Positions 1 through 64,000 of a stretch of 64,000 nucleotides of DNA are shown here, piece by piece. Under the pieces are notes generated by a model. That model did no database searches, was not told where the DNA came from, and saw only the letters and a list, made by a program, of their open reading frames with translations. The translations under genes were made by a program, and so were the position numbers. Source of the DNA: Cyathus striatus (lineage: Eukaryota; Basidiomycota; Agaricomycetes; Agaricales; Nidulariaceae); assembly GCA_025738555.1 (NCBI GenBank), contig JAOVFP010000010.1, positions 620,001 to 684,000 on the forward strand, read 5' to 3'. Position 1 is the first letter of the stretch. Each line of letters starts with the position of its first letter.

Positions 1-761
1 CCATGATGGAGTGTTTCTATTGACTTGCTCCTCAGCATGCTGCATAGTGAATGCCTGCCATGGAATGTCACCAAGAGGGATGGAGTCAATTGTGTCATAT
101 AGGTCTTTCATACCAGAGAAGGGGGGGTCAAGGCCTACATCATTCTCGCCTTCATGGTCCTGCTGGTTGAAATGCGCCAAGACATCCATAAGTGAGTCAA
201 TTTTGGTGGTAGACATCTGTATTTTGTTGAAAATAAGATCTGCAAGCTCAAATTCTTCAACACTACCAAATGGAAATGCCAGCATCTCATCATCTTGACC
301 TAAATGAGCCAAGGTAGGAGGTGGAGGTGCTCCCTCTGAAAGATCATACCCATCTTCATTGCATGGAGTACCTAGTAAAGCAATAGTTAGTAAATGAAAT
401 AAGAAATATCCCAGCAACAAAGAACACTATGCATACCATCCAGGTAAGGGTGCTTTCTAATGTAGATACCAGAGTGTTTGTGCCTGGTCCAGATAGACAC
501 AGGTTTTGGTGGAGGAATATGATCCAGGTCATTCAGGGTTGTCTCCCATGACAGAGAATGATGTGGTGTATGTTCATTCACTTGCTGACCAGAGAAGTCA
601 CATAAAGGGTGTTCAGGTGTTGGTGTACCTCAGTGTATGTTTCTAGGATTGAACTTGCAGCACAATTTGTGCTGTGTAAAGCCACTGTGGCCTCTACAAA
701 CCTTGGTACAACCCAGATATTTGCATGGATATTTGGCCAGTGAGTGGATAGTGCGAGGCAT
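1..761 (-). pseudogene. Plavaka-type transposase, 5' part, cut by window edge
   Basis: This is the N-terminal part of a DNA-transposon transposase read leftwards from an ATG at 761. A C2H2-like finger comes first (CKYLGCTKVCRGHSGFTQH). Then come the family's linker (HPYLDG/TPCNEDGYD), the block VEEFELADLIFNKIQMS, and the conserved segment DLYDTIDSIPLGDIPWQAF, which I recognise as Plavaka. A 65-bp intron (436-372) splices in frame. An in-frame TGA at 632-630 breaks the first exon. A CGA arginine changed by C-to-T would explain it, in keeping with the CpG-poor block around it. The rest of the exon is open to position 1, so the catalytic domain lies outside the window. Family identity rests on memory of the motifs. 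The stop is seen directly. Confidence 0.72.
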
Positions 762-996
762 GAGTGTCACAAAACAAGGTTAATTGTGCAGATACAGATG
801 TATTACATATTTTGTACCTTAATCCTACGAGTCTAGAGTTAATTGAGAGTTAGTCCAAGCTATGCCAGTGCTAGAATAGATAGAGTGATTGATATACCTA
901 GAAATTTATCCCTCCTCATCGCTATCCACTCCACTCCCTTCCATATCCTCATTCATCCACTACAGCTACTTGCTCATGTTGAAGTATCTTTCTAGC

Positions 997-3194
997 ATGG
1001 CTAAAACAAGGAAGAATAACAAGATGGTACACCCTGGTATTGAAGCACAGAAAGTGACTTGGGGTTGTTGCCCATCTTCACAGGTACAGGCAGAGTGTCA
1101 GGCAAAGGAGGCTGAGCAGGCCGAGAGATCACAGCACTAAGTGGATGGAAAGCAGAGAGCAGCTAACTTGCAGATGAAATCAAAGCATGCTACAAATGCA
1201 CCACCAAGCTTGATCAATCATTTGAATGACAAACTAAACTTATGTCACCAACATAATCCTCAGCCAGAGACCACTGCATCTGTAACACAGGAGGATTTAG
1301 ATGGTATTTCTCATTTCATATCTCATGTAGATATACTCTGAACTCTTTAAGAAATCAAAGTCAATGAACAGGATATAAATCACTGTGTGTACCTTGAATT
1401 ACCAGCTTGGATTGTCAACCCTAGACCTGACATGGACACCTGCAAGCACTAGCCAATTCCCCAAGTTCAACTGACAGTGACTACATTGAAAATGGCATTG
1501 AATTGGAAAACAATGAGCCAGATACCAATTTATTAATGCCCACTGGTATAGGTAATGGGTCGAGTTCAAGAGTAAAGAAGGGGATATGAGACAGGGAAGA
1601 AATTGACAAGATAATGGATCAAGGGAAAGAGAATGTGGGACTCAATGATACACAAAGTAAGCATGCCCAGGCCATATTGATTAGTTTACCCAACTCAGAG
1701 ACACAGTTTGTCATTCATACCTCCCTCTCTTTGTTACTTGTAAATCTCATTGTACTCCTCCCTTAAAGCACTGTTCCTCTGAAGTGGAAGAAGCAGAAGT
1801 TGACAACACATGCCACTGGAGTTCTTTGTGGATGGGAAAACCAAGCTATTACTCATCCAGTCCCAGTTTCATCCAACTTGTGTGCCCTCAATCTCACTTC
1901 CAGGCCTGTTCCTGTTCCTTCCGCTCAACCAGCTGACAATGGCATTCATGAAGGTGGGATTCCCTCTGATGACAATGAGGTTGAATGGCAGGACATTCCT
2001 GATAAGAGATCAATCACTCAGTATGGCTTGCAGGTATGTTCAGTTCATACATTGCAACCACCACTTATTTGCATTGAGACAGGCTTCAAGTATCAAAGTA
2101 TTGCAGCTTCACACTTCCAAGCACATTCGCAGGCCTACCTCACAACCTACCCACAAGCAGCTACCTGCAGGGACCAAAGAATTCTTCAAGAAGGCTGCTA
2201 TGCCATGATTGTACGATTGTATGGGTGCGGCTAAGCCATGGACAAGTCTTAATGAGGACATAGCTGCAACTATTTGGAATTCAGTCATTGTTAACCACCC
2301 GATATGCCCAGATGAAGAAAATGGGAATCAGGATCTGTTCAAGTTCATTTATAGATTGGTATGTGAAGTTATCGACATATTTCATTCTCTAACTCTTTCT
2401 ACTTCTTACTTAGATGTGCCATGATATCCAAAACAACTGGCTTCATGGTCTGGCAGATGCTGGTTTGAAGGCCATTCAGAATGAATTTGAAGAACACAAA
2501 CTAATCACCCAGGAAGAAAGGGCTGAATTCATGCAAAGTCTCATTAGTGACACTGGTATGATTCACAAGAAGGATCATCCCTTTATGTGGCAAAGCACAT
2601 ATACTGGTGAAAAATGAAGGGTATGAAAAATTTGGTCTTGTATTTCTGATTTCTACTTACTTTCCTTATACACATAGGGACTTTTTTGTGGCAACCTCAT
2701 AACAAGAACACTTGCTCACCATGTTATGCTGGTTTTGGCTCTACAGGACAATGATTTCACCCCTAGTATGAAGCCTGAGGGCACTCTTGTAATGGCTATC
2801 CTCTTGGTGACATTTATTTATTTTTTCTGGCATTAAATAATGTAACTAATATTTCATTAAGGCTCTTTGTGCATTAGTTATAAATATCACCAGAAAGGAG
2901 GAAATCCCATCTGGCTCAGGATCAAACTTTTCATATGCAAATTGGGCTGATTCAGATACCTTTGACCCCATCACTCAGAGAATTAAATGACAAGTTTGTC
3001 ACACTTTCTGGAATGGCGACATTAATAAGCTGGCACCTCGCATTTGGAACCAGATTCTTGAGGATGCAATGAGCTATTGCAAGACCAAGAAACTCAAGGA
3101 TGACATTACTGACCAGGCAATGGATGTTGATTTGGATGTGGAGGTCAATGTGCTGTTGTACAATCCAGACCAAGATTTATCAGATGAGAATTAG
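997..3194 (+). pseudogene. Broken multi-exon ORF of a repeated Agaricomycete protein family, function unknown
   Basis: The gene starts at ATG 997 (MAKTRKNNKMVHPG...), the lysine-rich start typical of a large hypothetical family often found beside fungal DNA transposons. Downstream in order are a KPWTSLNEDIAATIWNSV block (2,200-2,300), a WLHGLADAGLKAIQNEFE block (2,440-2,500), a LFCGNLITRTLAHHVM block (2,690-2,740), an ALCALVINITRKEEIPSGSG block and a tail ending with TAG at 3,192. Two early stops interrupt otherwise continuous frames: TAA at 1,138-1,140 and TGA near 2,206-2,208. Both fit C-to-T changes in CAA and CGA. The gene diverges from the Plavaka fragment at 761, so it may be the second gene of the same element. 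I cannot give it a function. Confidence 0.55.
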
Positions 3195-3479
3195 TTTATT
3201 TTGTACTAGTATTTCTGTCTATCTAATTGTTTTGCCTTTTCATATGTAAGCATTGCCGGAATCTATGATATGAATGATCTTTTATACAACCTTTTTGAAA
3301 GCTGAAATGTCTTTATGTGTGTTTAGAAAGACATTGCAACCTTGGAAGATGTCTTGGTATCTTTGAAAGAAATTTGACTTAACCTTACAAAGACATCAAA
3401 GTCTTTGAACTTTAATGTATATATTAGTCTTTTTCATCATTAGCATATTTCCAAAGACATGTAAAGACATCTCAAAGTT

Positions 3480-4746
3480 CCATGTCTCTTGCTGATGTGA
3501 AGAAGATGCTGTTGTTTTTATCCCATACTCAGGAACACATAAAGCCCATATCAGAAACCAAGTCCCATCTCCATTCACCATTAAGGGAGGTCTTAAATTT
3601 TAGCTAAAGAGACAGAACTTGAATAAATCTTGATGAATTCAGTGTGACCTGAAAATGAGAATAAAATGAGAATAAGTGTAGTTTCATGTCAACTCTATGA
3701 ATGGATTGACATTAGTGAAGCTTTTAGATTATGGAACAAAAGATGCACCATCGCTTAAAGAGGGATAGCCATGCTATTACAATGAGCATAGATTTTTGAT
3801 GATGGGATTGTGCATAATTTGAGTGAAGTTTGATACAATAACATTTTGTACTCCATGCCTGGTGCCCAGTACAAATAGCTAATGCTGCCAAAGTCCGAGC
3901 TGACTAATGCACAGCCACTACACATTTTGGGTCCCCAGAGTTGCTGACTAATAATATTCCATGCATGCACAGCCACTATGCATTTTGGGTTGCCAACACA
4001 AACAAATAGGGGGAGCAAGCTCCCCCAATAAATAAAATACTAGTAATTATACATAGTCTCGTGAATGAAAGCCATATCCACATGAAAGCTGATGGGAAGA
4101 TGGTCATACCTCCTGACCTTTGTAGGTATTGGTTGAAAAGAACAAAAAACAGAAAGACCACCATTTTTAACCCATACTCAAGAACACATAAAGCCCATAT
4201 CAGAAATAAAAAAGTACCTTCTCCTAGTTGCAATCAAGGGAGGTCTTAATATTTAACTAAAGATTACGGAACTTGAATGGAATCTGGATAGCTCCATGTG
4301 ACCCAAAAATGAAAATAAAATGACAGTAAGCATAGTTTCATGTCGACTCTACACATTTACCATTAGTAGAAGCTTTAGTTTTTGGAATGGAGGACTCACT
4401 GCTGTTGCTGGCTCAACAATCACATAAACAGTTTTTGTGGATATGTTTATTCTGCCATCTATGTGCTGAATCCTTTTGGCTGACAGTATTTGCAGCTTCT
4501 TGATCTTGAAATCCTTCACATTGCCAAAAAAGCCTTGAATAGTCCAGTCAGGCTCAGAGATAATCAATAGTGTATGAATGAAGACATATTACTACTTTGA
4601 TCACTGGATGTAACAGATTCGTCTCCAGTATCAGAAGTACCCTATAAGAACATTCAAGAAGAGGATGTGTGCAGTAGAGCAGGCTTACTTACTGATTCAT
4701 TGTGAGAGGGATACTGCTGCCGCTTTTTTCAATGTTTTTTCCCCAT
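3480..4746 (-). pseudogene. Family A repeat gene, decayed copy A1
   Basis: This is a minus-strand copy of a small three-exon gene that recurs four to five times in the window. Exon 1 begins at 4,746 (MGKKH) but hits a TGA at the fifth to sixth codon. Exon 3 near 4,540-4,390 still reads KDFKIKKLQILSAKR ... VYVIVEPATAV. The 3' non-coding part, with its CCCATACTCAGGAACAC landmark, is present twice (around 3,520 and 4,180). Compared with copies A2 and A4 nearly all CpG sites are lost. The function is unknown. Conservation extends through introns and flanks, so this is a dispersed repeat rather than a selected single gene. Confidence 0.5.
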
Positions 4747-7378
4747 TCTGTACAGCAAGGTTGTTAGGAAAGGAGGGCGATGGGGGGCTTGATTGAGGGG
4801 TTCATAGAGAGATGAGATTTATAAACATCCACATTGCAGCAGGACCCCTGGCAATCCCTATTACACTTAGTTGCCAATCTGGACATTTTGGGGGGCTAAA
4901 ACTGTCAAACTCTGTTCACCTATCTGGACATCAATGGTCAATATTTTCAGATGTAAGATTCCTGTCCAGATAAATACCAAGCAGCTGACCAATGTCATCA
5001 CCAACACTAAGATAGTTTTTACTGATTCCCTTGATATCTGTTGACTGTGCCTGTTGCTCAGCACTCAACATCAATGTTGATCTGTCACTTTCTACAATCA
5101 CCAAATCCCTGAATGGGCACCATACTGACAGTTCACTCATCTCCACAAGCCACCTGACTCATAAAGACATATTTCTTGCATAGCCAACCCTACTGGCAGC
5201 CATTCATTTCCACTTCATTTTAATATACATATAATGTTGCCTATGTCTTCTAAAAGCTTACATTTACAAAATTAGAGAAAAAAAATCAAAAATACTGATT
5301 TTTGGAACTTAGATCACCAATCCAGACAAACCCTGATCCCAGCAGGCAAACCTAGATGCTCTTTGGACAAAAAAAACATTTCTCAAGGAACTAACTGTTA
5401 TAGGGATTACTGGGGGTCCTATTGCAGTGTTGCAGCCTTGTGCACTTACCACAGATGTGATCACTCCTGGTTTTGGAGACAAGTATATTACATATATATT
5501 TGTGCTGGCTGTTGAAACATTGACTTAGAAGTTAACACTATTTGCAGACTAGTTGCCTTCATAGCACACAGGAGCACTGAGCCATGTGCAGCAGGGCTGA
5601 AAGAGTGACATAGGCCACTGAGCCATTTAGACATTGAAGGAGGTGGGCATATAGTGACATTGGTCACCAAGACACCAAAGCGCTAAGGAGGGTGGCACAG
5701 AGTGCAGGCTCATGTCGTTTCCGAGAATGTGGGATGGTGATGGGGACACTGTGAGATGTTATGAGGTAGGGGACAACATCAATGAGAGGAGGGGGGTGTG
5801 GTGAAGAGGGACGTGCCAACAACGATGAGAGAGGGGGGAGAGAAAACAGCATGACAGGGATATTATGAGCCTGTTGATTCATTGCTCTGACCTTGGAGCC
5901 AAAAATGCCAGGGAGAAAGAGACAAGAGGTGTCAGATCCAGCGATCTCAGTCATCCCATCCTGCCATGCAAGACTCTTCCCAGGATAGCAGCATTCTACA
6001 GCTGTTTCAAATTTCCATCAATTTGTGCTGCTTGGTGGCATCTCCAAGCTTGCTGTGCCATTGTTTCCTTGTCATTTTCAATCCTTCTATTGCAAGTTGA
6101 TGTTGATTTCCATATGTCAACATATGGTAGTAGAGAAATAAGGCCAGCAAGTGGCAGAGCCCACTACCTCAAGAATTCGATGGATCACATACAGAAAGGG
6201 AAATAAGTAAATGGAGCACTCATCTTCATGGGCCGTAAATGCATGAAGCCAAAGTGCCCTTCTGGTGCAACTTCACAACCTGAGGCAGCTGACACCAGCA
6301 GTTGAGTCCAAGTCAAGTCTGTTGAATTCAACTCAATACTTAATTTCTGAATCAATTCTAATGCTTCCAGGGCTGGAATTATTTGAATTGGGTGCAACAG
6401 TTGTGTTACATGCCATACACAATTAGATATTCAATGAGCCATTTTACAGTAACTTCGTATACTATGGATATGTCATCCACATATATAGTGCTAAGTGTTC
6501 CAATCATGGAAGTTATGATGTAGATATCGGAATGGGTTTGATCCTGAAAATGGTGCCCCCCCACAACCTTTGTTCTCTACATCAGCACCAATGTCGAATG
6601 GTCTGCAGATTTTGTGCATCGTTCTTTCAGGCCTAGCCAGTCACAGGGTGTCACTAGTCACTCACAAGGCATAGCCAACAATGTACTAGAAACCTAGATG
6701 ACAGCACACTAACACTTCCCCATCCCTCCATCAAAGCTGTCATATTTGGATGGGGGTGGTGGCCTCAAAGGAGGATTGTGATTGAGTATGATCCACCAAG
6801 TATTTGTGTTGTCATCAATAGTACTGATGATGGTGCTGGTCAGTGGTGATGCACAAAGGGAACATAAACAAAAGCGGAAGGGGGATACAGTCCCTGATAG
6901 ATGGACACTCCTCTTCTGCTCCCAAACTCCAACACTCACATTTACATTCTCCCTTTGAACCCATTAGTAGGTCTCATATTCAAGTTCTTTCCACTCCCAA
7001 ATCACATGCCCTTTCCTCCCTCTGAGCCCTCACCCTGGCACCCTTGTCACTCCTCCAGATTTCCTACTACTTTCTCTCTCTCTAGTCACACAAAAAGCTT
7101 GAATATGAACGACTGCATTTTCATTTTATAGGTGGCAGGTGTACATAGTGTGACTCTGAGGCTGGGCATGATTGTTATGTGTATAGTATGATTATAGTAT
7201 TGGTCTTCTGCCAGCTGGGTGTGGGTATTGCAGTACTTGTATGGAGGAGGAAGGGGTGGGTTGGGAGCAATTTTGCTAGTGAGAATTGGCAGTGTCAGTA
7301 TTGGGAAGATAAATGGAAGGAGAATAATAAGAAAAGAAGATAGGAAAATGAAGGGGAAAAAACAAGGAAGGAGAAAAG
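4747..7378. other. Gene-poor, CpG-poor interval
   Basis: I see no gene I can support. 4,870-5,150 has a minus-strand open stretch with no recognisable motif. 5,650-5,960 is purine-rich and resembles the low-complexity tracts of family B. 6,900-7,090 is pyrimidine-rich. The open frames here are short, overlap on both strands and show no family motif. Confidence 0.4.
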
Positions 7379-7387
7379 GGAACATAC
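7379..7387. repeat. Left target-site duplication, GGAACATAC
   Basis: This 9-mer borders the foldback element on the left. The identical 9-mer at 9,395-9,403 borders it on the right. Confidence 0.7.
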
Positions 7388-7892
7388 AAGGTCTTTACAC
7401 TCCCCCCTAAATTCCTTCCGGAGTCCGGACAGAATCTGTGGACTCCCCGGAAAGTCCATGGAATTTCCATGGAATTTCCGGCCATTCCATGGACTCCATC
7501 CAGACTCCAGGTGGACTTGTTTTGGCAGAGACACCAGCCAAATTTTAGTTTTCCAGTCCAGGTGCTTTCCAGATGAATTCCATATGGAATCCAGATTATT
7601 GGCCAAATTCCGCCTTTCAGCTGGAATTCTGAAGGAATTTGCTATACTGGACTCCACCTGGAATCCATATGGATTCCAGGTAGCTTGTATTAATTAGTAG
7701 TTTATTACTTATTTTACTTACTTGTATCATAAATAAATTAGTAGAGCATGGCATAGTTGCATAGTTTGAACCAATATTGTTGTGATGATTACATAATACC
7801 CATTCACATGATAGTGGATAGTGTGCATAACTATTACACTATGGCTAGCTTGTGCATGGGCACATGCTGTACAGTCCACAACTTCTATAACT

Positions 7893-8340
7893 ATGTCAAG
7901 TGTGACACTGTGTGCTGAGTGTGACATGATGCATTGAATGTGACACTGCATTAAGTGTGATACTGTGTGTTAAGTGTGACACTGTGCATTAAGTGTGATA
8001 CCATGTGTTGAGCATGATACCATGTGTTGAGTGTGACATGATGCATTGAATGTGACACTACACATTGAGTGTGACACTATGCATTAAGTGTGACACTGTG
8101 CATTAAGTGTGACACCATGTGTTGAGCATGACACCATGTGTTGAGTGTGACATGATGCATTGAATGTGACACTACACATTGAGTGTGACACTATGCACTA
8201 AGTGTGACACTGTGCATTAGGTGTGGCACTATGTGTTGAGTGTGACACCATATGTTGAGTGTAACACTGTGTATTGAGCATGACATGGTGTGTGGAGCAT
8301 GACATTATGCATTGAGTGTGACACACTTGCATGATGCAGT
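7893..8340. repeat. Minisatellite, TGAGTGTGACAC-type units
   Basis: Variant units of about 20 bp (forms of TTGAGTGTGACACTATGCA) are repeated inside the foldback element, with longer higher-order repeats of several units. The sequence is almost the reverse complement of parts of the 8,430-8,800 array. Confidence 0.8.
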
Positions 8341-8429
8341 GTGTTGAGTGTGACACCTGTGTCACAATGTTGCATAGTATTGCAGTATCACAATATTATG
8401 TGTCTCACAGTCTTGCAGTTATCACAGCT

Positions 8430-8800
8430 ACTTTTCACATTGTGTCACACTTTTCACATTGTGTCACACTTTTCACATTGTGTCACACTTTTCACATTGT
8501 GTCACACTTTTCATGTTGTATCACACTTTTCATGTTGTGTCACACTTTTCACATTGTGTCACACTTTTCATGTTGTATCACACTTTTCATGTTGTGTCAC
8601 ACTTTTCATGTTGTATCACACTTTTCATGTTGTGTCACACTTTTCATGTTGTGTCACACTTTTCATGTTGTGTCACACTTTTCACATGGTATCACACTTT
8701 TCACATCATGTCACACTCAACACATGGTATCACACTTTTCACATCATGTCACACTCAATGCACGGTATCACACTTTTCACATGGTGTCACACTCAACACT
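8430..8800. repeat. 19-bp minisatellite
   Basis: About 19 tandem copies of a 19-bp unit (TCACATTGTGTCACACTTT and variants). The final units change to the CACACTCAACACATGG form, the reverse complement of the 7,893-8,340 units. Open frames over this stretch are by-products of the repeat. Confidence 0.85.
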
Positions 8801-9394
8801 TTCACATAGTGTCACAGTATCTTTTACATAATGTCACACTTGTCATGTTTGTCACACTATTTGTAGTGTCACAATATCACAGATGTTGACAGCTGTGACA
8901 CTATGTGACAAGTGTGATAATGAAGATGACCCTGATGACTATGACAATGTGAATGTGATATTTGCTTCATTATGACTATGTGTGATACTGTGACACTATG
9001 CAATGGTAACTGTAACAACTCCAATACTGTGACACTGCAAAAAGTGTGACAAGTGTAATACCATGTGAAAATAACTGTGATGATTGCAATACTGTGAGAC
9101 ACTTGATATTGTGATACTGTAATACTATGTGACTATGGGAAAACAAAGTTATATTTCATTTCCATCAATTGGAAAATTTCTCATTCCACCTGGATTCCAC
9201 CCAGAAAAAATGTTCTTTAACATGGACTCAATGTGGACTTTGTCTGGAAATTATCATGTCCATCCAGAAAATCTGTATTCCATGTGGATTCCATCTGGAA
9301 AATCTGGTTTTCATATGGAGTCCACCTGGAAATTCCAGACATTTTCTTGTCTGTCCGGAGTCCGTCTGGAAATTGGGGGGGAGGGTAAAGTACT

Positions 9395-9403
9395 GGAACA
9401 TAC
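9395..9403. repeat. Right target-site duplication, GGAACATAC
   Basis: An exact copy of 7,379-7,387, lying directly outside the right inverted end of the foldback element. Confidence 0.7.
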
Positions 9404-10075
9404 CCTGATACACAATGCAGCAAGAGTTTATTTCATTCCATTTAAGTCACATTGAACTTGATAGAACAGAAGACATGCATTCATATTTGATGTTGTTCAT
9501 GTACTTATGTTGTATAGATGCTTAGAAATAAGGAAGACTTTGGGAAGACTGACAAATGAGAATGAATGGAAGAGGTGCAGTCATATGCATTACAGGAATT
9601 CAGAAAGGGTACCAGCTATCACCAGCCAATCAGGTTATGAGAAAGTGAGATCCCAAACGTCGATCCACAAATTGTCTTTTTAGGAAGTCGAAAGGTCCCT
9701 ATAACCCAACTACCTTAAAAGGTAGTGGGAATAACCACGTGATCTCTTTAAGTTCTTGAATGTGATTGGAATTAGTGGATACAAATGCTGTGCTTGGACG
9801 GCTACGGGTCGAAGAAGAATTATTGGATTTCTAATTTCAAACATGTGTACGAGTGAAATACTAGCTTAACAGCATCAGGACTCAGGATTGCTTAAGGGAG
9901 ATGGTGTATTCATAGTCTTCTTCAACCCTTCAACTTCTCAATTTGGGTGAGGATTTGTAGCAACCTCCCCAAAAATTCCCTCTTGTCGGCGTGTATTAAG
10001 TATATAAGATATATATATATATTTAAAACTAAACAATAGTTCTGAATTACATGAATATAAACACAGTTTTTCGAT
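9404..10075. other. Non-coding interval across the CpG boundary
   Basis: I see no gene. CpG content rises sharply at about 9,650. A short AT run lies at 10,000-10,025. Confidence 0.4.
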
Positions 10076-10402
10076 TTATCTAAGTTGAATTCTGAGCGCT
10101 GAGCGCTGAATGTTAACATTACAATCGAGCCTCGTGGCCCTATCTTTGCTTTCATGTAATTCCGGTCTGGTTTGTTCATCGTGATGTACATCGTGTTGGG
10201 GTACATCACGGCACAATGAAAACCCCAGGTGTCTACTACCTCCCCGATCTTTATTGGTCAACATTATATTCTCGGAGCGTTCTCGTACGAGTTTCGATAA
10301 TCTTTGACACTGCTCCAAGCGTGATATTTTTGCGTCCGCCGTGAGCGTTTTGAACACTTCGGCGGCTATAACGAAGCTGTGGGGTAAACCGCCTTGAGTC
10401 AT
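10076..10402 (-). CDS. Family C small hypothetical protein (copy C1)
   Basis: A 108-aa minus-strand frame beginning MTQGGLPHSFVIAAEVFKTL. I do not recognise a domain. Support comes from two related copies read in the same strand and frame: SVAATKPFNTLKINADTS at about 10,740-10,690, and SVTAAEVF(stop)TLKANADTS at about 57,650-57,600. The GCAACAACAG leader before the ATG also recurs (10,770 and 60,855). The 3' half may contain an unrecognised intron. A small repeated gene of unknown role is the safest call. Confidence 0.35.
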   Translation of the reverse strand: MTQGGLPHSFVIAAEVFKTLTADAKISRLEQCQRLSKLVRERSENIMLTNKDRGGSRHLGFSLCRDVPQHDVHHDEQTRPELHESKDRATRLDCNVNIQRSALRIQLR

Positions 10403-10559
10403 AGTCCGCTGTTGTTGCTATTAAGGCGTAGGTTGGGCGGTGTTAGACACTTTTCCGTCCGTAAATCCTTTCATTCGTCCCCGGAGAAATCACTCTCAGA
10501 CATGCACCATCAGCGCTAAAGGACTAGTACCATCCTACATTCATGGGTTACGTACGCCC

Positions 10560-11370
10560 CTAGTTCCGGAACGCACTCAGCCTAGCATAACCCCCATAAC
10601 CATCCCAACATCACCACCAAAGAAACGCACCGTTTACAGCCTCGTACGGATCATCCAACGAAGTCGCAGTAACAAAATGCGACGTATCCGCGTTTATCTT
10701 GAGAGTATTGAACGGTTTGGTGGCTGCAACGCTGTCCGAGGAGGGACATGAATCGTACTATGTTGTTGTTATTAGGGTGTACCTGTGCGAGACACATGAG
10801 CGACGAGTGTCATGCGGGGTGAAGTAAGAGGGGAAAGGAGCAGAGAGAGAGAGCAGAGGAGGGGGAGGAAGAGGGGGGTGGGTGGGGAAGGAGAACGAAG
10901 TAATGGGTTTGAAGAGGTGGGGAACGTAAGAAGGCCTGATGAGGGAGGGTGAGTGGAGGGGAAGGAATGGGGATGGGTGGGTGGAAAGAGGGTAAGGAAG
11001 GAACGGCGTGAAGGCAGGGGAAGAAGGATGACAAGAGAAAGAAGCATTAATGCATAAAGCAAAAGGAATGAGAGATTGATAGAAGAGTTGGAATGAGGAA
11101 AGGAGGTATGTAGCGAGTGAAAGAGGGAGTGGAGAAGGAACGAGTGGAGAAACGAAGGGAAAAGGCAGACTCACCTCACACTACACAGCTTTTAGTACAC
11201 TTCTCGTAACGCATACACAGCGTGAAAGCCTTCTTGTAAGATATACTTTCGATTTCTGTATCCCAGTTGTGGATGATAGATGCAGGCATGAGTTGGGTGG
11301 GGAACAGAAGAGCACGAAAGAGAGCCAGGCCAGACATCGATCATGCAGTGTTTGGTTCGGTCGGCAGGGG
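10560..11370 (-). repeat. Family B/C dispersed repeat, copy 1, with purine-rich tract
   Basis: This starts with a degenerate family C coding remnant (minus strand, about 10,770-10,560). It continues into a plus-strand purine-rich tract (10,830-11,160, mostly GGGAGGAAG-like). It ends in a conserved stretch containing GACTCACCTC...CACTTCTCGTAAC and GACATCGATCATGCAG. The same order occurs at 57,540-58,560. The long pyrimidine-strand open frames through it are low-complexity artefacts. Confidence 0.55.
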
Positions 11371-11959
11371 GTAGAGAAGGGGTTTGGTTATCTTAAAGCA
11401 TAAAGAGGGGGTGGCTCATCGCCTGTACTATGTCTCATTGATTCAGATTGGTATGAAGATGTCGTGAGGCACGATAGCAAACGGATGCTGCATGCCGTGT
11501 GTGACGCAGTGACGTGCTCGAAATGTTTGTTATGTAATTCCTTGGAGAACAAACAACAAGAATAGGCACAAGATACGCACGGACCGACCACCTTTAACTT
11601 GATGCACCCGCTGCCTTAGTGCCTTGCAATAAAATATGCTAGCGGTGTGTCCCACTAAATAAGGCACATATTCTTGGAAGCATGATGTGAGATTTCCGAG
11701 TTTCAAACCGAGTACGAATATAAAAGTCACGAGAAAAGATGGGATGAGTAAGAAAAGAGATGGGGTTGGTAAAAAACGAAGCGATACCAAAGGGATCATG
11801 CGGTATCGTAAATCTAAGTGGTAGAATGTAAAACTAGAGGCTGGGGAACAGGAGAGAACAAATGAGACGAAATTAAGTGAAGGGCATAACTGATAGGACG
11901 TGTAGACGAAGGTGAAAGGTCGAGACCTTACACATGAATAAAATACAACATAGAACTAT

Positions 11960-12582
11960 AAAGCACGAATAAAATGAAGAAAATGCCGTCGTTTTTATCC
12001 CATACTCGGGAACACATAAAGCCCATATCAGAAACCAAGCCCCATCACTATTCGCCATCAAGGGAGGTCTTGATGTTTAGCCAAAGAGACAGAACTTAAA
12101 TAAATCTGGACGAACTCCATGTGACCCGAAAACGAAAATAAAACGATAATAAGTGTAGTCTCGCGCCGACCCCATACAAATGGATTGTCATTAGTAAGCT
12201 TTTAGATTATGGAACGAAAGACGCACCGTCGCTGCCGGCTGGACTATTACATACACCGTTTCAGCGGATACGTGTATTCCGCCGTCCTGGTACTGTATCA
12301 TTTTACCTGACAGGATCTGAAGTTCATGGATCGTAAAATCCTTCGAGTTTTCGAAAGTCTTCAACAGTTCAGTAAGGCAGACATGGTTTACTTGTGGTTG
12401 AAGGAGAACTTACTACTACTTTGACCATTAGAGGTAACTGATTCGTCCTCAGGATTAGAGCAACTCTATAGGAACGATCAAGAAAGGGGTATGTGCAGTA
12501 GAGAAAACTTGCTCACCGACATATCGCGAGATAGATATTGTCGTTTACTGCGACGTATCTTATTACGACGTTTCTTCTCCAT
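11960..12582 (-). CDS. Family A repeat gene, copy A2
   Basis: A three-exon small gene on the minus strand. Exon 1 is 12,582-12,517: a basic start MEKKRRNKIRRSKRQY, then a GTGAGC donor. Exon 2 is serine-rich and acidic (SCSNPEDESVTSNGQSSS). Exon 3 contains SKDFTIHELQILSGK, DGGIHVSAETVYVIVQPAATV and runs toward 12,200. The basic head, acidic-serine middle and hydrophobic-strand tail are shared with A1, A3 and A4. The function is unknown. A second, partial 5' half (exon 2-like SSSDTGHDPVASRDRSSS) sits just upstream at 12,600-12,830. CpG sites are intact here, which makes this the reference for judging decay in A1. Confidence 0.4.
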
Positions 12583-13329
12583 GTCTTGAATAATCCAGTA
12601 TGGCTCAGTGGAGATCGCTTTGTCGCAGAAGGAACTTGACTTACTACTACTTCGATCACGCGATGCGACGGGATCGTGCCCGGTATCAGATGAGCCCTAT
12701 ATGGGCGTCCAGGAATGGGATTTGTACAATAGAGGCCTAATAATCACAGTTGTGTTTTGTGAGGACTGTCGCTCCTCCTGACGACGTCTCTCCTGGATGA
12801 TTGTCTATCATTATGTCATTGAAAAACCTGTTCTCGCGAGATCTCCCTTCAATAGTTTTATGCAAGTGTTTTCCGTAACGCATCTTTTGGATGTGGAGCG
12901 AAGAGTGGATCTTTTGGTGGAACTTAATTGTTAGGTTATTAGGCTCATAGAGAGTAAGTTAAGGTTTTTATACTCATGCACGTTGCAATGTTGGAGCATA
13001 ATGCAGTTACTTAACTTACTAACGCAGACGTGATCACTCCATTTGGAGGTTAAAAGAATAATTATGGTCGTAGTGCACAAAACCCATGACACAGCATGAG
13101 GAAACTTCACTGTAATAAGGTTTACCTAATGCTATATGGTGCCATATCTAGTTAATTATAAATTCTAATGCATACTGCTTATGCTATTTACTGTAGAAAA
13201 TGAAAGTATCGGTTGACAGTGATGTAGCCGGCAGAAAAATGAGCGCTTGAAAGAAGTTGATGTATACATATTTATGCTAACAACATACATTAGTAACTTC
13301 TATTTCCGGTCTTCGGTGAACAAGCTGGA

Positions 13330-13580
13330 GTGAAATAGCCGTCATCTTTTGCGACACTTGTTTCCCATCTCAACCCGTACTAAGAGTTATTAGTTCACCT
13401 CCCCGCAGTCGGAGGTGCCCTGGGAAGGTGGGAGGGATATAGGACTTATCTTCATTGATAAGAAGGTATTTACAGCTGTTTGTTGAACGATGTAGCACCC
13501 AGGTTGACAGCCATCCATCCGGGCCCAGGGACATGGCTGCGCCGGCGACTAAGTATTCCTCAAGCAACATATGACGCTAT
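13330..13580 (-). repeat. Family A 5' flank fragment
   Basis: Matches the region just upstream of copy A4 (60,355-60,500): both contain TAAGAGTT...GTTAGTTC, a GAGG...CCTGGGAAGG segment and TCTTCATTGATA. It is the detached leader of another family A copy. Confidence 0.5.
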
Positions 13581-13619
13581 GAGCATTATGATTGGTAGGG
13601 GCTGTGAACATTTCGAGTT

Positions 13620-14245
13620 CCCGTTAAATTTTTCGAGTTACAGTTAAGTTACAGTTAAGTTACAGTCGAGTTCCCCTATTGGGCTCGCTTATATTTTTCG
13701 AGTCAAAGTTAAGTGGCCATTTTCCTCGCTTATTATTTCGAGTGGACTTAAGTTCCTCGCTTATATTTTTTGGTGAAAGTCGAGTTCCCTCGAGTCAAGT
13801 GAAGTTACTCGTTTTTTTTTTTTTTGAGTGAAAGTTGAGTTCCCTCGAGTCAAGTGAAGTTACCTGCTTATTTTTTTTTGAGTGAAAGTTGAGTTCCCTC
13901 GAGTCAAGTGAAGTTACCTGCTTATTTTTTTTTGAGTGAAAGTTGAGTTCCCTCGAGTCAAGTGAAGTTACTCGCTTATTTTTTTTTGAGTGAAAGTTGA
14001 GTTCCCTCGAGTCAAGTGAAGTTACTCATTTTTTTTTTTTTGAGTGAAAGTCGAGTTTCCTTGGTCGAACTAGGTGACTCACATATTTTTAAGAACGACA
14101 GTTAGCGAGATAAATCAAACATCTATTCATGCAGATATTTCCGTGCACGAGTCTTCGAGTGAAGTCGAGTTCCCTCGAATCAAATTAAATTACTCGCTAT
14201 TTTTTTTTTGAGCGAAAGTCGAGTTTCCTTAGTAAAACTAGGTGA
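13620..14245. repeat. Tandem array, GAGTTCCCTCGAGTCAAGTGAAGTT type
   Basis: Units of about 54-57 bp, each with an oligo-T run, GAGTGAAAGTTGAGTTCC and CTCGAGTCAAGTGAAG. Five units are nearly identical (13,790-14,050) and the flanking ones more diverged. The short motif AGTTCC/AAGTTCC with CGAGT links this array to those at 26,690, 52,540 and 53,515. Confidence 0.8.
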
Positions 14246-14631
14246 CTCGCATATGGAATAATAAGTGAGCATATTTGTATTGATAGATATGCTAGCATCA
14301 TAAATATTTTTTGTACAGTATGTCAATAAGGGGTAATATAGGTTGGAATAGGAAGGAAGTATGCCTACGTATAACTTATAGGTCTGGCGTACTTAGCTAC
14401 ACCCTGAACAGTGCCAAAGTCGGTGTTATATTTTTTTTTTTCAATCCTAGTTTATTAAGTCGGTTGTGGAAAACCATATGTCACGACTACATGGTGCGAT
14501 CTACTTGACTAAGAGAGACTATCTAACTGGTGTGAGTGGGGTACTGTTGCTATGAACTCGGGCTGTGATGCCAGAGGTGAGGACGTCCGGTCTTGGCAGG
14601 TATATGGCAGGAAACCGGATCGTGTCAAGAG

Positions 14632-15333
14632 TCAGGCATCTGGTGGGTCCCACTCGGGGAGGGTGCCTGGTGTGTGGTCGAAGCGTGCGGTGGTGCGGGC
14701 ATAGGTGAAGAGCGCAGCAATGCATTTGGGCGAGGTGAGGAGTTTTCCTAGCGTGAGGCAGTCCCGCGCTGTCCTGTGAGTAGGACAGTGGAATAGGAAG
14801 TGGTCAGTGGTTTCGGGCCTGAGGTGGCAGCGGCGACAGACAGGAGAGGGGGATTTCCCAATGCAGTGGAGGTGGTGGTACAGGGGGTTATGATTCGTAA
14901 TGAGATAACCTAGCAGTGTTGAGAGTTTACGGGGTAATGTGAAGAATGTCTCCTGGAATTTCGGGAGACGTTTGAGAGGGAGGATGCGGTTAATTTGATG
15001 GTAGCAAGGGGAGGTTCTCCAGGCGTTGTCATTGTGTGATATGAGAGAAATCCGGTGGGCCGTGCAGAGTGTAGCTTTGTTCGTGGGGAGTGGTAAACGT
15101 AAGCTTTTGGTAGAAAGGGGTGAGGGCTTGAGCCATTCATGATAGCGCCCTTTGCCTCTGCGTGTTCGTTTCCTGGCACATCCAAGTGTCCCGGTACCCA
15201 TCGAATGGTGATGGTGGGTCGGCGGGCCAGGGGGCGCGTTCAAGGATGGATCCCAGCTGATGTCATTGTTATCTTGTGGGCGGAGGTATGTGCTATGTAC
15301 GAGGAACTTCTTACAGCTACCTCGCCCAGCCAC
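14632..15333 (-). pseudogene. LINE relic: RNase H and C-terminal zinc motif
   Basis: Remnant of the C-terminal end of a non-LTR retrotransposon polyprotein. One frame reads TIRWVPGHLDVPGNEHAEA, the typical ribonuclease H ending. A frameshift later, around 15,100, another frame reads LLGYLITNHNPLYHHL and CRRCHLRPETTDHFLFHC, a reverse-transcriptase-associated zinc motif (C-x2-C-x8-H-x4-C). Reverse transcriptase itself is missing, and the frameshift marks it as dead. Other relics of the same kind occur at 25,272, 50,810 and 52,135. Confidence 0.7.
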
Positions 15334-15573
15334 TCATAACTCCCTTCTAACTCGATGGCGTGAGTTCACTGGCGTCGTCGTACATACACGAATACTTGTG
15401 TAACATTGTAGGCAGGAATTGGAGTTTGAATTAAGCTTCAATGGGCACAAAAGCCGCTTTCTCGTCTTCACCTTCCACTCTGTACTCAACCACACACATT
15501 GCCGACCTCTAAAGCATTCTGAGGTGAACTTAGCACATTAGCACTCCACTCATCATCCTGAAACCTGCCTTAT

Positions 15574-15934
15574 ATGCCGAAAAGGATCCCCCCCATTCTT
15601 GATCTCGAATACGACGAACAATTGAAGAAATATAAGGTATGGTTTTGTATATTTCCGAATTTTACACCGGTTTTCACGTTCCAGATCGGCGACGACGTCA
15701 TGGTCTTCTACCACCAACGTATATATAGAGGTCGTAGACGGGGGCCGACTTGGAGGAAGGGGAAGTTAGAGAAGATTGTTGAAGGTATCTCGGATACAGC
15801 GAAACAGTGGAGGGTAAGTGATTCGGACTGCTATAACAATGAATTTCAACTTATGTCTTCATGTATCAGTTCTTGCAATTTCATGTCAGACTCGGAAAGC
15901 GAACTTGTTGCGCATTTGGTTGGACCCAAATTAG
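15574..15934 (+). CDS. Small hypothetical protein, three exons
   Basis: Exons 15,574-15,636, 15,685-15,813 and 15,890-15,934 join in frame through GT-AG introns of 48 and 76 bp to give about 78 aa. The middle exon (IGDDVMVFYHQRIYRGRR...WRKGKLEKIVEG) looks like a small basic beta-barrel (SH3/KOW-like), but I cannot assign a family. Other acceptors near 15,870 would change the third exon. It could also be an exon of a degraded larger gene. Confidence 0.33.
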
Positions 15935-16344
15935 ATATCCTGTGTAAGTATATCTTCCTTTTTTTTCTCTTCCTACTCACTTTCTGAAGCTATAGAAAAT
16001 GATGGGCTTACATGTATGATAAATGGCCTGTAGTATCGTACTTATATATTGGTGCTACATGTTAATATTCATACTAAAATTGTTTTCATATATTCTTTAC
16101 TGTATCAAATGTTTGCTATATCCTGTATCGAGAACACCTTGTATCGAGACACATACCTATCGCAATGGGCATTTCCTCTAGGCGCTATGCTATTGCCTGG
16201 GACCGGCCTCTCTCTACACGGTCGTCTACAATGCAGAATGCACGGGCTTTATTCTGGGCACCCACCTCCTGAAATCCCTACGGATCGGCAGTTATCGTAT
16301 GGTCTCCTTTGCGGCAGACATTCAGGCATTTATTCGCAATCTTA

Positions 16345-18217
16345 TATGATGCTCCAACTATTAATAAATTCACCGTGCTTTAAACCTGTGCCGTATTTCG
16401 GTTGCCATAAATAAGTGTCGCCGTAATCGCAGAATTGGCTTATTCTTCAATATTTTATATACATATATATTCTACACGGTTATGGTATGTATTCATATAT
16501 TATAACATCTTCGAAATTGACCGTTTCGACGACTTTTTGCGGCCTCGGAAATCTCCGTTCAAGGTTCCCACGTCCTCTCGAGGATGAGAAATGTACATCG
16601 TTATGACTTCGCTCTCACTAATACATTAGAATATGTAACATATAATTATTACATTAAATGCTATTCACTTAACTGAGATAAGCTAAGGCATTTGATAGGC
16701 ACCTACAATGCTCGAATTTTTATGTTATGTTATACCTCTTCTGCGCCATCTTTCTTAATTTATTGATAGTAATAAAGCAGTGTATTGGGAAGCTGAACAT
16801 ACAGTATAGCTCGAAGGTATCTGGACGTGGTTTTACTTTGATGAGCAGTGTACAGGTGCTTTTATATTGGAGATAAGAAAATATAAACCTTTTAGTGTTA
16901 GATATCTATTAATAAAATGTACAAAAGTGAAATAAGAGCATAAATGAGGTTCTATTATCCCTAACGTTACAGTTGAATGAAGTTGGATGTACGGCACAAC
17001 GGTCAGAACAGCGCGGGAATTAAAACGGTAATTTCTGAATCCTTAGAAAGTTGTCAAAACGGTCAATTTTACAGACATATCCACAGTAGATTTACATACC
17101 AACATATATTATAAAATAGCAGAATGTATTTATGATGGAAATGTCAAAAAATGCGCAGATTATACGATTAAAGCTGTGGGATGTGAAGTGTTGTTGAAGG
17201 GAAACTAGAGTTTCAGCGAGTGCGACTGGGTCTGTCAGTCGCTAGCGGCTTCGAATCGAGAGTATAAGTCTTGAGGTTATGTTTGTGATAAGTCTGAAAT
17301 GATCAGACTTCGAGTTTTGATATGCGAGTGCTAGAGCAAATACTTGAGGTTGTTATCGAGAGTAGTGTCGACCCGAGGGCGCTCTTCTTGAGCTACTTAA
17401 CCCTTGTCGAACAGTGGAGAATGGCTAGGGTAGATGTGAACTCCTCTATTAACTGGGGAGATGTAGCTAACTACAGAGGGTTTATATATGTAATTATCTA
17501 TGTGATTCATATAAAATTTAAGGAGTAAACTAGAGTAAAGAGAAACATAGCTTTGGAGAGATGCGTGCAGCAACACGTGTTGAGTGTTGTCGCTTTTTCT
17601 GCTGTTGTCGATTGCTGTGTCCGATTCCATGGGTGTCGTCCGAGCCGAATCGGGATGTTTGCTTTCGGGGTTGTTTGGTTCTAAGGGTGTTGGTTGGTCC
17701 GGCACGTGACTTGTTGGTTTCGGAACGTGTCGACTTTGGTGGAATAACCTTTTGTATTCTAATGACTTCACTTTTCTCCATCTTCGATCTGCTTTGTTTG
17801 GCATGCGTGCACAGTGATCTGGTACGTGTTTCATTGTATTTTTCGTTAAGATTCTGACGTGGCTATGTGTTTTATATGATTTCATACGTAGGCCACTGAC
17901 AGGCCTTACACAGCGACACATAAGTATGGCGAACCGAACTATAACTACAGCGAATTTATTAATAGATATGATGCTCCATCCTCGAGAAGGTGTGGGAACC
18001 TTGAACGGAGATTTCCGAGGCTGCAAAAAGTTGTCGAAACGGTCAATTTCGAAGACGTTATAATATATGAATACATACCATAACCATGTATTCTACATAT
18101 GTATATAAAACATTGAGGAATAAGCCAATTCTGCAATTATGGCGATACTTATTTATGGCAACCGAAGTATGGCACAGGTTTTAAGTATGGTGAATTAATT
18201 AATAGTTGGAGCATCAA
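16345..18217. mobile_element. 1.9-kb foldback element with ~240-bp inverted arms
   Basis: 16,345-16,588 is nearly the reverse complement of 17,976-18,217, with only scattered differences. Both arms start with GATGCTCCAACTATTAAT. They share the landmarks GGTTGCCATAAATAAGT, GCAGAATTGGCTTATTC, GAAATTGACCGTTTCGAC and GGAAATCTCCGTTCAAGG. Part of the outer arm is repeated again at 17,897-17,975. I saw no convincing target-site duplication and no transposase inside. The 209-aa minus-strand frame at 17,397-18,026 overlaps the arm and has no recognisable motif. Confidence 0.6.
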
Positions 18218-18772
18218 GTGCAGTGGTGAACGGAATGACTCAAACAGGCACATGTAAGTCTCTTATTGAGTTATGACAACAGGATAGACTAAAGAATAAT
18301 CCCTGGTTACGTGATGACGAGGCTGTGCAACACCTGTCTTAGCTCATGGACTCTACTACAACCAGTAATCTCAATGATTCCTTAACTGAAGAACTAGGTA
18401 TTGCTTGGCTGCCATATCTGAGCCTCTTGGTATTGACCCAGGATGTTTTCCAGGCAATAGTACCAGTAGCCTAGTTGAACTTGATAAACATCTATGTGAC
18501 ATTGACTTGTTATGGAGTAGTAATATGTCATGATATGTATGAGGCGCATCAGATGAATACATGTTATATGGGGATAATACTATTTTTCTGCAGTTCGAAA
18601 TAGGGGGCTTTGGTGAAACATATTCATTGCTTCAGACGTCAACAAGCATTTTTATCCCAGCTTGCAGCAAGTTATAGATAGCACTAAACAGGAATCAAGA
18701 AATGGGATTTGTATGTACTATTAACTAATATTCATCTATAACTTCTGGTTTACACAATAGCAGGCCAAATAT

Positions 18773-21700
18773 GTGCAGTTGATTGGAAGTTTATTTGCTG
18801 TCGGACATAAACGGAAACGTTCCATTTCGAATTCCACATCCCCTACTCCCAAGAAACTAAAAGCTCCTACTGGCGAAGAGAAGACTGAAGGAGAGGGGAG
18901 TAGGAGGGAAACAACTACGCAGGATCTCCTCAACACAGTGGGTTTGTTACACTATAATGATATGCCCTCCACCTTTTCTAACATCCCCCACCAGGCGTGG
19001 TTATAGCCTGCTTACAGATCTACAAAAATGAGACACAGGATGACATTGATAAGAAGCATAAGATAATTGGCGAAGTGTATGAACGAGCGGAACAAGGCAT
19101 ACCGAAAGGATTCGCGCTCTTTGTAACACCTGAAGGTCAGTTATTGATGTATAATAAGAGGTTATTTGCTAAATACTATCTATCCTTTTGCATTTAGGAC
19201 ATATCCGAGGATATATTGCGAGACCCGTTGAAAGGGACATAACTGGACTACTTCCTAAAGTCGAAGTCGAACCCATGGAAGTCGAACCCGTGGAACCTAT
19301 ACAATCAAATACAACCCATGCGCAGACAAAAATCGGTGTTAAAGCTTCAAAGCATAACACCAGTGACAGCGATGATAGTGACAGTGATGACAGTGACAGC
19401 GAGACCGACGATGAGAGTGATGATGACGACGACGATGACGAAGACGACGGGAAGGTCCTGAATGTTAAGAGTGGTCGCAAGTTTAGAGGAATCAATAAAC
19501 GCGAGCTCAAAAAGATTACCAAAACAATTGATCTTTGGCCCGGTGAAGACCCTAATACGTGGAACACTTTTCCGGATGGAGAGTGGCAACACAAGTACTC
19601 TCTGCGATATTACGCTGATACAGGACGAATGAAGATCCAATGGGCGAACCAGTCATCTTGGGGAGTGAAAAGGAATGGAAGCCGAGACGCAAAAACATAC
19701 AAAAGAGGCTATAGATGTCAAAGGACTTGCCGAGGAGTCTTTACTTGTGATAATCCCAGTTGCCTGGTTATTATTTATGCCAGATCCACATCGAAGGCAC
19801 AAAGTAAGCAGCAAGAACGGAAGTGTAAGCAATGTAAAAACTCGATAACCTACATTAGATGCAACGCCAAGTCCATTACTTATATTTATAGGAAGGGCGT
19901 ATATTTCTGTCAGCACGGTTTTCATCATCACGGCAAACCGGGTGACGTAGTTAGTCCCTTACCAGTGCAGCACGAAAAGTTAAGGCAGGATGTCATTTTA
20001 CATTCAAACGCTAAAGCTTCGGAGCTGCAGTCAGGAGCGCGAGATGTAATGGGCATACCTGGGGTGCCGGCGACTGATTATTCCACCTGTTATAACAATG
20101 TCCACAGAATCGCTGTGGAAAGAAAACAGATCATTGAGTCTTTGGGGGGCCCCCCAATGACGCTGGAGTTCAATCTCGAAGCATACAAAACATTCTCTAA
20201 AGCATATCTGACATTTATTGTCGCTGAGGATCTTATCGACAAGAAAGTTATCTCTTTCCAATCTACTTGGATGGCTTCCTTACTCGTCAGAGCTGATTTT
20301 AATCCTTCTGGGTTAAATGGTGTTATCTCAGATGCCGCACATGGCTGGTGGAAAGACAGGTCTTCTCTCATTATTATTTCTACACTCTATTGCATGCAAA
20401 CTTTATCATGGATGCCGGTCTTGTTCACCTACAGCGACGGCGGAACGAGCCTACACTACAAGCTTCATTTCCGGGTGTTATTCGGAAATATCTTCATTCT
20501 GTACAGAGAGAACAACGTGCAGATTACCGATTGTGCCTTCTCTGGGGTATGTATTTTATATGCTCTCCCTCCATAGATAACACACATTAACCACCTGTTA
20601 GGTTGTTGATTTCAGTGAGGTCCAGCGAAATGGGTATATCGACACATTTGTTGAGATGGCCATTGAAATGAATGATCCTCGAGATCTTGTTGAACTGAGG
20701 GTTGCCACTGAGGGTCTTCTGAAAGGCTGCCAACAGCATTTTAAAAGCAGCGTGAGGCATATCAAGCATATGAAAGGAATCGACGACGATTCCAACAGCT
20801 ATAAATTTGAAATGAACGTGCTTCGTCTTCTCAATGTGCCAGTGAAAGAATTTGACGAGATTGTCGAGAAGATTTTTCTAACCTTCCCGAAGGTGAAGCC
20901 ATGGCTATCCTGGTATTTACGGCCCCACATGGCATCGATGATTTTCCAGTGTAAACGAAGGATGGGGGTTACTGAATGGACATCTCTACCATCCACGACG
21001 AATGCTGAGGAAGCGCAGCACTTCAAGATGTATATGTCCCAGGGTCGAGACCACTACTTTTACGAAGGCCTTAAATCGTTGAAGGCGCTTGCAGACGCGA
21101 ACAAAACAACATTCAATGCTGTCATTAGTAAGTCTTAACTCTTATCTTAAGTTGGGGATGGTACTGATATTTATTTTCATAGCTGGCGCACGTATTCGTT
21201 ATGGAAAAGCTGCACCCTGGCAGACATACGATCGAAAGTCTCGCCATCCAGAAAGGAAGCTAATTGATGAGTCGACAGACGAGGAAACCGAGAAGGAAAA
21301 TAAAGTGACCGAATCGCCTGAAGAGGAGTCCCCAAAGAAAACATTGGCTGAGAATAAACCAAAGAAGAAAAGAGCAGAGAAGATCGTGAACAATGGTCAT
21401 CCTTATGATCACAAAACCAAAAAATATTTAGACACCCATGCAGGTCTAAATGAAGCTGCTAAGAACGAAGAGAAGGCTAAGCTCTTTCAAGTGACAAAAG
21501 CAACGGAGAGAGCCAAAAAAAATGCCACAAAAAAAGTAACAACACAACGGAAGACTCGACAGGGACCTAAAGGTGTTACAGAGCCTCAAAAGAAGAAAAG
21601 TCAGCACGAGCTACTACCTAAAGGCATTCCAAAGCCTCATAAGAAAAAAATGTTTGAAGATTTTAGCTCTAGCCCACCGAATATCTCTGATGAAGGGCGC

Positions 21701-24508
21701 AAACCCAGTCTTTTTGCTTCCTTCTCATGGGAGGACAATTCGTGCTGGTTGGATTCTTCTTTACAGCTCTTATTTCAGGCTTTGTATCGTCGTCCCCGCG
21801 ACTTCGAAACTGCGGTGAGGACTGTGCCACCAGACTGCCATCTGAAGGTAGTTGAGACGTTATTTAATAAATACTCGGGCTATCAAGCCGAGGTCTTTAG
21901 CCTATCCTCTGTAAAGAAGCTTTCAGAGGAACGGAATATATTCTTAAACTATCTCGCAAATCATAGGATAGGAAATATTAGAAAGGGCAATTTCAACAAC
22001 CTCTGGGTGAGTTAGTACGATCCATCACATATACTTTCTTATTGGCTTCATGGTTAGGAATGGTTCTATGACGTTGTGAACAAGGCGAGCATGGAAAGCA
22101 AGTATAATGGCCACCTGTACTTTGAACGACTCAAGGTGGCCATACGCATATGTTGTAAAGCTCTCGACACAAACGAGATTACACACTTGTACATGGAAAA
22201 GACGCCGAAACGGAAAAGGGCCATTCATCTGACGATTAAGGACTTTAACACATTCAACAGAAATGCAAATACATGGCTTAAGCATCAAACCAGCTTTAAA
22301 TATGACATCCACGATGTACTTCCCTGTTACAGAACCATTGATGGCGAGCCCAAGTGCACTGGGGTTAACTTTGATGTTACGAAATGGTTATCTATCCCAG
22401 TCGTACTAATCATCAATGTAGATGAGGCTTGTTTTACGCCTCAAGGCAAGGACAACTTACCTTTGGTTTGGAATTTTCCGGGGGAAATTCAACCTGATGG
22501 AAATTCCGTTGTTTACGAAATGGTCAGGCGTGCTTTCTATGGTGCCAACCACTTCAGAACTTGGTACTTGTACAACGGTGCAATTTACGACTACGATGGG
22601 ATGAACGCTGGTATCGCAAAAGAGCTCACTGATATGACGGCTAAGACTGCTCTGTACGGACAGAACGTAAATCCTCCACCCGGCTTCTCCACAACCACGG
22701 TCGTTTATAAGTTGCGAGGTGGCATAAGTTCACAAGAATCATTCTTAGAGTGACAGGTCGCAAAGATTCTTGAGCTACATCAGATTAGCGTCTCGGGCAC
22801 GCAGGGGCTACAGAAACCTCTGGTATTAAAGTACCATGGAGCCGATCTTTCTCCAGAGGTCAATCGTCCATGGTTCAAGAAGACGAAGCAAGTGTATACC
22901 CAGGAATATACGAGAGCTATTCCCAAATCGTCCACAATGCCACCACAAGAACCAACAACTCTACACCATCGAGTTACTCCCATAACAGATGATGAGAGCG
23001 GTGAACATTCCATTCCGCCACCAGAGGAATTGTCAACTCAGCATCCAGATGAGAAGGGTTCATCGCAACTACAAGATGGGGAAGATGATGACTCTGTCGA
23101 AAGCGACTCACCTTTCAACTGTCGATGTGGTGTAGCTGGAAACGGCCCAGAACTCGATGCGGAGGCACCAGGAGCTATTCAATGCTACGGGTGCAAAGAT
23201 TGGATGCACTTGGCTTGCCAACGAGGTGGACGAGGATCTTGGCTGCCAGAAGAAACGGATTTCTTCTGTGACTACTGCTCAAAGGGAAAGTCTTATAAAC
23301 CGTAAGCAACCTTTTATTCACTTTATAGCAACTTTTCTTATATTTCCGCCTTTTAGGCCAACCCTCCCGAAAGGGTGGCCACAAAGAATACGAACAAATT
23401 GCTTACTGTTAGTTCTTCCAGGCCACATAAGAGATAACTACTAACTATTTCATCAACTAGAGCAGGGAGAGGCGCTTTAATCCTTGTCGGTCAGTATTGG
23501 TACCCAGGAAGGATTCTTAGGAAAGTCAAGCTAGGACATGAGACGCAATGGGATGTCAAGCTTTGGAGGGACTGTAGTATCCCAAAGAGCAATCAGGGAA
23601 AGTTTCTTATCTACAATGGCGTGAAAGAAAGCGAAATTGTTGATGAGTTGTGGAAAGATATCCAAAGCCAGCGAGGGATACAGGTGATCATATTTTTATA
23701 GTCTTAACATAATAGCTAATGAGCATACCAGCTTGGTCATTGGAAGCTGGCGATTAATACTCCTTCGGAGGAAGACATAATCGAGAACTTCATACAGACT
23801 CCGGTAACAAAAGAAATGGAGGGGATCCTTGGTCCTTACGTCATTATACTGGATGAGCTACTCCATATCGACATCCAAAAAGTCGACCTCCGAAAATATA
23901 GGAACATACCAGCACTTCATTATGCTCGCAGAATGGAGAAATACCCAAAGGAGCAAAGCCTAGGTTATATTCGAGGGACAGTCGACCATTATGGCAACCT
24001 GATGCCTCAGCAACGAGCTGAAATCGCGCATTGGTTCTCTATTAATGTTGCTTCGGCATCGTCAAACAAGAAAAGGCCTTCGAAGAATCATCCATCAAAG
24101 TGGATGCTTACCGTATCATTTGTGCACGCGGTAACATTATACATTATGTCGGCGTACAAGGATAGGCTTGAAACTGGAATGAAGCCTGTCGAAGCTGCAT
24201 GGAAATACCAGGTGAAGGAAAGGATGACGGCTTCTATAGATGTGGACCGTGAGTGCGTGACAATGTTCGAGCAGAGACTGTTTGAATCTTCGGTTGATGC
24301 AAGCTGCGCTGGAAGTGGAATTTGGGGATTCGATGTTGGTCCTCTCCAGAATGAATGGTTTCCTTACAATGAAGTCCCACCTTACTGGCGAGAATCAAAA
24401 TTTGAAGATGTTCAAGCAGATCTGGAGGTATGCTTATGTATGCTCATCCTGGACTGTCATATTAATTATGTGGTCGAATAGGTCGGTCCTAACTACAAAA
24501 AAGAATAA
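18773..24508 (+). CDS. GCM-type zinc domain / MULE transposase / USP peptidase / PHD finger fusion
   Basis: A long multi-exon gene. Domain order: a basic start; an acidic S/D run (19,360-19,450); a GCM/WRKY-like Cys-His DNA-binding region (19,530-19,930); a MULE-type DDE transposase with SDAAHGWW, VVDFSEVQRNGYID and a TTNAEEAQHF glutamate; a lysine-rich linker; a ubiquitin-specific-protease Cys box (WEDNSCWLDSSLQLLF, 21,729) with its His box GANHFRTWYLYNGAIYDYD (22,540); a Cys4-His-Cys3 PHD finger (23,115-23,280); and a tail with VGQYWYPGRIL. Clear splice junctions are 20,546/20,602, 21,127/21,183 and 22,006/22,058, and the last exon is 24,482-24,508 ending in TAA. The true first exon is unresolved and may lie upstream of 18,773. 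A TGA at 22,751-22,753 is in frame unless a 57-bp intron removes it. Its role is probably transposition. The peptidase and PHD parts suggest action on ubiquitin and chromatin, which is inference. Confidence 0.72.
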
Positions 24509-24900
24509 CTAGCATCGGTAAATGGATTGTTTGGTTGAATATGTAGATAGCCATACCGAATATCCAATTCTCCCTCCCTTCCTCATGTAAATCGGCCCTC
24601 GCAGGTGAGCTGTAACAGTAAATGGTTTGTTCTGATGATATACAAAGAACATTAGTTACATCTCGAATACGTAGACAGCCATACCTATGTTATTCCCCAT
24701 CCCTTCCTCATGTAAATCAGCCTTCGCGGCTGAGCTGTAACAGTAAACGGTATCTTCTGATGCTATACAAAGAACATTAGTTACTTCTCGAATACGTAGT
24801 CAGCCGTACCTAATTCCGTTCACAACACGGAGGGGAATACTATGGGAATACTATGTTATTCCCCATCCCTTCCTCATGTAAATCAGCCTTCGCTGTTGAG
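24509..24900. repeat. Three ~130-bp tandem repeats downstream of the MULE fusion gene
   Basis: Three successive copies share CGAATACGTAGACAGCC, CCTTCCTCATGTAAATC and GAGCTGTAACAGTAAA. They begin directly after the stop of the fusion gene, so they may be 3' or subterminal repeats of that element. Confidence 0.75.
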
Positions 24901-25085
24901 CTTTCCTTCTTCTTTTCCTAGTTACTATCAGTATTCAAATGTTTGCTGAAGAATATAATGTATTTATTATTATTTCTACTATTAAGTACACTCGAGATAC
25001 TATCTAACTACGGGGTATGTGGTAGTAATGGAAAGAAAGTGATAGCGTGGCCATATCATGTGACTCCAAATTTGGTTGTTTCGAT

Positions 25086-25120
25086 CATATTTAGGGCAGG
25101 GCTAGCCTGCCCTAAATATG
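25086..25120. repeat. Perfect 15-bp-arm hairpin
   Basis: Arms at 25,086-25,100 and 25,106-25,120 (CATATTTAGGGCAGG and its exact complement) flank the 5-base loop GCTAG. The CCTGCCCTAAA half recurs at about 28,111. Confidence 0.85.
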
Positions 25121-25205
25121 ACGGGAGCGGTCAACACGGTTGCCATTACTTTCAATTCTTTCATCCACTCGCTCATGTTCTCACTAGTAGCATATTAGAG
25201 TTGTA

Positions 25206-25260
25206 TTAGTATACACAATAGTAATAGTAATAGTAGTAGTAGTAGTAGTAGTAGTAATAG
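25206..25260. repeat. AGT/AATAGT microsatellite
   Basis: A run of TAGTAG trinucleotides with TAATAG interruptions, directly before a LINE fragment. This fits insertion at a microsatellite or a decayed 3' tail. Confidence 0.7.
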
Positions 25261-25271
25261 AAAGTCCCCCT

Positions 25272-25480
25272 TTGCAGGAAATGTGCCACAGGCTCGCTGA
25301 AACGGTGGAGCACTTCCTACTACTATGCTGCCCCGCCTACGCAGACCGGCGTCGCAAGCTCATGTCTATCTATGGAAAATTATCTCGGGTCCAACGAGCC
25401 TTTCTGCGCTCACTGAATATATCAATGCTACGGTGGGACGCCTTTGATTCTTACACGCACTGCCGCGCTCGCTGAGTATA
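25272..25480 (+). pseudogene. LINE C-terminal fragment
   Basis: A short frame with CHRLAETVEHFLLLCCPAY followed by RRRKL, the zinc-motif end of a non-LTR retrotransposon polyprotein. It is truncated on both sides. The next 200 bp contain duplicated scraps (CTTTGATTCTTACACGCACTGC occurs twice). Confidence 0.5.
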
Positions 25481-26069
25481 TCAATGCTACGGGATGCCTA
25501 CGTCAAACACGGCTTTCTTTGATTCTTACACGCACTGCAGTGCTCCCCCCACAACATGCTCTCCAGCTCTGGTGTACAGCTACACAACTCAACATTTACG
25601 GTATGCATTCACCCCGGTGTTCCCTTCGTTTACATCTTCCTGCTGACATGCCACTTCGAGGCCTCTACATTACTGCGCCTACGTCAAACACGTCTTCTTT
25701 CCGTTCCTCCTGAAACCTTTAGTTCCAAGAATTACCTGCTACGAGTGCAATAACTCATGATCAAAGGAATTTCAAGTCTGATGAGCTCAGTGGCGTTTCC
25801 AAAATCTATTATGGCCCAAGAGCCACACGTTCACACAATTGAAGCATTAGTATCGTCCTGCCTTTCGATCGTCCAATGCTCGAAATTTCTGTCTCATGCT
25901 TTCGGTTATGTTTCCTATGGCGTTGCTAGTGACCGTATACGCCCACAGATGTATATGGTCCTCTAAAAACCCTCTTTTGATATCTTGGTATGATTTATAC
26001 TATCTATTTCCTTCACTTTCCATTATTTCGTGCACTAATGATATTCCATATAGACAAATTGCAATAAGA

Positions 26070-26240
26070 TAAACTGTCGAAGTCTTAGCGTGTTCTAAAA
26101 ATATACAAGTTTACTTTGAAAAGAATTGATTTTCATGCACCCTCGAACTTATTAAATCTTTGAGCACAAGATCTTAGAATACGGGAATAAACTGGAATTG
26201 GAGTAATCTAAACTCGCGTGCTAAGTACATTAGTATGAAT
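26070..26240 (+). repeat. Dispersed repeat, copy 1 of 2
   Basis: Shares AAACTGTCGAAGTC, GTTCTAAAAATATACAAGT, TTGAAAAGAATTGAT and a CGTGCTAA-GTACAT end with the reverse complement of 37,920-38,150, which lies inside the 18-kb element. No coding content. Confidence 0.6.
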
Positions 26241-26689
26241 TACGGTTAGCGTCTTCCAAGAATTAATCCCAACTTGGTCGCCTACCTGCTGTGATTTCGT
26301 TGTTTAGAACAAATTACGAATCTGCAGTAAACAGTCAGCTTGCTTCTTATACCTGACAAAGGTAGGCTCTATGATTGGATTTCATGGTATCAAATCACCG
26401 CTGCGTACAATATTAGAGAAATCTATGTGATATAACAAGAAACCAACCTCAGAAACGTCTTCATGTCCACAGGTATAGCATTACTGGTACCCTCCTTTAC
26501 ATATTACTGTGATATCTCTCCTGTCTTGTCTTCCGACCTTCGTATCAACCTTTCCTACTCTATCCCCGCACCCAACTATCTACCATTTTATTTTATTCTA
26601 AACACTGAAGGCAGTAATTAATGAAGAGGAAATTGAGTTGAGGCCTCTCAGTTAATCAAATGAAGGTCGACGTACATAGTGAAAAGTTA

Positions 26690-27300
26690 AGTTCCTTCGA
26701 ACCAAAAGTAAAGTTCCTTCGAGTCAAAAGTTAAGTTCTGTCGAGTGGTAGTCAAGTTCAGTTAAGTTCCTTCAATTGAAAAGTTAAGTTTTGTCGAGTG
26801 ATAGTTAAGTTCCTTCAATTGAAAAGTTAAGTTCCATCGAGTGATAGTTAAGTTCCTTCGAGTCAAAAGTTAAGTTCAGTTAAGTTCCTTCAATTGAAAA
26901 GTTAAGTTCTGTCGAATGAATGTTAAGTTCCTTCGAGTCAAAAGTTAAGTTCTGTCGAGTGGTAGTCAAGTTCAGTTAAGTTCCTTCAATTGAAAAGTTA
27001 AGTTCTATCGAGTGGTAGTCAAGTTCAGTTAAGTTCCTTCAATTGAAAAGTTAAGTTCCATCGAGTGATAGTTAAGTTCCTTCAGTTGAAAAGTTAAGTT
27101 CCGTCGAGTGAATGTTAAGTTCCTTCGAGTCAAAAGTTAAGTTCTGTCGAGTGGATAGTCAAGTTTAGTTAAGTTCCTTCGATTGAAAAGTTACATTCCG
27201 TCGAGTAAATGTTAAATTCCTTCGAGTCAAAAGTTAAGTTCCATCTAGCAAAAAGTCAAGCTCCTTCGAATGAATGTTAAGTGAATAGTAAGTTATTTAA
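26690..27300. repeat. Tandem array, GTTAAGTTCCTTCGAGTCAAAA type
   Basis: About 25-30 short units mixing TTAAGTTCC, TTCGAGTC, TTCAATTGAAAAG and GTCGAGTG. The unit order is irregular, as in a frequently rearranged minisatellite. Its core motif is shared with three other arrays in the window. Confidence 0.8.
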
Positions 27301-27369
27301 AGTCCGTGTGACTTCATGGATTAGAAGTACTCCCGTAGTTGGCTCAGAGCAAGTCTTCATCTTTAACAG

Positions 27370-27890
27370 TAAAAATGTTCATGTCACGAACAGTACTGAT
27401 ATAATCTGAGAAGTTAACCTGGTTCGCAAGGTCTTCAGTATTGAAAGTTCGCACAACAAAGAGTATCATATAGTTCTTATTAGTTCAACTAGTTGTAAGG
27501 TTAGTTTTTTTTTTAAAAAAAGTTCACGGCATGAATAGTAGTGATATGATCTGAGCAGTTGGATATAATTCGCAAGGTCAATTAGCCTAACAGTACAGTG
27601 CGAATAAATGTTGTACTAAATTTTGGAGGGCTTTGGGTTCGAATCCCGAATGGACCTCTAGGTCGATAACTTCTGACTTCTTTTTCTAGTCTGAGCAGTC
27701 GATTTGCTTGTCAAGGTTAAGGGTGTTTATTATTGAAAGTTCGCACCACGAAGAGCACTGATATAATCTGAGCAGTTAGTATGATTTGCAAGGTAAATTA
27801 GCCTAATGGTACAGTGCGAATCTACTTTGTACTAATCTTTGCATGGCTTTGGTTTCGAATCCCTATAAGTACCTATATCATATAGAGGTT
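27370..27890 (+). repeat. Three-fold tRNA-like repeat (SINE-like)
   Basis: Units near 27,380, 27,515-27,660 and 27,740-27,880 share TGATATAATCTGAG-AGTT. The last two also contain TTAGCCTAA-GTACAGTGCGAAT and GGTTCGAATCCC or GGTTTCGAATCCC, which resemble the A and B boxes of a tRNA promoter at about normal spacing. The acceptor and anticodon stems do not pair well, so this is more likely a tRNA-derived SINE relic than a working tRNA gene. Confidence 0.4.
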
Positions 27891-28351
27891 TCCCAGTAAC
27901 ATTTTTCTAGATCGATCTTATTATTAAGTTTAATGGGTGCTAATATAGATTCAACTAGTTTATGGTTTTTTTTTTACCAATTATTTCCGTTCCTTCACCA
28001 TCGTAACAACTGAACACTAGTTAAAGTAGATAAGATACTGCAGATACGCTATCCGTAAGTTTTACTTACTAGTAGTATGTGACACGATCGGGAATATCAC
28101 GTGATTATTTGAGCCTGCCCTAAAATAAACCATTTTCAATATAACAGTTGTGGGCGTCTGTTTATTCTTTGTCCGTTCCTTCACCACTGTAGTATCCGAA
28201 CGTTAATTACAGTAGATAGACTAGATACAGTAGATACAATAAGTAGATAACATAGATAAACGTAGATACATATCACTGAACGATAAAACGTCTAGTCGTA
28301 ACGAAGGTACGCCGTAAAAGCAACAAAAATCACCAGGACCTGGGACCCACA

Positions 28352-30772
28352 ATGAAGGCACTTTTTGATACAATAAAAACACCACCCGTAGCGATAAAAG
28401 TAATAATGGCTGAAGATAATTGTGCTTTGAATCACGACGGCTCGTTGAAGGATGCCAGCGAAATTCAATGGCATTATGACCCTGATGACGCGATGCCTCT
28501 ACCAAAGAATAACAAGAGAGCAAGAATAGAGGTGATGTATTATGCTGAGAGTAACGGATGCATTATTGAAGTCTTTCATATCGTACAGAAGATGTTCTTA
28601 GATATCGAAGCGAAGGTGGCTTCTGACTCAGAGGGCGAAGAGGATGATGAGGATACGGATGGTATATATAATTCATTACCCGAATTCAAATTCTCTGGCT
28701 GAAATTGACTATTGTAGGTTTTATCAATGATGAGGATGAGGATGAGGATGAGGATGAGGATGAGGATGAGGAAGATCCCAACACCCCCATAGCGCGACTG
28801 ACACTTCAGCGTTCACTTTACATGCGCCTACAAAATGAGGACAAGAAACAGCAAGTTATGGGTCGCATACGCTCAGGTGGAGGGGGCCTTCTTGCGAGTT
28901 TACAAGCTGGACAACACATTGATAATCACCGCGAACTTATCAATGATATTGTTACAACATATGTCAACTCAAGTCCCAGCTCATACATGGGTGTTGTTTC
29001 GCCAGCGAGCGGAACTAGTTCTTCTTCGGCAGTCAGCAAGCATAATATTCCTCGACGCGGTCGTAATCCTACCAAGGACTGGCCCCTTTGGGATGTAGCG
29101 GTTAAGGTCAGTCAGTGCGACACGGATATGTCTGTGTTCTTATTTACATTTTATAGGATGGATCTGAGGAAGATGTGGTATTTTCCCTCAGTTTACACAG
29201 CGGCTCGAAGTACATTCGCAGTGCATTTTCGTTATCGGTCATCCCTGGTCACGTTTATGTGGAAGCTAGATGTCTCGACGACCTTAAGACCAGCACCAAA
29301 ATTTTGGCGGATGTTTATCAAAACAGTATCCGTGCGGCGCCGACTGCCGCCTGGGATGATGCCTTTTCAAAAATTGGAGAATGCTACACTCCATCCAAGA
29401 ACACATGGGTCCAGCTCAAAGGAAGGTTTCAATATGACCTAGGTTTTATTAGGGATGTCTGCGAGAGGACTTTCAGGATCGAAGTTGTTCATATCCCTCG
29501 AATAACGTATAGGAACTCGTCGAAACGAAAGCATGCGTCTAGTTCGTCAAATCCGAAACCACCTTGCGAGCTTTTTAATCCTGACAAAGCTCGAGAAACA
29601 AGTCCGAAAACTTTTGAAGTTGTTTTTGAAGATCAAAATAATGTGATTATTAAAGGATATAATTTTAGGAAATCCTTCTACACACCAGAAGGGTTCATAC
29701 TGCATAAAAAAGTCACATCGGAATACCATTATCAAGCTGAAGCAACCCCTACAATTGAAGAGCTAAGGTCTTTCGAGAGCTGTAGCCAAATTCCTAAAAA
29801 TATTTTGGAAGATACAAGGCGAGCTGTACTTTCAGCAGCTATACGTATAGGCGATCAGGTGAAGGTTGTCCTACAGCAGCCTAAGGTTTTGCTCGCATTC
29901 ATAGAAGACATCTCAGAAGGAAACGCGACACTGAGACTCCTTGAATCCCCAACAATACTCTTCGAATATCCGGTTATTCAACTCCAAAAATGCTTCAAAA
30001 TTGGTGATGGCGTTAGGGTGAAGTCTGGACATCTCAAAGGAATTGTCGGGATGGTATCCGATGTACAGCCTTATGGGCAAATTGGCGAGGAGAAAGTTAC
30101 CATCATCACCTTTCCAATAAAGGTAATTAAGAACATTTTTGCATTGATACGTTACTCAAACCGTTTGAATAGGGGCATCATGAGTCAGTTCGCTCATCGG
30201 ATCTGGATTTTTGTAGCGAAGTCCATAGAAGCCATACCTTTAAAGGGGAGAGTAGTGAATATGAGGCCAGGATCATGCGAGAAGATCCGTATAAATTTCT
30301 TTATGGCCAATACGCTGTGGTTAAATTTGGCCCTCGTAAAGGGGATATGGGTATACTGAAGAGTGTGAATGCGGATGGGAAAGCCATTCTTGAAGTTCAG
30401 GCCCGCTTAATAAGTTCCAACCGTCAGGACGAAGTGTCAATAAACCATTTATATATTCCTGGGTAATTATAGATAAAATTATTGCTTTCTGCTCCTGCAA
30501 ACTAATAATATATGGTAGGCATTACGACACGCTCCCAGAAATTTTCAAGGGACTTAATTCTGTTGGGGATTCATTATCATTGATGAATATATGTCCTACG
30601 CCTCAATGGGAAAATGATTGTGGGACTGGGTCCCATACGCCTGCTTGGAATCCCAGCTCAAGGACCCCGCAAGTAAGTATTTATATTTATATGTGATATA
30701 TGTGCTTAATTAAATACTTCTTAGATATCAAATGCCGCTGTTGCTGAATTTATCGCGTATCCGCATCGCAGT
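28352..30772 (+). CDS. Spt5-like NGN/KOW protein, 5' six exons (gene split by element)
   Basis: Exons 28,352-28,661, 28,718-29,106, 29,157-30,122, 30,173-30,462, 30,519-30,672 and 30,725-30,770 join in frame through 50-56-bp introns. The protein begins with an acidic region (DEDEDEDED run from a GATGAG microsatellite). An NGN-like domain follows (SVIPGHVYVEARCLDDL), then KOW motifs (FKIGDGVRVKSGHLKGIVGM and GQYAVVKFGPRKGDMGIL) and the Spt5-type tail element TPAWNPSSRTP. Spt5 is the processivity factor that binds RNA polymerase II; here the paralogue's role is unknown. The coding sequence stops at 30,770-30,772, where the 18-kb element begins, and resumes at 48,738. Related Spt5-like genes are numerous in mushrooms, so this may be a repeat-associated paralogue and not the essential gene. 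Confidence 0.75.
30766..30772. repeat. Left candidate target-site duplication, TCGCAGT
   Basis: Identical to 48,738-48,744. Extended one base outward the pair is ATCGCAGT and GTCGCAGT, so this is either a 7-bp duplication or an 8-bp one with one change. It spans the exon end and the GT of the splice donor. Confidence 0.6.
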
Positions 30773-30792
30773 GAGGCGTGTCAGCCAAATTT

Positions 30793-30851
30793 CTCATTTA
30801 ACCTCGACGTTTTATGATATTTCATATCATAAAACGTCGAGGTTAAATGAG
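30793..30851. repeat. Left terminal palindrome (28-bp arms)
   Basis: Perfect 28-bp arms, starting CTCATTTAACCTCGACG, around a 3-base loop (TTC). The same palindrome occurs, inverted and with a 2-bp loop difference, at the other end of the element (48,660-48,717). It can form a hairpin in single-stranded DNA. Confidence 0.9.
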
Positions 30852-30879
30852 TGAGGCATATATTATATATAGTATACAG

Positions 30880-32190
30880 ATTACTCATAAAAACTCATTA
30901 CTTTATACTTCTTACTATTATTACAGTTGTATTATGTCTACTCATAAGTACTCATTACTTCACATTCCCTATTGTTATTGTAATACTATTATGTGTACTC
31001 ATAAATACTCATTACTTTATATTTCCTATTGTTATTGTAATACTATTATATGTACTCATTAGTACTCATTACTTTATGTTTCCTATTATTATTGTAATAC
31101 TATTATGCATACTCATAAGTACTCATTACTTTATGTTTCCTATTGTTATTGTAATACTAGTATGTGTATTCATAAGTGCTCATTACTTTATGTTTCCTAT
31201 TGTTATTGTAATCCTAGTATGTGTACTCATAAGTACTCATTAATTTATGTTTCCTATTGCTACTGTATTAATATTATGTGTACTCATAAGTACTCATTAC
31301 TTTATGCTTCCTGTTATTATTGTAATGGTATTATGACTCATAAGTGCTCATTACTTTATATTTCCAATTGTTATTGTAATACTATACTGTGTACTCATTA
31401 GGTTATTATTGTAATCCTAGTATGTGTACTCATAAGTACTCATTACTTTATGTTTCCTATTATTATTGTAATACTATTATGCATACTCATAAGTACTCAT
31501 TACTTTATGCTTTCTATTTTTATTGTAATACTAGTATGTGTACTCATAAGTACTCATTACTTTATGCTTCCTGTTATTATTGTAATGGTATTATGTGTAC
31601 TCATAAGTTCTCATTCCTTTACATTTAATATTGTTATTGTAATACTATTATGTGTACTCATAAGTGCTCATTAATTTATATTTCCAATTGTTATTGTAAT
31701 ACTATATAGCATACTCATAAGTGCTCATTACTTTACATTTCATATTGTTATTGTAATACTATTATGTGTATTCATAAGTGCTCATTAATTTATATTTCCT
31801 ATTATTATTGTAATACTATACTGTGTACTCATTAGTTCTCATTACTGTATGTTTCCTATAATTATTGTAATCATATTATGTGCACTCATAAGCACTCATT
31901 ACTTTACATTTCATATTGTTATTGTAATACTATTATGTGTACTCATAAGTGCTCATTACTTTATATTTCATATCATTATTGTAATGCTATAGTGTGTACT
32001 CATAAGTACTCATTACTTTATATTTTCTATTGTAATACTATAGTGTGTACTCATAAGTGCTCATTAATTTATGCTTCCTCTTATTATTATAATATTATTA
32101 TGTTTACTTATGAGTGCTCATTAATTTATGTTTTATATTTATATTGTAATACTATAATGTGTACTCATTTCATTTTTGCTTCATATTATA
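30880..32190. repeat. Left subterminal array, ~57-bp units
   Basis: About 23 units containing TACTCATAAGTACTCATTACTTTA, separated by TTTCCTATTGTTATTGTAATACTA. It is the inverted counterpart of 46,540-48,640. Each unit carries two GTACTC hexamers ten bases apart. Since 57 is divisible by three, several frames stay open and give spurious repetitive ORFs. Confidence 0.9.
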
Positions 32191-32271
32191 ATTTATTATT
32201 GTCATATACTTATAGAACTCATTTATCTAATATTTATTTGTTATTTGCAAAACTATATACTTTACATTTAT

Positions 32272-35200
32272 CTAATCTTCTATCTCATACCTGTCAATTG
32301 GCTCATATGTATCTACATTCATTAGATCATTTATATAAATTTCATCTTCTATATCTTCATCTTCCATATCATTATCCTCCATATATTCATCTTCCATATT
32401 ATTATCTTCCATATCTTCATCTTCTATGTCTTCATCTTCCATATCTTTACTCATCCCAGGCTTTGTAGCTTCCAACATAGAGTAATCCTCTGATGATAAT
32501 ACTGAAAAATCTATATATTTCTTAGCCCAATCTGGATAATAATTATGTTTTTTAAACATGGGCAACCACCATTCTCTACAGCTCTGTGCTAGCCTATGAC
32601 ATAATGCGGCTTGTTTTAGTGCATATGCTGTAACTCCTTGTCTGATGTCAAGCCCAACCTGAATGTTATACTCTCTGGTATTACTTGCAGTCCTCCACCA
32701 GTCCTCCTTCCATTCATAGTATGCAGTGATTCTTCGCATTTCCTCACTCAGAATAAGTAACTCTTCAGCCCACCTGTCCCTTCTTGCACGTGATTTAGCC
32801 CATTCCACTTTAAGACTTTCATTAACACCATCACTATTACTTCCTGAGGTATTATTAGCAACCATCCATATCCATGACATTTCATATCGTCCACCACTTG
32901 AAGGATCATCTGGATCTTTCCCAGGTCCTCGGATATCCTCTGGTTTAAGCTCAAGTAAAATTTCCTGCCAATTTCCTTTTGGATCAAGAACAGTAAGTGC
33001 CATACGAGCTGCTCGATACCTGTCTGCACTGCGTTGTGTCTTATTTTCAAAACGCTGAAACAAAGATCGCACACGGCTATTTGATTTCACTCCTGTTCCA
33101 GATGTGTTTAGTCTCTTAAACTCCTTCAGAGTTGAAATAATTCTTCTTTGACGTCGAACATCAGCTAATGCATCTTTTGCTTGTGCAATTCGCAATCTTA
33201 ATTCCAAATCTGCTACTTTCTTTATTGCAGAGATAGAACGCAGATCAACAGAAAGTGATGATGGAAGATATAGTGGAAGAATCTCAATTTTAATAGTGCT
33301 GGTTGCTATATCAGATGATCCAATCTCATGCAATGCTTTTACTGCAGGGATTATCACAGTAGCTGCTTCAGGCATATAAGATAATTGAACCTCTTGCCAT
33401 TTTTGAATTCGTGATATTAGAGTATTCCGTTTATCTTGAAGATCAGCTATGTATTTTGATGATAAATTCTTTCTCGACTTTGAAATTTCAAACTTCAATA
33501 TACGTCTAAGTAACAAAATGAGATATATATAAAGTTAAAATTTGTAACCTACTGTTGTTCTTCAAGCTCCAATGCAAGAAACAAAAATTTAGTTAATGTC
33601 ATGTTATATTTTGAAACTATTCCATTTTCAGAAGCAGCACTCTCCTCACGAGTTAGTTCTAGTCGGACATCTTGCAATGTAGTAGCTAGCAAAATATTAG
33701 ACTTCATTTAAACCAAAATTTGTATACTTACTGCACTCAGGCTCTTCATATGGATTTGGGCTTTTATGATCTATATTCCATGCTAATATTTCTTCTTCCC
33801 ATTTTTTTGTTAAGGCAGATGAAAAGGTCAAATTAAATTTATCAAAAATCTCTCTGTGCTTTTCACTCATTAATATTGCTTCATTAAATCTCCTAACAAA
33901 ATGTGAACCTGAATTGAATTTATTAATAATGTAATTCAATAGCAAATTTAAACACATACGAAATCCAATTGTCTTTTGAAAATTCCAACTACTCCATTGA
34001 TCATTTAATACCTCATGTCGAGCAGCTGGTCCCATTTCACGTGTACTTGGACGAAGAAGATTACTACTTGACCATGTTGTCTCAACCTCCTCCCCACAAG
34101 TACGACCAGCTCCTGGAAAGTATGCTAAAGCAAAGTTGCTGCGGCATGAGCTTCCATGTCCATTTATATGCCAAGATGGAACTCCAACATCAATCTTTGT
34201 GCTAGAAGGAATTTGCATTTCCTCAGGAAAATTATCCATTCGTTTTCTCATGTTCTTTGACCATTGACATCCAATGTCATATGTAATCATAATCCATGGA
34301 AGTAAGACACCAGTTAGTGCAGAGAATAAAATGTAATCCACATTACAATATCTGTATAAAGTATAGTAGATTTAGTTATGGTTATAATAAAATATTCATA
34401 CCGTTCTCCTTTTTGCAAGTCACCTGCACCATTTCTACAGATTAGAGTATGTCGTGAGCAAATTACAAGTGCTGTCCCAGTTACTGAATGTCCTGGAGAA
34501 GAGCGTACTCCAGCTTGAAGTATTGCATCATGTGCAGAATCACATGTATTAATCTAGTAAGTAGGTTTATTAGTGTGGTATTTTATCATGCCAATATTTT
34601 AGCACCTCAAGATTTTCTTTATGTGTTGCAAGGTAGTTCTGATAACTCTCTTCTTCCACAAAAGATCCCCAGCCAGGCATTAATTCAATATCTTTTATTC
34701 CACAATCCTTGCAGTTCAACTTAAAATTAGCATCAACTGCAAGATACATAATGTACAGAAATCTAATAGTTCAACATTTCTTAGATAGATTCAAGCATTA
34801 ATAAAACTATACATACTTTGATGATTCTGAATTTTCCCAACCTTTAGGAAGATTTTTATTTGGATGAGGACATGCTGGACATTCTACTGTCAATTCTCCA
34901 TTTTTTGTACCACTGATTCCTTCTGTAAATTGTCCTCGACCAGCACGTTTGCACATGAATAAAATTCTCCACATTCGTACAACATGCCGAAATTCATTGT
35001 AACGGCTCTTTTATTTAAGCATTTTAGTAGGTGTATTTAATATTAATTTCTACTGACCTTTTCATTCTCCAACTTGCACTTGTCAGTTTTTCGACAAAGG
35101 GTGTGGTACCAGTCATACAGATTTGTCTTGCTTTGAAGTGTGAGCTCATGAAATGTATCAAGACACTCAAATGTAAAGGCAGTTTGTGGTCTAACAAAAC

Positions 35201-36164
35201 TTGCTGGAAACCAACCTGCACGCATTAGTTGAGCATACCGTGGAATAGATGTATGCTTGCTGCAGTTACAGAAAAGGACTGAAACATTATGAATTCCAGT
35301 GTTATCCACAACAACTAGATTGGTGGGGGTGTCAACTGGATTTGAGCATAATGCTCCCCCATGTCCAAGATGTACATGAAGTCCAAGATTTCTCAAAGTT
35401 TCCTTTTCAAAATAGAACTCATTCCAATACTTTGTAGTGCCAAATATTAAGAAGGTACATTACATATAAAAATATTAATCTTACCTCAATTCTATGCAGA
35501 GGCAATTGTGCATGCCCTGCTAAAAGACATTTTTTGCATTGAAGTAAACTTCCATTAAAGCAGTCTTTACACTTGTAACAACCAATTTCATTCTTGCAAG
35601 CTGAACATTTTTCCTTATCTGAATAATCTCCTTTTCCATCATGGCGAAGCAGTTCATTAAGAAATTCATCCTGATATTGTAACCACTCTTTCATTTTTGC
35701 CTAAATTATTAATCAGATATGTATATTATAAAACACAATAGACTAACTGATGATGTTTGGTCACGTTGCCTCTTAGATTTTAATGATTTATCAATCTTGA
35801 CTGTCTGTTCCTCTGCAATCAATTCAATATTACTTTCAAAGAGTTCAGCCTCCTGGGAAACCAAGTCATCATGACTAATTATATCATCTTGTTTGCTATG
35901 GTCAATTTCACGCTGCCGCTGTGAATTCTTCACCACTTTCTGCTTTCCATTCTTGTCAATAATTGAAAGTGATGTAATCCGTGACTTGCTATGTGAGTTA
36001 GAGCTTTGATTTTGAGTTCCTAAAAGTTCAGATTTTTCCTTGTCTTTTTTGCTAGGAACTACTTGAGTTCTCACTGCAGGGCGAGACTGGACTGAATGTT
36101 TAGTCCGTTTCTGATTAGCAGCTGGTGCTTCTGCTGTAGGTGACACAACACGCTTTTGAGGCAT
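32272..36164 (-). CDS. KDZ transposase with CxC2-like zinc module, apparently intact (1,163 aa)
   Basis: Nine exons, all in frame: 36,164-35,748; 35,700-35,485; 35,429-35,058; 35,007-34,817; 34,762-34,606; 34,553-34,402; 34,351-33,732; 33,685-33,553; 33,505-32,272. A basic/acidic head is followed by the zinc module (CSACKNEIGCYKCKDC ... CKKCLLAGH) and the LGLHVHLGHGGALC block. Next come the RNase-H-fold core with FLYIMYLAVDANFKL (first candidate catalytic Asp), YDIGCQW (second), PSWHINGHG and GRTCGEEVETTWS (candidate Glu). The C-terminal helical region ends in an acidic ME(D/N)-repeat tail. KDZ enzymes are fungal cut-and-paste transposases. No stop or frameshift was found. The acidic residues are assigned from the family pattern, not tested. 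Confidence 0.88.
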
Positions 36165-39100
36165 GAGTGAGAGACTGGGGGTGGGGCAAAACTGTGTGCT
36201 GCCATTTCATATGGGACATTTGTATGCAGACTTATTACCACATGTTAACAACTCGATGAACTTACAAAAATAAATTAACACTCAGAATGGTCAGTCCACA
36301 CAATATATCAGGCTATCAGACTGATCAATCACTATTTTGCATTAAAACAGTGAGATTCAGACCATGATGCATTCGCAAAAGGAACTAGCTTGACACATCG
36401 ATCTACTTCTGTTATTACATGTGCACCTTATCACTATCACACATCTCCTTCAGTTATTTTTCCGTTCCCATCGCGCAAGTAAGTACCTTATTTCCTATCA
36501 CTTCTTCTGAACTAACACCAAAAATACCAATGCATCAGTGTCTCTTCTCACAGAATGACATCTCTTGGACGTTTCGTGCTCTTACACAGACAACGCGCGA
36601 GGACCGAACAGTCAGCGGACCGGACCGGGTGGGCTGGAGAACGCTCTAATGGCTTCGCAGAGGCTATGCGCTGGGATGGTATTGGCAGTTTCATTGGCTT
36701 GGAACTATCCTAGATGGAAGATGTGTGCTTTCTCGGTTCCTTTGCACATACCCACAATATGGTCCCCCATGTTGCACCTATTCAAGCTGTATTCTACCCA
36801 TCTTCCACCTATACTCAATGACAAAGATAGTCGTCACTTTACGCCTTCACTCTTGTACCGATATCTCTCATATGCTGGTTGCATGCCCCATTCATTTCTC
36901 ATCACCGACTATGGCTCCTCCATTTTCATCACCTCGCTAACCCCATTATAGATGGTGACGGGGTGTTCTGTCGTCGAACGTTCAAGGTTGGAGAGATTGG
37001 GGAAGGTAGTGAATAAGAACAAGCCTAGACGTAAGTCGTAGCATGAAAAAAAGAGGGCAATGATAACAGATAAAAGAATGAACGAATAATCAAGAGGGAA
37101 ATTAAAATGAAACGAATGGAACATAATTAAACCCAACGCCTCAACCCAAGTCCCTATCCTTCCACCAGTCGGAGCATAGCATGATAAGGTTAAAGACCTG
37201 GACATCGTATCGCAGAGGTCGGAACACTGGTCCCGAGGACCAAACGAATAGCTTGAGGCAGAGAAAGGGATCTTGAATGGGTGTGAAACCCTAAACCCTA
37301 GCATCTTGAGCCATCCGAGGGGTGCATAATGGCCAGAGAGTCAGAACACCGTCCTTACAGGCCTTGATGACGTGTACAGGAAACCTAGAGACAGAGTGGA
37401 AAGTGGAAGCAGCGAGTAATAAACGAGAATTTGTAACCGAGATGCGTTGAGGTGCAAGCAGAACGTGACAGTGCATAGGCGAGTCACGTGGTGTTTGGCT
37501 TCAGCTTCCCATTGTTTGGTCAAGCCGTGCCGCATCTTTAAGTCCACACAACGTAACGAAAACACAGAAAACCAAACGCAAGAACAGAAGTAAGAAGATT
37601 GGAATGAAAACACAGAATTTTTGAGTAAATATAAGTAGTTAATTAAGGATAAAATATAAAAGAAATGATGTAAATCAAATTATAAGCATAGAACTAGGTT
37701 ATACCAGTGTACTAGCCACTTTCAGTACGATGCATGAAATGTTGCTAGTCGGAGAGGATGCTTCAAACCCCACGTCTGAACGGTTCTAAGAGGGTAGGGG
37801 AGAATGGCAGTTTCTTCATTGACCAGCACGTTGGTCTTCACAAGCACCGCCAACATTCCAACACTTACATCAAAATCTCTTTACCAATCACATTCGCAGC
37901 CAGCAATTCATCTGATGAGAGTTGATGTACTTTAGCGCACGAGTTTAAATTACTTTAATAATACTTAGAATAGTTCCCTGATTCCAGTATAATTTAATAT
38001 TCTAAGTTCCCATGTTCAAAGATTTTAATAAGCTCGAGAGCGCGCAAGTATCAATTCTTTTCAAAGGTAAACTAAAAATAGAATTACTTGTATATTTTTA
38101 GAACATGCTAGGACTTCGACAGTTTATCAAGCACGAGTTCAATCAAACACAATTCAATTCAGTACGCGTTCTAAATACTAACTCAATCCGGTACGTATAT
38201 TTCTGTGTCTAATTCTGTTCTGATACACCGCCCTGTCTGTGGGGGGGAAGAATGCCCGTGCAGTTCCTGCTGTATTTCTTCCCCCTTGCTTAGCTATATA
38301 CTTCTACTGACACGGCTATTTACAGTTTATTATCTATTTCGGATTTTGCTACCATACGGTACTCAAGTCTAGGCTTAATACGTGTCAAGGCTTATTTATG
38401 GCATGCGTGCACAGCCAATCACCGTGCATTCTCACGTTTCCCTATCTACCGCCATATTGCGACAGCATGCGCTCACGCGGGCGCTCTCATCAGCGCCTTC
38501 CTTATTCGGAAGCTATGGTAATGATGCATGATGCGTCTTTGCTGCTGATTCTTCTTTCCCTATCTACACAGGTTCTGATCTACCTGTTTGACGTCATATT
38601 GTGGCCAGGAAAGTCTTTCCTTGGTTGACTAGTTTTGGCCGGATCTATGGTTCAGATAAGCGGTCCTTTCTCGCACTCTTATGTCTTTACTTTTCCAAGT
38701 TTTAATCATGTTCTGTAGGGACTCTCTACACTTTTAGCAAGTGTATCGTAACGTACTGGTTTTAAGAAAGTAAAATAGGTAGGTATTTGTTAAAGTGTTT
38801 TTAAATCCGAGACTGTGGCGGAGTAATGTGTTTCTTGAGTATTGTTTTTTATTAATCCCTTGTTTATTTTTAGGAGACCACCCGGGACCTCGGTTCCCCC
38901 TCTTATGTACCCACTCGTACGCACTCAGTCTGGAGTTCTTTTAACGAAGAACGCGAAAATTAAAATGGTACGTTACGATACTCATTCCTATCGTAAAAAC
39001 GGTCATTGGATACGATTTTGTCGTGAAATATATTTTTAGTTCATGTGCTAGTAGTGGGTACATGAAAATTCATGTTCCTTGAACCCCGATCTTCTGAATG

Positions 39101-41606
39101 GTAGGCGTCTTATATATATCCTGTGGTATTAATGGTCTTGTTGTATATATAGCTTTTGTGAATAATGAGAAGGGGGAGTAAGGTCGAACACATTCCTCAA
39201 AAAGAGAGGGTAATTCATGTAATTGGATTAAAAATATATTATCTGCAAAATAGAACAGCAGATAGTTGTAAATTATAGAAGCATTGAGTTTCTGCACTCA
39301 ATGTTTGATATGGATACAACAAAGCATGAAGTACATGTACAATATGAGTGCACTGATAAAAAGTAAACTAATGGGCTGAAGGTTGTGCCTCATATTCATC
39401 TACTAATGTAATTGTAGCATGTTCATATAATAGCTATGCTGCTGATTGTGACAACTTCTGGTGGAGATCGTACTTTCAGATGTACAATATATTTCAGAAA
39501 AGAATACAGCTTTCCACTCTTCACATAGCACCAGACATTTGCACTCCTTCTGAATCTATCCATGTTCTACCTAGTTCACCTTTGGTAGAGATCGTACCAT
39601 TCAGATATTAATGTATCGTAATGACACCATGGGTACTTTCAATATGTATCTCAAAGCTGGGCTTCTGTGTATTCTTCTTGGCAATACCTTGAGGGGACAA
39701 CAAATATGTCTGCACATTATGTTTATGACTATCTAACCGTTGGTTCAGTAAGCCTTAATTTAGATTGACTGTTGAAGTTTCACTAGTTTTTTTGGGCGCA
39801 TAAGTTCGTGGTGATCCAGTCATTGATGGCAATATTTCGTTACTCTTTTGTGCAATCTATCTTCATTCAGTATTCTTGAATCTTCCCTCGTACTTTTCTC
39901 TTCTCAAGTTATCAAGGAAGTATATTCTATGGACTATTTCTCTTGAGTTCTAAATATAATTAAATATCTTACAGATTGTATGTTAGGGCTCACTAGTACG
40001 CTAACCTTGGTTCCGTGGATTATTCGAGCATTTATTGTTTTTGCTACATGCTACAGGATTTATTGTGTTCCGCTCAAGGGTAAAAGAATTAAGTGTATAC
40101 ATTCAGCCTTGATTTATGTCTATTTTACCCCTTTGGAATCAATGAGAACTGGTACTGACGTACAGACTTCAGTATGGCACCTGTGCTACATATTCAATAA
40201 CACTTTATCATTAGTATAATTGTGCCACCAATCTCATACTTCCACGTCGTCACCTCCCTCTTCGTCACACTAAGTGCCTGCTTTCCTATTACCACGTCTT
40301 CACCTCCTTATCAGTCTAAGCACTTGGATCTCCATGTCGGCTATAACTGTCTCGTATTTTGGTCGCTTCGGTAACTCTTCAGAACTACCAAGCGCAAAAT
40401 TCACTATCGTACATGTCCAAAAAATATAGGATGCACCACATAATATTGTCTTTTGAATATTCCAATACAGTATATCTTCAAAACATAAATGTAGAAGGCT
40501 AAGAACCAGTGGTTCTAATGGAGTTGTATATTAGAACTGTATATACATTATATTATACTACAGAGAAGTGGTTTTCGAAAAGACTTTTAAATGAATAAAG
40601 CCAAAAAATTTAACTGCTGTCCACCGCATTCAGAGTTCCCCGCTCACCCTGGCAAACTGAAGAGGTGTAAGTCGGCTGGGTGTACCTAACAAAGAATAAT
40701 AAACAGTCAATCGAGACATCTGTCCAATCTAGAGATTTCTAAGGTGAAAGGAATGGAACTAGCAAAATAAATGTTGATGATAAGATGTAACGAGTGAAGT
40801 TGAGCCTCAAGACGAAGTTCGAGCATAAAGAGAGCCCGTGAGAGCGTGAAAACGAATAAATTGAAGGTAAAATTATTGAGACGACGTAGTAGACTTAGAA
40901 CTAGAGTTAGAGACAACGTAAAACTCGGTTGGATTCTGTAGTGCAACTACAGAGGAAGTTTAAACACTAGAAAAACTAACATATCTAAAGGTAGTAAGTC
41001 TGTGTACATCGGAAGAAGGAATGTAAAATATTATAAAGAACGTAGCTTGAAACCATTCTGAAAAATAGAAAACTTGAGTACGAAGGTCCAGTGAATTGAG
41101 GAATTTGCGAGGAGACAAGTTTTCTTGTCAAGCTTCAGGGTCCTGTGTCAGTGCCGATGTTAGAGCTATTTTGAGAGCTTGGAGTGTCACAGGAGATGGG
41201 TATACGTCGGAACAGTGCACGAATAGATACAAATTGAGGAAAGTGTATGAGAGAGTGGGGATGTGAATGACTGGAGGACGCGTATGGACACGTCGCGCAA
41301 ATGTGATCTTGCTGAATATGTAATCCAATCTCCAGCATCTTGAGATGTTGAATAAATGATGTTTTGCACTGCAGGCAGTTCGCCTGCTCTACAATACCAA
41401 TACACTCAAACTGCTACTTTAACCTCAACACTCTCCCACCTCGACATCCTCTCGCCTCAACGTTCTCCCGCCTCTACGTTCTTCCACCTCGACATCCTCC
41501 CAACTCTAAACTCTTCTACCTCTGCGTTCGACATTCTTTCTCCCTCTGAGCCCCAGCCTATAACATTACCAAACTTCCACTTCCTCCACTCCCTTCATTG
41601 CTTACC
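36165..41606. other. Non-coding interior of the 18-kb element
   Basis: I find no supportable gene in 5.4 kb. Frames are short and lack motifs. 37,920-38,150 is a dispersed repeat with a copy outside the element, so older repeats or host DNA lie within it. 41,400-41,600, just before the cargo gene, is CT-rich (ACCTCGACATCCTC-like), which is common in fungal promoters and 5' leaders. Confidence 0.5.
37920..38150 (-). repeat. Dispersed repeat, copy 2 of 2
   Basis: The reverse complement matches 26,070-26,240 over most of its length, with small insertions. It lies inside the 18-kb element. It may be a solo LTR fragment or another small element, but I could not define its ends. Confidence 0.55.
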
Positions 41607-43962
41607 ATGACCAGACGACAATGGACAACTCCGGCACAGCGAAAGTGGCTCTCAAAAAGGATTCCTGCATTCATTGACGCGAAAGAAAAACGACAGACAA
41701 CGGCGTGGTTCACTGACGTATATGAAGAATGGGGGATTGAGTGGGGACGACAGCCACCTACCAAGAAGGAGAAGAAAAGATGGGGTGATAAGGCAGAGAT
41801 TAATAAGTGGAGGGCGATGTGCAAGGTAAGCATTTACTTCATCACAGTAGAAGGTGTAACTTACCAACCATTTATTGTTGCAGCGCCTTAGTGTTTGGTT
41901 CCCAAACCATATTCGTGATTCCACTGCAGTGACTCGAGGAGTACTTCTTTCGAAGTCGAAGAAGTCTACTAGTGTGAAGATTCTCCACGATTGGCAGGCG
42001 TATAAGATTCTATATGGTGATCAGCTAAAGCCTCTTATTAGCGCTCAATGGAAAGAATACAAGTCCTCCCCACCATTGGATACTGAGCCCAGAAAGTCCA
42101 AATTTCAATTCGAAAATGCGCTTATCCAACAATACTATAACGAGGAGGGGGCAAGCGTTAGAGCAGAGGTCAAAGACTACCAAGATGAGCTGCGCGAGGG
42201 GAGTTGTGATGATTCTCCAGTGTCCGACAGTGAGGGGTCCGACAACCTAAAGTATGAAGAGTAGGTCAGATGTACTTTCATATGATGTATAAAACTCACA
42301 TGCGCCTAGATCGATTAAGACACTCAGTACTTCCATTGCCCAAGTGCTTTCTAAGTTCTCGAAGTTGACTGGTGGCTGGAAATTCACTATTTTTGCTGGA
42401 GGACCACGCCCATCTTGGGGTGGAAAGTTAGAAACCATAATGTACGTCAACATAAACTGTTCCATATGACTTGAAAGGTCCTTACAGTCTCATTATAGCT
42501 TGCACTATGGTACCGATAAGAATGAACATGACTGGAGAGCCTGGATGGGAAGCAAAACGTTTGCAACGGATATTGAAAATAAATTTGACAACTTCCTCTA
42601 TGACTGCTTTTGTGAGTATATACATATTCAAATCCTATATGCATACAATACTAATAAACATACCGAAGCGGAAGAGGAGTGCCTTTCACATAGCCTTGCC
42701 AATGACCAGCATCACACAGTTAGTCCAAGCAGTGAAAAAGATTCCAGTAATCAGGAAGAAGAGCGAGCCACAGACGGTGGAGGTGAGCATGGGGTTGATG
42801 ATGAACGTGAAGAGAATGAAGGACCAGAAGAAGAGCGCTCTCACACGAATACAGAACCTCACATGCCACCTGTCAAATATGTCAGAACTTCTGATGGCCG
42901 TCGTATCTGCCAGTATGAAGCCAGCCGCGAAGCGAACATAGCTCGAAATGATCTATTTCTCACTCAATTGTGCTCGAAGGATCAAAGCACCAACCAGCCA
43001 CCCAGCCCTCCCAAGCAAAAACAGCTCAGAAAACCAAAGACAGCGCACAAGAAACCCAACGACGCCGAACCCGACCAGAACATTACTCCCATTCACAAAT
43101 CCAAGCGCCTGGAAAACAGTAGTAGAAGGTATGTATCTGAATACTTCCCAATTTTGTATCCATTAACTAATTTAATGTATTGTTCTATCAGTGATCTGTC
43201 AACTACGTCCAATGATATTGATGGAACCATGGCTTCTTCTGTTGCGAGCAGTAATGAACAGTTGTATGTTCGTTATTTCTGTTTTATTGCTCAGTGCTGA
43301 TTTAATTCCCATGTTTCAGGGGTGACAGCCTGCCTTCCATATCAGTCATCACAGAAGATGATGTTAGGTTATTACCAGAATATGCGTGTCAGTACATCTG
43401 ATATCTTCAGAACGTATCGCTAGACTCATGCTGGCAGGCTCTGGTAACGGAATGGAAGAGCTTTGAATCAAGGACACCAGATATACTAGTAAGTTTTTAC
43501 TTTCAGCTCGTGGGGCATACTTATTCTGAAATATAACAGGCATTTCCCACCTTAAACCGTCCCAATGAAGTTGGTTGGTGGATTCAGCATCATCGAAGTG
43601 CAGTAGCTGTCCCACCTATAACAGCTTCGAAGTTTGGACAGTCATGGATGACATGGTGGCTGTCCATTCAACTGCAGTGGCGTGTTTCTGATACTAGGGA
43701 TCTCGTCAAGTCTTTACCATCGGATACTTGCCAGTGGGAGACTTTGTTCCGTGGTGGGCCTTTAGGCCTGTGCTGTGTGGTTATGTCGCTGTCCTGGTGG
43801 GTTTCCTCCATTCAACAAGCACCGGATGATTCGATGGGTAAACTCTGGGATGCGGTTGACGACGTGACTTGGGTATTTCGGCAAGTTGATACTCCACCTG
43901 TGCTTTCAGGAAAGAAGCGAGGTACGGGTAACGAAACGACTCCGAAACCAAAGAAAGCGTAA
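41607..43962 (+). CDS. Cargo gene of the KDZ element: 638-aa protein of an expanded Agaricomycete family, function unknown
   Basis: Start ATG 41,607 (MTRRQWTTPAQRKWLSKRIP). Nine exons join in frame: 41,607-41,825; 41,884-42,260; 42,310-42,441; 42,499-42,611; 42,669-43,128; 43,192-43,263; 43,320-43,362; 43,411-43,488; 43,540-43,962. Recognisable blocks are an N-terminal WTT..Q..WL..R.P.F segment, WKFTIFAGGPRPSWGGKLET, IARNDLFLTQL, and the C-terminal GWWIQHHRS ... WMTWWLSIQLQWR. I recall these blocks from many uncharacterised mushroom proteins. The middle is acidic and probably disordered. No enzyme motif is visible. Its open frame inside the transposon argues for a role in the element or recent transfer with it. 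Confidence 0.7.
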
Positions 43963-44880
43963 GTCTTGTCCTCCATATCTATTATCCTTTATAGCTGATT
44001 GTATTATATCAAGTTGTCGAAAGTAATTAATTAGCATTATAAGTGCCTGCAATATTTTATTGCACTTGAGTAAGCCTCCCTGCGTGCTCTATGTTTCTTC
44101 TTTCTGCTATTGCCAAACTATTGCATTATTTTAATTCAATTTTATTGCTTATACTTCTCGTTCTCTATCTAGTCATGGTAGATATATTCATTTTAATCTC
44201 TCCATTATTCAAAGCATCATATTTTATACTTTCTAGATTTATTTACATCTCTCCTTAATTCAACTTTTCAGCTTATCTCGCTATATCTACTACTAATGGT
44301 CACATTCTGTCTTTGCTTTATACATAGTATTATCTTGCTTCTTTGAAGCTCGTACTCGATATACATTGCTATTTGCGATTATATTAGTTGTATGCACTGG
44401 ATCTAAGCGCACAATGTTCAGATCATGACTTTCTTAATTACTAACCTCAAATCATGTTAGCTTGATGGCCGACATAGCCTGGCGGTTAGACAATTCCATA
44501 CTATTGTTCACTGTAGTTCGGTCATCCACTGAATCGGTCTGGCTCGTGTTTAGTACTTTCCCGTGCAAACTTCACTCTTAAACTTAACACTTAGTCTAAT
44601 TCAAAGTATAAGATATCTTTTATGTATTTTATTTATTTATACTTGCAAAGAGTGAAGGGTTGAAATGTTGAGGATTGTCACGCTTACCATGAACCGGAAC
44701 AGCGGAGTTTAAAAATGACGCGGTTGGGAAGCGACAACTGTCAACCATGTTTGTGACGAGCGATCTTACAAGTAGACCGGGTCCCAGCGACATCCAGGAC
44801 AAGTCGCCCACATGCGTTCTCAATGCGTTCTCGCAAGGTAAGCTTCTCACTTACTTCATTATTTACCACCATCCTGCCAG
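43963..44880. other. AT-rich non-coding stretch after the cargo gene
   Basis: No supportable gene. Composition changes abruptly to C-rich at about 44,880. Confidence 0.4.
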
Positions 44881-46400
44881 CGTCTCCCCCACAGGCCGCC
44901 GTTGTAGACGCAACGTACGATTCACAACGTCAACCAGGCCACTTACCCCACCATCCCACGCCCCACTGTCGCCACCACTTCAATGTCCCTTACCTCAACG
45001 TGTCTCGTAAACGGCCACGTTTGTCCCCCGCCCGCTGCAACGCCCTCACTTCCATGTCCCCCACCTCGATGTCCCTCACCTCAAGGTACCATGGCTCATC
45101 ACCGCATGTAGAGTCAGGTAAGCACCTCCCTCAGCCAGCCCCATCCTTGCCTGCTGTCTCACGTCCCCCACAGGATAGTCTCCGCTTCGTAGACGACTAC
45201 GTCATGTCGTCAAGCCGCCCTCCTCAATGCCATCTCGCCAACAACGTCCCCCTTCTCCGTCCTTCTCCCCTGCATCTCGATAACGACCGGCAGCACTGGC
45301 AGGGACGGCGTCTGAGCCATGCAATTCACTCCCTCCTCCCTTATCCCCTGCATCCCAATGACGACGGCAGCACTGGCAGGAACGGCGTCGACACCTCATC
45401 ACCCAGCCTCCTCTCTTCCCTCCTCCCCTCTGTGTCGTTGACGACGGCGATGTTTCCAGGGGTTTCCCAACCTTTCAACATGGCTTCGTCGTCTCGTACC
45501 GCGCCGCAACCTTGCCTTCCACCTGCCCAGTGCCTTCATCCCACCTCCCTGTTCGGCCCCCCAGCGGCGCAACATCGCCTACCTTCCTCAACGGCCCCAG
45601 GCCCTCTCCCCTCCCTTCTACCACCACCACCCCGCCGGCTCGTCCGCTTGAATCATCGACCTTACCTACTTCCCAGTCCCCACCACCACCTCGCCTTCTA
45701 CGACACGGTGTGGCCATCTCGCAGATCCTCCCATCACCACCCTCTCGCCGTGACATCGCCGTCTCGACCCACACCACCACCTCACTTCCAACCTCCTCCC
45801 CTTTCCATCTCGTATCACCACACCACCACCCCTCACGGCATAACCGTCTCGCACCGCCTCTTAGCCCACGGCATTGTTTGCCATGCAGAATCCTCCCCCT
45901 TCACAACGAAGACAGCCTCCACCACCTCCATCGACTGCACGTTGACGCCATATCCATCGTCGACCACCACCACCACCTCCTCCTCCCACGCCAGCAGTCT
46001 CGCCCAGCACTCAACACCATCACCACCGCTTCCTCACTTTCGTTCCAAACGGCATCACAGCTGTTTCTCGAACTACCACCTCAACACCAACAACTCATAA
46101 CCTAACCTCCCACCTCGCCTCCCACCTCACTGTCGACACAGTATTGGTTCCGGTGGATAGAACAATGTCAACCCCACATCACTCACCTTGAGTCGTCTCA
46201 ATGTATCCACCTCTCTCCCTCTACCACCATGCCGTATCGCCTATGACGGCTGCCACCACTTGCTACTTTCTGCTTCACAATGGCACTGGCGACATTTCCT
46301 CCCCTTTGGTAACACCATACTGCACCCTGGCAACCCCTCACACCACAGCGTCACATTCATCGCATTTTTTCCACCACCCCGCCACTTTCCTATTGTAGGT
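44881..46400. repeat. C-rich low-complexity tract
   Basis: 1.5 kb dominated by CCACC, CCTC and CATC words, with short imperfect repeats such as ACCTCAA-GTCCC. It contains a 425-aa open frame (44,823-46,100) rich in Pro, Ser and His. It probably stays open because C-rich DNA lacks stop codons. I treat it as non-coding sequence between the cargo gene and the right array. Confidence 0.6.
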
Positions 46401-46539
46401 AATGTGTTGTATTAGATATGTAGTTGATATATGTAGTTTGTTATATGAGTATAGTCAGACCATATGTTAGTAGTATAGTAATGATACTTGTTATTATATG
46501 CACAATTTGTGAAATTATGAGATAAATATAAACAACTAA

Positions 46540-48640
46540 ATAATGAGTGCTTAGGAGTACACATAGGAGCATTACAATAATAAGAGAAAGCATAAATTAA
46601 TGAGTGTTTATGAGTATACATATAGCATTACAATAATAATAGGAAGCAATAAGTAATGAGTACTTATGAGTATGCATAATAGCATTACAATATTAATAAT
46701 AAGCATAAATTAATGAGTGCTTATGAGTATGCATAGTAAAATTATAATAATTAGAGGAAGCAATAAGTAATGAGTACATATGAGTACACATAGTAGCATT
46801 ACAATAATAATAGGAAGCAATAAGTAATGAGTACTTATGAGTACACATAATAGCATTACAATAATGATAAGATGTATAAATTAATGAGTGCTTATGAGTA
46901 CACATAGTAGCATTACAATAGTAATAGGAAGCATAAATTAATGAGTGCTTATGAGTATGCATAGTAACATTATGATAATTATAGGAAGCAATAAGTAATG
47001 AGTACTTATGAGTACACATATTAGCATTACAATAATAATAGGAAGCATAAATTTATGAGTACTTATGAGTACACATAGTAGCATTGTAATAATCATAGGA
47101 AATATAGAGTTATGAGTAATTATGAGTACATATAGTAGCACCTATATATACACATAGAATATGCAGTACTCATATAGCTCAGAGCTTATATGATAAGCAA
47201 TAGGAAACATAAATTAATGAGTACTTATGAATACACATAATACTATTAAAATAATAATAGGAAGCATTACAGTAATAATAGAGAACATAAAGTAATGAGT
47301 ACTTATGAGTACACATACTAGTATTACAATAACAATAGGAAACATAAAGTAATGAGTACTTATGAGTACACATACTAGTATTACAATAATAATAGGAAAC
47401 ATAAAGTAATGAGTACTTATGAGTATGCATAATAGTATTACAATAACAATAGGAAACATAAAGTAATGAGTACTTATGAGTACACATACTAGTATTACAA
47501 TAATAATAGGAAACATAAAGTTATGAGTACTTATGAGTACACATACTAGTATTACAATAACAATAGGAAACATAAAGTAATGAGTACTTATGAGTATGCA
47601 TAATAGTATTACAATAATAATAGGAAACATAAAGTAATGAGTACTTATGAGTACACATACTAGTATTACAATAATAATAATAAACATAAAGTAATGAGTA
47701 CTTATGAGTATGGATAATAGTATTACAATAACAATAGGAAACATAAAGTAATGAGTACTTATGAGTACACATACTAGTATTACAATAATAATAGGAAACA
47801 TAAAGTTATGAGTACTTATGAGTACACATACTAGTATTACAATAACAATAGGAAACTTAAAGTAATGAGTACTTATGAGTATGCAGTATGCATAATAGTA
47901 TTACAATAATAACAGGAAACATAAAGTTATGAGTACTTATGAGTACACATACTAGTATTACAATAACAATAGGAAACATAAAGTAATGAGTACTTACGAG
48001 TATGCATACTAGTATTACAATAATAATAGGAAACATAAAGTAATGAGTACTTATGAGTACACATACTAGTATTACAATAATAATAGGAAACATAAAGTAA
48101 TGAGTACTTATGAGTACACATACTAGTATTACAATAATAATAGGAAACATAAAGTAATGAGTACTTATGAGTATGCATACTAGTATTACAATAATAATAG
48201 GAAACATAAAGTAATGAGTACTTATGAGTACACATACTAGTATTACAATAATAATAGGAAACATAAAGTAATGAGTACTTATGAGTACACATACTAGTAT
48301 TACAATAATAATAGGAAACATAAAGTAATGAGTACTTATGAGTACACATACTAGTATTACAATAACAATAGGAAACATAAAGTAATGAGTACTTATGAGT
48401 ATGCATAATAGTATTACAATAATAATAGAAAACATAAAGTAATGAGTACTTATGAGTATGGATAATAGTATTACAATAACAATAGGAAATATAAAGTAAT
48501 GAGTACTTATGAGTATGGATAATAGTATTACAATAACAATAGGGAATGTGAAGTAATGAGTACTTATGAGTACACATAATACAATTGTAATAATGGTGAG
48601 AAGCATAAAATAATGAGTTTATATGAGTAATCTGTATACT
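46540..48640. repeat. Right subterminal array, ~57-bp units
   Basis: About 37 units by length, typically GGAAACATAAAGTAATGAG, then TACTTATGAGTACACATA, then CTAGTATTACAATAATAATA. It is inverted relative to the left array and about 0.8 kb longer. Units near the terminus (47,280-48,540) are nearly identical. Inner ones (46,540-47,200) are more diverged, with a break at 47,140-47,200. Confidence 0.9.
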
Positions 48641-48659
48641 ATATATAATATATGCCTCA

Positions 48660-48717
48660 CTCATTTAACCTCGACGTTTTATGATATGAAAATCATAAAA
48701 CGTCGAGGTTAAATGAG
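48660..48717. repeat. Right terminal palindrome (26-bp arms)
   Basis: Perfect 26-bp arms around a 6-base loop (ATGAAA). It is the inverted counterpart of the left palindrome. Confidence 0.9.
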
Positions 48718-48737
48718 AAATTTGGCTGATACTTATG

Positions 48738-49396
48738 TCGCAGTCAGTCTGTTCTAGTTGTAGTATTGACATATACTGATAATAGTAATTATAGTTCCAG
48801 AGAACCAAGAATCAACTGGCCACTTGGAACCTTCTGGCTTTCTTCCACCATCCATGCAAAGTTTTGTTGTAGGTGAAGGCTCTTCAGCACGTTCGAATTT
48901 TATAAATGAGTACAATGGTGTGTATTGTTATTCCTCATAAATATTTCCCTAATATATTTACAACTTTGCAGATCATTGGATCAAACGACTTGTCGATAGC
49001 AACAGTTTGTTTCTGAGTAAAAATTTTCTCAATGTGATTATTTCGGGCTCCCAACCGACTATGGCTAGCTCTGGATTTGAAAATGGGAGGTATGAAAACT
49101 GCACTGGGTTTTGCGTTGATGTCGTTAATAGCGATCAATCGATCCGAGTGGAGTTAACTGGTGATATTGTAATTTCGGTACTGGCTAAATATGTCCGTAG
49201 GGTTCCCCCGGAAAGGAGAGGTCAAGTGGTTACAGTCGTGAATCACCTAAACCACCAAATCTACAGGGGGGAATACCAGGTAGTCGATCTGAAGGGAGAG
49301 GTAGTCTTTGCCTATCCACTCAAAGGAAAGAAAAGACATGATAGGGGGATTGATGTTCCTATTGGGGATCTCGCTGTTATTGCAAAAAGACGCTGA
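48738..49396 (+). CDS. Spt5-like protein, 3' two exons (continuation after the element)
   Basis: TCGCAGT at 48,738-48,744 repeats the left junction. With the element removed, the sixth exon ends at the donor GTCAGT (48,743), and a 52-bp intron (48,743-48,794, branch-like CTGAT) leads to exon 48,795-48,917. A 54-bp intron and the last exon 48,972-49,396 follow. Phases match throughout, giving a total of 900 aa. The last exon encodes another beta-rich module (GRYENCTGFCVDVVN ... YRGEYQVVDLKGEVVFAYPL), plausibly a further KOW-like domain. As it stands, the 3' part has no start of its own and is separated from its promoter by 18 kb. Confidence 0.72.
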
Positions 49397-50800
49397 TATT
49401 CGCTCGCCCTCCATATATTGTATATAGTATTTTCAAACGTGTACATAGTTATCAGGCATTACTCACATTATAAACTCCCTTGATATTATATAACAGTAGT
49501 CATTTGCTTACATTCAAGAGCATGCATGAAGAAAGAGAAGAGGGGATTAGAAATATTGATACGCCGGCTTTTAAAATAGAGTTATTTTTCGCTTTTATTA
49601 ATTCATTTTATTCAAACTTCTATATTAAATCTGTGCAGAAGCCGACCCATGAGTATAAGAGTTGGAATGAGTCCCGAGTTGCCAACTATAGTATTTTCTA
49701 CGAAATACATCACAACTAAGGGAAGAGTACAAGGGCTGGGACTGAGGCCCATGTCGCCAGCTAAAGTATCATATTGATACAAACCAAGGGTACTAGGAAA
49801 TATATCATATGGCCTCGGTTCCCTGCACTTATTTAAAAAATTATTACATTTGCTTCACAGTAGCTATGAAGCTACTTGTTTAATGTTTTTTTATTATTAT
49901 TATTTCCATGACAAGGCCCGTTGTACGTCTCCTGTACACCTCGAACAGTGTTCCATTCACCAAGTCCGACGCATCACGTGCCGGTGTATGCAACTGCTCC
50001 GAGAAAAATCCCAATCAGGGTACATAGGCCGGTATCGCTCAAATCCATAGCCCATAGCCTTACTAGAATGGGTCTCGTACCCCCCATATGAGAAACCGAG
50101 TGGTTGCACGGTTTACATGTGCAAAACCACATGGACAATGGTGCGGGAAATAGCCAAGGACTGTATCAATGCCATCACGCACTATTGATGCGCACTGCAT
50201 AAAGAGCCGTTAACTCTGGGAATTCTTGTAACCGAGCGCATACTAATGCGAGCGCGCATTTTAGCACATGTACCAGGATAATACCAGTGCCGCAACGCTT
50301 GACGCACCTCTGAAACAAGGTGCGTCCATATGGCTTGCCATGTGGAAGGTTCTCCACCCTTGGGGGAACTCATGGACAGTCTTAGAAGTATCATGCGCGA
50401 TCTATTTACATATATGATATACTATTTACAGTTACAAATACAATAGGTAGAATTTTAATATATAACTTAGGGATGGTAGAGTAGGGAGGACATGCACTGC
50501 CCGAGCTGTACTTCCGTTCTCGAAGTGGAGTAACATTCTGAAATCATTATCTGAAGTTTTATTAGAATTTGAAGTACCGAGTACTATTAAATTGAATTGA
50601 ATATTGGTTATCGAGTTTTTGAACTAGTACCGCAATTGAAGTATTAAAATCAAGTCTTAGAAAGCAAACTATAGTCTTTAACTCGTTATATTTCATTATT
50701 GCAAACCAGATACCCTTCATACTAAATATAACTAACGTAATTACCTATTATATGTTGGTGGTGCTACTACTGACATAATATAGTACATTTAAAAGTTCGT
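49397..50800. other. Interval without a supportable gene
   Basis: AT-rich, with short frames only. A minus-strand frame at 50,175-50,394 shows no motif I recognise. Confidence 0.4.
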
Positions 50801-50809
50801 CGTATCAAT

Positions 50810-51040
50810 ATGCTAAATGAATCAATGCCCCCCCGCAAGCTCTCTACAGTACTCGTATATCACATCACAAATCACAACCTCCTGTGCTCCCACCTCCATC
50901 ACATACGCAAATCGACGGACAAGATATGTCCCTCCTGCCAACATGGCCCCGAGACCACTGATGACTTCTTCCTCCACTGCCAGACTTATAATACTGCTCA
51001 CCTCACCCTTGTGAACACTAGTCACCTTTCTTGTAGATAA
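50810..51040 (+). pseudogene. LINE C-terminal fragment
   Basis: Contains RKLSTVLVYHITNHNLL and CPSCQHGPETTDDFFLHC, closely parallel to the 14,632-15,333 relic (RKLSTLLGYLITNHNPL and CRRCHLRPETTDHFLFHC) in the same order. Truncated at both ends. Confidence 0.65.
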
Positions 51041-51331
51041 AATAGGATTTAAAAAACCGATCTCGCACTAGAGATCAATAGAGGAGACTAGTGGGTTTTG
51101 CTTCCCCACAAAAACACCAGACGAGACTTGATTCATAGCACGCAACTGTGCAAATACATTTACTATACAATTCCATTCTCTTTCGTATCCATATTACCAA
51201 GATATATAGTAAGATATATACACAATAAAAGATAATATGCAATTCCATTCCCTCCCGTATCCGTATTACCAAGATATACAACAAGATATATGTACGATGT
51301 TCCACAAACTATATTATACTACATATTATAT

Positions 51332-51766
51332 TCAAAGCTGATAACAATCCTTGCTGAAGTCCATTCGAAGCTTTCCCGAACTGCCCCATTTCGCCCCACC
51401 ATTATCGAAATAATGCTCTTCGGTACGCGAGTATATGTGCATGGTCGCTATAGCCTTTCCATTTATTTTGAATCCTCTGAGGGTATAGTGTGGTTCGCTG
51501 TCCGAATCACTGTCGTGGAAAGGAGCCCTGAAGCACCAGCCTTTAGAGGTAACATGAAAGAGCGAGTAAAGACTTACAACAGGACCCAGTGTCGTATGTT
51601 GCGACGATTTTCCTGCCACAAATTTCGATACACTGCACGTCAGGCAGCGACCAGGGCTTCCATTCATTCGCGGTGTGTCATGCGATTGCAGACAGGACGG
51701 TAGACCAGAATCGGCTGTTACGCATGCTAAGGATATGAAAACAGAATAGAGAAAGATAGAATACAT
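51332..51766 (-). CDS. Hypothetical protein, possibly secreted
   Basis: A 144-aa frame beginning MYSIFLYSVFISLACVTA, which looks like a signal peptide. However, GTATGT...CCTTAG covers exactly that hydrophobic stretch and would make a good 43-bp intron, with a start at ATGGAC just upstream. A second possible 37-bp intron (GTAAGT...TCTAAAG) lies further in. Both readings are open for a while. No family recognised. Confidence 0.25.
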   Translation of the reverse strand: MYSIFLYSVFISLACVTADSGLPSCLQSHDTPRMNGSPGRCLTCSVSKFVAGKSSQHTTLGPVVSLYSLFHVTSKGWCFRAPFHDSDSDSEPHYTLRGFKINGKAIATMHIYSRTEEHYFDNGGAKWGSSGKLRMDFSKDCYQL

Positions 51767-52134
51767 ACGTCCATTTCTTCGTTGGTTGGCACTGAAAGGA
51801 ATAAGATGGTTGTGAAAATAAAAAATAACGACGAATTGATAATAGTTATAGTTACCGATATGAAAGAATGCGTGAGATCAAGAATGAAGAGATCACGAAG
51901 AGGTCACGATGAGGATAGGAATTGACGTGAAGTGTTTGTTATGATTGGAATAAGCAACTAGAAGAAACGAAGGAACAAACTTAACTTAAACTCATGAATA
52001 TCAATGTTCCCCTCAGTCCTCCTTGACGTAGGATCCCTCATCACCTCTTGCTACTCAAAACACATCCATGTGTCCCCCCCATCGTACGTCCTCTCCTTCT
52101 TTGAGTGACACATGTCAAACTTGTGGTTCGACTA

Positions 52135-52335
52135 GCGTGCGTATTGTTTCATTTTCCTGCTCAATGGGTACCTGGTCATCGGGACATTGTTGGTAATAAG
52201 GCTCCTGACTAGGACGCAAAGCTGAAGAAAAAGATGTATGAAAAAGATCAAGGCTGCAGCGGAGAGCTGATGAATCATGTCGTTACCTATTGTCCTCGAC
52301 AGGCCTTTCGTTCTTTACCGCATTCCACCCCTCTG
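52135..52335 (+). pseudogene. LINE RNase H fragment
   Basis: The frame reads HFPAQWVPGHRDIVGNKAP followed by a stop and DAKLKKK. This is the conserved end of LINE ribonuclease H (WxPGHxxIxGNExAD) carrying a nonsense change. It may belong to the same dispersed LINE family as the 50,810 fragment. Confidence 0.55.
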
Positions 52336-52539
52336 CATGTGATTAGAGTAATTAAATTTGAGAATAGTAGTTATAGTTCCGCAAAATATATCAAACATGT
52401 ATCTAAATGAGCTTGAGTTACGGTAAACCTAAATAAAATCTGGGGGTAGTGTGCTTTGCCACTTGCCAGCCACAATGAACATGTACCTAAACCATTAAAC
52501 AATGTAACCTGTATACTACATATTGTAAAAATCAAAATG

Positions 52540-52810
52540 AATAAAAGTTAAGTGTCTTCAAGTTCCTCGCTTATTTTTTCAAGTGAAAGTTAAGTTCCAT
52601 CGAGTCGAGTTGAGTTCCTCGCTTATTTTTTTTCGAGTAAAAGTTAAGTTCCATCGAGTTCCTAAATTCAAGTGTCAGTCGAGTTACCATCGAGTTACCT
52701 TCGAGTGGTAAATGACAACTCAACTCCACTCGAATTTGAGTCAAGTTCCGTTCGAGTTCCAGTTGAGTTCCAGTTAAGTTCCTACTTTAAGTTCCTCAAA
52801 TTCCATTACT
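52540..52810. repeat. AAGTTCC/CGAGTTCC array, copy 3
   Basis: Irregular units with TTCCTCGCTTATTTTT, AAAGTTAAGTTCCATCGAGT and GAGTTCCAGTTGAGTTCC, the same vocabulary as the 13,620 array. Confidence 0.7.
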
Positions 52811-53514
52811 AAAAACCCATACTTCATAATTGTGCTCATTGTCGTCATGATTCCTTAGCTCGTTGTTTCCCACACCCACCACTGCCACCAAGGATGTGTA
52901 AAAATAGCACCATCATATCATCCATCAAACCCTCGATCATTCCACTCGCTTCTGATGCATTGATGGTGATCGCATCGCACTTCTTCCATCATCATGCTCA
53001 ACAGTGAGCACGTAGTTTGTGCACTCTTCTCTCAGTTTTTGGATTCTTCGTGTGATTTATTTTTTACAATATGAAGTTAGTTATTTTGTATGTAATATAA
53101 CATCTTGGTTGCATAAACATGGTGTACTGTGCTTACAGAAAATATAACATGAATAATAATAATTTCAGCTTTTCATACTATTTCATAGGTAATTTAGCTG
53201 TACTGTCGAAGTATTTAATACACATTCGTATTCACAAAAAAATTGGGAGGAATCGCCCATGAACTCGACTAGAAATGAAAAAAATGGGTGCTCATTGTTT
53301 ATGACGATGACGAGGCACATGAATGCGATCAAACGCGCCGCGGAAAACAACGTGCGGCACTCATTGATCAATTTGATGGAGGCAGAGGCATCAGATCAAA
53401 TTAATGATCGACATTCAGGGGCGTGGGAAATAATGAGCGCGGAGGCGAACATTAATCTAACAATCCATAGCAGTGTTGGAATCTCTGTCATATACCATAC
53501 AATTTACATTTTTC

Positions 53515-53600
53515 GAGTTACAGGTAAGTTCCGAAGTCGAGTTCCAGTCGAGTTCCAGTCAAGTTCCATTCGAGTTACCGGGAACTCGAAAAGTTGACGG
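53515..53600. repeat. AAGTTCC/CGAGTTCC array, copy 4 (short)
   Basis: A few units of CGAGTTCCAGT and AAGTTCC ending in GGGAACTCGAAAAG. Together with 52,540-52,810 it brackets a 0.7-kb stretch, which could be a small element with repeat-rich ends. Confidence 0.55.
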
Positions 53601-54438
53601 CCCGATTGGTAGAATGACGCCTGTGGTTTCCCCAGCGCCAGTTTTATTCTAGGCCCATTACCAAGTAAACTGTACCGTTCCGTGGACTATACTATCATCT
53701 CGTTGACGAATTTATAAGTGGAGAAGGATCATACAGTTGATAAGGTGTACATCGTCAGCCAGACCACTGTATAGCATTGGAAGCATCAACAGCCCCCATC
53801 GCAATCGAACGACTGAATACCCCGGGTGGTTCTTTGCTGTGGAACTCAAGGAACACTGCCGGCATCTGAAGATTACATGTTTTGCAGACTCCACTGTGAA
53901 GGTGTGGGGCATTAATGTTCTGAGCTTTGAGGCTAGTATGAGTAGATCTAGCGCGCGAAATGGTTCTACTGGTTGCAGTATAGTTTATGGCAAGTTCTTC
54001 CTTTTCTCCGCTAAATTAGGATCTTCCCCACAAGCTGGGCCTCGTCAACTTCCATGCCATCTCACAGGCGTCGATACCTCCCTCCCATCTTTCCCTCTTT
54101 CTCCTTCTCTTCATGTACATTATCTGTCTACTATATATTGGTGTAGCGTTACGTTTCTTTTGTATTATATTAATAAATATATACATGAATCATTATTTCA
54201 TTAATTCACGTGAGACTTAAAATATATTCAGTGCTGTTGAAATGTTTCCGGTGACTTCAAAATATTCGCTAAAATGTGTGTGGGACAGAAATGTTTGCGC
54301 TCCATGTTTGCGCACCCTGTTAAATGTGCACTTTGACCGTCATAAAACACTACCATCTTTCAGAAAAAAAATTCCAGTATCTACTTCCGAAGTTGCTACA
54401 AGCATTACCCAAGCCAAAATGCATATTTAATACAGGTG
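53601..54438. other. Interval without a supportable gene
   Basis: The open frame at 53,737-54,204 has no recognisable motif and no paralogue elsewhere in the window. Confidence 0.35.
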
Positions 54439-55952
54439 TTAAATGGCATTACTATACAAACCATATAAACCGTCGTATATCACCACACTAGCTGTAGATT
54501 TTTTATGGTAGGAGGCATATAAGTCTTTAGTGATTCCATGCGAATGTGCACGCGAGAATTGACAATTGTGAGTAACGACAGCAATATTCTTATGCGACTC
54601 CTTAGTATTCACACTTAAGAATTGATGTAAACACATACCCCGCTGAGAAAGGCTGGTATTCTAGCTGCAGATGAAGATTTAGCCGATTTATTCATGAGCA
54701 CACATATGGGTAGCCTCACATTCCCATTGATGGCCACGATAAGATTGACAATATTTGTAACTGAAATACAATAAATAATCAGCATTTCTGTTAGGACTTC
54801 AGTAAGAACTATGGTATTTACAGAATAATAACTGTGGGCATCATTGTCAGTGTTGAGCAGTGTTTGGAATTTAAATACTTACTATGAATGCTTTAAATCC
54901 ATCAACTTGAAGCTGGTATAATACCTCAATATTTGTTCTCCGCGGGGCCTCCAATGCTTTGTACATTACCAGGCCTAATATCAGGCAATGGAATGCGAGC
55001 TAAGTTGTTAGGCGATACTGAGTAATACTGACCACCACAGTTTTCAGAATAATGATGTCGCACCACTATAGCAGATGCACCTGCCATCGCTCCAGGCATT
55101 TTAGAAATTCCTACTGGTACACAGGAATGGAGCTCCAACACATATATAATTCCATCTATTTTGTAATCAATTTATCAATAATGCCAGGTGCTAAAATTTT
55201 GGGTGCATGCACGGCATACCTTTAGTATATTGGTGGACATATAACACAAGGAATGCTACCACGAGTATTGATGCCACAACAGTAACAGTCGCTACAATAC
55301 ACTTTGTGATTTTCCCTTCGTCCCAAGATGCGTAAATTTGCATGATCAGCATAACTTGAAAGTATCATATGTAAGTTTTTATGTGATAATGATTTGGCTG
55401 ACATCAACATCTTACACTGTGTAATGACCCCTAGCACAGTTCCTACTACAATAACGACCCACATACACGTTTTGCAGCTACAAAAGCATTGTTAATCAAT
55501 TTTAAGCGAGGCAAAGGTATAAAACCATACTTCTTTTGAATATTTTAATGAGTATTGGCATTCGGTAGTATAATCATTGGAATAAATAGGACAACTTACA
55601 ATATTGTTTGCAAATCCACATATTACTTTGGATGTGAGGGTCTTGTCCTAACGGATAAAAGCTGAACTTACCAACTGTATTTAAGATCAAAATGCCCTCC
55701 ATCGTGTATCGATGTAGTAAGACATTAATCTTAGGTAAAATGTTTTTGAGAGTATTTCTGCGTCTCCCATCCTTCCAAATAGATTCAACCTCCTGGTCAA
55801 AATTTATTACATGGTCCCAGAGGGCGCAGGTACACATTGCAACTGAATAGCATAGTGATTAGGATGCTACAATATGAAAGTAGTCATGGATTCTTACAGT
55901 AAAAGTATCGACCTGCCAATATAACATTAGTGTCGATTTCTGGATTTGACAT
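54439..55952 (-). CDS. DUF6533-type seven-helix membrane protein, copy 1
   Basis: Start ATG at 55,952 (MSNPEIDTNVILAGRYFYF). Exon 1 ends at 55,898. Exon 2 (55,842-55,672) carries the family core LWDHVINFDQEVESIWK and LLHRY. A 26-nt exon (55,625-55,600) gives VICGFANNI. Later exons encode membrane segments: CKTCMWVVIVVGTVLGVITQ, then MQIYASWDEGKITKC followed by a helix ending VLYVHQYTK. The pattern matches the Agaricomycete DUF6533 family, integral membrane proteins of unknown function. A TATA-like box lies at about 56,006. Splicing between 55,600 and 55,490 would need a 2-nt exon or is damaged, and the 3' exons are uncertain, so it may be a pseudogene. A close copy lies at 60,922-62,433. Confidence 0.6.
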
Positions 55953-57540
55953 GTGTCGAAAGTAGGAGCATTGACTGATTCAGTCAACCACCATTCCCGA
56001 GAATATATATACTACAATCATACAGATGGTCATGCACTTCCTATTCTAGTTCATCATGATAGACGTTAAGGAGCTATCACCAGCAATTCGGCATTGATTC
56101 ATGTTACCAAGAACCACCTAGTATATGTATATCCAAAGACCAGTAGCTGCATTTTTGGTGTCTTGTTACTACATTGTTAATACACATCATAAATAGATAT
56201 CATTTATATATAACTATAGCATCACTCCGTTGCAACTGTTACAGTACAGCCTTGGTTGCTTGTTGCTTGTTGCTTGTTGAATATTGTATTATTTTTCTAT
56301 TTCGTTTTTAGCTATTTCGATACACCAGTGTAACAGAAGGTATTTTTCATGGACAGTTTCATTTACCAAAGACGATGATAACTTAATAGCTAAAGCATCA
56401 GTCTTATAAATCTGTGATTGAAGGTATCCAACGAAAGAGATGATCAATATCAGAAGAATCTACTTGAGATTGTTATCATGTTGAAAATGACCATAACCAA
56501 TGATAGAAACAGAGTGCATCACTAACTCACCACTTTGTTGCAATTGTGTCACGGCCCTTCACAGCCCTCAATACGCCATGCAGAGAGAATACTGATAGCT
56601 TAGAAGTCACATAGATAGTTATTGATGTTGGGATATATCACATCAATGCATGTGAATTCCCCTCATATACACTCTTTTTTTAGTTTTTCATTCCGCACAT
56701 GATTTGTGCTGTTTAGTGGAGGAATAGAGAGAATGAAAACTTACAGCAAGAATGCAGACCCCCGGAGGCACAGTAATTGACAGTGAGTGCAAAATGATAT
56801 TATAGTTTAACATTTATGGCATGCAGATTCTATATTTGTTCTTTGACGATCGATTCCCCAAAGAATCCCAAGGAACTTATTCAGGGAAACTGATACAACA
56901 CGTTTACGCCCTGGATCGAACGATAATGTGGCTCATTCAACGAAGGCAGTTAAATGGTACCTTTCCGACTGTATTTCCCATCTCGCGCCAAATCATATCT
57001 GCCATTTAACGTTGTCATGCTTATATATCATATGGTTTTGTTGTTGCGGGAGGTAAGCTTGTAAGCTTAACTTCCTTAAACGCTTTTCAACACTTTACTG
57101 TGTACGCCCTAATTATAGAACTCAGGTGGAACTGCAGGATATGTCCAACTCAACCAGTCAACAACTTGAAAAACGCGCACAACAAAGACAACCTCACTCA
57201 TCAACTACTAAGCATTCATACGCCATACCTTTTCCCTTCTTTCCATTCTCTATAAAACCGAACCAAGCTATGCATTGTTCTCCCCGAAATACTCAGGAAG
57301 CACATAAGTCAGCTTATCCCTATCCTCCTTCTCCCCAGAGCGAATTATAACACTAGACCTCATGCCGCCTACTTCTTCCAAGAACACAGAAGCTTCGTCA
57401 CCTATCATATATACATACATCAGTATAAACCGTTAAATGCCATATCCCCAGCAAAACTCGCGTAGCGTGAAATGGTTTCCAAAAGTATACCTTCCTGAAC
57501 AACGATAAGGAAATGAAAAGACGAGAAGGGAGAGGAGACA
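55953..57540. other. Upstream region of DUF6533 copy 1 and gene-free interval
   Basis: 56,300-56,460 is similar to 62,560-62,700, so the duplication reaches beyond the gene with gaps. The rest shows no supportable gene. A small plus-strand frame at 56,821-57,009 has no motif. Confidence 0.4.
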
Positions 57541-58560
57541 TACCAGTAATAGCTTTATGTAAATCATCCAACACAGTGGCAGCCACACGACAGGACGTAT
57601 CCGCGTTTGCCTTTAGGGTTTAGAATACTTCGGCGGCGGTGACGCTGGAGGAGGTGGGGCGCCACAAGTCATACTTCGTCTGTTACTGTTGCTGTTAGCG
57701 TAGCTATGGGATTTGGTTAGTGACGAGTATGATACGAGCGAAAAAAGGGGAAGAAAAGAGGAGGGGGGAACGAAGAAGATGAGGAGTGGGGATGAAGGAA
57801 GAGGAAGAGAGGGAAGAAGAGGGAGGAGAGAAAGGAAAATGAAAGGAGGGGGAAACAGGATGGAGGGGGTGAGATGATGCGAGAAGAGGAGGGAGGGAGG
57901 CGATGCGAGGAGAGAGGGAAGGGAACGAGAACGAGAACAAAGGGAGGTTGATTATGTAAGGAGATGACGGAGAAGGGGAGGGAAGGAATTGGGTGGGGAG
58001 ACAGGGGTGGAAAAGAGGAGGGGCATAAGGAGGGGGTGGTGAAGCCATAGAGAAGTCAGGAAAGGACAAGGGAGAATGAATGAATTGGGTGGGAGTGGGG
58101 GTGGGTGAGTAGAAGGTGAATAGAGAGACGGGGATATATGGTAGGTGGGGAGGGGCATAAGTTGGAAAGGGTAAAGCGCAAGGGGAGGATGAAGCGCTGA
58201 AGGGATGTAGGGAGGGAAAGAGCAAGACGAGGGAATGAAGCTTGTAGTAGAATGAAAGAGAGGTGGATTGACGAGGTGGAAAAAGGGAAGGAGGTATGTA
58301 GCAAGTGAAAAGGGGTGTGGTAAAGGAAGGAATGAAGTAACGAATTAAAGGAAAAGACGGACTCGCCTCTCAATACACAACTTTCAGGACACTTCTCATA
58401 ACACACATCGTGATCGACTTTTCGTCAGCCATACGTTGGGTAGTCTATTTCGTAGTTGTGAATGGCGGATGAAGGCGTTGAGTGGGGGACGGGAGAGCGC
58501 GAAACAGAGCCAGAGCCAGAGCCGGGCCAGGGATCGATCGTGCAGTTTTTGGTTAGGTCG
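57540..58560 (-). repeat. Family B/C dispersed repeat, copy 2, with purine-rich tract
   Basis: Starts with a family C remnant on the minus strand (57,650-57,550: SVTAAEVF, stop, TLKANADTS ... ATVLDDLHKAITG). A purine-rich tract follows (57,730-58,320), then the conserved end with GACTCGCCTC...CACTTCTCATAAC and GGATCGATCGTGCAG. Same order as 10,560-11,370. Confidence 0.55.
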
Positions 58561-59039
58561 GGAGGGGATGCGGCTAGCTAGATATGGCTCAAGTTGTAGA
58601 TATGGTTCCAGTATCCAAGGTGCTGGGTTGTCACAGGCACAATGGATATCGATGAGTCATAATGCATAAAGAGGGGATGAGTTATAAAGAGGGGATGGCC
58701 CGATGGCGAACAGGTGTGTGATGTGCTCAAAATATTTGTCAAAGCCATGGAGAACAAACGCTAACAAACATTGACAATCTGGCACGCATCATGTTAGGAT
58801 TGGCATCATCGAACATACAAATTGTCTTTATGGCACCGGAGCATCGGTTGTTCGCTTGTGTGGATGACTCATTACCGTTATCGTCGGTGTTGTTTATGTA
58901 CTGACTTTCAGTGCAGGTATCACATCCATGACATCCTACAGTTCTTCCTCATACATATCAACGCCCTCTTCCTACCAGACGATGTGCACAATAAACTCCA
59001 CGCACTACTCAAAAGCTGGTTGCCAGGATCTGTAACTTC

Positions 59040-59309
59040 TTGATCTTGAATTCTCTTGAGTTTCCGAAAAATCTTGAATAATCGACTTAGGTTCAGAGGT
59101 GTCGGTGATTACTCAGAGTTGTCTAAGTAATATATACTACTACTTCGAGCACTAGAAGTGTCTGCTTCTTCCTCCAGATCAGACTCCGAGGAACTCTGTA
59201 TATGTATTCAATATGGGAAAATGCAAAGAAAGGACGACAGTATACTCACAGATATATCACCAATCACTTGTGAAGTATGCCATTGTCGTTTGCGATGTTT
59301 CTTCCCCAT
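59040..59309 (-). pseudogene. Family A repeat gene, truncated copy A3
   Basis: Exon 1 starts at 59,309 (MGKKHRKRQWHTSQVIGDIS). Exon 2 is SSSESDLEEEADTSSARSSS. Exon 3 ends after EFKIKKLQIL, where unrelated sequence begins near 59,030. The rest of the gene is missing. Confidence 0.5.
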
Positions 59310-59789
59310 CTTAAGTGTACTTTTCAGCGGGAGCCGCCCTTGGAAAGTAGTGGAGGACAAAAGAGTCTTCATTGATAGAAAAGTATTTAAGCAAATGGTA
59401 TGCTACCATAAACGTTGTCGCTCCTGGTTTTGAACAGCTATGTCTAAAAATCCAAAATCCTGGTACAGCATTGACTTATCCAAATAATGCTGTTTCATGA
59501 GCTCTTCCATGTGTTGAAAAGTCTTCAGTTCTCCTAGAAAACGATGTTTAAAGGATGTTTAAAGGATATGACCCAAGATAGGATGAGTGTGGTGTGAAGG
59601 CATCATGGATTCTCTTCAACCCAATTCCTAGAAATGGAACATGTATAGGCATGTATACTAGTAATTTGATAAGAAACAGGAATACGCTTTTGTAAGCTAC
59701 ACGTGTATTCTAAATATACATTTGTCAAGGCACTCAGCCATACCTCCCTGACTGTTCGTTATAATATAAATAACGATCGAAGAAAAATA

Positions 59790-60386
59790 AAAGACGGAAA
59801 AAACCACCGTTTTTATCCCATCCCCAGGAACACATAAATCAGAAACAAAACAGTACCATTTCCTAGTTAATATCAAGGGAGGTCTTAATGGTTAACAAAA
59901 GATCACGGAACTTGGATGAAATCTGAACAACTCCATGTGACCCGAAAACGAAAATAAAACGACGGTAAGTGTAGTTTCGTATCGACTCTATTCATTCATT
60001 TTATTAGGAAATAATGTTGAGATTTTGAAACGGAAGACTCACCGTGGCTGCTGGTTCAACTATCACGTAAACCTTCTTCGCGGATATGTGTATTCCGCCG
60101 TCTAGATAACGAGTCCTTTTGGCTGACAGTATCTGCAACTCATTGATCTTGAAATCTTTCGATTTTCCAAAAAAGTCTTGGATAATTAAGTAAGGCTCAG
60201 AGGCGAAGGTCGAATGAAGACTTACTACTGCCAGTATTTAATCTGTCCTCCTTGTTAGATTCCGAGGAACTCCGTATGCATTCAATACGGGAGGATGTGC
60301 GGAAATATACGTGTACTCACAGATATGTCACCAGTCTCTGTACCTTGCGAGGTATGCCGTCGTCTTTTGCGACGCGTCTTCCCCAT
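59790..60386 (-). CDS. Family A repeat gene, copy A4
   Basis: Exon 1 starts at 60,386 (MGKTRRKRRRHTSQGTETG) and ends at a GTGAGT donor. Exon 2 is serine/acid-rich (SSSESNKEDRLNTGSS). Exon 3 reads SKDFKINELQILSAKR, LDGGIHISAKKVYVIVEPAATV and ends near a GTGAGT. The 3' flank keeps the CCCATCCCCAGGAACAC landmark in inverse orientation. With A2 it is the best-preserved copy. Very basic N-terminus; role unknown. Confidence 0.4.
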
Positions 60387-60921
60387 CTCAGCCCGTGCTA
60401 AGAGTTGTTAGTTCGCCTCCCCGTGGGAGGCTCCCTGGGAAGGTGGGGGATAAAGGAATCTTCATTGATAGGAAGATATTTAAACAAACTTTACAGCCGT
60501 ATTTTTTACACAGCATAACAATTGGCGTCATTACTGGTACCTTTATTGAACAGCCATGTATAAAAATATTCAAAGCTTTCTAAGGTCCTGGTACATCATT
60601 TCCCTTTTCAAGTAACGCTGTTTCATATATTTGGTCACGTGTCTGGTCACCAGGCCTTTAGGAAGGAAAATTTGAACAGGATGCGGGTCAAAAAGGGAAT
60701 GAGATGGTGTAAGGTGAGATATAAGTAGGTGGTTTTTTGTACTGATGCGAGGGCGTCGCGACAGTGACAGGGACAAAATGTGTACGTCACTCAACATGAC
60801 CTAAAGTAGGCCTACCTTCTGATCTCTTACGCAGACGAGCCAAGGTACTGTTGTTGCTATTAAGGTTTTTTCTCAGGGTGTCACAAGCCAAAACGCATAT
60901 TTGCAACAGATGTTAACGTTG

Positions 60922-62433
60922 TTAATTTACAAACCTAGAAATTTCGTATATCACCCGACTAGCTGTAAATTGCCTATGGTTGGAGGCGTATAATTCTTTA
61001 GCGATTCCATGCGAATGTGCACTCGAGAATTGACGATCGTGAGTAACGATAGCAATACTCTTATAAGACTCATTAGCATTCAATACTAAGAATTGATGCA
61101 AACACATACCCCGCTGAGAAAGGCTGGTACTTTGGCTGCAGATGAAGATTTAACTGATTTATTCATAGATACACATATGACAAAGGCAGTGCCTCACATT
61201 CCCGTTGATGGCCACGATAAGATTGGCAAGATTTGTAACTGAAATGAAACAGGTGATCAGCATCTTCATTAGTACTTCAGTGAAAACTATGGTATTTACA
61301 GAATAATAACTGTGGGTATCATAGTCAGTACTAAGCGGTGTTTCTAATCGTTACACTTGCCATAAATGCTTTAAATCCATCAACTTGAAGCTGGTATAAT
61401 ACCTCAATATTTGTTCTCCGCGGTATCTCTAATACTTTGTATATCACCAAGCCTAATATCAGGCAATGGAATGCGAGCTAATTTGTTAGATTATACTGAT
61501 TAATACTGACCACCACAGGTTTTGAGAATAATAATGCCTCACAACTGTAGCAAATGCACCCGCCATCGCTCTAGGTATTTTATAAACTCCTACCGGCACA
61601 CAGGAATGGAGTGCCGGTACATATATAATTCCATCTGTTTGAGAGTCAATGTATCAATAATTCGAGGTAATAACATATGGAGTATATGTACCACGTACGT
61701 TTAACATATTGGTGGACATATAGCACTAGGAATGCTATCACGAGTATCGATGCCATAGCTGTAATTATCGCTACAAGACGCTTTGTGATTTTCCCTTCCT
61801 CCCAAGATGCGTATATTCGCATGATCAGTATAACTTGAAAGTATCGTGTGTAAGTTTTTATTTGATAATGATTTAGCTGATAGCAACATCTTACGCTGTG
61901 TAATGACCCCTAGCACAGTTCCAACTACAGTAGCAACCCAAATATATGTCTTGCAGCTACAGAAGCATTGGAAATTCAATTTTAAGCGAGAAAAAGGTAT
62001 TATAACGTACTTCTTTTGAATATTTCAATGAATATTAGCATTCGGTAGTATCATCATTGGAATAAATAGGACATCTTACGATATTGTTTACAAATCCACA
62101 TATTACTTTTGGGTGTAAGAGTCTTGTCCTACCGAATCGAAGTTGAACTTACCAACTGTATTTAAGATCAAAATGCCCTCCATCGTGTATCGATGTAGTA
62201 AGACATTAATCTTAGGTAAAATGTTTCTGAGTGTATTTCCGCGTCTCCCGTTTTTCCAAATAGATTCAACCTCCTGGTCAAAAATTATTACATGGTCCCA
62301 GAGGGCGCAGGTACACATTGCAACTGAATAGCATAGTGTTTAGGATGCTACAATATGAAAGCAGTCATGGATTCTTACAGTAAAAGTATCGACCTGCCAA
62401 TATAGCAGTAGTGTCTCGTTCGAGATTTGACAT
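60922..62433 (-). CDS. DUF6533-type seven-helix membrane protein, copy 2
   Basis: A close duplicate of 54,439-55,952 with the same exon order. Start ATG 62,433 (MSNLERDTTAILAGRYFYF), then LWDHVIIFDQEVESIWK, the segment CKTYIWVATVVGTVLGVITQ, and MRIYASWEEGKITKRLVAII. The last large exon is also present (about 61,110-60,925). A TATATATA box lies at about 62,480. Differences from copy 1 are scattered substitutions, several of them conservative. As in copy 1, splicing just before the CKTY segment is unclear. Confidence 0.6.
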
Positions 62434-63957
62434 GCGTCGAAAGTCGCAGACGTTGACTGGTTCAGCCGAATACCATTGCCGAGTATATATACCATGATCA
62501 TACCGTGACAAGCGTTCATGCGTTACCTATTCTCATAGGGTTTGCTATTTTGCTGTTTAGCTATTTCGATACACCAACGGGATAATTTGATGGTATCAGT
62601 TTAGATAGTAAAGACTGTGATAACTTAACAGCTAGAATAGCAGTCTTAAAAATATGGGATCGGACATATCCATCGAAAGAGATGATCAAATTCCGAAGGG
62701 TTCTTGGTTTCTATGGAGGTGAACATACTGAGAGAGAGGACAGCTAGCAAATAAGTAAACTCAGAACATCCCCGTGTGAATTGTGACTAGTACTATGCAG
62801 TAGTAACTAACTGTGGGTAACGTGGGAAGTTGTGTTTGGCATGTCGCTTCTCGGGCCCTCGGAGCAATATCGGACCTTGTGCCAACACGTGCGCGTGAAC
62901 GAACGATTTACTACTTCCTGTTTTTCCTGGTTTCTCCCGTTCTGCTGCAACCTACCACTACGACATCTTCCTGGATCCCTACCTGTCTTTCCCCCCCTCT
63001 ATCACCTCACCACTTTTCATTTCACACAATATGTTTTCCCGCCAGACTGGGGTTCGTGGCACCCACTGATATGTTCAACATGTGTAACGCACCGCAGGAG
63101 AGCGGCTGGCCGCAGACACGACCTGCTTAGTCGCTGTTAACGTTGTGTATGTTTAGTGACATACGAGTGCTAAGGCGAGTGTTCTTTGAGGTTGATTGTC
63201 GTTGGGGTTTGTGCGAACGAGTTTTGTAGGCATAAACGGTCAGAATCCAGATATCCCTACCGTCTGCTACACAGCGAACGGAGTGAACGCCCTGCCGCGG
63301 GATTTTAGAGACGTGATACGCTTGCCCCAGGATGTTCTGCATATAACACGTTTCAGGATGCGCTCATCCTCGTATCGGTACGCACCTCGATATCCTCCAT
63401 GCACCTACACCCTTTCATCGCCGTCAGCCCGAACACCGTTTTGTATTTTATGCACCCTTTCACTTTTCACCCTTCGCATTTTTTCCATGTAGTCTGCGCC
63501 TTGAAGCTTTGAAGTTCCAGTGTTATACCCTTCTCAGCCGGCAGAAGGAAGAAATAAAAGAGCTGTCGCACCTACTCCTGTCTCTAGTACACGATGCGTA
63601 TCAGCTGAGGATATCATCTGACGCTACCGTCACTTTTTACATTCCAGTCTTTTACTTATGGCATTCTGATGATCGAAAACAGAGAAGTAGCCTTTAGGTT
63701 ACGCGGTTCATATCCCAGACCTTGTGTTTCCACCTAGGGCTGTCATATTAAATTGATTCCGTAACTCATTTACTGGGCTTGACTAGTTCAACTTGAAGTA
63801 CAAAAGGCTGATGCTGGCTCATGTCGTGGAATTACCCCTGAAGATTATACTATTACATTTTGGCTGGTAAAAGGCTTTCATCGCTCACAATATCACCCCT
63901 GAAGGCTGAAAATCATATAAATAGGTCATCATTTTGTGCGACCAGTTCTCAATCACA
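62434..63957. other. Interval without a clear gene
   Basis: 62,560-62,700 belongs to the DUF6533 duplication. 63,196-63,492 has a 98-aa plus-strand frame (VGINGQNPDIPTVCYTANG) that could be an exon, but nothing confirms it. Confidence 0.35.
63916..63924 (+). promoter_or_regulatory. TATA box
   Basis: ATATAAATA lies about 35 bp before an ATG at 63,958. A strong TATA box is typical of highly expressed fungal secreted-protein genes. Confidence 0.45.
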
Positions 63958-64000
63958 ATGCAAATACGATATCTAGCCTTCTTGATTGTCTCCCTTAACA
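63958..64000 (+). CDS. Start of a probable secreted protein, cut by window edge
   Basis: ATG at 63,958 gives MQIRYLAFLIVSLN, the basic-then-hydrophobic start of a signal peptide. A TATA box and a CAATCACA context precede the ATG. Only 14 codons are visible. Confidence 0.4.
   Translation, partial: MQIRYLAFLIVSLN

Follow-up and report, generated by a model that had tools for sequence, protein, structure and literature searches.

An 18-kb KDZ transposon within the Spt5-like gene of a larger DNA transposon in Cyathus striatus

What kind of gene does a large transposon interrupt at this locus of Cyathus striatus, and does it carry foreign cargo? We analysed a window of 64,000 nt (GCA_025738555.1, contig JAOVFP010000010.1, positions 620,001–684,000, forward strand; coordinates below are window positions), in which the first-pass annotation had described a cargo-bearing KDZ transposon splitting an Spt5-like gene. 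We conclude, with a probability of about 0.9, that two large DNA transposons are nested here, an 18-kb KDZ element lying inside an outer element of approximately 22 kb, with the gene content given below. We observe the boundaries, the target-site duplications (TSDs), empty paralogous sites, the gene linkages and, in the deeper comparisons, codon-level constraint.

The inner element and its target site comprise the following features:

30773–48737, no strand assigned: KDZ transposon, 17,965 bp, termini 5'-GAGGC ... TTATG-3'
30766–30772: TSD TCGCAGT, 7 bp, left copy
48738–48744: TSD TCGCAGT, 7 bp, right copy
30793–30851, no strand assigned: palindrome with 28-bp arms and a 3-base loop, just within the left end
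30882–32168, no strand assigned: left subterminal array of 57-bp units, nearly CpG-free
46537–48629, no strand assigned: right subterminal array of 57-bp units, inverted relative to the left array
48743–48794, plus strand: 52-bp intron, its donor being the KDZ insertion point

The mirrored ends seen in the first pass are borne out, aligning with each other in inverted orientation for about 120 bp, and the bases flanking the 7-bp TSD differ. A similar palindrome lies within the right end, and self-complementary matches are also found in other copies; arrays and palindromes alike are putative protein-binding sites. The TSD straddles the intron donor (GCA/GT), and removal of the element restores the 52-bp intron as had been predicted: two C. 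striatus proteins, P0001 and P0002, cross the restored junction, reading PHRIPEN. The site is uninterrupted in 15 of 19 paralogous loci of the same genome (L030–L048), with a single TCGCAGT, exact or altered at one base; L048 was excluded as a spurious low-score alignment, and L040, L043 and L045 do not span the junction intact. Insertion was presumably by cut-and-paste DDE strand transfer, judging from the KDZ family.

The element ends also retrieve further copies, as the earlier annotation had expected. The left end matches at least 40 other places with more than 600 bits (40 of 252 candidates scored); the right end of the element in the window is among them. A second element with KDZ ends, approximately 4.3 kb long (C6:6053210–6057518), is situated in another Spt5-like copy and has its own 7-bp TSD, GAGAACG; this insertion is independent and lies about 60 bp downstream of the site used in the window. 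These two are the pairs with a matched 7-bp TSD among the four pairs of KDZ ends compared. The other two, C17:625173–629290 and C1:6998667–7000010, have no common 7-bp TSD, and some of the pairs may therefore not represent one element each. A sibling on C8 has a CATAA-type end on the KDZ side, and thus the polarity of the ends relative to the genes is not fixed; its right end was not found within the 1 kb examined. KDZ insertions into outer elements were seen three times, in the window, on C6 and on C9.

Two genes lie between the arrays:

32272–36164, minus strand: KDZ transposase, 9 exons, 1,163 aa, no internal stop
41607–43965, plus strand: partner gene of the KDZ lineage (the earlier 'cargo'), open spliced frame

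The full-length transposase stands as first described. Pfam searches with its first 753 aa match the KDZ domain (PF18758, E=2.1e-61, profile positions 2–217 of 217) and, upstream of this core, a CxC2 cysteine cluster (E=3.7e-38). For the second gene, the open spliced frame holds but the length of 638 aa does not, the protein having 655 or 664 aa depending on two splice choices. None of 7310 candidates is homologous to it at E≤1e-3, no Pfam family scores above cut-off, and its first 199 aa have no NCBIfam match.

Its description as cargo does not survive comparison with other copies. We merged 132 KDZ rows by hand to 78 places, dropping further pieces of one copy and short fragments, and 164 partner matches to at least 61 places among the matches listed. 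Among these, partner relatives lie within 25 kb of at least 51 of the 78 KDZ places (2.2 expected by chance), and 50 of the 51 pairs are divergent, with a median distance of 7.6 kb. On account of this linkage and orientation, the partner is a standing and conserved second gene that belongs to the KDZ lineage, not chance cargo. That the insert is a composite, with the partner derived from an unrelated transposon nested in the KDZ element, might be suggested by small nested repeats (approximately 1,060 bp at 37,923–38,981 are missing from the C8 sibling) and by 27 of the 78 places having no partner within 25 kb among the matches listed. However, both the linkage and the interior stretches between the two genes, which are common to the C8 siblings, speak for one unit and make a composite extremely improbable. 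The partner may help transposition or targeting.

Comparing the window with its siblings, we find dN/dS values of 0.11–0.44 for the KDZ catalytic exon (five siblings) and 0.04–0.25 for partner exon 1 (seven siblings), with stops in three of the five and four of the seven, respectively. Compared pairwise, siblings L054, L055 and L056 show 6–8 nonsynonymous and 0–1 synonymous changes; in young pairs, of KDZ siblings and of Spt5-like copies, there is little constraint. Since its frames are open, the element is likely young, in agreement with the first pass.

The gene that received the KDZ element is itself part of a transposon:

13598–53604, plus strand: outer DNA transposon with imperfect terminal inverted repeats (TIRs) GGGGCTGTGAACATTTCGAGTTCCCG / CGGGCCGTCAACTTTTCGAGTTCCCG
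13591–13597: TSD ATTGGTA, 7 bp, left copy
53605–53611: TSD ATTGGTA, 7 bp, right copy
18764–24427, plus strand: outer transposase-like gene, partial model
28352–49396, plus strand: Spt5-like gene, split by the KDZ element (NGN, KOW1, KOW5-like); exons 28352–28661, 28718–29106, 29157–30122, 30173–30462, 30519–30672 and 30725 to the KDZ insertion, resuming at 48795

Without the KDZ insert and one copy of its TSD, the outer element measures 22,035 bp. Its left border is common to copies on C9 and C14 and its right border to the copy on C14, which is flanked on both sides by CTCATAA and contains a nested 2.2-kb relative with TSD TGTAATT. The right end of the C9 copy was not found among the matches listed.

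The outer transposase-like gene has a Cys/His zinc cluster, an SDAAHGWW block, a putative USP-like peptidase box (NSCWLDSSLQLLF) and a PHD-like cysteine cluster; from these motifs we take it to include a USP-like peptidase and a PHD-like region. The window copy is interrupted by an in-frame TGA at 22751–22753. The protein has no Pfam match above cut-off and no PDB sequence match, and its three relatives at E≤1e-3 come from Trametes sanguinea and Lentinula edodes. A structure model, tried as a route to its fold, was too poor for a search (pLDDT 37). Two proteins would thus be encoded by the outer element: a transposase-like one with a USP-like peptidase and a PHD finger fused to it and, from a gene approximately 9 kb farther downstream in the same orientation, an Spt5-like one.

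The Spt5-like protein matches NGN above the Pfam cut-off (1.9e-5), with KOW5 just below and KOW1 below it. It is colinear with residues 353–676 of Schizosaccharomyces pombe Spt5 (8qsz, E=8e-15) and weakly matches PDB entry 8hyj. With Foldseek its model gives a match of local shape only (TM-scores 0.12–0.32 and rmsd of at least 12 Å, against chains of whole complexes). It is about 25% identical to canonical Spt5. The host's own canonical Spt5 is located at C20:1395325 and has NGN, KOW1 and KOW2 well above cut-off. Hand-merging of 96 Spt5-like rows gave 77 places, i.e., the host Spt5 and 76 Spt5-like places including the window, 24 of them close and 52 distant.

These data bear on the reading that a cargo-bearing KDZ element disrupts a host Spt5-like gene. 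The exact TSD, the restored intron and a gene with an open, spliced frame as far as the insertion are all compatible with it. The gene is nevertheless multicopy and lies inside a repeated 22-kb unit bounded by TIRs and TSDs, and the canonical Spt5 sits elsewhere; disruption of host Spt5 is thereby ruled out as an explanation, and a host gene as the target is barely conceivable. In the nest of two transposons, the 22-kb TIR element would have entered first, at ATTGGTA, and the KDZ element later, at the splice donor of the Spt5-like intron, generating its 7-bp TSD.

Is the Spt5-like gene tied to transposases elsewhere in the genome? Of the 24 close copies, 21 have a transposase-like gene with the USP-like peptidase and PHD fusion no more than 25 kb away. 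Conversely, after hand-merging of 59 outer transposase rows to 46 places, an Spt5-like gene is found within 30 kb of 20 of the 23 close transposase copies, in 19 cases downstream on the same strand (chance expectation approximately 1.9 over all 46 places). The distant copies have a different neighbour: for 39 of 52, EnSpm/CACTA-type transposases, relatives of the L062 protein (82 rows merged by hand to 75 places), are found at a distance of up to 20 kb, and no copy among the 76 is near both kinds. A PF02992 match over cut-off occurs within 20 kb of 32 of the 52 distant and none of the 24 close places. A link of the distant group to Plavaka elements was considered and dropped, because PF18759 neighbours were absent by eye among the 150 matches listed (123 of 269 candidates scored) and PF02992 fitted instead.

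The family could alternatively have spread by segmental duplication or amplification of a host gene, with the transposases as mere neighbours. Copies are dispersed over many contigs, the spacing varies (4.9–17.2 kb in the EnSpm group), and a transposase of the matching kind is absent, at the distances applied, from 13 of the 52 distant places and 3 of the 24 close ones. Set against this, two outer copies are bordered by TIRs and 7-bp TSDs, and gene order and strand are conserved in 20 of 21 linked cases of the outer type and 32 of 39 of the EnSpm type, which leaves duplication very unlikely. We tentatively propose, at somewhat less than even odds, that in bird's-nest fungi DNA transposons of no fewer than two unrelated superfamilies carry the gene, which was captured first by EnSpm/CACTA-type elements and transferred once to the transposase-USP-PHD element, as a recurrent strategy with an anti-silencing role. 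The direction of transfer rests on one FastTree topology of 41 hand-picked tips (from the 77 places plus database proteins), labelled by identity group; 15 of the 19 EnSpm-type tips have such a transposase no more than 20 kb away.

In exon 3 of the Spt5-like gene, dN/dS has a median of 0.38 over 105 pairs; of 14 comparisons with the window, 11 give values below 0.5, and those with the young copies L030, L031, L032 and L034 give 0.43–0.64. CpG decay is seen among seven young copies, in which 78 of 129 changes are C>T or G>A in a CpG context. The protein might be a neutral passenger with no part in the life cycle of the element; in favour of this, 8 of the 14 full-length copies of exon 3 contain stops, and constraint in the youngest pairs is weak. 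We regard this as unlikely, since most comparisons with the window indicate constraint and the gene persists in deep clades beside two kinds of transposase. A functional Spt5-like protein would act on RNA polymerase II, either as a factor that promotes elongation or because it displaces the host's Spt5 from co-transcriptional silencing; that it keeps the long genes of the element transcribed under CpG methylation is possible, if doubtful.

A transposon-carried, amplified and shared elongation factor, if real, would suggest that transposons and host silencing contend over transcription elongation as well as over DNA demethylation. In genomes of this kind, genes annotated as multicopy 'Spt5' are possibly those of transposons. 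For work on KDZ elements, the locus provides a bounded 18-kb two-gene element; with natural empty sites elsewhere in this genome, its structure is directly testable.

How does the nest compare with known systems? Starships are mobilised by a tyrosine recombinase, carry variable cargo and are found in Pezizomycotina. The KDZ element, likened to them in the first pass, shares with them that it is a large fungal element with more than a transposase, but it differs in its 7-bp TSD, and the comparison fails because the enzyme is of KDZ type, scans of seven of the element's ORFs and two spliced proteins, all lying outside 44.7–46.1 kb, revealed no tyrosine recombinase and the gene pair is fixed; on the KDZ/partner linkage at 51 or more of 78 places, Starship-like cargo capture is rejected.

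With the KDZ superfamily (Kyakuja/Dileera/Zisupton) the element shares the KDZ transposase domain and the CxC2 cluster. Its TSD has the length reported for TET+ Kyakuja (7 bp), whereas 8 bp is given for Zisupton/Dileera; two TET+ Kyakuja families are described with 5'-CA..TG-3' termini and no TIRs, unlike the inverted ends GAGGC...TTATG found here (PMC12730594). TET+ KDZ elements carry a TET/JBP gene (PMC12730594), whereas Pfam matches of the same seven ORFs and two spliced proteins include no TET/JBP dioxygenase and what the window element carries is the divergent partner gene. KDZ1 of Cryptococcus neoformans, a mobile element of about 11 kb, is likewise a fungal KDZ with TIRs and a transposase cysteine cluster, but is reported to have an 8-bp TSD, 241-bp TIRs and CxC1, compared with 7 bp, CxC2, 18 kb and 57-bp arrays in the window (PMC12810828).

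For the Spt5-like gene, our literature search found no case in which an Spt5 paralogue is tied to two transposon superfamilies. SPT5L/KTF1 of Arabidopsis is an Spt5 paralogue tied to transposon silencing; it is described as a host-encoded silencing factor and is not transposon-linked, in contrast to the gene studied here (PMC3111484). The TET/JBP genes, reported as common to several fungal DNA transposon superfamilies, offer a similar case, that of a chromatin- or transcription-related gene on unrelated superfamilies, although the shared gene here is an Spt5 paralogue and Spt5 is absent from the main text of that report (PMC12730594). By analogy, anti-silencing by the Spt5-like protein in Cyathus would parallel the supposed role of TET/JBP in other fungi.

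That an 18-kb KDZ transposon splits an Spt5-like gene, and that its in-silico removal restores the gene, was proposed in the first-pass annotation. This excision model is right, since 15 of 19 paralogous loci fetched by the Spt5-like exon are uninterrupted at the junction, with a single TCGCAGT or a copy differing by one base, the element sits at the donor of a 52-bp intron (48743–48794), and two C. striatus proteins continue across the junction (...PHRIPEN...). The TSD and left end read GCA/GTGAGG, and the exon end thus keeps a potential GT donor. Another Spt5-like copy contains a ~4.3-kb relative with KDZ-type ends (C6:6053210–6057518; loci L006 and L044), which lies ~60 bp downstream of the window's insertion site and has its own 7-bp TSD, GAGAACG.

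Features of the inner element and of the flanks of the outer one
30,773–48,737: KDZ element, 17,965 bp, TCGCAGT at both flanks
30882–32168: left subterminal array, 57-bp units, 1.3 kb, CpG observed/expected 0.00
46537–48629: right subterminal array, 57-bp units, 2.1 kb, inverted relative to the left array, CpG observed/expected 0.03
8373–8847: array of 19-bp units, left flank
54410–56023 and 60884–62503: direct repeats of 1.6 kb, 86% alike, beyond the outer element's right border

The mirrored ends and full 1,163-aa KDZ transposase described earlier are both borne out. The ends are inverted repeats across ~120 bases, with differences at the very tips and at a few further positions; the left end starts GAGGCGTGTCAGCC and the right end, reversed, starts CATAAGTATCAGCC. 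Further KDZ-type ends, as read, are of the same two types. At each of its termini, the element in the window has a palindrome whose arms are ~28 bp long; in eight other ends, a C/G swap in one arm is matched in the other. CpG sites are retained in the palindromes, beside the nearly CpG-free 57-bp arrays. The transposase gene is complete, with nine exons encoding KDZ and CxC2 domains; as for the KDZ family, the enzyme would cut at the two mirrored ends and join them to a 7-bp staggered target. The element belongs to a known superfamily, and its combination of 7-bp TSD, inverted ends and partner gene is unusual. A small insertion lies within it at 37923–38981 (~1,060 bp without counterpart in the sibling element on contig C8, repeated elsewhere in the genome). 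In that sibling, a CATAA-type end (C8:1218331–1218480, L083) is on the transposase side, opposite to the window; its interior has possibly been inverted between the inverted arrays.

The second gene of the KDZ element (41607–43965, + strand) had been regarded as cargo, but it recurs beside the transposase: 51 of 78 KDZ places have a relative of it within 25 kb (2.2 by chance; median distance 7.6 kb), 50 of the 51 being divergent, and 50 of 61 second-gene places have a KDZ neighbour. It is a standing partner of the KDZ transposase. Compared with seven siblings, exon 1 of the window copy gives a dN/dS of 0.04–0.25; four of the seven have stops in this exon. Neither a Pfam family above cut-off nor a database homologue (E ≤ 1e-3 among 7310 candidates) was found for the protein, and DNA binding or targeting is a guess at its function.

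The target of the KDZ element is itself a transposon. The split Spt5-like gene belongs to a repeated, TIR- and TSD-bounded element. The canonical Spt5 of the host maps to C20:1395325, where NGN, KOW1 and KOW2 all score far beyond their cut-offs. Homology to the copies on contigs C9 and C14 starts at 13,597–13,599 of the window; on the right, it reaches 53,604 in the C14 copy, and in the C9 copy it breaks off at the place matching 51,064, at the start of a further KDZ-type end. Locus L052 holds this third KDZ-type end, interrupting the C9 outer element near a 61% related transposase; it reads GAGTGGTGTCAGCC (one end read). The outer borders are imperfect TIRs with 7-bp TSDs (ATTGGTA in the window, CTCATAA on C14), and the element measures 22,035 bp minus the KDZ insert and one TSD copy. 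Its right ends are abundant: with 40 of 322 candidates scored, at least 10 other places match the whole of its last 2.5 kb, give or take 4 bases at either side, and in at least 21 rows the match is limited to roughly the final 1 kb, which would be expected of short non-autonomous relatives. Inside the element, 240-bp inverted repeats (16347–16586 and 17977–18216) are 91% alike, and 702 bp between them (17167–17868) are missing from the C9 copy.

The long protein of the outer element (18764–24427, + strand) has a Cys/His zinc cluster, a conserved SDAAHG(W/F)W block, and what we take, by motif, to be a USP-like catalytic box and a PHD-like cluster. No Pfam family matches it above cut-off, and of 5221 candidates only three proteins, from Trametes sanguinea and Lentinula edodes, are related to it at E ≤ 1e-3 (29–35% identical); the window copy contains an in-frame TGA. 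The Spt5-like gene lies downstream on the same strand. Its five nearest proteins are all from C. striatus (81%, 66%, 54% and 37% identical, and one WD40 fusion). Against S. pombe Spt5 (8qsz), the first 701 aa of the spliced protein score E = 8e-15 in a match running from NGN to KOW; in a Pfam scan NGN is above cut-off, KOW5 just below and KOW1 below. A structure model of exon 3 (pLDDT 73) is not independent evidence, as its alignment included real Spt5 proteins; its top matches are chains from Spt5-containing Pol II elongation complexes, with TM-scores of ~0.3 or less and large rmsd.

We searched a genome of 107.45 Mb in 24 contigs; published Cyathus assemblies span 48 to 203 Mb (PMC11186289). 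The 96 Spt5-like rows reduce to 77 places, one of them the host Spt5. An outer-type transposase is found within 25 kb of 21 of the 24 close places (≥74% identity), and an EnSpm/CACTA-type one within 20 kb of none of them. At 57–64% and 44–54% identity, 13 of 17 and 26 of 35 places have, no more than 20 kb away, a gene related to the Transposase_21-type protein of locus L062 (chance expectation 2.8% per place), and none is near an outer-type transposase; here the linkage is one of proximity to the transposase. The curated family PF02992 alone, above cut-off, occurs within 20 kb of 32 of the 52 distant places and of none of the 24 close ones. EnSpm-type-linked pairs are divergent in 32 of 39 cases and on the same strand in seven. 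Close outer transposase copies have an Spt5-like gene within 30 kb in 20 of 23 cases, 19 of these downstream on the same strand; for more distant relatives the figure is 1 of 23. Because the outer-type clade is nested within EnSpm-type clades (FastTree, 41 sequences; support 1.0 at the node joining it with the 57–64% group), capture by EnSpm-type elements followed by one transfer would be the simplest history. Upstream of EnSpm-linked Spt5-like genes there are WD40-like ORFs at L061 (6878–8068; best Pfam WD40 score just below cut-off) and L062 (7743–8093; no Pfam match), and C. striatus protein P0005, annotated WD40, unites WD40-like and Spt5-like parts.

Over 105 pairs of Spt5-like exon 3, the median dN/dS is 0.38; between the window and the four copies closest by dS, the values are 0.43–0.64. 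For the KDZ catalytic exon the range is 0.11–0.44 against five siblings, with a single stop in each of three; among three little-diverged siblings, 6–8 nonsynonymous and 0–1 synonymous changes separate one from another. In seven young copies, 78 of 129 changes are C>T or G>A at CpG, and 16 of 18 premature stops in 14 copies are TGA, six of the 14 having no stop. Such changes are as expected if the DNA is methylated, and the pattern would be more in keeping with plain decay of methylated CpG than with RIP. Together, the dN/dS values and the stop and CpG pattern show constraint over a longer history, with many present copies decaying.

By analogy, the Spt5-like protein may act on RNA polymerase II to its element's benefit, a reading to which we give roughly one chance in three. 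Among the papers listed by searches of the Spt5 and KDZ literature, covering titles and abstract starts of open PubMed Central texts, none showed transposon-linked Spt5 paralogues. The protein can be likened to transposon-borne TET/JBP and to the VANC proteins of plants (PMC10398659).
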